Shown here piece after piece: positions 1-64,000 of a stretch of 64,000 nt of DNA. Position numbers and translations under genes: made by a program. Numbering within the stretch: position 1 is the stretch's first letter; the number at the start of each line of letters is the position of its first letter. Origin of the DNA: Lotus japonicus. Taxonomy: Eukaryota > Streptophyta > Magnoliopsida > Fabales > Fabaceae. The stretch is taken from assembly GCF_012489685.1 (NCBI RefSeq), contig NC_080046.1, positions 25,364,223-25,428,222 on the forward strand, written 5' to 3'. The notes under the pieces were generated by a model. That model did not search any database. It saw nothing but the letters and a program-made list of their open reading frames with translations, and was not told the origin of the DNA.

Positions 1-309
1 CACACAGATTTTTTACTGTGCGAATATAGGTTATATATTTCTAATAGCTTGAAAGACCACTTTAACGAATTTGGATTCTCTGTAAGAAATTCCACATTCA
101 CGCAGTCAAGATCACCATTTGATCATGATCGGTAAGCTCATATATTTTATTAAAATAGATTGGAAAAGATTAACTTTTATAAGATTTAATTTGTTACATT
201 TTATCAAATAATTCCAATTATAAATCCGTGATTTAGGCATTCTTTGACAACAGAAGGTCCAAAGTTCATTTTAACGTCTAAAAAAAACATAGTTAATTGG
301 CGAAAAATT
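1..309. other. AT-rich flank, nothing recognised
   Basis: AT-rich sequence with short runs of A and T. I see no coding region, RNA gene or repeat terminus that I can support. Confidence 0.5.
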
Positions 310-1512
310 TAACTTGCGCAAGTAAAAAGTTGTATAAAATTGCACAATCACCTTTTTACCTATAATAGCAGGTTTTTCAATTTCATTTAAAAAATATAAT
401 TAAATACTTAATTATTAGTAAATTTTTTAATGATGATTTATGTTAATCCTGAGCTCTCTCCAGTCTCCATCCTCTCCCAAAAGCCCTAATAACCAGATCC
501 CTTCCATCCATAGCCGCCGGCAACCACTCTCACCCTCTCTCCTACCCGCGCGGCCGCCACACCACCACTGTCATCATCTTTCCATCCCCACCATCATTCT
601 CTTTCTCAGGTGAAGCGGTGGTGAACTGGTGGTAACTATGGCAGCAGGCAGCAGCTGCGCTAGACGCGGTGGTACGAGACACAACCGCGAGGGGCGGCGC
701 GGTTCAGGATATGGTCGTGGTGCGGTGGTGACAACTAAGTGACGGTCTACGAGAGGCGGCGAGATTCGGGCTCTGGTCGCGGTGCGAAGGTTGTTGGTTT
801 GTAACAACTATGGTGGTCCGGCTTGGTGGAGAAGGGGATTGGTGATTAATGCTTCTGGTTCAGTAGATGGTTGAATTTCTGGGTTGGGTCCGACGTCAGG
901 TTAAAGAGGAAGAGGTCACAGTAGAGAGTATGGTTCTGTTGGTGGTGGCCGTCTGACTGGGGTTTTCGTTGTTAGTGTTGCTGGTGTTCCAAGGGAAAAC
1001 AATATTAAGTTTTTGGGTTGTTCGTTTAGATTATGTTCATGTCTTATGGATTTTTTTCCTTGGTGTTAAAATTTTGGGAATTGATTATGCGTTCACAATA
1101 TTAAGTTTTCTATGATTGATTCTCGAAGCTTAATTTAATAGGAGTTCATGTTCAAATTTTTGGGAGCTTTAATAGGAGCTGGAAAGAAAAGAAGCATGTT
1201 TTGTTTTGTGCTATGGATGAATTTTTGGGTTTTGGTGGATGAATATATCCAATTAAGCATGTTTTGTTTTGTGAAGCATTTTTTTGGGTTTTTACGGTTT
1301 GAAGATGGGATTTTTTTGGGAAAGAACATTTTGATAGGTGGTGATGGAGGAGGAAGAACATATTGAATAATTAATTTTTTTTTAAAACTATTGAATAATT
1401 AACATAATTCCTCATTAACTAATTTACTAATATTTATGTTTTTTGATTTTTTTTTAAAAACCTGCTAAACCTGCTATTATAGGTCAAAAGACACTTGTAT
1501 AACCTTACACAA
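310..1512. mobile_element. Terminal-inverted-repeat element, MULE-like, with GC-rich interior
   Basis: The two ends are inverted copies of each other. On the left, about 330-377 holds TTGTATAAAATTGCACAA followed by ACCTATAATAGCAGGTTT. On the right (about 1,465-1,512) the reverse complement gives TTGTGTAAGGTTATACAA followed by the same ACCTATAATAGCAGGTTT. Most mismatches between the arms are transitions, as expected for methylated, ageing DNA. I could not fix a target duplication, so the outer limits are approximate and the superfamily is inferred from the extended inverted repeats. A hAT or another TIR element is possible. No transposase frame is visible, so it would be non-autonomous. Confidence 0.4.
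440..1000. other. GC-rich, 5'-UTR-like segment inside the TIR element
   Basis: This stretch is strikingly richer in G and C than everything around it. It begins with a CT-rich leader containing CCCTAATAACCAGATCCC, then CGCGCGGCCGCC-type sequence, then a GGTGGTG- and GGCGGCG-rich part. It resembles a plant gene 5' leader or first exon. Open frames crossing it are short and repetitive, and I recognise no protein. Its position between inverted repeats suggests capture of a host fragment (Pack-MULE style), but this is inference. Confidence 0.3.
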
Positions 1513-1840
1513 GCTTCTATTTGTGTATGCTAAATTCCTCCGTTAATTGGGCATGCATGTCTTTTGATGCAAAAAGTAAATTTCTTTCTTTCTTTTATCT
1601 ATTCAGCCATGAGAGAAAGATTCATTTCATTCTTTCTCTTCCCTCTCTTTATATGGAACCATTTAAAAAATTAATTTTCTTTTTATTTTCTCACTTTTTT
1701 TTAATTTCATTTTTTGTCTTCCCTCTCTCCTTTATATAATATGAAACCACTAATAAAACTAATTTTCTTTTTTTCCCACTTGTTTCTCTTTTTTTACTTT
1801 CTATCCTAAACAAAACCAAACAATGTTTTTTTCTTCTATA
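1513..1840. repeat. CT-rich low-complexity stretch with an imperfect duplication
   Basis: Pyrimidine-rich sequence in which a block ending TTAATTTTCTTTTTATTTTC (around 1,670-1,690) recurs as ACTAATTTTCTTTTTTTCCC (around 1,758-1,780). Both copies follow a CCCTCTCTTTATA-like stretch. Short frames here are compositional and not genes. Confidence 0.45.
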
Positions 1841-2044
1841 CATTAATGGGTAATGATATATACACACCTCCTTTTGTATACACTTCATTTCCACCTATTT
1901 TTATTTCTATCTCTCTCATCTTATTATCTATCATATCTTATACTTTCTCTCTCTTACTTTTTCTTTTATTTCTATCTCTCTCACCTTCCACCTCTTTCCA
2001 CCTCATTTAAGAGGTGTGAACATAACTTTACTGATACATTAATG
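1841..2044. mobile_element. MITE-like element with imperfect terminal inverted repeats
   Basis: The left end begins CATTAATG and continues to ATATACACACCTC. The right end, read in reverse complement, also begins CATTAATG and continues to TGTTCACACCTC. The interior is CT-rich and non-coding, and the total is about 204 bp. The palindromic CATTAATG may hold the target duplication. No transposase is present, and the family is not certain. Confidence 0.4.
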
Positions 2045-2627
2045 TTTCGATTTTAAGCTGTGTCAAAAACCGCAATTAAAATGGGTACTGGCTGTTGGAT
2101 GTCCGCCAAATCTCTATATTACTGTATATCATCATTCTTTCTGTTTTTATAGATGTTTTTAATCTGATGAGCTATTTCCAATTTCCACTATGTAACACGT
2201 ATATATTGGTTAACTAATTGCATGGTTAAATAACTAAATTAATCAGTGAATAGTGTGTATATACATATACTGATATACATATTGGATCGAACCCGCTCTA
2301 ACACCGAAGGAGCCCGAACACGTGTCGACACAACCGGATCGGGTTGGATGTGCTTTGTTTCTGAAACTGCAAGTGCAGGTTGAGATTGGAAGAGGGAAAA
2401 TTTAAACGAGGTGTCTCTCTAGTAGCAAGGAGGGTGTGCGAACGAGTTGGGGCTGAGCGGACTTGGACTCGGGCGGAGATTGAAGGACCTGACTCGCTCT
2501 ATTTGTTCTGTGCTAGATTGTGGTGTTTGGATGAAGATGAATAGAAATAGTGAGAACTGTTAGGGTTTATGTATTTTGATGAATAAACATGATATAAATA
2601 AATTTTTGTTCGTAACATTATTAATTG
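2045..2627. other. No gene recognised
   Basis: Mixed AT-rich DNA with a somewhat GC-richer block around 2,283-2,500 (GATCGAACCCGCTC, CCCGAACACGTGTCGAC). I found no frame, repeat terminus or RNA gene here that I can support. Confidence 0.4.
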
Positions 2628-2700
2628 TTTGAGTAGCTTAACTGGTAAAGTGTGTGTTTTGCCACATTCAAGTCCTGGGTTCGAATCTCCCCCCACCCCT
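2628..2700 (+). repeat. tRNA-derived SINE-like head (or decayed tRNA)
   Basis: Contains an A-box-like TAGCTTAACTGGTAAAG and, about 30 nt later, a strong B-box GGGTTCGAATC. This is the spacing of an internal RNA polymerase III promoter. The flanks do not fold into a normal acceptor stem and no convincing anticodon arm is present, so a SINE head or degenerate tRNA is more likely than a working tRNA gene. Confidence 0.45.
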
Positions 2701-2776
2701 TTTGAAGTTTCTGATTTTTATTTAATGATATGTCATTTAAGAAATAAAAGAAAAATAAAATAGAAAAGTCACGTCA

Positions 2777-2818
2777 GCCCCTCCGTTAGTTTTTTAACGT
2801 CAAATCTGACGGAGGGGC
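2777..2818. repeat. Short perfect inverted repeat (hairpin)
   Basis: GCCCCTCCGT at 2,777-2,786 is matched by ACGGAGGGGC at 2,809-2,818. An inner CGTTA/TAACG pair lies within the loop. It probably belongs to an eroded transposon end. No coding content is visible. Confidence 0.5.
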
Positions 2819-3271
2819 ATTCGTTATACTTTCTCAAAATATTGAGGGTACAAACGTCGACAAAAATAGAGTTGGGTTGTCTTTTGCACATTGGCGATAC
2901 ATCAGGGGCAACAAATGCATTTAAGCCTATCATCAAATACGACATCTACACGCTAGCTAGCGACACTGAGAAAGAAAACAAAAGCAAACAAGCTGGCATA
3001 TCTTCCTTAATTAACTAGTCAGTTCTTCTTCACATGGATTCCCCTCTTCTCTGTCCCGTATTAGAATTAGACTATTCTTTACACTTCCCATGGTCAGAGA
3101 CTCAGAGTAGTCCAACTCATCTATAAATTATTATTCTATTAATTCGTTTGGACCATATACCTACTTAAATCATCAGCTTCACATCGATCTCTAGATCAAT
3201 CGATATCTGTTTCGGTGAATCTGAAACTGATATTAACTGATTGTCGTTACTTCATTCTGTTTTTCAAATAT
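2819..3271. other. No gene recognised
   Basis: AT-rich DNA between the hairpin and the TRIM. I see no open frame or repeat boundary that can be supported. Confidence 0.4.
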
Positions 3272-3581
3272 TGTTAGAATATAATATAAAACCATTAAAG
3301 TGACCCTTACCCAACAGCTTAAGCTTTTGAAATTAAATGGTTGTTTGACATGGTATCAGAGCCTCTGTGACTGAGAGGTCTAGAGTTCGATCCTTGCTCC
3401 CCTCACTTTCTAATTAAAAGTGGAATTTAATTAAGCACATGGTAGGCGGGCCTGTGCATTTATCCACGCTTCAAGCCCAAATGGCTCTTACGTGAGGGGG
3501 CGTGTTAGAATATAATATAAAACCATTAAAGTGGCCCTTACCCAACAACTTAAACTTTTGGGATTAAGTGGTTGTTTGACA
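3272..3581 (+). mobile_element. TRIM (miniature LTR retrotransposon), complete with TSD
   Basis: Two 79-bp terminal direct repeats (3,272-3,350 and 3,503-3,581) start TGTTAGAATATAA and end TTGTTTGACA. They enclose about 150 bp with no coding capacity. The first repeat is followed directly by TGGTATCAGAGCC (3,351-3,363), the primer site for initiator-Met tRNA. The second is preceded by a purine tract, GTGAGGGGGCG. The 5-bp AATAT at 3,267-3,271 recurs at 3,582-3,586 as the target duplication. The repeats differ at 6 of 79 positions, all A/G transitions. Movement would need proteins from an autonomous LTR element. Confidence 0.9.
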
Positions 3582-4112
3582 AATATCAAATAATTCAAAC
3601 GCCACTTTAAAATCACACATCTCATCTTAATTTTTGAATTTAACTTCACATTCACTTGAGTTGAGGGTTCAAGTTCCCTAATACTTATTTAGAAGTAAGA
3701 AGTGGATTCTGCTAATTTTTCTAACATATCACTAACGTTCTGCCTTACAATTCAATTGATATTTCAATGGATTAATTTATGGCAATTTTGAACCCCACAA
3801 ATCCCAGAGTTTTATATAAGGAAGAGCTAATAACACATTCCTGGCGATATTGTGATCTTTATGTATGGCCATATATAGTTATATATACTCCCAATTGAAT
3901 TTCATTAAAAAGAAGCGTGGAGTGAGTGGTGGATGGCAAAGAGCATGTGTGGCCATGGCTCAGACCGTACCATATGTACTCATCCTAGTTGCTAAGTTCA
4001 ATTAATATGTATAGCTGTCTTCATAATTGATCTGTACTGGCTTGTCGTGCGTTATCGTATAGGCCAATTCAAGATGCATGCTTATAAAATGTTTAGAATT
4101 TATGATCGTTAA
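3582..4112. other. No gene recognised
   Basis: AT-rich intergenic DNA. Apart from the TRIM target duplication at its left edge, I see no feature that can be supported. Confidence 0.4.
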
Positions 4113-5345
4113 GTAAAGAGTTGTCTAAATGACCCTAGGTAAAAAATGAGCTAAATAACTCAAGTTTAGGTGTCCTAATGATATTACTACCTCCGGTCTT
4201 ATTTATAAGCATGAAAGAGAAGAAAATTTTTGGTCATTTTTATAAAAACCAAATGAAAGTTTGAGCTATATTAATTATTTTTTTCCCATGATGCCCTTAT
4301 TAATTCTAACTTGTTAAACGTGTCTCATTAATTATTCTCTCTCTTTACAACTTTCCAACACTAATAACAAAGGGTAATTTTGGAAGTTTATTTTGATTCA
4401 AGACATATTTAATGCATTTTATCTAGTTTAACTACATATCTTAAACTATGTGAATTTTTTTTTTTTGCTTATAAATAGGACCGGAGGTAGTATTACATGT
4501 GTCTTTAAATATTCCAACTCATATTACATGTGTCATCCTAGAATCCAACTCATTTCCTCATTTATTTATTTTTATATTTTTTCAAATTCATTTTATTAAA
4601 TAATTTATTAATATTTTAAACCCATCAATTGGGATAAACAACACAACGGACCTTTTTTTCTCATAAAATAAAATAAAATCAAGAACCCTAATCTCGAATT
4701 TCAAATGTTCTATTTTTTGCCTTCATGGAAAAAAGTGATGCAATGGTTTGAAACCTGTTGATGCAAGGGATCTAGAAAAATAGTTCAATTTTTGTTGTTG
4801 TATGGATACAAGATTTTGCCTTTTTTGGTACTTTAACAAGAAAGATCAATTGTGCAAATGCTAATGGAAATTGAACACTAGCTATCATCATGGTATTTGC
4901 AAGAAAAAAAAAACTATAACTCGGATCTTGATTTCTTGTACATAAGTGGGAGGCCAATAGCTCTGGATATCATGGCGATAATGGTTTGCTTTATCCTGGA
5001 CATGACAAGGATCTTGATCATCAATGTTGGGACTTTTGGCTCTAAATTGAAACAGAATATTTAAAATTGGGACTAGGGTTCTTGATTTTTGTTTTTTTGG
5101 GAAAAAGGTTTTGTTATGTAATTTATCCTAATTGATGGGTTCAAATTAAGTATAAATAAATTATTTAATAAAATGAATTTGACAAAAAATATAAAAAAAT
5201 AATAATGAAATGAGTTGGATTCTATGATGACACATATAACATAAGTTAAAATTTTTCAAACACATGTTGCAATACAATTGGAACATCTAAACTTGGGTTA
5301 TTTAACCCATTTTTTACCTAGGGTCATTTAGACAACCCCTTAAGT
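4113..5345. mobile_element. Long-inverted-repeat transposon remnant
   Basis: The left arm starts GTTGTCTAAATGACCCTAGG and runs through the CCCATCAATTGGGATAAA and AAGAACCCTAATC regions. The right arm (about 5,040-5,345) is the inverted counterpart, ending CCTAGGGTCATTTAGACAAC. The arms are about 300 bp each once the MITE nested in the left arm is removed, and they enclose roughly 300 bp of unrecognised sequence (about 4,740-5,040). No transposase frame is visible. Foldback or MULE-type elements have such long arms. A similar terminus (GTCATTTAGACAGCCCTTTA) occurs near 10,532. Confidence 0.6.
4187..4490. mobile_element. Stowaway-type (Tc1/mariner) MITE nested in the long-inverted-repeat element
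   Basis: The terminal inverted repeats begin CTACCTCCGGTC and continue into TTATTTATAAGC on both ends, and are flanked by TA dinucleotides (4,185-4,186 and 4,491-4,492). The CTCCCTCCG-like end and TA target site are the hallmark of plant Stowaway MITEs. It is 304 bp and non-coding. It interrupts the left arm of the surrounding element, so it inserted later. Confidence 0.8.
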
Positions 5346-6299
5346 GACGCATGTGAGTTACTAACCCACAACTCAATGAAGCAATAAGATTTTTTATAAA
5401 TAAACTAGTACTTTTACCCGTGCGATGCACGGGGATGTTCATTTTTGTTTCTTGTGCGTATTTTTTCTAAATTTGTGCTATTTTTTATGTTTATTGAAAG
5501 AAAATTTATGATTTAAAAAGACGCAATTATTTTTAGATATAAGCAAACATAAATTTGTAAGTTTATTTTCCGAGATGAATATGTATATTTTTATTTTGTA
5601 AAAGCGCAATTATTTTATTTATTTGTTGTTTTTGCCTTTTGTTATGAGCATTGATTAAAAATGTACTAATCACTACATTGCATAAGAAGTCTTTGTCTAT
5701 ACAATATTATCACTTAAATACTCTCAAGTTTTTTCCAAACAAATTCTGGCCTTGAAAGATGATATGATAACAACAAAGTAGTAAAAAGTCTTTTAAAATC
5801 GTTTGTAATATACCCCAATGCAAAGTTTCTATTACTCAACCAATGTATTCTTTATTGTCTTTTAGTAAGTCCATTGCATAGCACATGCCCTTATGCCTGC
5901 CTATAAAAAAAAAACATGCCCTTGTGCCTCATATGTGTGCCCTTTAGAATTTCCTAACTCATAAAAATCAAATAATAATAAAATCTTTTTTAAATAATTT
6001 TGAGGTAAATAGAAGAAGGATATAACATGACATGGATGGGAAGACTGAAACCATCAAATAAAATTTGCACTACCACTACTTCTGTTACAACAAATGCCTA
6101 CAAATCATGTTGGTATCTTTCTCTCACTAACTTGAGCACATTTTTAGGACTTCATTTTATCATTTAGCTATCAGATTTCTATTTAACAAAAGATGAAATA
6201 GTCAATTCCCTAAAAAAATAATTGAGGGAACAGTTTCATTTTTAACCATTTCATCCCACACAAAGAAAAAATAAAAAGAGAAGACTTTTTTTTTGTCAT

Positions 6300-6445
6300 T
6301 TGGCCACCGGTCTCCACGGGGGAAACAGGCCCCACGTGACTAATTTGGCTCGAGATACGGTAGTGATGTTCCTGGCCACAAATGTATTATTTTTTTACCT
6401 CAGAGGGGATCGAACCCGACATTCACCACTTGTGGTTAAAAGAGA
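6300..6445 (-). repeat. SINE-like fragment with B-box
   Basis: The reverse complement contains GGGTTCGATCCC, a canonical polymerase III B-box, followed by sequence ending near the GGCCACCGGTC block. I do not see a matching A-box, so this is at most a truncated tRNA-derived element. The open frame that crosses it runs into a CT microsatellite and is not a gene. Confidence 0.3.
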
Positions 6446-6602
6446 AGACTTTCACTGTTTTAATTTGTATTCTTTTTTTTATTCTGTTCTTTTCTTTTAC
6501 TTTTTAATTTCTATTAGTTTATGGGTTGTTCTAGTCCAACTGGTTTCCGTTCCAGAATACCCAGATGAAGTCTCAGTGTTGTTCTTGGAATCAAACAGGA
6601 TA

Positions 6603-6604
<2 letters not shown>

Positions 6605-6640
<36 letters not shown>

Positions 6641-6657
6641 ATCTCTCTCTCTCTACC
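6605..6657. repeat. (CT)n microsatellite
   Basis: A near-perfect CT dinucleotide run with a few interruptions (TTTCT, TATCT). Frames reading through it as Ser-Leu repeats are artefacts. Confidence 0.9.
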
Positions 6658-8348
6658 TATTTCAATCTTTGATGAGCTTTATCAAACATGTTATGCTTTT
6701 TAATCTCCTTTGACTTCTTAGTTTGGATAAGGGGTAATTCAAGCAAAAGCCTAATATCAAATCTCAGAATTTTCTTGGTGAAAATAACATGAACAAATAC
6801 CAAATAATACACGGGGAAAAGGAGCACAACTATATGTACATTCCCCATTTCCCATCATGAAATTTCCCAATAAAAGCAAAAGATAGATTAATCAAAAGAT
6901 TTTAAGAACTTTATGGTGATACATTGTTAGAGATTTGAAAAGAAACATCTTTCTTCTCCTTGTTTGATTGCAGGGACGATGAAGTTAATAGGATTGAATG
7001 AAACACCAAATCAACATACATATAGAGCTCCTTTTTGTAAGCTTCTAAACATTCAAGCCAGGTGGTTAGGACTCATCGGAACCCCCATCTGAGTTGATAA
7101 TGACTCCTGTCATATCCGTGCTTATATTTATAGCTTTTTTGCTCTTCTTTTCTTTTAAGAGAATTTAATTTTAAGCAACAACAATTGTTCTCTCCAAAGC
7201 CTCCAATGTGTGTTTTCTTGAATTTGCAGCCATGGACACCTCCTACCTTTATGCAATATGAGAAAATAACTCATTGAATAAGTAACCAAAAACATCAACA
7301 TATAGTAACTTTAAACAAAACAAAAGACAACTTAAAGCACCATTTCATTCATAAGTTCTCTCCTCAGACAACCAAATGTAGAATGACTGCAGAGTAAAAA
7401 GGATAAGTTAGGACTTAGGAGGCATCATTAGGCCAGTATAAGGACAATTGTTAGTCAGGCTCAGAGAATTATAAGGGGAGTATGAACATTCTTTGTTTTT
7501 CTTTTATGAAAATAGCTACTGCTGCCATCGTTGCTTGTCTCTAGCAGATTCAAATTGACTTTATCAACTGGGTTTCCTGGAATAAGATCAAAATGAAAAT
7601 GAAACTACCAAGTCTTTAAATATAGCTGAAAGGGAATTTCATTTAGAGAAAGTTATGGAGAACTTCACACCTTTGGAATTATAAAAATTCTCTCAGTCAT
7701 ATTTTCTAAAACATTCGGATTGAGTAATCAATGAAAAAAAAAATTTACTTTCATTAACCACATCATAAACTCTATGTAGAACACATGTCTACAGTTACTG
7801 GGATAAAAATGCTGATTCAAGAAAAATACCATGAATATATATATATTTGCATTAGAAAGTTAAGAGAACTATTCAAAGAAACATCATGCCACAGGGTAAT
7901 GTTCTAACCAATTCAGAACTGCAATAGCCAATAAATCAATAAATCTAAGTCTCAATCCATCTCAGAACCCACCACTTTATTTATGTAAAATTTATTATTC
8001 TGAGCACACAAAAATCAAACAGATTGTTCGATTTCAAATCTACAAAACTGATATGGGAAACTGATCATCAAACATCAACACATTACAAAACACACAAAGC
8101 GGACCCTTTATTCAAATCCCCCCGCCCCCCATTCAAATAGGCAAATTAAGTACCTTTAACCTCTGTTTTAAATTAGCATAATCTCCATTGCTCATGATTG
8201 GTTTTTCAGGCACATCTGCTTCCAAGAATTTTTGCTCATCAGAACCTGCGCATGTAGTTAACAAATAAAAAATGAGATTAATTTAGCTAATTACAGGTTA
8301 GCAAGAAATCATGTATGTATCATTACAGTTTCAGCTCCATACCTAGCA

Positions 8349-8429
8349 TTACAACACTGCTCCCTTCCCACATTTGAGATTATCAAATTCTTCATTTGAC
8401 ATGATAGTCTTCCCACGTAGTAGAATGCC
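8349..8429 (-). pseudogene. Exon-like fragment in the Helitron
   Basis: On the minus strand a pyrimidine/AG splice-acceptor-like junction (GGTTGTTGAACAG) is followed by an open stretch containing LLRGKTIMSNEEFDNLKCG and ending in TAA. The composition and the splice-like border resemble a terminal exon of a host gene. I do not recognise the protein. It could be part of the same captured gene as the fragment at 9,353-9,511 or come from a different gene. Confidence 0.3.
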
Positions 8430-9352
8430 TGTTCAACAACCAATTTCAAAATTCAAGTTTAAATTCATCTGCTTTGAAACTATTAATAATTAAATAATGA
8501 CTGACAGAGCATTCATGTTGATATCCTTTCCGATGCCTCCTCTCCCTCCTATGCGCCTGGGACCACTCAGACTCTGCCCTCAATCCCTAACCCCCAATGG
8601 TGATTGGCAACGACCACCTTTTGAATGCTCATAATAAGGAGAGGAAGAAACACACAAACAAATTTGTTTCCTATTGTCCTAAAGTAACAATGAAAATCAT
8701 CGCAATAATAAGGCATCTCATGCTGTGAACAAATATTATAGAAGGAACGCTTAAAATAAACTGAATGACTCTACTTGACTTCACCTTGGATTCCCTCAAA
8801 GCCTCTGATGTTCTTCGATTGATCGGCGTACTGGTCTCTGCATTCCACCCCTTCTTCTTGGTCCACAATGTTCCTCTCTGTCCAGTATCATACATGACTT
8901 AAGGTTCGCTTGACTGAAAGAAAAGAGATCAAAATAGTGACTTTGTAAGGATATTTCTTCTTCATCAACATTATAAGCTGCATTGCTTAGAAAAAGACAC
9001 ACATGCTCAAATAATTACAAACTAACAAAAACAAATAATCAATATTAATTCAGAAGTCTATTTCTTTGGGAAGAATGTTTTCACTTGTTTACGCCTCCTC
9101 AAACAACTAAATTTAAAGACACCAAATAGCAATCAGAATTCAATAAAGCTGTCAAGCATTTTAATATATAGGAATGGAAAACATTCTAAACTTTCCCCTC
9201 CCTAACAACTCTCCAAACAATTTTTCCTACCTTCATTTCTCTCAATAAGTAATAACAATGTAAATCTATAAAAAAATGAATAGTATCATTATATTTAGTA
9301 AGTAATTTTCATGTGTAATGGCCTATCTGGAAAAAAATAAAGAACCTAACCT

Positions 9353-9511
9353 TGCCATCTATATCTCAAATAGAAATTGCATTAGTGAATCTGTTCATTG
9401 CACAATGAACTGAATCCATTTCCTGGCGTTTGGAATTGAGCAAGTCCTGAGCAGCTTTCTCTACTTATATAGCAGCTTTAACTTCTTGATTATACTCCTT
9501 GCAAATGGCCT
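9353..9511 (-). pseudogene. Captured exon resembling proton pump interactor (PPI) coiled coil
   Basis: The minus-strand reading contains CKEYNQEVKAAI, a stop, then VEKAAQDLLNSKRQEMDSVH and MNRFTNAISI, then a second stop. The pattern of a coiled coil followed by SKRQEMDSV and NAIS resembles the central region of plant proton pump interactor proteins, which bind the regulatory tail of plasma-membrane H+-ATPase (family knowledge, recalled and not searched). Two in-frame stops show it is dead. Its place inside Helitron ends suggests transduplication. Another coiled-coil gene is possible. Confidence 0.35.
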
Positions 9512-10009
9512 GATCAAATTATCATTCAAAATGACCCAGGAAAAAGGATAAGAAAAATAGAAGGAAAACACAAAAGCAAAAGAGGAGAATTTTTCTTCCT
9601 ACCATAAAAAATGGATGCCATGGCCTAATGAGAAAAATGGAGACTTCTTACCGGTGTGGCGGTCTGTAATTGGAGGTAGAAACAAAGTGAACTTACCTGG
9701 AAATTAAAACATTAAAATGTCTCAATAGAGATAAAGAATGTGAATCTAACAAACACAAAAAATTGAGAGAATTTGAAAAGAGAAAATAAAAGAAAGGGAA
9801 TGGCTTACCGAGTGATATAGCATGGTAGGCTTTGGATTTTGCAAGTTGTGCAACATTCACATGTTCCTCTGTTACTGTTACTTCAGCAGAAGGAATTCTA
9901 ATCTTCCATTGAATGAGAGTTTAAATTAGACACGAAGTTGCGTCAAAATACTTCCTTTCCAATTATGAGGTTGATCTTCTTCATGGGGTTATGGAAAAGG
10001 ATTGCACAA

Positions 10010-10261
10010 TCAGCGCAAAGAACATTTATGATGAAAAGGAAGATTGAACACCAATGGAGGGATCATGGACGGGTTGGAACCTATTGTTCCAAGCACCCAG
10101 ATTAAAAGAAATAGGGAGATTGGAAACTCATACAGCAGATCGATGGAACTGGGATAGCCACTCAAGCGAACGGAACACGGAAAGCGCAGGCAAAAAAAAA
10201 CGTTTAAGAAAGCGAACAGTGGAAACGTTTTAGAAATTAGAAGGGCAAGAGGCAAGAACAT
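10010..10261 (-). other. 5'-leader-like segment in the Helitron
   Basis: Read on the minus strand this is pyrimidine-rich, GC-balanced sequence that precedes the exon-like fragments. An open frame of about 80 codons runs through it but looks like translated leader, not a protein. It may be the promoter-proximal part of the captured host gene. The next piece downstream (about 9,830-9,900) reads VTEEHVNVAQLAKSKAYHAI before a GTAAG donor-like site. I do not recognise that protein. Confidence 0.25.
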
Positions 10262-10419
10262 TGGAGATTCAACGAACGGCTGTGATTAAATCTAATTGAA
10301 ATAATTAACATATTTACATAAATATCCATGTTTAATTTGAGATAGGTGTACAATGAATTATTGAATGACAAAATTACCCTCCAGGCTGAAAAACTCTCCT
10401 TTTATATAGATTATAGAAG

Positions 10420-10441
10420 ATAGATAGATAGATAGATAGAT
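10420..10441. repeat. (GATA)n microsatellite at the Helitron border
   Basis: Five tandem TAGA/GATA units directly abut the likely Helitron 5' end. This makes the exact border uncertain by about 25 bp. Confidence 0.75.
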
Positions 10442-10749
10442 TATAGATAAATAAATATAATAAAGAAATTTCAACTACTAATCTTTAATGTGATTGAATG
10501 ATAGGTTATTTAATCTAAACTTTCTCATGAGTCATTTAGACAGCCCTTTAGAATTTAAGCGTGAGTCAAACATTCATATTGGTTAAATATGAGTGAGGTT
10601 AAAATATTGTAAGAAATTTAACTTATAAACTCAGTGCATTAAGGTTTTAAATAAAGTAGTTATGGTGTCCAAATCTTTTGATTGTCTTCGGTGTTGGCCC
10701 ACGAGCTTTCCCTGTCTCCCAACAAGTGGTACCGGAGATAGCTCCTTGT
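10442..10749. other. Flank between Helitron and Sirevirus C
   Basis: AT-rich DNA. Near 10,532 it contains GTCATTTAGACAGCCCTTTA, similar to the terminus of the long-inverted-repeat element at 4,113-5,345. The five bases CTTGT (10,745-10,749) directly before element C should be its target duplication, but the partner lies outside the window. Confidence 0.4.
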
Positions 10750-12008
10750 TGAAGGTATGAAAAACGATAGAAAGGGGGGGGGTTTGAATAGCGTTTTCAA
10801 ACTAAAACTTTTCCCACTTGAGATTTTAACAAATCTCTTCAAACACAGAAGATAAAAGTGCTAAGATAAGAGTTGAGGAAAGCACACAATGATTTTATCC
10901 TGGTTCACTTGATAAATCCCTCAAGCTAATCCAGTCCACCCGTTAAGGTGATTTCTTCCTTCTTAGAATGAAGGCAATCCACTAATCAGAGTTTGTTACA
11001 ACTGCACTTGCAACCTGCAAAGTGACTAACAATACAATGACTTAGCTATCACTAAGATTCACTCTCTTAGTCTTCTCAAGGATCTAACAAACCTTGGTCT
11101 GCTTAAGGAAAAACAAACAACTGTTTGAGAGGTTGGGTTTACAAAGAAATGCTTCTCAGAAAGCTAAAGTAAACACAATAAGAACAGTTTGAAGAAAGAT
11201 TGCTAAGAGAATATTTGAATATTGCTTGAGCTTGAACAAAATTTCTTTCTTAGGCGGCATCTTTCATCTTCAGCCTCTTTATATACTCCAAGGATTAGGG
11301 TTTAGACGTTGCATGGAATGCTACCATTGGAGGGCAGATATGAGATTTTCAGGTTCTGCTGTGGCTGAACACGTTAGGTAAGGTTGTCAGGAATAGTACA
11401 GTTGCTTTTGTACTTGGATAGCGACTTGACCTTTAACCTAGATGAATTCTGATCAGAGCGATGCTTCATGTTGGAACTTGTGAAGCTTGGTGATTAGAGT
11501 CAGAGGGAAGCTTGGATCCTCTGACCTTTGTAACTTCTGCTTCTGGACTCAGAGGAGAAATACTTGGTCTTCAGAGCCAGCTTACTCTTTGACTTCAGAG
11601 CCTTCACTTCTCAGCTACTGGACCTTCAGAACTTCTGGACCTTCAGAGCCTCTGAACCTTCAGAGCTTTTGGACCTTTAGAACTTCTGGACCTTCAGATC
11701 CTCTGGACCTTCAAAGCTTCTGGTCTTCAAAACTTCAAGTGATCTGAATCCATATCAGAGCTTAACTATCTTCAGATTATCTGAAGCCTATTCTACTGTT
11801 CAGTTGAACATAGTGAGTGCGAAAGCATTGCGTAGGTTACTCTTTGAGCATAGTGCTTCTGATTTATGTGTAATTAGACCAAAGTCAGAGTCTATCATTT
11901 AAACACTCAGAAAACAATGTTAGAGTACCATAATTGTTCATACATAATAGTTAACATGTAATCATCAAAACATAGAGTTGTACTACATGATCAAAACTTG
12001 ATCTTACA
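10750..12008 (-). repeat. 3' LTR of Sirevirus C
   Basis: Starts (plus strand) TGAAGGTATGAAAAACG with a long G run and ends CTTGATCTTACA, giving the usual TG...CA ends. The middle (11,560-11,745) is a degenerate array of about 18-bp units around CTTCTGGACCTTCAGA. The LTRs of A and B have only a looser version. The translatable frame across this array is a repeat artefact. Confidence 0.85.
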
Positions 12009-12600
12009 ATCTCCCCCTTTTTGATGATGACAAAACCAAGTATTTTGATGAATAATTCTTAAACAATAAATTGAATTCACTCAGAGTTTAGAGAATAGAG
12101 ATAAACTTATCCTGAGGTGAATGGTTTATGTTGCTCATTCTGAATCCAAGTCACAGCATGATTCTGAGCTTAGCTCCCCCTGAATCTAAGACTTAATGAA
12201 AACATTAGTAATATCTAGATTCTGAGCTAAATAATAAAAGAGTTCAGAGTGAGAATTTATGACATAGATACACTTCAGAAGAAGTGAAAATGTATTCCTT
12301 GCAAATGCCCACCGACCGATCTATGGTCATAAAGAATGAAACTCTTAAATTCTCCAAAAGAAAGAGTAATCACACTAACACAGCTTACACATCAAACTGG
12401 TTGTACTCCCCCTTTTTGAAATAAGCAAAAAGCATGGGTGTGAAAAACTTAGCTTGAAGTACAAGGTACTCCCCCTTAGAGAAGGTCTAAGTTAAAAAAA
12501 AAGGAGAAAAGGATAATAATATAATTAATTAAGAAAATAGTTAATTAATACAGATGAAGAAAATTAAATGAACTGAAGAACACCGGCCAAAGAAGAAAAG
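12009..12600 (-). other. 3' non-coding region of Sirevirus C with multiple polypurine tracts
   Basis: No gene. On the minus strand, GGGGGAG-type tracts occur next to the LTR (complement of ATCTCCCCCTTTTTG at about 12,009-12,023) and again near 12,173, 12,405 and 12,471. The same arrangement is found in A and B. Repeated polypurine tracts downstream of env are a known feature of Sireviruses and prime plus-strand DNA synthesis. Confidence 0.75.
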
Positions 12601-12709
12601 AACGTTTACCACCGGCCAAAAGGTTAAATGCTTGCATCGGTTTCCAATGAAGATATCCCGAGAAAGTGCTTTAGCATTAACATCTGGAGACGTAACTCAG
12701 CTTATAAAA
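12601..12709 (+). promoter_or_regulatory. Putative promoter of the antisense ORF, copy C
   Basis: AACGTTTACCACCGGCCAA at 12,601-12,619 is nearly identical to the same motif upstream of the antisense ORF in A and B, although the surrounding sequence has diverged. AGCATTAAC is also shared. A TATA-like box (TATAAAA, 12,703-12,709) lies 63 nt before the ATG. The direction is opposite to the retrotransposon transcript. Promoter activity is inferred, not shown. Confidence 0.5.
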
Positions 12710-12765
12710 CGCAGGTAAAATAATAACAGTCTTCACAACTCATCTGCTACAGAATTCAAATAGCA

Positions 12766-13155
12766 ATGAAATCATACATAGCTTGCTTAGAAGAGCTCAG
12801 GAAGAAGGCATTTGATGAAGACTTGTTCATCAATGTTAGGCATCCAGAGGATCCTAGCATCTACCAGCTGACCAATCAGCTGCTGGGGATGGGTCTTAGT
12901 CCGGAGATGGACAACATCCTCAGAGGTTTTCTCAGTTTCGTGGAGGAAATGCAAGAACTCTTCCAGAAGGAGCTGTACCTCTATGAAGAAATCAGAGCAG
13001 TAGAGGCGGCTCTGGAGACTATGGAAAAGGGTCCTGAGAGGCAGGAGCTGCGCCGGAGCTTGGTCCACTTAGAATATAGGCAGCATCATCTGGAACTAGA
13101 TAGGATAGAGATGCGTAGGCAATGTAGAAGATTGAGGAAAAATCCTCCTTTTTAA
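12766..13155 (+). CDS. Antisense small coiled-coil protein of Sirevirus C
   Basis: Encodes 129 residues on the strand opposite to the host element, between its env-like gene and 3' LTR. The start MKSYIACLEELRKKAFDED aligns without gaps to MASY..ALEELRKKAFEED in copies A and B. Further conserved blocks are NVRHPE, FLSFVEEMQEL and the C-terminal RRQCRRLRKNPPF ending exactly at the stop. The middle (about 55-115) is charged, heptad-like helix. An AATAAA lies at 13,182-13,187. No known domain, signal peptide or membrane segment is recognised. The function is unknown. Conservation at protein level between diverged elements argues that it is a real gene and not an ORF by chance. Confidence 0.6.
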   Translation: MKSYIACLEELRKKAFDEDLFINVRHPEDPSIYQLTNQLLGMGLSPEMDNILRGFLSFVEEMQELFQKELYLYEEIRAVEAALETMEKGPERQELRRSLVHLEYRQHHLELDRIEMRRQCRRLRKNPPF

Positions 13156-13384
13156 ATGATGTAATGCTGGTTTGAATTATTAATAAAAAGCATTTTCAAT
13201 TATATGTTGTGTTAAGAATGCAAAAAATCATAGATAAGACAAGTAATCAAATAACATATGAAGTCAGGAAACACATAATGCAAAATGTCATAAGATAAAC
13301 ACAAATTAAAAGAAAGAAAGATAAATTACTAAGATAGTAAAATCAGAGTAAAAGGAAATAATTAAAACAGAGAAAGTTCCTAAA

Positions 13385-15657
13385 CTAAGGCTTGGGTGTT
13401 CTGCGGAGAAGCTCAACAAGCATATCTGCCATACTTTTGACCATAACTTCTTGAGTTTCAAGACGTCGTTCAATATTATCAAGTCTGGAAGATCCTGGCT
13501 GATTTGAAGCAGACGGAGTGACTTGATCAGAGGATGGAATTGCAGAGCCTTGTTCAGAGTGAGGAACTTGAGCAGAGGTGGAGGCTATATCAGTAAATGG
13601 AATGATCACAAGTGCTTGATTCCTCAGAGCATCAGCTTCAGCTTGTAGTCTAGCAACTTGTTCCAGAGCTTCCAACCTTGCCGCTTCACGTTGTTCAGCT
13701 TCAAACCTTGCTGCCGCTTCTTCTTGCTCTTTCTTCTTTCTTGTTTCTTCAATTGCAGCATAGAGCTGGTCTCTTAACTTCTGTTCATTCAGTGCTTCTC
13801 TTCTTCTGAAGCGCTGGCTAGCAGCTTCAACTCTTTGATCCTTTTCAGCAGTAAGAAAACTCATCATCACTGCAACTTGGTCAAGCATCCAAGTGCATAG
13901 ACGATCCCTGTCTTCAGCAACCATGTCTGGTTTCTCACTGAGGTTAGTACGACCATGCACGTTGCGAACCCTTATAGATGCTTCATGATTAAATAAGTTG
14001 ATGCAATCAAGCAGGGTGTTTGGTCCAAGATAGGTATAGGGAACGATTGAGAGATTGGTTTCAGGTGAGGAAGGATGATTGCTACTAGTAGCTTCAGAGA
14101 TAGCCTGAGGAGAACCAATATGCAGAGTCTGAGGTGCAGAGGTATTGGTCTCAGGGTTTGGATTAGAAGTCCCAGTCTCAGGATTTGGAGATTTGACTGA
14201 AGAGTGGTTTGAGACAAACTTTTCATTCTGAGGAGGAGGAGAAGGAGGAAGAGGTGGTGGTACTGAAGTCAGAGGGACCGCTTTGATTGGAAAATCAGGA
14301 GCAACCAGAGGTTCTGGTCTGGGTCCTGGATAGCGGTTTGGGCTTGGAACTCTTAGGTAATATTCAGGAATTTCTGAGAGCCTTTCACTTGCAACTTGAA
14401 AGAGTTTTCGAGTAGACTAAGAGTTGTTGGATGGAGAGGAAATGGCAACATTGGTAGGAAAGGATACAGAAGGAGCAGGAGAGAGAGATTCTCTATTAGA
14501 GGGTTCTTGATTAGAATGATCAGAGGGTTTTGGCTCAGAGTCAGCCTTTTCAGTGGTTGGTGTCTCAAGAGCTTGTGTTTCAGAAGCTTGTGGATTGTAT
14601 GGAAGTATAATGGGTGAGGTTTGTTCAGAGGACTTGGGAGTTTGGAGCATTTTCCAGAGGGGTTCTTCCTCAATGGAAGGTTGAAAGAATGAAGGCCTAG
14701 GTGGTGAGATGTGAGAAGTTGATTGATCAACTGGTGTGGGTTCAGGAAGAGGAGAAGGTAAGGTTATGGTAGCATCAGGGTTGGATTCAACAGGAATTGC
14801 ATCAACCAAATTTAAATCGTCTTCATCTGAAAGAACAACAAACTTACTTGAAGCTCTGGTAGAAATTGCAGCTCTAGTAGGCTCAAGATGAGTGACTCTG
14901 GTTGCAATTCTAACCTTCTTTGTCTTCTTCTGAGGTGGTGGTTCATCATCATCATCTCCATCAGAGGGATCCATTGTCTCAGAGGTGTCCTCTTGCTTCC
15001 TCTTGGTCTTCTTCTTCTTAGGAGACTCAAAGTCCGGAGGATCTGGTAGAGTTCTGAAGAACTCATCCACATCAATTTCAAAACCTTGCCTCTTCAGATC
15101 ATCAAGATAGTACCTGATGGCCTCTGGATCATCAGCCTTTGACCAGAGAGGGTAGTCCTTCAGAGGGACTCTTCTTTTCCTTACATCAGACTTTGTAGTA
15201 GCAGAGCCAGCTTCAACTTTTGTATCTATCAGGCCCATCCTCTTCATTGTTGTAGGAGTGAAGACATCTCCAACAATAGTTGTTAGGTCTTCAATGCATC
15301 CAGCCTTGGTCAGAGCGTTTATCAACTTGCTCTCAATGAATAAATCAGATAGCAATCTGCCAAATGGAATGTATTTTATTGCAGATTTGGGTGAAGCAGT
15401 AGTTCTTGACTTTCTGATTCAGTCCTTGAGATAGGAGAACAAAAAGTAAGGCAGACAGACTTTGGTGTGTTCCTTGATGAAGTAAAGCAACACCTTCTGA
15501 TCAGTGAAGTTGATATAGTCTCGAGAACTTCCCTTTGGCCTTTGATTGATGCAGTTCAGTAAGATCTTGTGTCAAATCCTCAGATTAGGGTGAAGTTCCT
15601 TTGTCTTGCAATCATTTTTACCTGGTTTCCAGGTAGAGTGTAGCGCCTTGTTGATCG
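13385..15657 (-). pseudogene. Env-like protein of Sirevirus C, broken
   Basis: Similar to the env-like proteins of A and B: an N-terminal domain part (KYIPFGRLLSDLFIESKL, GCIEDLTTIVGDVF), a PLKDYPLW motif, Lys-rich and acidic stretches, a Pro/Ser/Thr-rich middle, and a C-terminal coiled coil rich in Arg, Glu and Ala ending at 13,385. In-frame stops lie near 15,420 and 14,415, and element E cuts off the N terminus at 15,663. Env-like proteins of Sireviruses have no proven entry role, and I see no clear signal peptide or membrane segment in the visible part. Confidence 0.7.
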
Positions 15658-15662
15658 AGTAC

Positions 15663-16847
15663 TGTAATGCCCCGATTTCTCGAGTGTCACACAGTAAACC
15701 AAACGTCACCATTTTCGTAAAGAATTTTTGCTGTTCAATTATTAATCTTGATTTAATGACAAAAGTTCAATTATTGCGAAACTTAAAACTTTACGAATAA
15801 ATTTGCGGAATAAATAATACATGCATTTCTGAATAAAATAACTCTTAATCAAAAGGACCATAAATCAAAAGTACATAAATGAAACCTTGGGCTAAAGCCC
15901 TACATCAGAGTACATCAAAAGAACCCGAAAGTAAAAACTGATAAATAATTGTTCAGCACTACGAAACACTCAACCCCGAGCATAGCAACATCAATCACTC
16001 GTCAAGCCATCCGCAGTTCCTGGGACGCTTCTTCAAAGGAGCCTTGTGTTCCGCCACAAACTCTACTGGTGCAAAAGCTACACCAATGGGCAGGGGAACA
16101 ACAGTCTCAGGTAGGGCCTCTGGAGGCGGGACTGAAAGGTCGCCAAGGTGAACGCCCGTGAAGAACCCTCCTTTCCTGCAGCCCGCTGTGGAGAGTTCGA
16201 GCAAGAACCCTCGTCCCCAGGGTGTAAGAAGCGAAAAAGTGCAAAGGGCATCTCGACCTTGCCCCACTCCATGATCTGAGTCTCGACGACGTTCCCATGT
16301 CGGTCACGTCCCGTGATCGTAGCGCTGCCGACGTAGATGCGACGTACCTGGGCAGAGTCGGTCTGCCAGGCATTGTCCTTGTGCTGATCATGCAAGTCGA
16401 TCGTCCAAGAGGTCACTAACCTCTTGCTCTTCACCATCTGGGCCCCCCCCCAGAATAACACATAAACAAATAACAGGGTCAGATCTGATGTTCTCATATA
16501 AACATTCACATATTCATGTAACTCTCATAAATAACAAGATTTAATAAGGATAATCTTTAAGTTATATCACCGTTAGTCACCTAAGTCCAGTTAGGCTAAC
16601 GACCTCACCATTCACACAACCACCTCAACATCAATGGCCAAATCACGATCATCCGCAGATGAACAATTCTCGGAGGGGACACACGGTACAACCCTCTATC
16701 ACGTGGGGACACACCGTACAACCCACAAAATCACAAGGTGACCGCAGTCAACCAAATCATGTGGGAACACACCGTACAACCCACAAACACCCTCAGGTGC
16801 AAGTAACCGTTTGTCTCTAACAGTACCATCGTTCTCATGGTCCATAG
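15663..16847 (-). repeat. 3' LTR of element E, outer part
   Basis: Begins (plus strand) TGTAATGCCCCGATTTCTCG, the same terminal signature as N (TGTAACACCCCGATTTCCAG) and the complement of the D LTR end. It continues after Sirevirus A at 40,482. Frames across 15,949-16,509 do not resemble proteins and are left out. The repeat array at 16,673-16,784 lies within it. Confidence 0.75.
16673..16784 (-). repeat. Hairpin array in the E LTR
   Basis: Three units share a 14-nt loop of the type RACACACSGTACAA between self-complementary 5-nt arms. Unit 1 (16,673-16,696) pairs GAGGG with CCCTC. Unit 2 (16,703-16,726) and unit 3 (16,761-16,784) pair GTGGG with CCCAC. The one difference between arms is compensated on the other side. 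The hairpins fold equally on the RNA strand of the element. Confidence 0.7.
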
Positions 16848-18065
16848 TGAAGGTATGAAAAACGGTAGAAAGGGGGGGGTTTGAATAACGTTTTCAGTAC
16901 AAAACTACCACCTTAAAGATTTTAACAAATCTTTTCGAGAACTAAGTGCAAAAGATAGAGATAGAAAAGCACACAAGGATTTTATCCTGGTTCACTTGAT
17001 AAATCACTCAAGCTACTCCAGTCCACCCGTTAAGGTGATTTCTTCCTTCTTAGAATGAAGGCAATCCACTAATCAGGTAAGAGTTACAACTGCACTTGAA
17101 ACCTACAAGTGACTAACAATTACACTGACTTAGCTCACACTAAGATTCACTCTCTTAGTCTTCTCTAGGATCCGATCAACCTTGATCTCCTAAAGGAAAA
17201 TCAAACAACTGTTTGAGGTTGGTGTTTACAAGGGTTTGCTTCTGAATAAGCTGAGTGTAAACTAAAATAAATTACAAGATGAAAGAAAGCTTAGAATATA
17301 TCTTGCGCGTGTGTATTGCTTCTTGTCTATTTTTTTTCTTCTAGCCGCTTCTTTCAATCTTCAGCCTCTATATATACTCCAAGGATTAGGGTTGAGCGTT
17401 GCATGGGAAATGCTACCGTTGGAGGGCAGTTCTGGAAAATCCAGCTTCTGCTGTGGCTGAGAACGTTAGGTAGGTCGTCAGGAAGGTACACTTGCTTTTG
17501 TACTTGGATAGCGACTTGACCTTTTAACCTAGGAGACTTCTGATCAGAGGAATGCTTCGTATTGGAACTTGTGAAGCCGGTTGATCAGAGTCAGAGGGAT
17601 AGCACAGATCCTCTGACCATTGTATCTTCTGATTCTGAACTCAGAGGGAAGAACATGGCCTTCAGAGTTTCTTGCTTCTGGACTTCAGAGTTTCCACTAT
17701 TCAGCTTCTGGATCTTCAGAGTCTTCTACACCATCGGAACATCTGAACCTTCAGTGTTTCTTGGTTGTCAGAACTTCTGGATCATCAGAGCTTCTAGCGA
17801 CTGAGTCCTCATCAGAGTTTGTATAGCTTCAGATCTTCTGAAGCTTTTCCACTGTTCATACTGAACATGGTGAATGCGAAAGCGTTGCTTGGGTTACCCT
17901 TTATACACAGTGCTTCTGATTTGTGTGAAATTGAGTCAGGGTCAGAGCCTGTAAATAGCACACTCAGAAAAACACGTTAGAGTACCACAATTGTTCATAT
18001 CAAAAGGTTAACTTGTAATCATCAAAACATAGAGTTGTACTACTAGATCAAAACTTGATCTTACA
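16848..18065 (-). repeat. 3' LTR of Sirevirus A
   Basis: 1,218 bp with TG...CA ends (plus strand TGAAGGTATG to GATCTTACA). No difference from the 5' LTR was found on reading. Small frames inside (for example 17,562-17,804) recur in every LTR of A and B because the LTR recurs, and are not taken as genes. Confidence 0.92.
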
Positions 18066-18704
18066 ATCTCCCCCTTTTTGATGATGACAAAACTAAGATT
18101 TTTGATGAACAATTCTTAAACATTAAACTGAATTCACTCAGAGTTTAGAGATATAGAATAAGACTTATCCTGATGTGAATAGTTTATCTTGCTCATTCTG
18201 AATTCAAGTCACTGCTTGATTCTGAGCTTAGCTCCCCCTGAATCTAATACTTGATGAAAACGTTAGTAAAGTCTAGATTCTGAGCTAAATCATATAAGAG
18301 TTCAGAGTGAAAAGCTTATGACATAGATGAAAAACGAATAATCAGAGCGCATAAGTGATCAGAGTCATGGACAAGGTATCAGAGTCTTGGGTATCAGAGT
18401 CAACTTAGAATCACTTCAGAAGAAGTGAAATGTATTCCTTGTATTTGCCCAGTGACACATCTATGGTCATGAAGGTGGAACTCTTAAAATCTCCAAAAGA
18501 AAAATAAGTCACACTAACACATCTTACATCAAAAACTGGGTTTACTCCCCCTTTTTGTCATAAGCAAAAAGCTTGGGGTGTGAAAAACTTAGCTTGAAGT
18601 ACAAGGTACTTCCCCCTTAGAGAAGGTCTAAGTTGAAAGAAAATGAAGACGATGTAAGAATCAGAGTGAGGCGATAATAAATAGAAGAGTTAATGCAAGG
18701 GATG
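18066..18704 (-). other. 3' non-coding region of Sirevirus A with multiple polypurine tracts
   Basis: No coding frame. Complementary polypurine tracts: ATCTCCCCCTTTTTG adjoining the LTR, CTCCCCCTGAATC near 18,231, ACTCCCCCTTTTTG near 18,544 and TTCCCCCTTAGAG near 18,609. The positions match B and C. Confidence 0.75.
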
Positions 18705-18814
18705 AACGTTTACCACCGGTCAAGTGAGGAAATAGAAGGGTCAGTTACCAAGTACTTAACCTCGAGAAACTGTAAGAGCATTAACTTTCAGAGAGAAAGT
18801 GAAGCCTATAAAAA
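18705..18814 (+). promoter_or_regulatory. Putative promoter of the antisense ORF, copy A
   Basis: AACGTTTACCACCGGTCAA at 18,705-18,723, AGCATTAACTTTC near 18,777, and a TATA-like box TATAAAAA at 18,807-18,814, 57 nt before the ATG at 18,864. All three are shared with B and, apart from spacer sequence, with C. The ORF it would drive has been cut from it by element N. Confidence 0.5.
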
Positions 18815-18863
18815 CGTTGGAGAGAAAGGTAAGCTTCACACCTCGAATAATATTCAGAAAAAA

Positions 18864-18870
18864 ATGGCAT
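18864..18870 (+). pseudogene. Start codon of the antisense ORF, copy A, separated from its body by N
   Basis: ATG plus four bases remain before the N insertion. GGCAT (18,866-18,870) is the target site and is repeated at 30,385-30,389, where the coding sequence resumes. The insertion therefore broke the gene in its second to third codon. Confidence 0.7.
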
Positions 18871-19809
18871 TGTAACACCCCGATTTCCAGGTGTCACTTT
18901 AGTAACCAAAAATAGACTTTACGCTGAAAACAGGTAATTTTTTTTTCGTTTTCTTTCCTTTAAATCAAAACGATAAGGAAGTAAAGACAAAACCCAACTA
19001 CTAAACTAACCAACATACATCAAATATAAACATGTACAGCCTCAGCTGCACTCCCACGTCACGCGCACTCGCAGTGACTCCAAAGCAGTGTGCCCGTAAG
19101 CAAATATATACAGACCCAGAAGTGTAAATGAGAAAACTATAATTACAAACCACTAGGAGAAAGTCGGCCTCAATATGGCCTAAGCAAAGACCCCTATGGT
19201 CCAACTGACTCACTGTGATCCCTCAGTAAGAGAACCACACGAAAAGTCATGCGTCGGAAACCTACCCGATCCCAAAAGCAAAACGAATCAGAGCTCTACA
19301 CAAAACATGACGCCTGCCCAAACCTAACCTCCCAGTGCCAAACCCACAACGATCTGAAGTCGGCAAGTTGAAGCTCAACTCCATGCGCCATAGAACTCCT
19401 TTCGTCAGACGTCCACGCTCGTCAGTCCGGTCCTCCATGACCCTTCCCCGATACGTCGCCCGGTGACCAGCAACATCGATCACCCAAGCGGTGGGGCATC
19501 CCGATCCTGCAGCTCATATTTGATCCCCCCCCGAGGGAGAGACCACCGAGAACCAGTCGGCCATCGACATCTGGCAGCAGGCCGACCGCCCAAACACAAA
19601 CATACAACCAAAGCCAAGGCGCTAGGGTCAACTCACAGCAATAAGTACATATACACTCAACATGTGACAGGGTATATATATAAGTTGTTATATAAGCATA
19701 TAAGTAATCCTAGCATGTTATGGCTCTAACATTGCTTCAATAAACAAACAGCACACAGTCTCAGTCAGCATGAATGTATGCGTGAAATGCACAATATGAA
19801 TCCGGATTT

Positions 19810-20044
19810 GTGACGCGTTCCCGTTCGCCACAAGTGAAGCATTTTCACTATGGATGGACCATTCCCGTTATCCATCCTGGATGAAATCCATCCTGGATGA
19901 ACCATTCCCGTTATTCATCCTTGGTGAACCATTCCCGTTATTCACCGAATGATGAACCATTCCCGTTATTCATCATTAATGCAAGGTGAACCATTCCCGT
20001 TATTCACCATGATATGCACAGGTGAACCATTCCCGTTATTCACC
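19810..20044 (-). repeat. Hairpin array 1 in the N LTR (3' copy)
   Basis: Six full units share the same 12-nt loop CCATTCCCGTTA with perfectly paired arms: GGATGGA/TCCATCC (19,852-19,877), GGATGAA/TTCATCC (19,895-19,920), GGTGAA/TTCACC (19,923-19,946), AATGATGAA/TTCATCATT (19,948-19,977), and GGTGAA/TTCACC twice (19,985-20,008 and 20,021-20,044). A related hairpin with one mismatch opens the array (GTGACG/CGCCAC, 19,810-19,831), followed by AGTGAA/TTCACT. Arms vary between units but always stay complementary. Confidence 0.88.
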
Positions 20045-20131
20045 CGATTGAATGCAACGTGGTTAGCCAAACAACGAATCGCCCTTACCACGAAAGTGTC
20101 TAGCGCACAACCCAATCTCAAACAACCCAAT

Positions 20132-20283
20132 GAGTTAGTGTCGGTCAATACAACACAACTCGGAGTAAGTGTCGGTCAATACAACACAACTCCATCCACA
20201 GAATACACAAGGGTCTAGTGTCGGTCAATACAACACAGCCCAAACAACAAGAGCACCAGGTGTCGGTCAATACAACACGGCTC
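20132..20283 (-). repeat. Hairpin array 2 in the N LTR (3' copy)
   Basis: Four units have the constant core GTGTCGGTCAATACAACAC, itself closed by GTGT/ACAC. They are flanked by outer arms that differ but pair: GAGTT/AACTC (20,132-20,161), GGAGT/ACTCC (20,162-20,193), GGG/CCC (20,211-20,241), GAGC/GCTC (20,251-20,283). The unit spacing is irregular, so this is not a simple tandem repeat. Confidence 0.8.
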
Positions 20284-22448
20284 CACAACACTCCCCAAGA
20301 GTACTAGAGTACTCGGTGACTTTCAATCATCACCATAGCTCACCTTAGTGGCTTCCCCCAATTCCGATAACTCTCCAACCCACAACAAAGTCGACTTTTC
20401 CCCGTCTTTCGTAAATATTTCCCCCTTCAGTTCTCCTATGCTTAAACGTTAATAAAAATTGTTTCAATTCGAATTAGTCAAGTTATGAGTTTATTTCTCA
20501 AAGTCTAAGTTTCCCAAGTCTTTAGTTTTTCAAAGCTCTATCATTCTAAGTTTTCAAAGATCAACCACCCAAAATACATTTCCCGGAGAAAGTCTAAGAA
20601 TTCCAACATATGGCTAAGTCTCAAACCCCACATTTGGACTTGCCTAGGGTTGTTCATCCAACCCGAAATATCAAAGATCACCAGATCAATGAATCTCCAC
20701 TCCGAAATTGCGTCAAAACGCTCAATCCAACAAAAGCACAACATCACAAGTATGGAAAAGCATCATAACATCAACTCATCATCAAAAACAACATCAGATA
20801 AAACATAAGTCGAATTTATCGACGCCTATCATGCAGTCATAGCTAATATATAGTAAGTTGCCCTAACCTCGAGCTGTTCCAGCTTCGCAAACAAAGTTCT
20901 CCTCAAACAATTGCTCTGAGTCTTCCAAAGTTCCCTCAACTGAACCTCGGAGAAAAACAAAGCAGAATCCAAACAAAATCGATTAGTTCGATCGCAAAAC
21001 AATACATAAACGATAGACAAAGCATTAAAGCTTCAGAATAGGACAATCAGGTACGAAAAGACAAGTTTTCGAAAACGAAAAACTCCCCCCCCTTAGGAAA
21101 TAGCCCACGGCCATAAGGGGAAAAGAGCTTCGGCTCTTTTTCTTCGATCAAATCAGTTTACAAGGTAGTTTTAGGGTAAAACTAAGGCAAAGAAACTGTC
21201 AGAACAATTTTCGGACAATCGGGCCGAAATACGACTACGCAGGGGCATTTTGGTCCAAAATAAAGGCTCAAAACTTCAAAGTTATCCGTTCTGAAAACAA
21301 ATTTGACAGCAATGATCCTCATGACATCCGTGACAACAAATCCTAAAGGCACGAAGTCAGATTAAGTCTTTTCGACAATAAAGTTTCGAAATGTGAGACA
21401 AAAAGAGTTTTGAGTCAATTTTTCAGATCCTGGACAACTGAATCGCAATCAGAGTTTACTGACAGAGGTTTTAGACTCAGGGGAACATAAGGAACATAAC
21501 CCAAGCGAGAAATCAGAGAAATCGGACAATTTTAGAAAAAGCTCAAAACTTAGAGCACAGAAACGACTTCAGAAACTCAGCAGAAACAGAAATCAGAGGC
21601 AGGATTCATGATAGTTACCTCGATACCTAGAAGTAGGGACGAACTGCACGAAGATTGGTCAAGTTTTCGCGGAAATCCCCTCCCCCCTTGCTCCCCACGA
21701 AATCAGCCACAAATGGAAAGAAAATGAGAGGATTTTGCTTTTTCGCGCTATTTATAGGCGGGTGAAATCGCGGGAAAATGAAAATTTCGCGATTCCGATT
21801 TTTGCAGCACGATCACCGAGAAATTCTAAGAGAGATTCTGGCGTCGGAATTCCAGAACTCAAAACAAATATCTAGGATTTGGGAAAAACGATATCGAAAA
21901 ACTCAAAAGCGGTGTCGGTTAATCTGCCCCGAAAAACTACTTTTTGCTGTGATGCTCAAACGACAAAACTTCCAACTGAAGAAAGATTGGAAACGTCGAA
22001 ACAAGTCTGGCATCGCGGACGGAATCTTCGTTAGAAGTCCCGAATAGAAAAAGTATTCATCCATTGCTCGAAAATAGGGTTTCGAAGCAAAGAAATTAGC
22101 GTCGGCGGACATCCGAAAAGTGAAACCTATCGTGCGTACAGTCCAGAGTTCCGAAATGAAACGCTGGTCGATGGAAAAATAAAAAGAATCTTTAAATTTT
22201 CCGAGAGTTCGAAATCTCACTCAAAACGTTGCTTTAAGAGCGAAATAGCCTATTCTGGACACGCTTGCCATAAGGCAGGTGTGCAGACGACTCGCACTAA
22301 CTCCGAAAACAGCTACGCAACATTCCTCAAGCAATTCCTGAACTTTCTTCTTCATTAATCTTTCTCAAATGTCAAACTCCTGTCACGCTTACACTATTTC
22401 TACGTGTGAGTCGGAAACTTAACTTGTTCTGAAAATCCAGGTCTTACA

Positions 22449-24813
22449 ATACTCCCCTCCAAAAAGAAAGTTTCGTCCTCGAAACTCAGAGCTCTGCAAA
22501 AAGTTCGGAATACAGTTCCTTGATCTTATCTTCCAATTCCCATGTAGTAGTGCCTGTGTCATTGTTCCTCAAAATCTTTACTTAAGCAATCTGCCTTCCC
22601 CTTAACTGTTTCACTCTTCTATCCCCACTGCTAACTATCGGCGTCTCAAAAGACAAAACATCATTCAACCTCATGTCGTCTGACTCGATTACTTGCGTCG
22701 GACCTCTGCTTGAAATGATACCGGTTGGCATTCCGTGCAGTCGCACAACCTTAGCCACTTACTTCTTTACTTTCGGTCGTCCGGAATTCTTCTTAAACTC
22801 AGTGCCTCTCTGTCATCTCAAAGTAGATACTCAACTTGTCCTCGTGATCTTCATCTACAGTCCATCACTTGTTCGTTCGATAACTCTTAGACGAAACATT
22901 GCGTTGGAATCTAATAGTCCATTAACGTCACATCCAACTTCGTAACTATCATCACTCGCACAATGAAATCAATCTCCTACTTAGTCACCATTCGAATTAA
23001 AAATCGACTTATGTCCTTATTTCTTGTCCTTCACTAATCTTATCCCTTTCAACATCAAGTTACCAACAACTTATAAGATAATCCTCTTCTTAATATCTAA
23101 CAATCCATTATTATCGTCTTCTTCCTTAGAACTTCCCTCACTCAAACCTATTTACACTTACTGAAATCCCTAACACTTCGCATAAATCGAGACTTATCCT
23201 CTAGAAGATTACATCATAACTATACCTCAAGGGACTTAACTAGCCATCTTATCATCCGATCCTTCAACATTCTGAGATTTAACTCTATCGTAACCGCTAA
23301 CACCACTAAATCTCGTATGTGTACATGAATCTCAGCTCACTAGGTCAACCTTAGCCCTAGGATTCTCATTCAACCTTAGTAAAATTCACTTGTTAACCGT
23401 AATATGCATCATCAAAATCCATAACAAAGTTTCATCCACTCTTAAGCTCTAAGAAACTTGTCCAAACATAACAACTTCAAGTATTCATCTTAACACCAAC
23501 ACCCTCCTTTTGGGACTCAACCACCATCTCGTCAATCAACTTCTTAATCTCCCAATCAAATTCTGACAAACTTTGAGTCCTTCACACCTTAGACAGACAT
23601 TCATAGATTTAAAACCTAAACCTTCTCCAAGTTTGGTCCTCTAATGTCCTTTAATCCTTCAATACTTCTTAAATGAATATCCGTTTCTTAAAAACTATAA
23701 CTCCTTCACTTACCCAAACGACCTGACCAGTGTCGTCATGCTTTCACATCCACAACTTATTATGCTAACATCATTCAAATCATATCACATGGCTCATTAT
23801 GTCTGCAACCTCATGATCAACATCAATCGATCACCAACTTATAACCAACCTTATGACCCTACACAACCCAAGATTCATTTACTTCAAGATCACTCTTATA
23901 TTATACCTCAATGGTCTTAACCCGAAACCCATCTCCAGGTCTTCATTCTTCTAAGATTCAACTCCTATTGTCACAGCTACAACTGTAAGATCTCTTACTC
24001 GTATGCGATTCTCGACTCTCAAGATTCAATCTTAACCCTAAGATTTCAATCCAACTTAGTAAATCTCACTTAGTAATCTCAGCATATTTCCTTGGAATCC
24101 ATATCACCAACCTCAAGTATTCAACTTATGCTAAAACTTTCTTTCTCCAACTTAATCATTAATTCAACACTTTTCAAGCAAAAATTCATCTCTTAAGACT
24201 ATAATGTCTCCACATATTAATCAAACGCTTAGCGAAACTTATTGCTCGAACTCGACTATAACAATCTAGTTCAGAGTTAATTCTTCTCACTCTTGCTACC
24301 ATCAAGGTATCATCTAAAACCTGATTAAATCCAACTTATTTAGTCTCTAACAACTCCCCTCAGCAATCACATAACCTATGACTTCATAACTTCCGAGAAA
24401 CTACTTAATACTTTTCCAGCACTAAATCTCTTGACTTGGTCTACCTCTACTTGGAGTAATCACACGAACTAACCAGTTAACGTCTATACGACACTCATCA
24501 ACTTCCAAAGATTTAAATCTTAATCTTTCACAATCAAATGCTTAACACGAACTCTCCTCCCAAATCCGACTAATCCTCAATCAATTCAAATTCATCTTAC
24601 ACATCCTTCTATCAAGGTCCATTATCAGCTGTGATTCCGAATATCACCCCCTCAATATTAGGTTGATCAGGCCTAATACATCGAAGGTGGAAATTTAGAA
24701 AAACCCACTGGAACAGACAATGAGTTCCTAACATTCAGCAACCACAAATATCCTGATATCAAGTTCCTAACGATTCCGCTACGGAACCACACACCCTCAA
24801 TCCATGTAAAAGA
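22449..24813 (-). pseudogene. Degenerate 3' half of the N interior, with chromodomain remnant
   Basis: Next to the LTR is a purine tract, GGAGGGGAGTAT on the minus strand. At about 22,490-22,640 the minus strand reads VKILRNNDTGTTTWELEDK and KELYSELFA, clearly related to the integrase/chromodomain tail of element E, with a stop in front. From there to the RT fragment no frame survives. Parts (for example TCGATTTTTAATTCGAATGG on the minus strand near 22,990) match the interior of element D, so this is shared derived sequence and not random filler. Integrase and RNase H are not recognisable. Confidence 0.6.
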
Positions 24814-25482
24814 TTAATCCTTCCTCGTCAATTGAGTCAAAGGTCCAACAATCTTGGCAAATCCCTCAATGAAGCGTCTATAATATCCAGCTAAATCCAC
24901 AGAACTTCTGATCTCTGTCACCATCTTCGGTTGCTCCCAAGCCAAAACAGTCTCCACTTTCGCCGGATCCACAGCTATGCCCTCCTTCGAGATAGCATGG
25001 CCTAAGAAATTGACTTCCTCCAGCCAGAATTCACACTTGGAAGGGTTCTCATACAGCTTTTTCTCTCTCAACAATTGTAAAACTTGGCGCAAATGTCCTT
25101 CATGTTTATTCGCGTCCTTCGAATAGATCAATATGTCCTCAATAAACACCACCACACGCCGATCTAAGAACTCCTGAAAGATGCGGTTCATGTAATCCAT
25201 GAAAACAGCAGGTACATTCGTCACTCCAAACGGCATCACTAGGTACTCGTAGTGTCCTTAACGTGTCCTGAAAGCAGTCTTCGGTATATCCTCAATCTTC
25301 ACTCTGATCCGACGATAGCCTGACCTCAAATCTATCTTGGAAAATACGGTAGCCCCTCGTAGTTGGTCCATCAAATCATCTATCCTCGGCAACGGGTATC
25401 TGTTCTTGATCGTCGCCTTGTTCAATTGTCGATAATCCACCCACGATCTCGACCTTCCGTCCTTCTTCTTGACTAAAAGCAC
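24814..25482 (-). pseudogene. pol: Reverse transcriptase fragment of element N
   Basis: Two pieces divided by a stop near 25,258. The first has [37 protein letters not shown] and [15 protein letters not shown]. The second has [20 protein letters not shown], the catalytic region [12 protein letters not shown], and [26 protein letters not shown]. The active site reads FIED where Ty3/gypsy RT has FIDD or YVDD, losing a catalytic Asp. With the stop and the lack of protease, RNase H and integrase, no working enzyme is possible. Confidence 0.85.
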
Positions 25483-25811
25483 TGGCGCTCCCCATGGTGA
25501 AACACTCGGTCGAATGAATCCCTTTTGCCGAAAGATCCTCTAACGACTCCGCTTCAAAACTAAACGCCCTAAAATCCTACGATTCGTACCCATAAGGAAT
25601 TTCCCTGAGATCCTAGCTTCCTTATCAACGCCTCGGTAAAACAACTCCCTAGCTCCGCGTGCTATTCTAGATCTCGTGTAACCTCTATAGTTAAATCACG
25701 AGCAACTTCGAATAAGGTCCTACTAGGGATAATAATCATAGGATCATAGTCTAAGTAGTAAATACAAGTTAGGCGTGTCACACTCGCTTGAATATAAAAG
25801 AGTAAGTTATT
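25483..25811 (-). other. Degenerate link between gag and RT in N
   Basis: Protease and the start of RT would be expected here, but no frame or DSG motif survives. It aligns loosely with the sequence after gag in element D (an ACGCCTA..TTTAACTATAGA..ACACGAG series on the minus strand). Confidence 0.5.
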
Positions 25812-26597
25812 CTAGAATACGAGAACAGTTAAAATATTACCATCGTTCCCACGTTCTTCCTCGTTCGACTCCTCAACTCTTGCTCCTCCCTTGATATGAA
25901 TCCTTTCCTCTGTAGCAAGTTGTTTTCCTTTCCCAACATTCCCTGATGATTCGCCCCTGAGTGCCTTGCAATCTTGGGAGAAATGTCCCGGTTGGTTGCA
26001 ATTGAAGCATAGACTTTCTTTGGTCTTGCACTTACTAGCATAGTGCCCTACTTCCCTGCACCTGTAACACGTCACTGCTCTTCCCGAAGTCTTGTTTCAT
26101 GTCCCTTCGGTAGCATCATTCCCTTTCATCTTACTATCAGACGTTTCCTCCTGGGGTGTCTTGCAGTTCACAGCTAGATGCCCCTCTCGGTTACACTTGA
26201 AGCATCTCCATCCAGTCACTGAGCACTTGTTAGCAAAATGCCCAAACTTTCCACAACGAGTACATGTCACACCTTTGTCACCAATTGGCTCCCCTCCAGT
26301 ATCAGCAGTCGTTGGTTTGTAGACTCTTGAGATAAGATCTCTTCCCTTGAAACGCTGATACGGTCCCCACTGATGGTAGCTCTCCCTTCTGTTGTAGCCT
26401 TGAGATCCTGACCTCATTGGTCCCCCAGCTCCTGTTCGGTTCATTCCTCTTTGTTGATACATCGCCGTCGCCATCAATCGTTGGTGATGCTCACGTGCAG
26501 CCTCTTCAGCGCGCATATAAGCGTCTTCCGCAGCCTGGTTCATCATTGCCTCGATCAGTGTAGCTATTGCCCCCGCCATCCGGTTAAGGTCCACCAT
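25812..26597 (-). pseudogene. gag: Capsid-deleted gag of element N with four zinc knuckles
   Basis: Starts MVDLNRMAGAIATLIEAMM, continues with a charged AEEAAREHHQR helix, then jumps directly to MNRTGAGGPMRSGSQ. In element D those two blocks are separated by about 180 residues holding the whole capsid domain. Four CCHC knuckles follow: CTRCGKFGHFANKC, CFKCNREGHLAVNC, then an in-frame TGA near 26,098, then CYRCREVGHYASKC and CFNCNQPGHFSQDC. D has only two. The nucleic-acid-binding part is kept while the shell-forming part is lost, so N RNA would need capsid supplied in trans. Confidence 0.8.
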
Positions 26598-26791
26598 CCT
26601 ATATCTCATCAAACGTCCGATTAGTACTAGCCATACGGTAGCACTAGACAAACCACTCAATCCGATTAAGTAGTAACGCAAACACTTAGAGCGAAAATCG
26701 CTCTGCAGACAATCAATTTTTACTCTTTGCAGAGTCACACAACCTAGCACAGAAGACCTATTCCCCAAAGACTCCCGAAAGACTCGACTAA

Positions 26792-26803
26792 GCTCTGATA
26801 CCA
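26792..26803 (-). promoter_or_regulatory. Primer binding site of element N
   Basis: Minus strand TGGTATCAGAGC, complementary to the 3' end of initiator-Met tRNA, three bases after the end of the 5' LTR. Confidence 0.9.
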
Positions 26804-27745
26804 CAATGTAACACCCCGATTTCCAGGTGTCACTTTAGTAACCAAAAATAGACTTTACGCTGAAAACAGGTAATTTTTTTTTCGTTTTCTTTCCTTTAAA
26901 TCAAAACGATAAGGAAGTAAAGACAAAACCCAACTACTAAACTAACCAACATACATCAAATATAAACATGTACAGCCTCAGCTGCACTCCCACGTCACGC
27001 GCACTCGCAGTGACTCCAAAGCAGTGTGCCCGTAAGCAAATATATACAGACCCAGAAGTGTAAATGAGAAAACTATAATTACAAACCACTAGGAGAAAGT
27101 CGGCCTCAATATGGCCTAAGCAAAGACCCCTATGGTCCAACTGACTCACTGTGATCCCTCAGTAAGAGAACCACACGAAAAGTCATGCGTCGGAAACCTA
27201 CCCGATCCCAAAAGCAAAACGAATCAGAGCTCTACACAAAACATGACGCCTGCCCAAACCTAACCTCCCAGTGCCAAACCCACAACGATCTGAAGTCGGC
27301 AAGTTGAAGCTCAACTCCATGCGCCATAGAACTCCTTTCGTCAGACGTCCACGCTCGTCAGTCCGGTCCTCCATGACCCTTCCCCGATACGTCGCCCGGT
27401 GACCAGCAACATCGATCACCCAAGCGGTGGGGCATCCCGATCCTGCAGCTCATATTTGATCCCCCCCCGAGGGAGAGACCACCGAGAACCAGTCGGCCAT
27501 CGACATCTGGCAGCAGGCCGACCGCCCAAACACAAACATACAACCAAAGCCAAGGCGCTAGGGTCAACTCACAGCAATAAGTACATATACACTCAACATG
27601 TGACAGGGTATATATATAAGTTGTTATATAAGCATATAAGTAATCCTAGCATGTTATGGCTCTAACATTGCTTCAATAAACAAACAGCACACAGTCTCAG
27701 TCAGCATGAATGTATGCGTGAAATGCACAATATGAATCCGGATTT

Positions 27746-28219
27746 GTGACGCGTTCCCGTTCGCCACAAGTGAAGCATTTTCACTATGGATGGACCATTC
27801 CCGTTATCCATCCTGGATGAAATCCATCCTGGATGAACCATTCCCGTTATTCATCCTTGGTGAACCATTCCCGTTATTCACCGAATGATGAACCATTCCC
27901 GTTATTCATCATTAATGCAAGGTGAACCATTCCCGTTATTCACCATGATATGCACAGGTGAACCATTCCCGTTATTCACCCGATTGAATGCAACGTGGTT
28001 AGCCAAACAACGAATCGCCCTTACCACGAAAGTGTCTAGCGCACAACCCAATCTCAAACAACCCAATGAGTTAGTGTCGGTCAATACAACACAACTCGGA
28101 GTAAGTGTCGGTCAATACAACACAACTCCATCCACAGAATACACAAGGGTCTAGTGTCGGTCAATACAACACAGCCCAAACAACAAGAGCACCAGGTGTC
28201 GGTCAATACAACACGGCTC
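27746..28219 (-). repeat. Hairpin arrays 1 and 2 in the N 5' LTR
   Basis: Same units as at 19,810-20,283: constant CCATTCCCGTTA loops with paired arms, then GTGTCGGTCAATACAACAC cores with paired outer arms. In the sense RNA of N the arrays lie beyond the TATA-like box, in the 3' part of the LTR toward the primer site, so they could be part of the 5' leader. Confidence 0.85.
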
Positions 28220-29684
28220 CACAACACTCCCCAAGAGTACTAGAGTACTCGGTGACTTTCAATCATCACCATAGCTCACCTTAGTGGCTTCCCCCAATTC
28301 CGATAACTCTCCAACCCACAACAAAGTCGACTTTTCCCCGTCTTTCGTAAATATTTCCCCCTTCAGTTCTCCTATGCTTAAACGTTAATAAAAATTGTTT
28401 CAATTCGAATTAGTCAAGTTATGAGTTTATTTCTCAAAGTCTAAGTTTCCCAAGTCTTTAGTTTTTCAAAGCTCTATCATTCTAAGTTTTCAAAGATCAA
28501 CCACCCAAAATACATTTCCCGGAGAAAGTCTAAGAATTCCAACATATGGCTAAGTCTCAAACCCCACATTTGGACTTGCCTAGGGTTGTTCATCCAACCC
28601 GAAATATCAAAGATCACCAGATCAATGAATCTCCACTCCGAAATTGCGTCAAAACGCTCAATCCAACAAAAGCACAACATCACAAGTATGGAAAAGCATC
28701 ATAACATCAACTCATCATCAAAAACAACATCAGATAAAACATAAGTCGAATTTATCGACGCCTATCATGCAGTCATAGCTAATATATAGTAAGTTGCCCT
28801 AACCTCGAGCTGTTCCAGCTTCGCAAACAAAGTTCTCCTCAAACAATTGCTCTGAGTCTTCCAAAGTTCCCTCAACTGAACCTCGGAGAAAAACAAAGCA
28901 GAATCCAAACAAAATCGATTAGTTCGATCGCAAAACAATACATAAACGATAGACAAAGCATTAAAGCTTCAGAATAGGACAATCAGGTACGAAAAGACAA
29001 GTTTTCGAAAACGAAAAACTCCCCCCCCTTAGGAAATAGCCCACGGCCATAAGGGGAAAAGAGCTTCGGCTCTTTTTCTTCGATCAAATCAGTTTACAAG
29101 GTAGTTTTAGGGTAAAACTAAGGCAAAGAAACTGTCAGAACAATTTTCGGACAATCGGGCCGAAATACGACTACGCAGGGGCATTTTGGTCCAAAATAAA
29201 GGCTCAAAACTTCAAAGTTATCCGTTCTGAAAACAAATTTGACAGCAATGATCCTCATGACATCCGTGACAACAAATCCTAAAGGCACGAAGTCAGATTA
29301 AGTCTTTTCGACAATAAAGTTTCGAAATGTGAGACAAAAAGAGTTTTGAGTCAATTTTTCAGATCCTGGACAACTGAATCGCAATCAGAGTTTACTGACA
29401 GAGGTTTTAGACTCAGGGGAACATAAGGAACATAACCCAAGCGAGAAATCAGAGAAATCGGACAATTTTAGAAAAAGCTCAAAACTTAGAGCACAGAAAC
29501 GACTTCAGAAACTCAGCAGAAACAGAAATCAGAGGCAGGATTCATGATAGTTACCTCGATACCTAGAAGTAGGGACGAACTGCACGAAGATTGGTCAAGT
29601 TTTCGCGGAAATCCCCTCCCCCCTTGCTCCCCACGAAATCAGCCACAAATGGAAAGAAAATGAGAGGATTTTGCTTTTTCGCGC

Positions 29685-29692
29685 TATTTATA
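29685..29692 (-). promoter_or_regulatory. TATA-like box in the N 5' LTR
   Basis: Minus-strand TATAAATA in the context CGCCTATAAATAGCGCG. It is the best core-promoter candidate in the LTR. The same site in the 3' LTR is 21,749-21,756. Confidence 0.5.
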
Positions 29693-30384
29693 GGCGGGTG
29701 AAATCGCGGGAAAATGAAAATTTCGCGATTCCGATTTTTGCAGCACGATCACCGAGAAATTCTAAGAGAGATTCTGGCGTCGGAATTCCAGAACTCAAAA
29801 CAAATATCTAGGATTTGGGAAAAACGATATCGAAAAACTCAAAAGCGGTGTCGGTTAATCTGCCCCGAAAAACTACTTTTTGCTGTGATGCTCAAACGAC
29901 AAAACTTCCAACTGAAGAAAGATTGGAAACGTCGAAACAAGTCTGGCAACGCGGACGGAATCTTCGTTAGAAGTCCCGAATAGAAAAAGTATTCATCCAT
30001 TGCTCGAAAATAGGGTTTCGAAGCAAAGAAATTAGCGTCGGCGGACATCCGAAAAGTGAAACCTATCGTGCGTACAGTCCAGAGTTCCGAAATGAAACGC
30101 TGGTCGATGGAAAAATAAAAAGAATCTTTAAATTTTCCGAGAGTTCGAAATCTCACTCAAAACGTTGCTTTAAGAGCGAAATAGCCTATTCTGGACACGC
30201 TTGCCATAAGGCAGGTGTGCAGACGACTCGCACTAACTCCGAAAACAGCTACGCAACATTCCTCAAGCAATTCCTGAACTTTCTTCTTCATTAATCTTTC
30301 TCAAATGTCAAACTCCTGTCACGCTTACACTATTTCTACGTGTGAGTCGGAAACTTAACTTGTTCTGAAAATCCAGGTCTTACA

Positions 30385-30775
30385 GGCATCATACAGAATG
30401 GCATTAGAAGAGCTCAGAAGGAAGGCGTTTGAGGAAGATATGTTCCTCAATATTAGGCATCCCGATGGTACAAAGACCATACAAGAGCTGACGAAGACAC
30501 TGCTTGAAGAAGATCTTGGTCCAGAGATGGAGAAAGATCTGAAGGAGTTCCTCTGCTTCGTGGAAGAGATTCAGGAGCTTTGCCAGCGGGAGCTGAATCT
30601 GCTGGAAGAGAAGGAGACTGTGGAAAAGAGACTTAAGACGACAGAAGATAGTCTAGAAAAAGATGATCTAAGCATCAAACTTGGCAACATAGAGTATGCA
30701 TTGGATCGTCTGGAGAAGGAAAGAGTGGAGCAGCGCCAAGAATGCAGAAGAATGAGGAAGGATCCTCCATTCTAG
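30385..30775 (+). pseudogene. Antisense small coiled-coil protein of Sirevirus A, body
   Basis: Downstream part of the gene split by N. From the target duplicate GGCAT it reads SYRMALEELRRKAFEED and runs to the stop at 30,775. A second ATG (30,398) would still give 125 residues if transcribed from elsewhere. Including the two codons left before N, the product would be 130 residues, the same as B. Conserved blocks are FLNIRHP, FLCFVEEIQELC and the C-terminal RQECRRMRKDPPF, with a charged heptad-like helix between. AATAAA is at 30,832-30,837. The frame stays open after the split, which fits a recent insertion. Function unknown. Confidence 0.65.
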
Positions 30776-30990
30776 ATATAGGGAATAATGTATGATGGAA
30801 AGAGTTATGATGTAAACATAGAACAATTATGAATAAAACAGGTTTTGCAAACATATGTGCCACAAATATATATAGATATATGCATATAGAATCACAAATG
30901 AACAAATTAAAGTAAGTAAATAAGCAGAGTTTAAATAAAACAACGTTAAATAAAAAAGAAAAGGAAGAAAAAGAAGAGATCCTAAAAAAA

Positions 30991-33840
30991 CTAAGATTTG
31001 GCAGTACGGCGCAGAAGTTCCATCATCATGTGCTTCATCTCAATCAGCATGGATTCATGAGTGTCAAGACGTTGTTCCATGATGTCGAGTCTGGATGAGC
31101 TTGTCGGAGTAGAGCTTGAAGGAACGTTCTGAGCAGCTTGAGGTTCTGGAATGGAAGCAGAAGCAGCAGGAGTAAACAGAACTGGTGCAAGTCGCTCTGC
31201 CTCAGCCTCAGCTTCAAGACGTTCTGCCTCAAGTCTGGCTTGTTCAGCCTGAGCTGCTGCTTGACGGGCAGCTTCTTCTTCTTGTTCTTTCTGTCTCTTG
31301 GCTTCTTCAATGGCTTCAAGAAGCTTGGTTCTCTGTTCGAGTTCATGAAGAGCCACCCTCCTAGCAAACCTTTGCTTTGCAGCCTCAATGCTCTGACTTC
31401 CCTCTGCATGCAGGAGCTGCAGCATAACGGGAAACTGAGCCACCAGCCAAGTGCTCAAATTGTTCCACTCATCAGCCACATTTTCAGCATTCTCACTGAG
31501 GTCAGTCTGACCGTGCACATTGCGGAGCCTCAAGGAGGCTTCATGATTGAAAATATTGATGCACTCAGAGAGAGATGTAGGTTGAAGGTGAGTATAGGGA
31601 ATGATGGAGAGGTTGGGTGCAGGAGAGGCTGGGTGATTGCTGCTATGAGCTTCAGAGGCACCTTGTGGAGAACCAATGTTAATTATGGGAGCATTGGGTT
31701 CAGAGGTTCCACGGTGAGGGTCTGAAGTTTCAACCAGAGGGTGAGGTGATCTAACCGAGGATTGGTTAGATACTGATTGTTCAGGTTCAGGGTCTGGTTG
31801 AATTGGCTCTTGTTGGTCAGGGACAGGGTGAGCCTGTTGGACTAAGGGGTCTGCCTCTTGGATAGGATTGGCCAAGATAGGTTCATCTGGGTCAACTAGA
31901 CGTTCAGGTCTAGGGCCAGGATATTGCCTAGGGCTTGGACAGGTAAGGTAATATTCTTCCAAGGCAGATACCTTCTCTTTCCTAACCTCCATGAATTTTC
32001 TAAGTGATTCAGAGGTATTGGAGGGAGGAGAGTCAAAGACATTGATGGGGAAGGATACAGGTGTGAAGGCTGATGAAGAGTCTGTATCCGTGGTTCTGAC
32101 AGCAGGACGTGCTGATGCTCTGGGAGCAGAGTGATCAGACGTTCTGGGTTGTGGATCTGTTGGTTTGGGTTCTGGTTGATTGGGGATGATGGGTTCAGAA
32201 GGTAATGGGTCATATGGAATGGTAAGGAGAGAGGTTGGATCTTCTGACCTAGAGGATTGGTTCTGAAGCAAATTCCAGAGTGGTGCTTCAGTAGGAGAAG
32301 GTTGAAAGAATGAAGATCTTGGGGAATGTGGTGGAGAGGTGGTTTGTGCGGCTGGCTGGGATTCATGAATAGGAGTGAGGGGATTTGAAGAGTGTTGGAG
32401 TAAGGCAGAAATTGGGAGTGCATCAAATAAATTCAAATCATCATCAGAGGTAAGTGCAGGCTTACTTGTATGTGCTGATGATCGAGTCACTCTGGCAGGA
32501 GGTTCAGTCCTTCTGACCTCTGCAGCAGCTGGTTCCACCCGAGTAGGCTTCACCACAATTCTGACTTTCTTCTGCTTCTTCTTTGGAGGACCATCCTCAC
32601 TATCATCACCATCATCATCATCAGGCTTGCTCTTCGCCTTCTTGACCAGAGGGACATCAGATTCCTCTGAGGATTCGTCCAGAACCATCTTCCTCTTGGT
32701 TTTCTTCTTGGGAGGAGAAGGAAACTCTGGAGCTGGTGGAAGTCTGCTGACGAAATCATCAAGGTCAATCTCGAATCCTTGAGCCCTGAGGTCTTCAACA
32801 TAGCATCTGATGGCTTCAGGATGGTCTGCTTGAGTCCACAGAGGGTAGTCATTCAGAGGCATTCTTCTTCCTCTGATCTCAGAAGATGTGTCCTCATGAG
32901 CAGGAGCAATCTTCTTCTGGACCAAACCCATCTTCTTCAGAGAGTTGGCAGTGAAGACATCGCTAACAATTGTGCTCAAGTCCTCTGTGCAACCAGCATT
33001 GATCAAATCTTGCACCAAGTTGCTTTCAATGAGAAAGTCTGAGATCAGCCTCCCAAAAGGGATATATTTGATGGCTGACTTGATGGAGGAGGTGGTGCGA
33101 GACTTCCGGATGCATTCCTTCAAATAGGAGAACAGGAAGTAGGGAAGGCAGATCTTCTCCTTGTCTTGAATGAAGAACAGCATCGCCTTCTGATTGAAGT
33201 TGATGTAGTCTGGAGAACTGCCCTTTGGTCGTTGATTGATGCAGTTGAGCAGGATCTTGTGCCAGACCCTGAGTTTGGGTTGAAGGTCCATCACTTTGTA
33301 GCTCGTCTTGCCCGGTTTGAAGGTGGTGTACAGGGCCTTGTTGACGATGTCCTTGGTTCTGGGTTTCAGCTTCGATTCCGTCAGTGAGAACCGATACCCA
33401 TGAGCAGTTTCTGCACCTAGCAGATTCACGAATGACTTCTCCGTGATGATGATCTTCCTACCCAGTATGTAAGAGACCACCTGAGTGTCATCACAATCAG
33501 CGTGCTTCCAGAATTCCTTTACCAGCTTCTCATACACCGGTCCTCGAAGTCGATTGAAGTAGTTTCCCCAACCTTGAGCTTGGACTTCAGGACGGAGATC
33601 AAACCCATTTGCAGCCAAGTTGTCGAGGTTGAATCTCCATTCTGCCAGGACTTGGAGTTCCTCAGGAGGAAATACACAGTGAACGGCACAGCCCCGTTCT
33701 GCAATAGGAACAATCTCCTCTTGAGCTTGAGCTTGTTCTTGTGCTGGGTTCTCAGAGCCCCGTTGACCCGTTGCCAAACCGACTACCATGTGAGGGAACT
33801 GAGGTGCATCTGCAGTAGATCTTCTGGTTTGTCTCACCAT
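30991..33840 (-). CDS. Env-like protein of Sirevirus A, intact
   Basis: 949 residues from MVRQTRRSTADAPQFPHM (ATG 33,840-33,838), chosen because the preceding frame is leader-like and B starts at the same codon. The N-terminal globular domain (about 30-330) includes ERGCAVHCVFPPEELQVLAE, FWKHADCDDTQVVSYILG, NFNQKAMLFFIQDKEKICLP and KYIPFGRLISDFLIESN. It is followed by Lys-rich stretches, acidic runs, a long Pro/Ser/Thr-rich middle and a C-terminal coiled coil of Glu/Ala/Arg. It occupies the env position of Sireviruses and resembles the plant-transposon domain often annotated there. No signal peptide or convincing membrane helix is visible, so an envelope role is unproven. Confidence 0.8.
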   Translation of the reverse strand: MVRQTRRSTADAPQFPHMVVGLATGQRGSENPAQEQAQAQEEIVPIAERGCAVHCVFPPEELQVLAEWRFNLDNLAANGFDLRPEVQAQGWGNYFNRLRGPVYEKLVKEFWKHADCDDTQVVSYILGRKIIITEKSFVNLLGAETAHGYRFSLTESKLKPRTKDIVNKALYTTFKPGKTSYKVMDLQPKLRVWHKILLNCINQRPKGSSPDYINFNQKAMLFFIQDKEKICLPYFLFSYLKECIRKSRTTSSIKSAIKYIPFGRLISDFLIESNLVQDLINAGCTEDLSTIVSDVFTANSLKKMGLVQKKIAPAHEDTSSEIRGRRMPLNDYPLWTQADHPEAIRCYVEDLRAQGFEIDLDDFVSRLPPAPEFPSPPKKKTKRKMVLDESSEESDVPLVKKAKSKPDDDDGDDSEDGPPKKKQKKVRIVVKPTRVEPAAAEVRRTEPPARVTRSSAHTSKPALTSDDDLNLFDALPISALLQHSSNPLTPIHESQPAAQTTSPPHSPRSSFFQPSPTEAPLWNLLQNQSSRSEDPTSLLTIPYDPLPSEPIIPNQPEPKPTDPQPRTSDHSAPRASARPAVRTTDTDSSSAFTPVSFPINVFDSPPSNTSESLRKFMEVRKEKVSALEEYYLTCPSPRQYPGPRPERLVDPDEPILANPIQEADPLVQQAHPVPDQQEPIQPDPEPEQSVSNQSSVRSPHPLVETSDPHRGTSEPNAPIINIGSPQGASEAHSSNHPASPAPNLSIIPYTHLQPTSLSECINIFNHEASLRLRNVHGQTDLSENAENVADEWNNLSTWLVAQFPVMLQLLHAEGSQSIEAAKQRFARRVALHELEQRTKLLEAIEEAKRQKEQEEEAARQAAAQAEQARLEAERLEAEAEAERLAPVLFTPAASASIPEPQAAQNVPSSSTPTSSSRLDIMEQRLDTHESMLIEMKHMMMELLRRTAKS

Positions 33841-34283
33841 TTTGAAGAGGTTGAAGGTTTGAGGTAGAAGATGAAGTTTGAAGGATGAGGAGAGATCGAG
33901 AGAGAAATCACGAAGGAGGCGGTTTTGAAAAGCAGGGAGTGCGAGAGTGAAAACCGGAAGTGAGAGAGAACGTGTGTGTATAGTGGGTTTTATCAAATAA
34001 CCGTTGTTGATTCAAAAAGCACTTTAAGATCAACGGTTGAAAATTAAAGATAGACAGTAACAGTAAAATACACAATCACACACATGAGATAAGCATATCT
34101 ACACGCAATCACAACAGACTGTCACACGGGCACAAGGAACTATGCATCAGAAATTCTGACGCACGTGTTGTTGTCTCAGCTTCAGAGTCAGTACCAGTGG
34201 GCACACACACTCTGATTGAGTTACCTTCTGGACTAGACATCTTCTGATCAAGAAGTATCATAGTCAGAGGTTCTGATCTATCT
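33841..34283 (-). promoter_or_regulatory. Pol/env spacer of Sirevirus A with promoter-like block
   Basis: No frame links pol to the env-like gene: they differ in frame and lie 443 nt apart. In the spacer, AACCGTTG (33,999-34,006) and CAACGGTT (34,031-34,038) form an inverted pair containing the MYB-type core AACGG. A TATAC box on the minus strand (33,978-33,982) lies 142 nt before the env ATG and is followed by CT-rich leader. The same block is present in B. An internal promoter or spliced message is inferred. Confidence 0.4.
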
Positions 34284-37200
34284 TCACTCTGGACAAAAGT
34301 CCATGTTTAGATTTTTCAGAATAAAATTAAATCTATCTTCAGCTAAGGGCTTTGTAAAGATATCTGCCCATTGATGGTCAGTATCAACAAACTTCAGAAG
34401 AAGTACGCCCTTCTGCACATAATCTCTAATGAAGTGATACTTTACCTCAATGTGCTTTGCCCTTGAATGCAAGATAGGATTCTTGCTCAACGAAATTGCA
34501 GCAGTGTTATCACAGTAGATTGGGATATTGCTCTCAAGGATCTGATAATCCTCCAGCTGATGTTTCATCCAGAGCATCTGAGTGCTGCATATTGCTGCTG
34601 AGATATATTCTGCCTCTGCAGTTGATAGAGCAATGGTTGATTGCCTCTTGCTTGCCCATGAGACTAGATTGCTTCCCAGAAATTGACAATTTCCAGAAGT
34701 ACTTTTTCTCTCTGTTCTATCTCCAGCATAATCAGCATCACAATAACCTGAAAGCTTATACTCTGATGTTTTCTTATACATCAAGCCAAGGTTAGTGGTG
34801 CCTTTCAGATACCTTAGGATCCTCTTAACAGCAGTTAAGTGGGTTTCCCTTGGATCTGATTGGAAACGAGCACATAAATGAACACTAAATAATATGTCTG
34901 GCCTAGATGCAGTTAAGTATAGAAGTGAACCTATCATGCCACGATAGAGCTTCTGACATACTTTACCACTTATATCTTCTTTTTCCAGAATGCATGTTGG
35001 ATGCATTGGGGTCTTGGCCACTGTAGATTCCAGCATATTGAACTTCTTCAGAAGTTCCTTAGCGTACTTGCTCTGATGGATATACGTTCCTTCTGGTGTT
35101 TGATCAACTTGTATTCCCAGAAAGTACTTTAATTCTCCCATCATACTCATCTCAAATTCAGCCTGCATCATCTCAGAAAATTCTTTGCATAGAGATTGAT
35201 TAGCAGAACCAAATATAATATCATCAACATAAATTTGCACAATTAAGATATCATCTTTATAAGTCTTGCAAAAGAGAGTTGTATCTACTTTACCCCTTAC
35301 AAACTCATTCTCCAGAAGGAATGAGCTAAGTCTCTCATACCATGCTCTGGGAGCTTGCTTCAGACCGTAGAGTGATTTCTTCAATTTGAACACATGGTCT
35401 GGTTTCTTTTCATCTTCAAAACCTGGGGGTTGATGAACATAGACTTCCTCTGAGATATAACCATTTAGGAAGGCACTCTTTACGTCCATCTGATGTAGAA
35501 CTATGTTGTGATTTACTGAGAAAGAAATCAATAGTCTGATTGCCTCCAGTCTTGCTACTGGAGCAAATGTTTCAGTGTAGTCTATTCCTTCCTGCTGGCT
35601 GTAGCCTTGAGCAACTAGCCTTGCCTTGTTTCTGACTACATCTCCTTTCTCATTTAGCTTGTTTCTGAATACCCATTTCGTTCCAATAACATGGACATTC
35701 TCAGGCTTCTTCACTAAGCTCCAAACATCGTTCTTGGAGAATTGATTCAATTCTTCTTCCATGGCCAGAATCCAATCCTTGTCCTGAAGAGCTTCATCTA
35801 TGGACTTGGGTTCAATTAAGGACACCAATCCTTTCAGACTCAGCAAGGTCTCTTCAGAGGGTCTGAAGGCAGATCTGGTTCTGACTGGTTCATCTTTGTT
35901 GCCCAGAATCAATTCCTTAGGATGAGCTGCAGTGATTCTGCTCTTCTTCAGAGTTTGTGAGTTAGAGGGACCAGCTTCTTCCTCTGGTTCATCTTCCTCT
36001 GGCTCAACTTCCTCTGGAGCTTTGCCTTTGTCAGAAACATTAATGCTTAAATCTGCAAACTTTTCAACTAGCTTTGACTGGTCAGAGTCAAGCTTATCAT
36101 CAAATCTAACATGAATAGATTCTTCAATAGTCTTAGCATCAGTATTATAAAATCTAAAACCTTTAGATCTATCAGAATAACCAAGTAATAGACACTTAGA
36201 AGATTTAGCATCAAATTTATGCAATCTATCCTTAGTATTGAGAACATAACAAACACAGCCAAAAGGATGAAAATAAGAAATGTTGGGTTTTATGTTCTTC
36301 CACAATTCATAAGGAGTCTTATTCAGAATTGGTCTCACAGAGATTCTGTTCTGAATGTAACATGCTGTATTTACTGCCTCTGCCCAAAAGTGCTTAGCCA
36401 TGCCAGTTTCTTGGAGCATGGTTCTAGCCATCTCCTGAAGAGTTCTGTTCTTCCTCTCAACAACACCATTTTGTTGAGGAGTTCTGGGACAAGAGAAATC
36501 ATGTGTAATTCCATAGGAATCAAACAGACTCTCAAACTTGTCATTCTCAAACTCTCCACCATGGTCACTTCTGACACGCACAATTCTACAAGCCTTCTCG
36601 TTTTGCACTTGAGCAATGAAGGTAGAGAACACAGCATGAGACTCATCCTTGCGGGTTAGAAACTTTACCCATGTCCAGCGGCTATAGTCATCAACGATAA
36701 CCATCCCATATCTCTTGCCACCTATAGACTCAGTTTTCACTGGTCCAAACAGGTCGATATGCAGAAGTTCTAACGGCCTTGAGGTTGAGACAACATTCTT
36801 TGCCTTGAAAGGGACTTTTGTGAATTTGCCTTTCTGACATGCTTCACAAAGAGCGTCTGAAGCGAACTTCAGATTGGGTAAGCCCCTGACAAGGTTTAGC
36901 TTGCTCAGCTGAGAAATCTTTCTCATACTGGCATGCCCTAACCGTCTATGCCATACCCACTGCTCTTCATTAACAGACAGAAGGCACTTCACATTCTGAG
37001 CCTCCAACTCAGATAATCTGATCTTATAAATGTTGTTCTTCCTCTTGCTGTTAAACAGAACAGAGCCATCGATCTGACTTACAGCCCGGCAGGACTTTTG
37101 ATTGAATATAACATCATAACCCTTGTCAGCTAATTGACTTATAGACAATAAGTTATGTGTTAAGCCGTCTACCAATAAAACATTATCAATGCATGGACTA

Positions 37201-37388
37201 CTATCTACACAAATAGTACCAGTACCAATAATTTTACCCTTTTCATTTCCTCCAAAGCCAACTTCGCCTCCAGGCTTAAGTTTCAGCTCTCGGAACATAC
37301 GCTTTTCTCCCGTCATGTGACGCGAGCATCCACTGTCCAGATACCATGATTGGTGTTTCAGTGGAGCTATCAAGGATATCTGCAACAT
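34284..37388 (-). CDS. pol: Pol polyprotein of Sirevirus A, intact
   Basis: 1,034 residues. Aspartic protease DSG at 18-20 ([14 protein letters not shown]). Pre-integrase zinc motif at 147-184 ([15 protein letters not shown]). Integrase core with D212, D275 and E311, exactly D,D-35-E spacing. RT from about 540 with [31 protein letters not shown] and active site YVDD at 720-723. RNase H from about 860 with [27 protein letters not shown] and FTKPL near the end. All catalytic residues are present. The order PR-IN-RT-RH is Ty1/copia. The frame is +1 relative to gag and overlaps it by 113 nt, so a +1 frameshift or other bypass is needed. Confidence 0.95.
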
Positions 37389-39186
37389 AGATAATCTTGT
37401 CCTTAGGTACCCACTTTCTGGGTCCTCTTTTGTTAGTTACCCCAAAGGTTCTGATCACCTTGGGTGTCTCAACATGATATTTTAAAGGAATATTTGCATG
37501 ATATTTAGTCATAGAGAAAGATCCCTTTTTAAGAGGGTTTTTAGCAACTTCAGCAGGTACAGGATCAGGCAATATGGTACCAGAGGGAACAAAGCATTCA
37601 TACAAGGATTTAGCTTTAGACACAGAAGGCTCATTTCTAATTGGTTTAGAATAGCCAATGCCATGCATTCCATTTCTGCTTACACCATAGATCATTGAAG
37701 CCATTAAGCTTCTATCTACGCTTTTAGCCAGGAATCTTTGAAAAGATTTTTCATACTTAGATTCATGCTTACTATCAGAGGCATCGCAGGCAATAACTTC
37801 TTCTAACTTTGCAATTTGATTCTTAAGCACAGAGTTAGAATTAACTAAAGCATGGTTATCATTTTTCAAATCAGATATGATTTTCTCATGTTCAGAAGGA
37901 GTTTTAGAACCAGCAGATAAGTTCTTTTTCAGCTTCTTATGCTTAGACAACAAGGAGTTATACTTATCCATGATATCAGACAAAGCATGTTTCAGTTCAG
38001 AGGTAGAGAAGGAAGCAAATACCTCATTTTCATCGTCAGAGTCTGGATCTCCTTCTGATTCTGAGTCAGAGTCAACAGCTTCCTTTGACTCTGTTCCTTT
38101 GCCTTTGACAATAGCCATGAGTCCTTGGACTTCACCATCAGAGTCAACATCCTCTGACTCTGATTCATCGAATGTCACCATCAGACTCTTCTTGGTCTTG
38201 AAGTGCTTCTTTGGCTTCTTGTCCTTCTTCAATTTTGGACAGTCACTTTTGTAATGCCCTGATTCTTTGCACTCAAAGCAAGTGACTTCCTTGATTGATG
38301 ACTTCTTCTGACCTGAGGATTCAGACTTTCCTCTTGCCTTTCCAGAGCCTTTGAACTTGCTCTGCCTGTGCTTCCAGATGCGGTTGAGTCTCTTGGAGAT
38401 CAGAGTCAGCTCATCTTCATCAGAGTCTTCTGATGCTTCTTCAGATTCTTCTTCTTCAGCTTGAAGAGCCTTTGACTTCTCAACCTTAGCCTTTTCAGAT
38501 TTGGATTTCAAGGCTATGGACTTTTTCCTCAGATCTTGCATCTCTGAGCGCTTCAGCTCATGGCATTTCAAAATGCTGATGAGTTCTTCTAAACTCATAT
38601 TCTCAACATCTCTCGTGAGCTCTATTGAAGTCACCAAAGGCATCCAACTTTCAGGAAGACACCTGATGACCCTTATGACGTGATCTTTTGTTGTGTAGCT
38701 CTTGTTGAGAGGACGTATGCCAGCTACAAGCAGTTGAAATCTGGAGAACATTTCTTCAATGGACTCATTTGGCTCCATGATGAAGGATTCATACTTTTGG
38801 ATCAAAGACAATGCCTTTGATTCTTTGACTTTCTTGTTTCCTTCATGAGACATCTTCAGAGAATCAAAAATGCCTTTAGCAAACTCACGATCTGTAATCT
38901 TCTGGTACTCCTCATAGGAGATAGCACTTAGAAGAATTGCTCTAGCTTTATGATGTTGTGAGTACAGCTTCTTTTGATCTGCAGACATCTCTGACCTTGG
39001 GATCTTTTTGCCATCTGCATCAACTGGACGCTCATAGCCATCCACAATAATATCCCAGAGATCTGCATCGAAACCCAGAAAGAAACTTTCCAGTCTATCT
39101 TTCCAATATTCGAACCTTTGACCATCGAACATAGGAGGCTTTGCGTTGTAACCATCTCTTTGAGTTTCACTGGTGGTGGCAGCCAT
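37276..39186 (-). CDS. gag: Gag of Sirevirus A, intact
   Basis: 636 residues from [12 protein letters not shown], 70 bp downstream of the 5' LTR. A copia-type gag domain (about 15-215: [36 protein letters not shown]) forms the capsid. A CCHC zinc knuckle, [14 protein letters not shown], at 303-316 binds RNA. Then come acidic Asp/Ser/Glu stretches (335-395) and a coiled-coil region (about 395-475). The C terminus ([18 protein letters not shown]) is encoded by the same bases that encode the protease DSG site in the other frame. It is longer than typical copia gag, as expected for Sireviruses. Confidence 0.93.
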
Positions 39187-39242
39187 TGTTTTTCACACCG
39201 GCCCGGATCACTGAACACTGTTAGGTGTGGTAATCAGAACTT

Positions 39243-39256
39243 GCGCTCTGATACCA
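39243..39256 (-). promoter_or_regulatory. Primer binding site of Sirevirus A
   Basis: Minus strand TGGTATCAGAGCGC, matching the initiator-Met tRNA 3' end, two bases from the 5' LTR. Confidence 0.9.
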
Positions 39257-39258
39257 AT

Positions 39259-40476
39259 TGAAGGTATGAAAAACGGTAGAAAGGGGGGGGTTTGAATAAC
39301 GTTTTCAGTACAAAACTACCACCTTAAAGATTTTAACAAATCTTTTCGAGAACTAAGTGCAAAAGATAGAGATAGAAAAGCACACAAGGATTTTATCCTG
39401 GTTCACTTGATAAATCACTCAAGCTACTCCAGTCCACCCGTTAAGGTGATTTCTTCCTTCTTAGAATGAAGGCAATCCACTAATCAGGTAAGAGTTACAA
39501 CTGCACTTGAAACCTACAAGTGACTAACAATTACACTGACTTAGCTCACACTAAGATTCACTCTCTTAGTCTTCTCTAGGATCCGATCAACCTTGATCTC
39601 CTAAAGGAAAATCAAACAACTGTTTGAGGTTGGTGTTTACAAGGGTTTGCTTCTGAATAAGCTGAGTGTAAACTAAAATAAATTACAAGATGAAAGAAAG
39701 CTTAGAATATATCTTGCGCGTGTGTATTGCTTCTTGTCTATTTTTTTTCTTCTAGCCGCTTCTTTCAATCTTCAGCCTCTATATATACTCCAAGGATTAG
39801 GGTTGAGCGTTGCATGGGAAATGCTACCGTTGGAGGGCAGTTCTGGAAAATCCAGCTTCTGCTGTGGCTGAGAACGTTAGGTAGGTCGTCAGGAAGGTAC
39901 ACTTGCTTTTGTACTTGGATAGCGACTTGACCTTTTAACCTAGGAGACTTCTGATCAGAGGAATGCTTCGTATTGGAACTTGTGAAGCCGGTTGATCAGA
40001 GTCAGAGGGATAGCACAGATCCTCTGACCATTGTATCTTCTGATTCTGAACTCAGAGGGAAGAACATGGCCTTCAGAGTTTCTTGCTTCTGGACTTCAGA
40101 GTTTCCACTATTCAGCTTCTGGATCTTCAGAGTCTTCTACACCATCGGAACATCTGAACCTTCAGTGTTTCTTGGTTGTCAGAACTTCTGGATCATCAGA
40201 GCTTCTAGCGACTGAGTCCTCATCAGAGTTTGTATAGCTTCAGATCTTCTGAAGCTTTTCCACTGTTCATACTGAACATGGTGAATGCGAAAGCGTTGCT
40301 TGGGTTACCCTTTATACACAGTGCTTCTGATTTGTGTGAAATTGAGTCAGGGTCAGAGCCTGTAAATAGCACACTCAGAAAAACACGTTAGAGTACCACA
40401 ATTGTTCATATCAAAAGGTTAACTTGTAATCATCAAAACATAGAGTTGTACTACTAGATCAAAACTTGATCTTACA
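39259..40476 (-). repeat. 5' LTR of Sirevirus A
   Basis: 1,218 bp, no difference found from the 3' LTR. A minus-strand TATA-like box (TATATATA, 39,780-39,787, context GGAGTATATATAGAGG) should drive the genomic RNA. CATAG follows at 40,477. Confidence 0.93.
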
Positions 40477-40481
40477 CATAG

Positions 40482-42275
40482 TCATCACGAGACCTATGTT
40501 CCAATTACATCACATTTTACTTGCAAGCGATTAAGTCTCAATTCTCTTTGTTAGGGCTCTAATAGTCAATCTAGAGTCTGAACATTTTACCAAGACTTAT
40601 ACAACTTAATCACAGTAATAACCACAACACCAAAAGGAATTACAACTAGATGAGCGACCTTTTGGCGATATCCAAATTAAGCAAATCTAAGCTATACTAA
40701 GCACTTAGTCATGTTCTCATGTATAGCAATACTTCAGTTATAGCAACTTCATAAACCAAGCCATCACATAAGCTTGTGCTTGAAATGGAAGTAAGAAAAC
40801 TTGCCAACAACCACAAATATGGCTTGGCCGAACCCTAAAGGGGCTCAAGTGTTCTCAAAAGCTATTTCTTTCTTCCAAATCAACCTCACAAGCCTATGTC
40901 CAGCCATCAACAATAAGCATATACTCACTAAAGTTACAGAACTGATCATGTTCCAATTTCATGTTATAATCATATAAAAACCTAGTCAAATTTGGCATAA
41001 TTTCATGGATTTCATACATAGGATTAAGGGTTATTATCTAAACATCATAATTCTGAATCATGGCTTCACAAAAGCATCACAAAATGTTAAAAGTTCTAGT
41101 AGCAATCAGCAGCAAACAATAGCTCCAAAAAGCCAATGAAAATCCACCAAAACCCAAAATTTTGGCATGGCCGAGAGCACCATTGCTCTAGGGTTTGCTC
41201 CCTTTTTTTTGAAAAATTTGTTGGCCCTCCTCTAGGCCATTTTCCAGCAACAAAACATCAACCTAAACATCATTATTCTCAGCCCTAATCATGCAATTCA
41301 GTACAGAATTCGTTCCAGGCACCAATCAGGGCAAAACTAGTCAAATAAGCAACTATGGCATGTAGCACGGTATCAACTTGTATCAAATTTGAGGCTGCAA
41401 ATTTCAAACTCTTACACATGAATTCTACCCTCATCCAATCATACATCATAGAACAAACTAAGATCAGATCATAGTCATGCTAACCAAGGAATCCATCATC
41501 ATGTAAAGACCTAGACTTTACCCACTAGATCCACCCCTTACCTTTGATGTTGGATTTGAGAAGATGAGTGAATGGTGATGGAAGAGATGAATGGAAAGGG
41601 CTACTCTCTGCTGCACCTTCAACCTTGGTCTGGTCTCCTCCTCTCCCTCTTGTCACTCTTGCTTTCACTCTTTCCTCTTCTCCTTTCTTCCTCTCTAGCC
41701 GCCACTCTCTCTCACCCTTTCTCTCGTCTTTTCATTCTTTTTCTCTTCTGAATTTGTGTGGGGCAAATAAGAGTGTGTGGTTAGGTTTCCAATCAGCCTT
41801 ATTTGGTCTCTCAAAACTGAAGCAAAGATCCCCCTTTTGCCCCTCAACCCACGGCCAAAGCATGCATAAGCAACGACATGCACAATTCACAACTTTTGAA
41901 TGGGAACAAGGCATTAATGACACTTAATTTCCTATTAATCCTTGTCTCAAAATTGATCAGCCTTTGATCATGAGCCTTAAACCCTAATTATTTTCCCAAA
42001 ACTCATGCTAATTAGTCAAACAATCCACCTCTACTCCACCTCCCTTCATCCACACGGCCATAACCCTAATTCTTGGCCTCCAAGCAACTAAAATCTCACT
42101 CATCCTTGAGTCCTTGACTTTACACTTAATTAAATCCTAGCCCTCAAGTATTATCACTTCCATATTAATAATACTTCACACTACAAAGCATCAAGGAAAT
42201 TCACAAATCATAAGCAAACCATACTTTATTATTTATTCAAAATTAATAATTTCATACATCAAGGTAGGGTCTAAA
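40482..42275 (-). repeat. 3' LTR of element E, inner part
   Basis: Continuation of the E LTR after Sirevirus A (the first five bases, CATAG at 40,477-40,481, are the duplicated target). AT-rich and non-coding, with gene-leader-like CT-rich sequence around 41,570-41,760. Frames there are short and match nothing known to me. It ends near GGGTCTAAAA, where the expected terminal TTACA has been mutated. Confidence 0.65.
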
Positions 42276-42312
42276 AATACCACCCTCCTTAAAATAGTTT
42301 CGCCCTCGAAAC
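42276..42312 (-). other. Polypurine tract of element E
   Basis: On the minus strand GAGGGCGAAACTATTTTAAG and then GGAGGGTGGTA lead into the LTR. The same GTTTCGAGG..GAAAC..GGAGGG arrangement occurs in N and D, marking the three as one lineage. Confidence 0.6.
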
Positions 42313-44354
42313 TTAGGAGTTTACAAACAAATCGGGATGTGACTCCCGCATCTTATTCTCTACTTCGCATGTAGCATCGCCTGTCGCTTGATTCCAAACG
42401 ACCTTCTCCAAGGACACCTCCTTGTTCCTCAAGCGTTTGGTGCTTCTATCGACGATCTTGATGGGTGGCATCACCATCGTAAGATCATCCTTTAGCTGAA
42501 TGTCATCAGACTCAATCACATGAGAGTCATCAGCCATGTACTTCCGCAGTTGAAACACATGAAGCACATCATGAATGTTGGATAGGAATGGCGGTAATGC
42601 GATCCTATATGCCACTGGTCCTACTCGCCCCGTAATTTGGTACGATCCAATGAACCTTGGAGTAAGCTTCTTTGACTTGATCACCCTTTCGACACCTGTC
42701 ATCGAGGTAACCCGCAAGAAGACATGATCTCTAGCTTGAAATTCCAGCTCTTTCCTTCTATTGTCAGCGTAACTCTTCTGACGACTCTGCGTGATCCTCA
42801 TCTTTTCTTGGATTCGCTTCACCTCTTCTGTAGTTCGCTGAACCAATTCGGGTCCAATGACCAGATTCTCACCGTCTTGATGCCAACACAAAGGCGTACG
42901 ACACCTCCGACCATACAAAGCTTCATAAGGTCCCATCCCGATGCTTGCATGAAAACTGTTGTTGTAGGTGAACTCAATCAGCGGCAACAACTCATCCCAG
43001 CTTCCTTTATGATCTAGCACACAAGCTTTTAGCAAATCCTCCAAGGATTGAATAGTCCTTTCGGTTTGCCCATCCGTCTGTGGATGATAAGCGAAACTCA
43101 ATCTCAACTTGGTTCCCAAAGCTTGTTGGAAATCTCCCTAGAAACGCGAGGTAAACCTCGAGTCTCTGTCCGACACAATGCTAGATGGTACCCCATGCAG
43201 ACGAACAATTTCTACGATGTAGATCTCTGCTAGTTTCTCCACTTTGTAGTTCAGATTGATTGGCACGAAGTGAGCAGTCTTCGTCAATCAATCAACCACT
43301 ACCCATATTGCATCAAATCTCCTTCGTGTTAGGGTAAACCCGTTACGAAATCCATCGAGACGCTGCGGAACATCCCACTTCCACTGCGGAACATCCAACG
43401 ACTGTAATTTTTCCTACTGGCTTCTGATGTTCCACCTTCGCCTTCTGACAAGTCAAGCATGTCGACACGTACTCAGCTACTTGTTTCTTCATTCCAGGCC
43501 ACCAGAAATGAAGTTTCAAGTCTTGATACATCTTGTTCATTCTCGGATGAATACTCAACCTGCTCTTGTGGCCTTCATCCAAAATCAACCTCGTAATAGT
43601 TGCGTCATTGGGTACACAAACTCGTCCCTTGCAACGTAAAAGACCATCATTTCCGATAGTGAATTCCGGTGCCTTTTTTTGAGTAACAAGTTTGCGCCAC
43701 TCAATCAATCCTTCATCAATCTCTTGCTTTGACTTTATCTCATCCAAGAGTCCACTCGACACCATCACCAATCCGAAGCACAACTTTCCTGGCGCGAGCT
43801 TAACATCCAAGCTCAGATCTCGGAATGCCTCCAACAGTTCTAACTCTTTGACCATCAACGAGGATACATGTATAGCCCTTCGACTAAGAGCGTTAGCTAC
43901 AACATTGGTTTTCCCCGGATGATACTGTAGAGCGAACTCATAGTCCTGTAGGAATTCCATCCACCTTCGTTGCCTCATGCTCAGATCCTTCTGATCAAAC
44001 AAGTACTTCAGACTCTTGTGATCATTGTAGATCGTGAACGTACTGCCATACATGTAATGCCTCCAAATCTTGAGAGCATATACTATAGCAGCCAACTCCA
44101 AATCATGCATAGGATAGTTCTTCTCGTGAATCTTCAGCTGTCGCGAAGCATAAGCAATCACTTTCTTATCTTGCATCATTATACAGCCCAACCTATTATG
44201 TGAAGCATCACAGTAAACGTTGTGTGGTTCACCCTCCTTAGGTAAGGCTAGTATTGGTGCGGTAGTCAGTCGCTTCTTCATCTCCTGAAAACTCTCTTCA
44301 CATTTCTCTGTCCATGCAAATGGTTGATTCTTCTTTGTCAACTGAGTCAACGGC
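42313..44354 (-). pseudogene. pol: Pol (RNase H, integrase, chromodomain) of element E, broken
   Basis: The N-terminal portion (44,350-43,343) holds RNase H with YCDAS, a [20 protein letters not shown] helix and [11 protein letters not shown]. The last catalytic Asp context reads NVVANALSR where NVVADALSR is usual. An HHCC zinc-binding integrase motif follows ([17 protein letters not shown]). The next about 220 bp contain a 21-bp tandem duplication (CTGCGGAACATCC at 43,363 and 43,384) and stops. From 43,119 the integrase C-terminal part resumes with YHPQTDGQTERT, GPYEALYGRRCRTPLCW and a chromodomain-like tail (RNKEVSLEKVVW, NKMRESHPDLF). The RT is on the far side of D, outside the window. Confidence 0.8.
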
Positions 44355-46678
44355 TGTAAATCCCAAGTTTTTTTTAAGTTTATGCTAAGTGAATAAACTT
44401 CTTATTCACGATTAGGGTTGATGTAATGTGAAGGGAAACCTGAACGAAAGTTTATTAAATGAAATATATTTATGAAGAAGAAAGTTCAGGAAAAGTTCAA
44501 GGATTGCATTATGATCGATAAAAGTTATAGCACGAACGTTTTACGCTTAAACCTAGGTTAGAAACCCTAGTATATAGCTAATTTTCACTTTTAGGCACGG
44601 CGGAAGTTAATTCCAAAAATCTTCAGAGAAATGTTAGAACTTCTCTTTTTCCATATATCACAATCGTTTCGAGGCGAAACTCTAGAATCTACGAACGTCC
44701 GATTCCAATCATCGGAAGTTTGCCGAAACCGAATCCCTGGTATTTCAAAACCCTAGAATTTCTCGACAATGAAGACTTTTTCTATTCAGAGCTTCAAATG
44801 AATATTCTACACGCGTACACCCATTTCTCTTGATGACTTCAATCTTTCTTCCGAAGGAAGTTTCCTATTCCGACATTCGATGCAAAAAGCAACTTATCGG
44901 GTAAAATAGTTTTATACCGACTATGCATTAGTTGCCAAAAATACAAGGAGACCTCTTTATAGTTTTGGAATTCTTTTGCCAAAACATATCTATTAATTCA
45001 CGAAGAATGACGCCGGAAAAATCAGATTCACGAAACTTTCATTTTCCCGCGAATTTCCAACCTTTATATATAGCAAAGAAAGGAAGAAAAACTCAAATTT
45101 TCCTCCATTTTCTCTCCTCAAACCCGCGGCCAAGAACAAGGAAGAAGGAAGAAGAATTTTTGTTCATCGCTTGCTTGATCGTTGATCCGTTAGTTGCTAC
45201 TTCAAGGCTTCGAGGTATAGTCGCTAATCCTTACCTCTGATCGCTTTTTCCATAGCTTTTCTGTAGAGTTTTCTGAGCGGATAGTTTATGGGTTTTTGCA
45301 AAACTATCCTGAATCTTTCATTTCTGATTCTAAACCTCTTCCTTATGCGCCCAAGATCACTTCTGCCGGGTTAGATTTTCCGTTATGTCGCCGGAATTCC
45401 GCCGGAATCAATTTGAGCCTAAAATACCCATTTTTGGAGTTTTTGGTGTAAAGCTTCAACCTTTAGGCTGAAAACTATCGCCTTAGCTTAGTGCTAGTAG
45501 GATTAGTTGTCATAAACGTCGTTGGTGACGTCCCTGCAAAATTTTATTTTTGGGATTTCAGTTTTGAAAAATCCTAAGTTAAAAATCATGACCAAAATAC
45601 CCCTGCGACAGTTTTTGATCCGATAATTTTTCCGAGTTTAGAATACCCTTAGTTACGGCTTATGAAAGCATAGGAACCAAGTTTGATCGAAGAAAAATCG
45701 AGCCCCATAATTGCACAAAGTGGCCGAGCCCTATTAGGGGGGAGGAGGAAAATTTCCTTTTCCGAAAACTTGTCTTTCGCGCTAGATTATCGTACCTTAG
45801 AGTATAGATTACTTCGAGTAACCTTAGTAAGTATCGATAGTTTAGTTTTCGATAGATTCTGATAGTATTTCTGGGGTTTTTCTCTAAAGGTGATTTTGAG
45901 GAATTCCCAGAGGAGCAAGCCTTTGATTGTGAACAAGTGTTAGGAGATCGTCCTGGAGAATCTACAGGTGAGGGCTTCTCACTGAATCTCTAGTTAATGC
46001 TTAGGGTCGATGTTTCGACATTGTTTACTGTTTATGCACTGGAATTGTGTGTGATTGGAAAATGTTTTCTGAGGCTTCGGCTGACAATGTAGATGATTCA
46101 TCTACTGAATGTTTTTGAGATTGTCTTACATGCTATGTGCTATGTGGGTAATCTAGGATGTGTGGTGCATGCTTTATATGCTAAGTGCTAAGTGTTTATG
46201 ATGCGATTTATTGATATATGACATGTTGTTGATTGTGATAATTTAAATATGCTCTGTACTGGAATTTGAGTTTCTGAATGGTGAGAATAGCGGGCAGGTC
46301 ATGCCGATTTTATTTTGAGAGTTTTGAGAAAGTTTGATAGGACGAACGAGGTTCGGGCCTTAATTTTGTTTAGTGGATCGAGACATCCTCTGGAAGCGAC
46401 TTGGGATTGGGAGATCCTGAAAATGTGTAAGACTTGCGATAAGACAAAATGGAATCTATTTTATAAAGAAAATTCATAAGACCTTAAATAACCTCAAAAT
46501 CTTTAAGTAATGATAACAACCTCGAAGGAAGGCATTGGAAGTCAAATCATAGTTTTGGAAAAACGAGGAGTGTCGTCGGATCCAAGTGTTGAGTTTGTTG
46601 TTGTGCTGTTGGAGCAGCGTTTGTTGTTGTGCTGTTGGAGCAGCGTTTATTGTTGTGCTGTTGGAGCAGCGTTTGTTA
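44355..46678 (+). repeat. 5' LTR of element D, first part
   Basis: Begins TGTAAATCCCAAG (the 3' LTR has TGTAAGGCCCAAG). A TATA-like TATATATA lies at 45,065-45,072. Non-coding: the 102-codon frame at 44,932-45,240 recurs at 62,988-63,296 only because it is LTR sequence. It is broken by Sirevirus B at 46,678. Confidence 0.88.
46605..46670 (+). repeat. 26-bp tandem hairpin repeats in the D LTR, left of Sirevirus B
   Basis: Units with GCTG/TTGGAG/CAGC hairpins at 46,605-46,618, 46,631-46,644 and 46,657-46,670. Two more lie at 58,769-58,782 and 58,795-58,808. Spacing across the B insertion is still exactly 26 bp once B and one target copy are removed. Confidence 0.85.
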
Positions 46679-47886
46679 TGTAAGATCAAGTTTTGATCTA
46701 GTAGTACAACTCTATGTTTTGATGATTACAAGTTAACCTTTTGATATGAACAATTGTGGTACTCTAACGTGTTTTTCTGAGTGTACTATTTGCAGGCTCT
46801 GACCTCAACTCAATCTCACACAAATCAGAAGCACTGTGTATAAAGAGCAACCCAAGCAACGCTTTCGCATTCACCATGTTCAGTATGAACAGTGGAAAAG
46901 CTTCAGAAGTTCTGAAGTTATACAAACTCTGATGTGGACTCAGTCACTAGAAGCTCTGAAGATCCAGAAGTTCTGATAACCAAGAAACACTGAAGGTTCA
47001 GATGTTCTGATGGTGTAGAAGACTCTGAAGTTGCAGAAGCTGAATAGTGGAAACTCTGAAGTCCAGAAGCAAGAAACTCTGAAGGCCATGTTCTTCCCTC
47101 TGAGTTCAGAATCAGAAGATACAATGGTCAGAGGATCTGTGCTTTCCCTCTGACTCTGATCAACCGGCTTCACAAGTTCCAATATGAAGCATTCCCCTGA
47201 TCAGAAGTCTCCTAGGTTTAAAGGTCGCGTCGCTATCCAAGTACAAAAGCAACTGTACCCTCCTGACGACCTACCTAACAGTCTCAGACACAGCAGAAGC
47301 TGGATTTTCCAGAACTGCCCTCCAACGGTAGCATTTCTCATGCAACGCTCAACCCTAATCCTTGGAGTATAAATAGAGGCTGAAGATTGAAAGAAGCGGC
47401 TAGAAGAATTCACATACGCGCAAGACAATCTTAAATTCTTCTAAGTTTTCTTTCATCTGAAATTCATTGAGTTTACTATTAGCTTTTTAGAAGCAAATCT
47501 CTTGTAAACAATTCTTTGATAAACAGTTTGTTTAGTTCCTTTAGGAGATCAAGGCTGATCGGATCCTAGAGAAGACTAAGAGAGTGAATCTTAGTGTGAG
47601 CTAAGTCAGTGTAATTGTTAGTCACTTGTAGGTTTCAAGTGCAGTTGTAACTCTTACCTGATTAGTGGATTGCCTTCATTCTAAGAAGGAAGAAATCACC
47701 TTAACGGGTGGACTGGAGTAGCTTGAGTGATTTATCAAGTGAACCAGGATAAAATCCTTGTGTGCTTTTCTATCTCTTATCCTTAGCACTTAAGTTCTCG
47801 AAAGATTTGTCAAAATCTTTAAGGTGGAAGTTTTATACTGAAAACGTTATTCAAACCCCCCCTTTCTACCGTTTTTCATACCTTCA
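46679..47886 (+). repeat. 5' LTR of Sirevirus B
   Basis: TGTAAGATCAAG to CATACCTTCA. A TATA-like TATAAATA at 47,368-47,375 (GGAGTATAAATAGAGG) is the likely core promoter. Confidence 0.95.
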
Positions 47887-47888
47887 AT

Positions 47889-47902
47889 TGGTATCAGAGC
47901 GC
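47889..47902 (+). promoter_or_regulatory. Primer binding site of Sirevirus B
   Basis: TGGTATCAGAGCGC, identical to A, two bases after the LTR. Confidence 0.92.
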
Positions 47903-47958
47903 AAGTTCTGATTACCACACCTAACAGTGTTCAGTGATCCGGGCCGGTGTGAAAAACA

Positions 47959-49869
47959 ATGGCTGCCACCACCAGTGAAACTCAAAGAGATGGTTACAAT
48001 GCAAAGCCTCCTATGTTCGACGGTCAAAGGTTCGAATATTGGAAAGATAGACTGGAAAGTTTCTTTCTGGGTTTCGATGCAGATCTCTGGGATATCATTG
48101 TGGATGGCTACGAGCGTCCAGTTGATGCAGATGGGAAGAAGATCCCAAGGTCAGAGATGACTGCAGATCAAAAGAAGCTGTACTCACAACATCACAAAGC
48201 AAGAGCAATTCTTCTAAGTGCTATTTCCTATGAAGAGTACCAGAAGATTACAGATCGTGAGTTTGCGAAAGGCATTTTCGAATCTCTGAAGATGTCTCAT
48301 GAAGGAAACAAGAAAGTTAAAGAATCAAAGGCATTGTCTTTGATCCAAAAGTATGAATCCTTCATCATGGAGCCAAATGAGTCCATTGAAGAAATGTTCT
48401 CCAGATTTCAGCTGCTTGTAGCTGGCATACGACCTCTCAACAAGAGCTACACAACAAAAGATCATGTCATAAGGGTCATCAGGTGTCTTCCTGAAAGTTG
48501 GATGCCTTTAGTGACTTCAATAGAGCTCACGAGAGACGTTGAGAATATGAGTTTAGAAGAACTCATCAGCATTTTGAAATGCCATGAGCTGAAGCGCTCA
48601 GAGATGCAAGATCTGAGGAAAAAGTCCATAGCCTTGAAATCCAAATCTGAAAAGGCTAAGGTTGAGAAGTCAAAAGCTCTTCAAGCTGAAGAAGAGGAAT
48701 CTGAAGAAGCATCAGAAGATTCTGATGAAGATGAGCTGACTCTGATCTCCAAGAGACTCAATCGCATCTGGAAGCACAGGCAGAGCAAGTACAAAGGCTC
48801 TGGAAAGGCAAAAGGAAAGTCTGAATCCTCAGGTCAGAAGAAGTCCTCACTTAAGGAAGTCACATGCTTTGAGTGCAAAGAATCAGGGCACTACAAAAGT
48901 GACTGTCCAAGATTGAAGAAGGACAAGAAGCCAAAGAAGCACTTCAAGACAAAGAAGAGTCTGATGGTGACATTTGATGAATCAGAGTCAGAGGATGTTG
49001 ACTCTGATGGTGAAGTCCAAGGACTCATGGCCATTGTCAAAGACAAGGAAGCAGAGTCAAAGGGAGCTGTTGACTCTGACTCAGAATCAGAAGGAGATCC
49101 TAACTCAGACGATGAAAATGAGGTATTCGCTTCTTTCTCTACCTCTGAACTGAAACATGCTTTGTCTGATATCATGGATAAGTATAACTCTTTATTGTCT
49201 AAGCATAAGAAGCTGAAAAAGAACTTATCTGATGTTTCCAAGACTCCTTCTGAACATGAGAAAATTATTTCTGATCTGAAAAATGATAATCATGCCTTGA
49301 TCAATTCTAACTCTGTGCTTAAGAACCAAATTGCTAAGTTAGAAGAAATTGTTGCCTGTGATGCCTCTGATTGTAGAAATGAATCTAAGTATGAAAAGTC
49401 TTTTCAAAGATTCCTAGCTAAAAGCGTGGATAGAAGCTTAATGGCTTCAATGATCTATGGCGTAAGCAGAAATGGAATGCATGGCATTGGCTATTCTAAA
49501 CCAATTAGAAATGAGCCCTCTGTGTCTAAAGCTAAATCCTTGTATGAATGCTTTGTTCCCTCTAGTACCATATTGCCTGATCCTGTACCTGCTAAAGTTG
49601 CTAAAAACCCTCTTAAAAAGGGATCCTTCTCTATGACTAAATATCATGCAAATATTCCTTTAAAATATCATGTTGAGACACCCAAGGTGATCAGAACCTC
49701 TGGGGTAACTAACAAGAAAGGACCCAGAAAGTGGGTACCTAAGGACAAGATTATCTATGTTGCAGATATCCTTGATAGCTCCACTGAAACACCAATCATG
49801 GTATCTGGACAGTGGATGCTCGCGTCACATGACGGGAGAAAGGCGTATGTTCCGAGAGCTGAAACTTAA
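47959..49869 (+). CDS. gag: Gag of Sirevirus B, intact
   Basis: 636 residues, the same length as gag of A and nearly identical: copia gag domain, knuckle [14 protein letters not shown] at 303-316, acidic Asp/Ser/Glu tracts, coiled-coil part, and C terminus [18 protein letters not shown] overlapping pol. The differences from A are scattered conservative changes, mostly in the acidic linker. It is open even though pol is broken, so B could still supply capsid. Confidence 0.94.
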
Positions 49870-52861
49870 GCCTGGAGGCGAAGTTGGCTTTGGAGGAAAT
49901 GAAAAGGGTAAAATTGTTGGTACTGGTACTATTTGTGTAGATAGTAGTCCATGCATTGATAATGTGTTATTGGTAGACGGCTTAACACATAACTTATTGT
50001 CTATAAGTCAATTAGCTGACAAGGGTTATGATGTTATATTCAATCAAAAGTCCTGCCGGGCTGTAAGTCAGATCGATGGCTCTGTTCTGTTTAACAGCAA
50101 GAGGAAGAACAACATTTATAAGATCAGATTATCTGAGTTGGAGGCTCAGAATGTGAAGTGCCTTCTGTCTGTTAATGAAGAGCAGTGGGTATGGCATAGA
50201 CTGTTAGGGCATGCCAGTATGAGAAAGATTTCTCAGCTGAGCAAGCTAAACTTTGTCAGGGGCTTACCCAATCTGAAGTTCGCTTCAGACGCTCTTTGTG
50301 AAGCATGTCAGAAAGGCAAATTCACAAAAGTCCCTTTCAAGGCAAAGAATGTTGTCTCAACCTCAAGGTCGTTAGAACTTCTGCATATCGACCTTTTTGG
50401 ACCAGTGAAAACTGAGTCTATAGGTGGCAAGAGATATGGGATGGTTATCGTTGATGACTATAGCCGCTGGACATGGGTAAAGTTTCTAACCCGCAAGGAT
50501 GAGTCTCATGCTGTGTTCTCTACCTTCATTGCTCAAGTGCAAAACGAGAAGGCTTGTAGGATTGTGCGTGTCAGAAGTGACCATGGTGGAGAGTTTGAGA
50601 ATGACAAGTTTGAGAGTTTGTTTGATTCCTATGGAATTGCACATGATTTCTCTTGTCCCAGAACTCCTCAACAAAACGGTGTTGTTGAGAGGAAGAACAG
50701 AACTCTTCAGGAGATGGCTAGAACCATGCTCCAAGAAACTGGCATGGCTAAGCACTTTTGGGCAGAGGCAGTAAATACAGCATGTTACATTCAGAACAGA
50801 ATCTCTGTGAGACCAATTCTGAATAAGACTCCTTATGAATTGTGGAAGAACATAAAACCCAACATTTCTTATTTTCATCCTTTTGGCTGTGTTTGTTATG
50901 TTCTCAATACTAAGGATAGATTGCATAAATTTGATGCTAAGTCTTCTAAGTGTCTATTACTCGGTTATTCTGAGAGATCTAAAGGTTTTAGATTTTATAA
51001 TACTGATGCTAAGACTATTGAAGAATCTATTCATGTTAGATTTGACGATAAGCTTGACTCTGACCAGTCAAAGCTAGTTGAAAAGTTTGCAGATTTAAGC
51101 ATTAATGTTTCTGACAAAGGCAAAGCTCCAGAGGAAGCTGAGCCAGAGGAAGATGAACCAGAGGAAGAAGCTGGTCCCTCTAACTCACAAACTCTGAAGA
51201 AGAGCAGAATCACTGCAGCTCACCCTAAGGAATTGATTCTGGGCAACAAAGACGAACCAGTCAGAACCAGATCTGCCTTCAGACCCTCTGAAGAGACCTT
51301 GCTCAGTCTGAAAGGATTGGTGTCCTTAATTGAACCCAAGTCCATAGATGAAGCTCTTCAGGACAAGGATTGGATTCTGGCCATGGAAGAAGAATTGAAT
51401 CAATTTTCCAAGAACGATGTTTGGAGCTTAGTGAAGAAGCCCGAGAGTGTCCATGTTATTGGAACAAAATGGGTATTCAGAAACAAGCTGAATGAGAAAG
51501 GAGATGTAGTCAGAAACAAGGCAAGGCTAGTTGCTCAAGGCTACAGCCAGCAGGAAGGAATAGACTACGCTGAAACATTTGCTCCAGTAGCAAGACTGGA
51601 GGCAATCAGACTGTTGATCTCTTTCTCAGTAAATCACAACATAGTTCTACATCAGATGGACGTGAAGAGTGCCTTCCTAAATGGTTATATCTCAGAGGAA
51701 GTCTATGTTCATCAACCCCCAGGTTTTGAAGATGAGAAGAAACCAGACCATGTGTTCAAATTGAAGAAATCACTCTACGGTCTTAAGCAAGCTCCCAGAG
51801 CATGGTATGAGAGACTTAGCTCATTCCTTCTAGAGAATGAGTTTGTAAGGGGTAAAGTAGATACAACTCTTTTTTGCAAGACTTATAAAGATGATATCTT
51901 AATTGTGCAAATTTATGTTGATGATATTATATTTGGTTCTGCTAATCAATCTCTATGCAAAGAATTTTCTGAGATGATGTAGGCTGAATTTGAGATGAGT
52001 ATGATGGGAGAATTAAAGTACTTTCTGGGAATACAAGTTGATCAAACACCAGAAGGAACATATATCCATCAGAGCAAGTACACTAAAGAACTTCTGAAGA
52101 AGTTCAATATGCTGGAATCTACAGTGGCCAAGACTCCAATGCATCCTACATGCATTCTGGAGAAAGAAGATAAAAGTGGTAAAGTATGTCAGAAGCTCTA
52201 TCGTGGCATGATAGGTTCACTTCTATACTTAACTGCATCTAGGCCAGACATACTATTTAGTGTTCATTTATGTGCTCGTTTCCAATCAGATCCAAGGGAA
52301 ACTCACTTAACTGCTGTTAAGAGGATCCTAAGGTATCTGAAAGGCACCACTAACCTTGGCTTGATGTATAAGAAAACATCAGAGTATAAGCTTTCAGGTT
52401 ACTGTGATGCTGATTATGCTGGAGATAGAACAGAGAGAAAAAGTACTTCTGGAAATTGTCAATTTCTGGGAAGCAATCTAGTCTCATGGGCAAGCAAGAG
52501 GCAATCAACCATTGCACTATCAACTGCAGAGGCAGAATATATCTCAGCAGCAATATGCAGCACTCAGATGCTCTGGATGAAACATCAGCTGGAGGATTAT
52601 CAGATCCTTGAGAGCAATATCCCAATCTACTGTGATAACACTGCTGCAATCTCATTGAGTAAGAATCTTATCCTGCATTCAAGGGCAAAGCACATTGAGG
52701 TAAAGTATCACTTTATTAGAGATTATGTACAGAAGGGCGTACTTCTTCTGAAGTTTGTTGATACTGACCATCAATGGGCAGATATCTTTACAAAGCCCTT
52801 AGCAGAGGATAGATTTAATTTTATTCTGAAAAATCTAAACATGGACTTTTGTCCAGAGTGA
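49757..52861 (+). pseudogene. pol: Pol of Sirevirus B, one nonsense codon in RT
   Basis: Same length as pol of A (3,105 nt) with the same motifs: DSG protease, [15 protein letters not shown] (one His-region change, R to L), D,D-35-E integrase, RT with YVDD at 720-723, complete RNase H. Codon 742, CAG in A, is TAG here (51,980-51,982), just after the RT palm. The frame is otherwise open to 52,861. It overlaps gag by 113 nt in the +1 frame, as in A. Without readthrough the product lacks the RT thumb and RNase H. Confidence 0.92.
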
Positions 52862-53294
52862 AGATGGATCAGAACCTCTGACTATGATACTTCTTGATCA
52901 GAAGATGTCTAGTCCAGAAGGTAACTCAATCAGAGTGTGTGTACCCACTGGTACTGACTCTGAAGCTGAGACAACAATACGTGTGTCAGTATTTCTGATG
53001 CATAGTTCCTTGTGCCCGTGTGACAGTCTGTTATGATTGCGTGTAGATATGCTTCTCTCCTGTGTGTGATTTGTGTATTTTACTGTTACTATCTATCTTT
53101 AATTTTCAACCGTTGATCTTAAAGTGCTTTTTGAATCAACAACGGTTATTTGCCAAAACCCATTATACACACACGATCTCTTTCACTTCCGGTTTTTACT
53201 CTCGCTCTCTCTGCTTTTTCGAAACCGCTTCTCCTCGATCTCTCTTCATCTTTCAACCTTCATCTTCTACCTTAAACCTTCAACCGCTTCAAAA
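52862..53294 (+). promoter_or_regulatory. Pol/env spacer of Sirevirus B with promoter-like block
   Basis: AACCGTTG (53,108-53,115) and CAACGGTT (53,140-53,147) are inverted MYB-core-like sites. TATAC at 53,164-53,168 lies 131 nt before the env ATG, followed by CT-rich leader (ACTCTCGCTCTCTCTGC). The arrangement equals that in A. The 433-nt gap and different frame rule out simple readthrough from pol. Confidence 0.4.
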
Positions 53295-56156
53295 ATGGTG
53301 CGTCAAACCAGAAGAGCTACTGCAGATGCACCCCAGTTCCCTCACATGGTAGTTGGTCTAGCAACGGGTCAAAGGGGCCCTGAGAATCCGACACAAGATC
53401 AAGGTCAAGCTCAAGAGCAGATTGTTCCAATTGCAGAACGGGGCTGTGCCGTTCACTGCGTATATGCTCCTGAGGAACTCCAAGTCCTGGCAGAATGGAG
53501 ATTCGACCTCGACAACCTGGCTACAAATGGGTATGATCTTCGTCCTGAAGTCCAAGTTCAAGGTTGGGCAAATTACTTCAACAGACTTCGAGGACCGGTG
53601 TATGATAGATTGGTCAAGGAATTCTGGAAGCACGCCGACTGCGATGATACTCAGGTGGTATCTCACATTCTCGGAAGAAAGATCATCATCACAGAGAAGT
53701 CTTTCATGAATTTGCTGGGTGCAGACACCGCTTTTGGGTATCGTTTCCAACTCACGGAATCGAAGCTGAAACCCAGCACCAAGGATACAATCAACCAGGC
53801 CCTGTACACCAATTACAAACCGGGCAAGACGAATTACAAGGTGATGGACCTTCATCCCAAGCTCAGGATCTGGCACAAAATTTTGCTCCACTGCATAAAC
53901 TAGAGACCAAAGGGCAGTTCTCCAGACTACATCAACTTCAACCAGAAGGTGATGTTGTTCTTCATTCAAGACCAGAAGAAGATCTGCCTTCCCTACTTCC
54001 TGTTCTCCTACTTGAAGGAATGTATCCGGAAGTCTCGTACCTCTGCCTCCATCAAGTCAGCAATCAAGTATATCCCCTTTGGAAGGCTGCTCTCAGACTT
54101 TCTCATTGAAAGCAACTTGGTGCAAGATCTGGTCCATGCTGGATGTGTAGAGGATCTGACCACCATTGTCAGTGATGTCTTCACTGCAAATTCTCTGAAG
54201 AAGATGGGTTTGGTCCAGAAGAAAATCGCCCCTGCTCGTGAAGACACATCGTCTGAAATCAGAAGTAGAAGGATGCCTCTGACTGACTATCCTCTGTGGA
54301 CACAGGCAGACAATCCTGACGCCATCAGGTGCTATGTTAAAGACCTAAGGGCTCAAGGATTCGAAATTGATCTTGATGATTTCGTCAGCAAACTGCCGCC
54401 AGCTCCAGAGTTTCCTTCTCCTCCCAAGAAGAAAGCTCAGAGGAAGATGATCCTAGAAGAATCTTCTGAGGAATCAGATGTTCCTCTGATCAAAAAGAAG
54501 AAGAGAAAGCCTGATGATGGTGATGATAGTGATAATGAGGATGGTCCTCCTAAGAAGAAGAAGAAGAAGCAGGTCAGAATCGTGGTGAAGCCTACTCGGG
54601 TGGAACCAGCTGCTGAAGTGATCAGAAGGACTGAACCTCCTGCCAGAGTGACTAGATCATCAGCACATTCAAGTAAGCCTGCACTTGCTTCTGATGATGA
54701 TTTGAATTTATTTGATGCACTCCCTATATCTGCCATGCTCAAACTCTCCTCAAATCCCCTCACTCCTATTCCTGAATCCCAACCAGCTGCCCAAACCACC
54801 TCTCCACCACATTCCCCAAGATCTTCATTCTTTCAACCTTCCCCTACTGAAGCACCTCTCTGGAATTTGCTTCAGAACCAACCCTCTAGGTCAGAAGAAC
54901 CAACCTCTCCCCTTACCATTCAGTACAACCCATTATCCTCTGAACCCATCATCCATGAACAACCAGAGCCCAACCCAACAGAACCACAACCCAGAACGTC
55001 TGATCACTCTGTTCCCAGAGCATCAGCACGTCCTGCTGCCAGAACCACGGATACAGACTCTTCCACAGCCTTTACCCCTGTATCCTTCCCAACCAATGTT
55101 GCTGATTCTTCTCCCTCCAATAACTCTGAATCCATTAGAAAATTCATGGAGGTCAGAAAAGAAAAGGTGTCTACCTTAGAAGAGTATTACCTCACTTGTC
55201 CAAGCCCTAGGAGATATCCTGGCCCTAGACCTGAACGTCTAGTTGACCCAGATGAACCTATCTTGGCCAATCCTTTACAAGAGGCAGACCCTTTGGCTCA
55301 ACAAGCTCACCCTGCCCCTGACCAACAAGAGCCTATTCAACCAGAACCTGAACCCGAACAATCAGTGTCTAACCAATCCTCGGTTAGATCACCCCATCCT
55401 CTGGTTGAAACTTCAGAACCTCACCTTGGAACCTCTGAACCCAATGCTCAAACGTTTAACATTGGCTCTCCACAAGGTGCCTCTGAAGCCCACAGCAGCA
55501 ATCACCCAGCCTCTCATGAAACCAACCTCTCCATAATCCCTTACACTCACCTCCGACCCACATCTCTCTCTGAGTGCATCAATACTTTCTATCATGAAGC
55601 TTCTTTGATGCTACGCAATGTGCACGGTCAGACTGACCTCAGTGAGAATGCTGAACGTGTGGCTGATGAGTGGAACAATCTGGGCACTTGGCTAGTGGCT
55701 CAAGTTCCAATTATGATGCAGCTCCTGCATGCAGAGGGAAGTCAGAGCATTGAGGCTGCAAAGCAAAGGTTTGCTCGAAGGGTGGCTCTTCATGAACAAG
55801 AACAGAGACATAAGCTTCTTGAAGCTATTGAAGAAGCCAAGAGAAAGAAAGCTCAAGCAGAAGAAGCTGCACGTCAAGCAGCAGCTCAAGCTGAACAAGC
55901 CCGATTAGAGGCAGAACGACTTGAAGCTGAGGCTGAAGCTCTTAGATGCCAAGCACTGGCACCAGGAGTGTTTTCTCCTGCTGCTTCTGCTTCCATTCCA
56001 GATCCTCAAGCTGCTCAGAATGTTCCTTCCGGTTCTGCTCAGTCCAGCTCATCCAGACTCGACATCATGGAACAGCGTCTTGACATTCATGAATCCATGC
56101 TAATTGAGATGAAGCACATGATGATGGAACTTCTGCGACGAACTGATAAATCTTAG
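53295..56156 (+). pseudogene. Env-like protein of Sirevirus B, one nonsense codon
   Basis: Starts MVRQTRRATADAPQFPHM, as in A. Frame open to HCIN, then TAG at 53,901-53,903 where A has Gln, then open again to 56,156. Domains as in A: N-terminal globular part (CDDTQVVSHILG, KYIPFGRLLSDFLIESN), basic clusters (KKKKRK, PPKKKKKK), Pro/Ser/Thr-rich middle, and a C-terminal Glu/Ala coiled coil. Reinitiation at an internal Met (53,949) is conceivable. The entry function of such proteins in plants is unproven. Confidence 0.85.
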
Positions 56157-56355
56157 TTTTAGGATCTCTTCGTTTTTCTTTTTCATTAACGTTGTCTTAT
56201 TTTTTTGTTAAACTCTGTTTCTGTTTATTTACTTATTCTACTTTGTTCGTTTGTGATTATCTATGCATATATATATATTTGTGTCACATATGTTTGCAAA
56301 ATCTTTTTATTCATCATATCTTTGTGTTTACATCATACATTCCTTCCCTAAAAGT
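56157..56355. other. Short gap between convergent genes in B
   Basis: The sense env-like gene and the antisense ORF end facing each other. An AATAAA for the antisense transcript is at 56,306-56,311 (minus strand). TA-rich, with a TATATATAT run near 56,269. Confidence 0.5.
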
Positions 56356-56748
56356 CTAGAATGGAGGATCCCTCCTCATTCTTCTGCACTCCTGGCGCTG
56401 CTCTGACCTATCCTTCTCCAGACGCTCCAGTGCATACTGGATGTTGCTGAGCCTGTTCTTTAGCTCATCCCTCTCCAGAATCTCTTCTGCAGTCTTGAGC
56501 TTCTCTTCCAAACTCTCTTTTTCTTCCAGCAGCTTGAGTTCAAGCCGGCTGAGTTCTTGCACCTCCTCCACGAAGGCAAGAAATTCCCTCAGGTCTCTCC
56601 TCAACTCAGGACGCAGGTCCTCTTCCAGCAGTGTCCGTGTCAGCTCATCGATGGTCGTTGTACCCTCTGGATGCCTGATGTTCAGGAACAAGTCCTCCTC
56701 AAAGGCCTTCTTCCTCAGCTCTTCTAGTGCTACGATGTATGATGCCAT
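56356..56748 (-). CDS. Antisense small coiled-coil protein of Sirevirus B, intact
   Basis: 130 residues from MASYIVALEELRKKAFEED. The ATG at 56,748 is preferred over the upstream in-frame Met because A begins at the same place and the TATA-like box fits. It aligns gap-free with the A copy: FLNIRHPEG, LTRTLLEEDL, FLAFVEEVQEL, an amphipathic Leu/Glu/Lys helix (about 60-115) and C-terminal RQECRRMRRDPPF. Many changes from A are conservative (Lys/Arg, Glu/Asp, Leu/Met), suggesting purifying selection. It is oriented against the retroelement RNA, convergent with env-like. No known domain is recognised. Regulator, RNA-binding or silencing-suppressor roles are guesses only. Confidence 0.7.
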   Translation of the reverse strand: MASYIVALEELRKKAFEEDLFLNIRHPEGTTTIDELTRTLLEEDLRPELRRDLREFLAFVEEVQELSRLELKLLEEKESLEEKLKTAEEILERDELKNRLSNIQYALERLEKDRSEQRQECRRMRRDPPF

Positions 56749-56802
56749 TTTTCTTTTCCTACAAATTGTTCGAAGTGTGAAGATTACCTTTCTCTCCAAC
56801 GC

Positions 56803-56912
56803 TTTATATAGGCTTCACTTTCTCTCTGAAAGTTAATGCTCCTACGGTTTCTCGAGGTTAAGTTCTTGGTAACTGACCCTTCTCTTTACTCACTTGACCG
56901 GTGGTAAACGTT
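56803..56912 (-). promoter_or_regulatory. Putative promoter of the antisense ORF, copy B
   Basis: Minus-strand TATATAAA (56,803-56,810) lies 62 nt before the ATG. AGCATTAACTTTC lies upstream, and AACGTTTACCACCGGTCAA is at 56,894-56,912. This is the intact version of the module seen in A and C. Confidence 0.55.
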
Positions 56913-57551
56913 CTTCTCTTGCATTAACTCTTCTATTTATTTCTCCTAACTCTGATTCTTGCATCGTTTTCATCTTCTTTAAACTTAGACCTTCTCTAAG
57001 GGGGAGTACCTTGTACTTCAAGCTAAGTTTTTCACACCCCAAGCTTTTTGCTTATGACAAAAAGGGGGAGTAAACCCAGTTTTTGATGTGTAAGATGTGT
57101 TAGTGTGATTTATTTTTCTTTTGGAGAATTTAAGAGTTCCACCTTCATGACCATAGATGTGTCACTGGGCAAATACAATGAATACATTTCACTTCTTCTG
57201 AAGTGATTCTAAGTTGACTCTGATACCCAAGACTCTGATACCTTGTCCATGACTCTGATTACTTATGAGCTCTGATTACTCGATTTTCATCTATGTCATA
57301 AGTTTTTCACTCTGAACTCTTATATCATTTAGCTCAGAATCTAGACTTTACTAACGTTTTCATCAAGTATTAGATTCAGGGGGAGCTAAGCTCAGAATCA
57401 AGCAGTGACTTGAATTCAGAATGAGCAAGATAAACTATTCACATCAGGATAAGTATTATTCTATATCTCTAAACTCTGAGTGAATTCAGTTTAATGTTTA
57501 AGAATTGTTCATCAAAAATCTTAGTTTTGTCATCATCAAAAAGGGGGAGAT
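56913..57551 (+). other. 3' non-coding region of Sirevirus B with four polypurine tracts
   Basis: GGGGGAG tracts at 56,998-57,006, 57,059-57,070, 57,378-57,385 and 57,538-57,550, the last directly before the 3' LTR. No coding frame. Confidence 0.8.
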
Positions 57552-58759
57552 TGTAAGATCAAGTTTTGATCTAGTAGTACAACTCTATGTTTTGATGATT
57601 ACAAGTTAACCTTTTGATATGAACAATTGTGGTACTCTAACGTGTTTTTCTGAGTGTACTATTTGCAGGCTCTGACCTCAACTCAATCTCACACAAATCA
57701 GAAGCACTGTGTATAAAGAGCAACCCAAGCAACGCTTTCGCATTCACCATGTTCAGTATGAACAGTGGAAAAGCTTCAGAAGTTCTGAAGTTATACAAAC
57801 TCTGATGTGGACTCAGTCACTAGAAGCTCTGAAGATCCAGAAGTTCTGATAACCAAGAAACACTGAAGGTTCAGATGTTCTGATGGTGTAGAAGACTCTG
57901 AAGTTGCAGAAGCTGAATAGTGGAAACTCTGAAGTCCAGAAGCAAGAAACTCTGAAGGCCATGTTCTTCCCTCTGAGTTCAGAATCAGACGATACAATGG
58001 TCAGAGGATCTGTGCTTTCCCTCTGACTCTGATCAACCGGCTTCACAAGTTCCAATATGAAGCATTCCCCTGATCAGAAGTCTCCTAGGTTTAAAGGTCG
58101 CGTCGCTATCCAAGTACAAAAGCAATTGTACCCTCCTGACGACCTACCTAACAGTCTCAGACACAGCAGAAGCTGGATTTTCCAGAACTGCCCTCCAACG
58201 GTAGCATTTCTCATGCAACGCTCAACCCTAATCCTTGGAGTATAAATAGAGGCTGAAGATTGAAAGAAGCGGCTAGAAGCATTCACATACGCGCAAGACA
58301 ATCTTAAATTCTTCTAAGTTTTCTTTCATCTGAAATTCATTGAGTTTACTATTAGCTTTTTAGAAGCAAATCTCTTGTAAACAATTCTTTGATAAACAGT
58401 TTGTTTAGTTCCTTTAGGAGATCAAGGCTGATCGGATCCTAGAGAAGACTAAGAGAGTGAATCTTAGTGTGAGCTAAGTCAGTGTAATTGTTAGTCACTT
58501 GTAGGTTTCAAGTGCAGTTGTAACTCTTACCTAATTAGTGGATTGCCTTCATTCTAAGAAGGAAGAAATCACCTTAACGGGTGGACTGGAGTAGCTTGAG
58601 TGATTTATCAAGTGAACCAGGATAAAATCCTTGTGTGCTTTTCTATCTCTTATCCTTAGCACTTAAGTTCTCGAAAGATTTGTCAAAATCTTTAAGGTGG
58701 AAGTTTTATACTGAAAACGTTATTCAAACCCCCCCTTTCTACCGTTTTTCATACCTTCA
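57552..58759 (+). repeat. 3' LTR of Sirevirus B
   Basis: 1,208 bp. The substitutions against the 5' LTR that I saw are CAGAAGATAC/CAGACGATAC, CAACTGTACC/CAATTGTACC, AGAATTCACA/AGCATTCACA and ACCTGATTAG/ACCTAATTAG. Confidence 0.95.
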
Positions 58760-58764
58760 TGTTA

Positions 58765-60213
58765 TTGTGCTGTTGGAGCAGCGTTTGTTGTGGTGCTGTT
58801 GGAGCAGCTATGTGTCGTTATGAAGTGTGTCTTTTGGTCGCAGAATCGACTTTACCTTAGGGTAAGCTTTTAGAGACTTTAACTTCCCTAGAACACGTGG
58901 CGACGTGTCGAGTGAGGACGGAGACGTTGTTTGACTAATCATTTTGCATACATGCAACATTAATGAGGTATTAACACAGGACGTACTCTGGACCTCGTCG
59001 GTTTCCAAAATGGTCATAAGACCCGGAATGCCGTGTAAGAGCGTTTGTAGACGACTCTTGTAGCAGACCGAAATGGCAGACCTACGGGTTTACTGCTGAT
59101 CTGGCTACCTTGGTTTGGTGTAAGAGACACGCGGGCAGAAATGGTCCCACCGTTGCTGGTGCTAGGATTGACTCGTTGTTGTCCATACCTTTGTTTGGTG
59201 TAAGAGGCACGCGGGCAGAAATGGTCCCACCGTTGCTGGTGCTAGGATTGATCCGTTTGATGTCCATCCGTTTCCGGAATGCATTTGGTTAACTGGGTTA
59301 ACCGTCATTTGCATATCATGCAACATGCATACTAATTTAATTGGCGAATGTGATTGTTATTTGTTAATCCTATTTGGAACATGCTAAATGTTATTATTGT
59401 TGTTTATGTTATTGTGGAATGTGCAACCCTAGGATGTTATCCCTAGCTATAAGCCTAAGTGGCTATTTCCTTATCTATATCTATCGGTGGTATTATTTAT
59501 ATAATTCTTTGGAGTTGACCCTCGCGTCTTCTGTGTGTGCTTTGGCGAACAAACGCCCTTTGTCAGATGTCTTTGGCGGGCTGATTCATGATGGTTCATC
59601 CTTCGGGAGGAACTAGGGTTGAGATGCAGGAACTGGAGCGTATCGCGGTTGCGAGAGGAGGACGGATGGTGTATGTAGACTAGGTCGTTCTGGATTTCGA
59701 ATTCGGACGACGATCATGCTAGCATGTAGGATTGAGTGTTAGTGTGAGCTCCTCGAGATGGGATTAGTGTAGGAGTAGAGTCCTAGCTCTGAACATCATT
59801 TGTTCCTTTGGGAACAGGGTAGTTTCCCACCTATAGCTTTTTGTGTGGTTTCTTTACGGGAATCACAGGGAGTTGGTTGGACTTAGGAGGTCTTGTTTTA
59901 GGCCATCTAGGCTGACTTATTCTCAGTTTTGAGGGATGGTGTTGCGGACACTTCACCTTTTTATTTGGTTTGTACATATTGCCTACGGGCGTTACAGTTT
60001 TCTTTCCGTCACTGGAGGTTACTCGTGACGAGGTTGTTACTTACAGCGGGGGCTGTTTATATATTGTATATTAGTTTTATTACCTTTTAGCATTTGGGTT
60101 TTATTTAATTCAGTCTTGTCTTAGTTATTATCGAAAAAAAAAAATATTTACGTTTTTCCGCATTAAGTTTATTTTGGTTACTAAAGTGACGCCACCGAAA
60201 TCGGGGTGTTACA
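58765..60213 (+). repeat. 5' LTR of element D, second part
   Basis: Resumes after the TGTTA duplicate (58,760-58,764) in phase with the 26-bp array and ends GAAATCGGGGTGTTACA. It contains an 80-bp tandem duplication at 59,113-59,272 and an A-rich run near 60,133. No gene. Confidence 0.88.
59113..59272 (+). repeat. 80-bp tandem duplication in the D LTR
   Basis: GTTTGGTGTAAGAG starts at 59,113 and again at 59,193. The following sequence, including CACC/GTTGCT/GGTG (a small hairpin), is nearly the same in both copies. Confidence 0.85.
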
Positions 60214-60216
60214 TTG

Positions 60217-60228
60217 TGGTACCAGAGC
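60217..60228 (+). promoter_or_regulatory. Primer binding site of element D
   Basis: TGGTACCAGAGC, four bases from the LTR end. One base differs from the initiator-Met site used by N, A and B (TGGTATCAGAGC). Confidence 0.8.
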
Positions 60229-60425
60229 ACGGTCGAGTCTTTCGGGAGTTGTTGGGGAATAGGTCTTCTGTGCTAGGTTGTGTGACTCTGCAAAGAGTGA
60301 AAATTGATTGTCTGCAAGCGATTTTTCGCTTAAAAATTGATTGAAGTTGATGCTTAATCATATTGTATAGTTATGGAAATGCTATCTTATGATGAGTACT
60401 AACTGTTTGTCTAACTTAACAGAAC

Positions 60426-61613
60426 ATGGTGAATACTAACCAGTTAGCTGAGATGATGGCCACTATGGCCCAAGCTGTGACGGCGCAAGCAAACGATAAT
60501 GTCATGAGGCGTGCTGCTGAAGAAGCACGTGAACAACATCAGCGCCAGAGGGAAGTAACTCTGGACCAGAATAAAGGCCTCAATGATTTCAGAAGGCAAA
60601 ACCCACCCAAGTTCTCTGGTGGTACTGACCCAGACAAAGCGGATCTCTGGATCCAGGAGGTTGAAAAGATATTCGGCGTACTACAGACTGTTGAGGGTGC
60701 CAAGGTGGGCATGGCGACTTATCTGTTGCTCTGCGATGCTGAGTACTGGTGGAAAGGCAACAAGGGAATCATGGAAGCCAACCATGAAGAGATTAACTGG
60801 AACTCTTTCCGGACCGCATTCTTGGAAAAGTATTTTCCAACAAGTGCTCGGGATGAGAGGGAGGCACAGTTTCTGACACTCCGTCAGGGAGGTATGTCTG
60901 TACCGGAATTTGCTTCGAAGCTGGAATCTTTGGCGAAGCATTTTCAATTTTTCCATGATCACGTGAATGAGCGCTACATGTGCAAGCGCTTTGTAAATGG
61001 ACTGAGGCCTGATATTGAGGACTCAGTGAGGCCGTTGGGAATCATGCGTTTCCAGTCCTTGGTTGAGAAGGCCACGGAAGTGGAGCTGATGAAGAACCGG
61101 AGGTTGAACCGTACCGGGACTGGAGGGCCGATGAGATCAGGTTCTCAAAATTTTCAAGACAAGGGGAAGTTTCAGAGCAGGAAACCATATCAGCGTCCTG
61201 CTGGAGGAGGGATTACTTCAGGATCTTACAGACCCATGACGGGTACTGCTGGTGGTTCTGGAGATCGGACTTTGAACAGGGAGGTGACCTGTTTCAGATG
61301 TGAGAAGCCGGGGCACTATGCTAATGCTTGTCCCGACAAGAGGCCCAAATGCTTTAATTGTAACAGAATGGGGCATAATGCCGATCAGTGCAGAGCACCC
61401 AAGGCGGAGCCAACCGTGAACACTGCTCGTGGAAAACGTTCTGCTGCTAAAGCAAGAGTTTACACCATGGACGGTGAGAGAGCTGAAGGATTTGTCAGAG
61501 GAGAGCGCAAGAACGATGGTAACCTTCTAACCAATCTTTCTTATTTCAGTATAATATTGTTCCATTTCTCTCGTAGCGTGTGCAAACACACCTATCTTGC
61601 TTACATCGTTTAA
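60426..61613 (+). CDS. gag: Gag of element D, intact, no pol
   Basis: 395 residues starting MVNTNQLAEMMATMAQAV, about 210 nt after the primer site. A capsid (retrotransposon gag) domain spans about 58-220, with NPPKFSGGTDPDKADLWIQE, AEYWWKG, FLEKYFP and FVNGLRPDIED. Two CCHC knuckles follow: CFRCEKPGHYANAC at 289-302 and CFNCNRMGHNADQC at 309-322. A KARVYTMDGERAEGF stretch is where protease would begin in a full element, but the frame then ends in unrelated residues with a stop. It would form particles and package RNA but needs protease, RT and integrase in trans. Confidence 0.92.
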   Translation: MVNTNQLAEMMATMAQAVTAQANDNVMRRAAEEAREQHQRQREVTLDQNKGLNDFRRQNPPKFSGGTDPDKADLWIQEVEKIFGVLQTVEGAKVGMATYLLLCDAEYWWKGNKGIMEANHEEINWNSFRTAFLEKYFPTSARDEREAQFLTLRQGGMSVPEFASKLESLAKHFQFFHDHVNERYMCKRFVNGLRPDIEDSVRPLGIMRFQSLVEKATEVELMKNRRLNRTGTGGPMRSGSQNFQDKGKFQSRKPYQRPAGGGITSGSYRPMTGTAGGSGDRTLNREVTCFRCEKPGHYANACPDKRPKCFNCNRMGHNADQCRAPKAEPTVNTARGKRSAAKARVYTMDGERAEGFVRGERKNDGNLLTNLSYFSIILFHFSRSVCKHTYLAYIV

Positions 61614-62389
61614 GCTTTGACCTTATAGTTAGTACGCCTATTAATACCTTACTTGACCGTAGCTCGTATTTTAACTATAGAAGTACACGAGGTTTAGGAT
61701 AACATGCTAAGCCAAGGAAGTAGTCTTCCACCGATGCGTTTAAACGGAAGTATATTGCGGATCTGACACATGCTATCGAGCTGGATGACAGTAAGTTGAA
61801 GGATGAGATGACGAGATGACTAGTTAAGTTCCTTGAAGTATAGTTATGATTGGATTTCTAGGGGATAAATCTCGTTTTATGCGAAGTGTTAGGGATTTCA
61901 GTAAGCCTAAATCGGTTTGAGTGAGGAAGGTTTTGAGGACGAAGACAACAATAATGGATTGTTAGATATTAAGGGGATGAGCCTTGTCATGCACGAGGTA
62001 TTAAGACTCAAGTCGAGTTTTAATTTGAACGGTGACTAAGGGGAAGATTGATTTCATGGTGCGAGCGACGGTAGTTACGAAGTTAGAAGTGACGTTAATG
62101 GACTAGTAGATTCCAATTGAATAGTTCGTCTAGGAGTTACCAAGAGATCGAGTTGAATTTTGGATCATGGGTGAACATCTCGAGGACAAGTTGAGCATTC
62201 ACTCCGGAACATAGAGATGTACCGAGTTTCTAATCAGAATTTTGGACGAACGAAAGCAAAGGAACAAGTGGTTGTTAGAACAAAGATATTGGAACAAAGA
62301 CACGGACGGTGATATAGGAGAGTTAGAGGAAAAGACCAAGGAACAGTATCCAGAACTTTTTACTAACCCTTAAGTTTCGAGGTCGAAAC
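61614..62389 (+). other. Non-coding interior of element D, pol replaced or lost
   Basis: No frame of note. Several stretches match the degenerate interior of N on its coding strand, for example GTCGAGTTTTAATTTGAACG with GGTGACTAAG near 62,013-62,040, and GACGTTAATGGACTAGTAGA near 62,091. It looks like a remnant shared by both elements. Confidence 0.6.
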
Positions 62390-62410
62390 TTTCTTTTTGG
62401 AGGGTAGTAA
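62390..62410 (+). promoter_or_regulatory. Polypurine tract of element D
   Basis: TTTTTGGAGGGTAGTAA directly before the 3' LTR, preceded by GTTTCGAGGTCGAAAC as in N and E. Confidence 0.75.
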
Positions 62411-64000
62411 TGTAAGGCCCAAGTTTTTTTTAAGTTTATGCTAAGTGAATAAACTTCTTATTCACGATTAGGGTTGATGTAATGTGAAGGGAAACCTGAA
62501 CGAAAGTTTATTAAATGAAATATATTTATGAAGGAGAAAGTTCAGGAAAAGTTCAAGGATTGCATTATGATCGATAAAAGTTATAGCACGAACGTTTTAC
62601 GCTTAAACCTAGGTCAGAAACCCTAGTATATAGCTAATTTTCACTTTTAGGCACGACGGAAGTTAATTCCAAAAATCTTCAGAGAAATGTTTGAACTTCT
62701 CTTTTTCCATATATCACAATCGTTTCGAGGCGAAACTCTAGAATCTACGAACGTCCGATTCCAATCATCGGAAGTTTGCCGAAACCGAATCCCTGGTATT
62801 TCAAAACCCTAGAATTTCTCGACAATGAAGACTTTTTCTATTCAGAGCTTCAAATGAATATTCTACACGCGTACACCCATTTCTCTTGATGACTTCAATC
62901 TTTCTTCCGAAGGAAGTTTCCTATTCCGACATTCGATGCAAAAAGCAACTTATCGGGTAAAATAGTTTTATACCGACTATGCATTAGTTGCCAAAAATAC
63001 AAGGAGACCTCTTTATAGTTTTGGAATTCTTTTGCCAAAACATATCTATTAATTCACGAAGAATGACGCCGGAAAAATCAGATTCGCGAAACTTTCATTT
63101 TCCCTCGAATTTCCAACCTTTATATATAGCAAAGAAAGGAAGAAAAACTCAAATTTTCCTCCATTTTCTCTCCTCAAACCCGCGGCCAAGAACAAGGAAG
63201 AAGGAAGAAGAATTTTTGTTCATCGCTTGCTTGATCGTTGATCCGTTAGTTGCTACTTCAAGGCTTCGAGGTATAGTCGCTAATCCTTACCTCTGATCGC
63301 TTTTTCCATAGCTTTTCTGTAGAGTTTTCTGAGCGGATAGTTTATGGGTTTTTGCAAAACTATCCTGAATCTTTCATTTCTGATTCTAAACCTCTTCCTT
63401 ATGCGCCCAAGATCACTTCTGCCGGGTTAGATTTTCCGTTATGTCGCCGGAATTCCGCCGGAATCAATTTGAGCCTAAAATACCCATTTTTGGAGTTTTT
63501 GGTGTAAAGCTTCAACCTTTAGGCTGAAAACTATCGCCTTAGCTTAGTGCTAGTAGGATTAGTTGTCATAAACGTCGTTGGTGACGTCCCTGCAAAATTT
63601 TATTTTTGGGATTTCAGTTTTGAAAAATCCTAAGTTAAAAATCATGACCAAAATACCCCTGCGACAGTTTTTGATCCGATAATTTTTCCGAGTTTAGAAT
63701 ACCCTTAGTTACGGCTTATGAAAGCATAGGAACCAAGTTTGATCGAAGAAAAATCGAGCCCCATAATTGCACAAAGTGGCCGAGCCCTATTAGGGGGGAG
63801 GAGGAAAATTTCCTTTTCCGAAAACTTGTCTTTCGCGCTAGATTATCGTACCTTAGAGTATAGATTACTTCGAGTAACCTTAGTAAGTATCGATAGTTTA
63901 GTTTTCGATAGATTCTGATAGTATTTCTGGGGTTTTGCTCTAAAGGTGATTTTGAGGAATTCCCAGAGGAGCAAGCCTTTGATTGTGAACAAGTGTTAGG
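62411..64000 (+). repeat. 3' LTR of element D, partial
   Basis: Matches 44,355 onward with about 9 substitutions over 1,590 bp. The window ends inside it. Confidence 0.93.

What the first reader, a model, noticed from the sequence alone, without database searches (positions are those of the whole stretch)
56356..56912. A conserved antisense gene in all three Sireviruses
Seen: copies A, B and C each have a 129-130 codon frame on the strand opposite to the element, at the same place between the env-like gene and 3' LTR. It starts with an ALEELRRKAFEED-type sequence, ends with RQ(E)CRR(M/L)R(K/R)(N/D)PPF, and shows no length change, although C is from a diverged subfamily. Known: extra ORFs, some antisense, are reported in plant LTR retrotransposons, mostly Tat-lineage Ty3/gypsy. 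I do not know a description of this one. Inference: a genuine element gene for a small coiled-coil protein, maybe regulating or protecting the element.
Basis: partly seen in the sequence, partly recalled or inferred. Interest (0 to 1): 0.88.

Follow-up and report, generated by a model that had tools for sequence, protein, structure and literature searches.

The report
Hidden antisense gene in plant retrotransposons
A large family of jumping elements in this plant genome carries a small, conserved gene written backwards near its end, with its own predicted start and stop signals, and natural selection has kept its protein although its job is unknown.

Summary
All three SIRE/Maximus-type copia elements in the window carry a homologous 129-130 codon frame on the opposite strand, between the env-like gene and the 3' LTR; in copy A a nested 11.5-kb element splits it after the start codon.

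It looks like a gene, not chance. ML dN/dS is 0.20 (A, B, C) and 0.305 (26 copies). Each window copy has a TATA box and initiator before the ATG (3 hits, 0.01 expected) and AATAAA after the stop. No sense-strand frame is conserved across families.

The window's own genome has 3,132 copies of the element's 3'-end motif. Of 30 fetched by that motif alone, 29 carry the frame and 25 have it uninterrupted.

New here: the ORF behaves as an exchangeable cassette. A-type and B-type proteins are 71% identical, and 36 of 38 fixed differences across about 1.95 kb lie inside the ORF.

I found no description in the open-access papers searched; the antisense ORFs reported there are in Ty3/gypsy elements. 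The acidic, predicted helical-hairpin protein matches no known family. A trans-acting accessory role is my inference. Transcription, translation and other plants were not testable.

The parts
56356..56748 (-). Antisense gene of copy B, 130 codons plus stop (ATG 56746-56748, stop 56356-56358)
56776..56810 (-). Predicted core promoter of the B gene: TATATAA, 21 nt, CTTCACA (initiator-like)
   Evidence: 3 matches in the window, one per gene; 0.01 expected
56894..56909 (-). Upstream motif GTTTACCACCGGTCAA, shared by the three antisense promoters
   Evidence: only these 3 places in 64 kb at up to 2 mismatches; 0.03 expected
56306..56311 (-). AATAAA, possible poly(A) signal, 47 nt after the first base of the stop codon
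   Evidence: L009; position read
30385..30775 (+). Antisense gene of copy A, part beyond the nested insertion (codons 2-130 plus stop; longest ORF in place 30398-30775)
18864..18866 (+). Start codon of the copy A gene, separated from the rest
18871..30384 (.). LTR element nested in the copy A gene (TG...CA ends, TSD GGCAT)
18807..18840 (+). Predicted TATA-initiator of the copy A gene
18708..18723 (+). GTTTACCACCGGTCAA motif, copy A
30832..30837 (+). AATAAA after the copy A gene
   Evidence: position read
12766..13155 (+). Antisense gene of copy C, 129 codons plus stop
12703..12737 (+). Predicted TATA-initiator of the copy C gene
12604..12619 (+). GTTTACCACCGGCCAA motif, copy C
13182..13187 (+). 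AATAAA after the copy C gene
   Evidence: L001; position read
46679..58759 (+). Element B; LTRs 46679-47886 and 57552-58759 (4 differences in 1208), TSD TGTTA
16848..40476 (-). Element A with its nested insert; LTRs 39259-40476 and 16848-18065 (1218 of 1218 identical), TSD CATAG
10749..15655 (-). Element C as far as seen: env-like stretch to 3' LTR; no gag or pol match found for it in the window
53949..56156 (+). env-like ORF of B (735 aa), opposite strand to the antisense gene

Best explanation
A protein-coding accessory gene of a SIRE/Maximus-type Ty1/copia family. Shown by sequence: position, strand, conserved frame, conserved promoter-like and poly(A)-like signals, purifying selection, presence in nearly all sampled 3' ends, and ORF types that do not follow the history of their flanks. 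Inferred: a short antisense mRNA starts at the initiator about 30 nt before the ATG, independently of the LTR promoter, ends before the env-like stop, and yields an acidic protein of about 15.7 kDa, a helical hairpin with a basic tail, that oligomerises. Most likely function (inferred): it acts in trans on the element's own cycle, as a regulator or anti-silencing factor bound to its partner through the coiled coil.
For: dN/dS 0.156 for A-B (bootstrap 0.077-0.276). ML omega 0.20 for A, B, C; likelihood ratio against omega 1 = 58.8. 26 copies: omega 0.305, likelihood ratio 191. Median pairwise omega falls from 0.62 at dS below 0.1 to 0.18 at dS 1-3, and in the motif-chosen sample from 0.63 to 0.27, as expected for selection on active lineages and drift after insertion. 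TATA-initiator: 3 hits in the window against 0.01 expected; 52 of 58 loci and 27 of 29 motif-chosen copies. Motif-chosen sample: frame in 29 of 30, uninterrupted in 25 of 30, env-like gene on the opposite strand in 29 of 29. GC3 0.51-0.65 against 0.40-0.45 in gag, pol and env. Fold: helices 47-86 and 90-126, mean pLDDT above 90 for residues 71-110.
Against: No RNA or protein evidence was available. Only one plant genome could be searched, so age beyond it is unknown. The fold model rests on three sequences and has no significant structural relative. The regulatory step has no direct evidence; nuclear localisation was not tested. In the motif-chosen sample 4 of 30 frames are broken and 1 of 30 is absent, which fits old copies but does not show necessity. 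One sense frame is open throughout the B family (30 of 30).
Confidence: 0.7

Rival explanations
1. The antisense transcript, not a protein, is the functional product: it pairs with the genomic RNA and feeds or blocks silencing.
For: The predicted transcript would lie wholly inside the sense genomic RNA (layout). Antisense transcripts are said to be frequent in LTR elements and repress Ty1 (PMC12786077, passages); dsRNA is discussed for plant antisense ORFs (PMC7264820).
Against: A pure RNA role predicts no codon-position bias and omega near 1; observed omega 0.16-0.31 and a third-position excess. The ORF is also the stretch where A and B types differ most.
Confidence: 0.08
2. A structural or assembly protein (partner of Gag or of the env-like protein) rather than a regulator.
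For: Predicted helical hairpin; uniform length in most copies (54 of 58); purifying selection.
Against: A separate promoter on the other strand is an odd way to supply a structural protein (inference). No similarity to the env-like protein (best E 0.58), though partners need not be alike.
Confidence: 0.2
3. Chance frame, or a by-product of constraint on the sense strand.
For: A 131-codon sense ORF overlaps it in B, and that frame is open in 30 of 30 B-family loci.
Against: No sense frame is open in 28 C-family loci, and the one open in B has a stop in A. The antisense frame is open in 56 of 59 copies; that set is biased to intact frames, but the motif-chosen set gives 25 of 30.
Confidence: 0.02
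4. A host gene captured recently, with no role for the element.
For: Higher GC3 than the element's other genes.
Against: Shared by subfamilies whose LTRs are 77-80% identical and present in 29 of 30 motif-chosen 3' ends; low omega among element copies. No copy outside an element was seen in the 58 + 30 loci, but only the best 150 candidates per search were scored, so a host relative is not excluded.
Confidence: 0.05

Closest known systems
gene23 of maize Grande (Ty3/gypsy), as described in PMC7264820
   Same: Antisense gene between pol and 3' LTR with its own promoter (reported for Grande; only predicted here)
Retand antisense ORFs with the TRP28 domain (PF04195), PMC11963269
   Same: Antisense, between pol and 3' LTR, lineage-wide
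   Different: No PF04195 match here; Ty1/copia element, with an env-like gene on the sense strand in the same region
ORF2 of common bean Ty3/gypsy families such as pvRetro13 (PMC4093653)
   Same: Antisense, in a legume; some contain an SMC domain (coiled-coil nature recalled)
   Different: 211-939 aa, Ty3/gypsy only; the two Ty1/copia families with an extra ORF in that paper were reported with env-like ORFs
HTLV antisense gene HBZ (name and bZIP domain recalled; the antisense promoter inside the 3' LTR is stated in PMC7264820)
   Same: Layout: antisense gene between env and 3' LTR, helical protein
   Different: No homology shown; predicted promoter lies inside the element, not in the LTR; no bZIP match in Pfam

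Membership tests
SIRE/Maximus lineage (Sirevirus), for the carrier element | Ty1/copia gag and pol | tested here: met
   PF14223 and PF07727 plus integrase domains in A; B pol stretch 98.6% identical to A. C: no gag or pol seen in the window
SIRE/Maximus lineage (Sirevirus), for the carrier element | env-like ORF after pol on the sense strand | tested here: met
   735 aa in B, relatives in A and C; opposite to the antisense gene in 56 of 58 loci (2 without a match) and 29 of 29
SIRE/Maximus lineage (Sirevirus), for the carrier element | Several polypurine tracts before the 3' LTR (Bousios 2010, PMC2829016, passages) | tested here: met
   CTCCCCCTT found twice in 50 of 58 loci, once in 7, not at all in 1, in the 400 nt before the ATG; not aligned with published motifs
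SIRE/Maximus lineage (Sirevirus), for the carrier element | Place in an RT phylogeny | not tested
[quoted passage not shown]
   29 of 30 motif-chosen copies; omega 0.305 on 26 copies
Retand TRP28 proteins | PF04195 domain | tested here: not met
   Pfam scan at E up to 1: PF04195 not listed, nothing reaches its cut-off
Grande gene23 | Sequence homology | not testable with these tools
   Protein database was switched off; no plant reference set
HBZ-type antisense regulator | bZIP domain and 3' LTR promoter (bZIP recalled) | tested here: not met
   No bZIP match; predicted promoter at 56776-56810, outside the LTR

The most novel reading that the evidence does not exclude
The antisense gene is a specificity locus. 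It exists as old, ORF-limited allelic types (A and B types 71% identical, synonymous divergence near 1) that move as a cassette between elements sharing much of one backbone, and it is held polymorphic by selection, for example for self/non-self recognition between competing elements or for evading a host or rival factor.
Probability: 0.13. Interest if true: 0.87.

Novelty: new variant of a known kind. Interest (0 to 1): 0.68.

Why it matters
In the literature seen here, antisense accessory genes of plant retrotransposons are described from Ty3/gypsy elements and have no known function. Here a Ty1/copia lineage has one with no recognised relative, conserved promoter-like signals, clear purifying selection and, by a motif count, up to about three thousand possible copies in one genome. 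A survey with a 250-codon cut-off (Neumann 2019, PMC6317226) could not have seen it. If it is expressed, it adds a product to the env-carrying Sireviruses and a small, tractable protein for asking what antisense genes do for retroelements. The cassette behaviour is a second, separately testable question.

Tried and rejected
Pfam: no family at its cut-off. PDB by sequence: best E 0.12, not significant. Foldseek: PDB best E 1.1, BFVD best E 0.23, none significant. No relative in viral contigs, prokaryote contigs or phages, as expected for a plant element. Common origin with the env-like protein: no support. A first idea that the hyperdiverged A/B tract ends at the transcript start was dropped: the limits are loose (start 56380-56449, end 56734-56803). 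A first reading means, that A and B types do not differ outside the ORF, was corrected: flanks differ too (Kst 0.41-0.44, p 0.0005-0.0185), but less than the ORF (Kst 0.77). Positive selection behind the A/B difference: fixed 18 syn: 18 nonsyn, polymorphic 93: 92, p = 1.0 (without L072, 26:23 and 66:77, p = 0.41). One env comparator (codons -260 to -131) was useless: 0 of 29 passed, because the match never covered the stretch. One search gave spacer identity 0.74 with one aligner; a gap-tolerant alignment gave 0.91 with 51 gap columns. In one search the 'identity 1.0' of A to L048 and L002 comes from short end overlaps and was ignored.

Full report
What is there. The window holds three elements with an env-like gene. 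B lies on the + strand, 46679-58759, its LTRs differing at 4 of 1208 sites, TSD TGTTA. A lies on the - strand, 16848-40476, its LTRs identical over 1218 bases, TSD CATAG. C is a partial element, about 10749-15655, with no gag or pol match in the window. A has copia-type gag, integrase and reverse transcriptase domains. Between the env-like gene and the 3' LTR each carries, on the opposite strand, a homologous frame of 129 or 130 codons. In A an 11,514-bp LTR element sits just after the start codon, with TSD GGCAT, so A's frame is not contiguous.

Gene anatomy. Each frame is preceded on its own strand by TATAWAA, 19-22 nt, CTTCACA. This pattern occurs three times in the 64 kb, once per gene, with 0.01 expected. 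Further upstream each has GTTTACCACCGGYCAA, found nowhere else in the window at up to 2 mismatches. AATAAA follows each stop. The start context in A and B is AAAAATGGC, close to the plant preference (recalled). GC at third positions is 0.51-0.65, against 0.40-0.45 in gag, pol and env.

Selection in the window copies. A-B: 129 codons, dS 1.03, dN 0.16, ratio 0.156, bootstrap 0.077-0.276; A-C and B-C ratios 0.19 and 0.32, with dS close to saturation. ML omega for A, B, C is 0.20; the likelihood ratio against omega 1 is 58.8. The sense strand does not explain this: each sense frame has stops in C, and the one sense frame open in B has a stop in A.

The genome. The window lies in a 553,688,102-base assembly of 65 contigs, six of them 68-137 Mb among those seen. 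Size and number fit Lotus japonicus; that is recall, no tool named it. Protein searches scored 150 of 4,364 (C query) and 150 of 4,511 (B query) first-look candidates, so counts are lower bounds. By my count of the rows, 109 of 150 and 147 of 150 have no stop. I examined 58 loci: the best 8 of the C query, the best 30 of the B query, and 20 that I chose from C-query rows listed without stops. This set is biased to intact frames. Of 58: ATG in 58; env-like gene on the opposite strand in 56, on the same strand in 0, not found in 2; TATA-initiator in 52; the upstream GTTTACCACCGG in 43; AATAAA within 150 nt of the stop in 54; frame ending exactly at codon 129 or 130 in 54. With A added, 56 of 59 frames count as free of stops; one of the other three, L048, is a frame two codons shorter rather than a premature stop. 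A sense frame is open in 30 of 30 B-family and 0 of 28 C-family loci. For 26 representatives omega is 0.305 and the likelihood ratio against 1 is 191. Median pairwise omega falls with divergence: 0.62, 0.30, 0.23, 0.19, 0.18.

A sample not chosen by the gene. A 35-base motif next to the polypurine tracts occurs 3,132 times in the genome at up to 3 mismatches; the reversed control pattern occurs 0 times. The first 30 listed places (all exact matches, all in the first 9.9 Mb of contig C1) were fetched. 29 carry the frame, each on the strand of the motif, 277-292 nt from the start of the motif to the first aligned codon, and all 29 have the env-like gene opposite; TATA-initiator in 27 of 29. The frame is uninterrupted in 25 of 30, broken in 4 and absent in 1. 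The last 130 codons of the env-like gene are uninterrupted in 27 of 29, so the antisense frame decays about like a known gene of the element. Pooled omega in this sample falls from 0.63 (dS below 0.05) to 0.27 (dS above 0.5). More places could not be fetched. Extrapolating 25 of 30 to 3,132 places would give some 2,600 uninterrupted frames, but the sample is small and from one chromosome end.

A cassette. Between A and B the antisense frame is far more diverged than anything around it: dS 1.03 against 0.31 (env-like), 0.16 (gag) and 0.05 (first 741 codons of pol). The tract with its own rate is best placed at 56425-56774, limits 56380-56449 and 56734-56803, so the last 20-odd codons are less affected. 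Yet distances to C are the same for the antisense protein (0.63-0.68) and the env-like protein (0.62-0.65); under those rates 17 differences are expected between A and B and 37 are seen, P = 3e-6. In the motif sample there are 6 A-type and 23 B-type genes. Of 38 fully fixed differences across about 1.95 kb, 36 lie in the ORF, between 56392 and 56735, 2 in the env-like gene and 0 in the 700 bases on the promoter side. With a looser rule (each type at least 80% uniform) about 70 of 99 fall in 56350-56749, 3 on the promoter side and 26 on the env side, 9 of these in the 50 bases just beyond the stop. The flanks also differ between types, but less (Kst 0.41-0.44 against 0.77 in the ORF). In the C family, the ORF tree joins L045, L049, L053 and L054 (support 100), whereas L054 groups with L039-L044, L050 and L052 on the env side (support 99) and the promoter side (support 89). 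Holding L045, L053 and L054 together is rejected on the env side (p-AU 1.2e-4) and the promoter side (1.3e-3) but not in the ORF (0.36); holding L039-L042 with L054 alone is rejected in all three trees, which in the flanks is because four more loci nest among them. These groups were named after seeing identities, so the p values are optimistic, and the trees were quick ones. The plain reading is recombination between co-packaged genomes that swaps ORF types. A McDonald-Kreitman type count gives no sign of positive selection.

The protein. 15.6-15.8 kDa, pI 4.8-5.6, last 20 residues basic. The three-sequence model (pLDDT 76.7, pTM 0.62) gives helices 2-17, 33-41, 47-86 and 90-126, the last two a hairpin. 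No significant structural or family match. In the tail, the C, the R after it, one P and the final F are invariant in 26 rows.

Mechanism. Shown: a conserved coding frame with conserved signals, under selection, in nearly all sampled 3' ends. Inferred: transcription from its own promoter, translation, oligomerisation, and action in trans on the element's cycle. I give about 0.93 to 'protein-coding element gene', 0.4 to 'regulator or anti-silencing factor', 0.2 to 'particle or assembly factor'.

Known or new. [quoted passage not shown] PvRetro13 is Ty3/gypsy, and the two copia families with an extra ORF in that study have env-like ORFs (PMC4093653, passages). Neumann 2019 (PMC6317226, passages) counted extra ORFs of at least 250 codons and reports sense 3' ORFs in 74% of SIRE elements. 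Bousios 2010 (PMC2829016), Bousios and Darzentas 2013 (PMC3599292) and MASiVEdb (PMC3414828) show 0 occurrences of 'antisense' in a term search. Retand 2025 (PMC11963269) and sunflower 2024 (PMC11728184), passages, concern extra ORFs of Ty3/gypsy elements. PMC3352295 and PMC4659654, passages, gave no antisense SIRE ORF. PMC3036077, passages, uses antisense for a knock-down construct. PMC12786077, passages, says that extra ORFs occur in most LTR lineages and antisense transcripts in many, without naming SIRE. Ten full-text searches listed no description of this gene; in several only the top 10-25 of 70-135 papers were listed, I saw titles and abstract starts, and subscription papers are mostly not held, so an earlier description is possible.

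Noticed in passing
18871-30384: An 11.5-kb LTR element inserted into the start of copy A's antisense gene; a 300-base stretch at its left end recurs identically at 26804-27103, so it looks recent.
   Followed up: partly
56441-56836 (+): A 131-codon sense-strand ORF overlapping the antisense gene; a sense frame over the gene is open in 30 of 30 B-family loci and 0 of 28 C-family loci.
   Followed up: partly
44355-62710: Element B may lie inside another LTR element (direct repeats at 44355 and 62411, 98%); a gag with PF03732 and zinc knuckles is at 60426-61613.
   Followed up: no
49757-52861: The pol stretch is one ORF in A (1034 aa) but at least two ORFs in B, although B's LTRs differ at only 4 sites.
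   Followed up: no
L057, L058: Two C-family copies with antisense ORFs 96% alike but env side only 77% alike; L058 has a very long branch in the env tree, so foreign sequence or misalignment is possible.
   Followed up: partly
L082: A 3' end with the conserved motif and the same sequence just beyond it, but no antisense frame and no env-like match in the fetched 3 kb; cause not determined.
   Followed up: no
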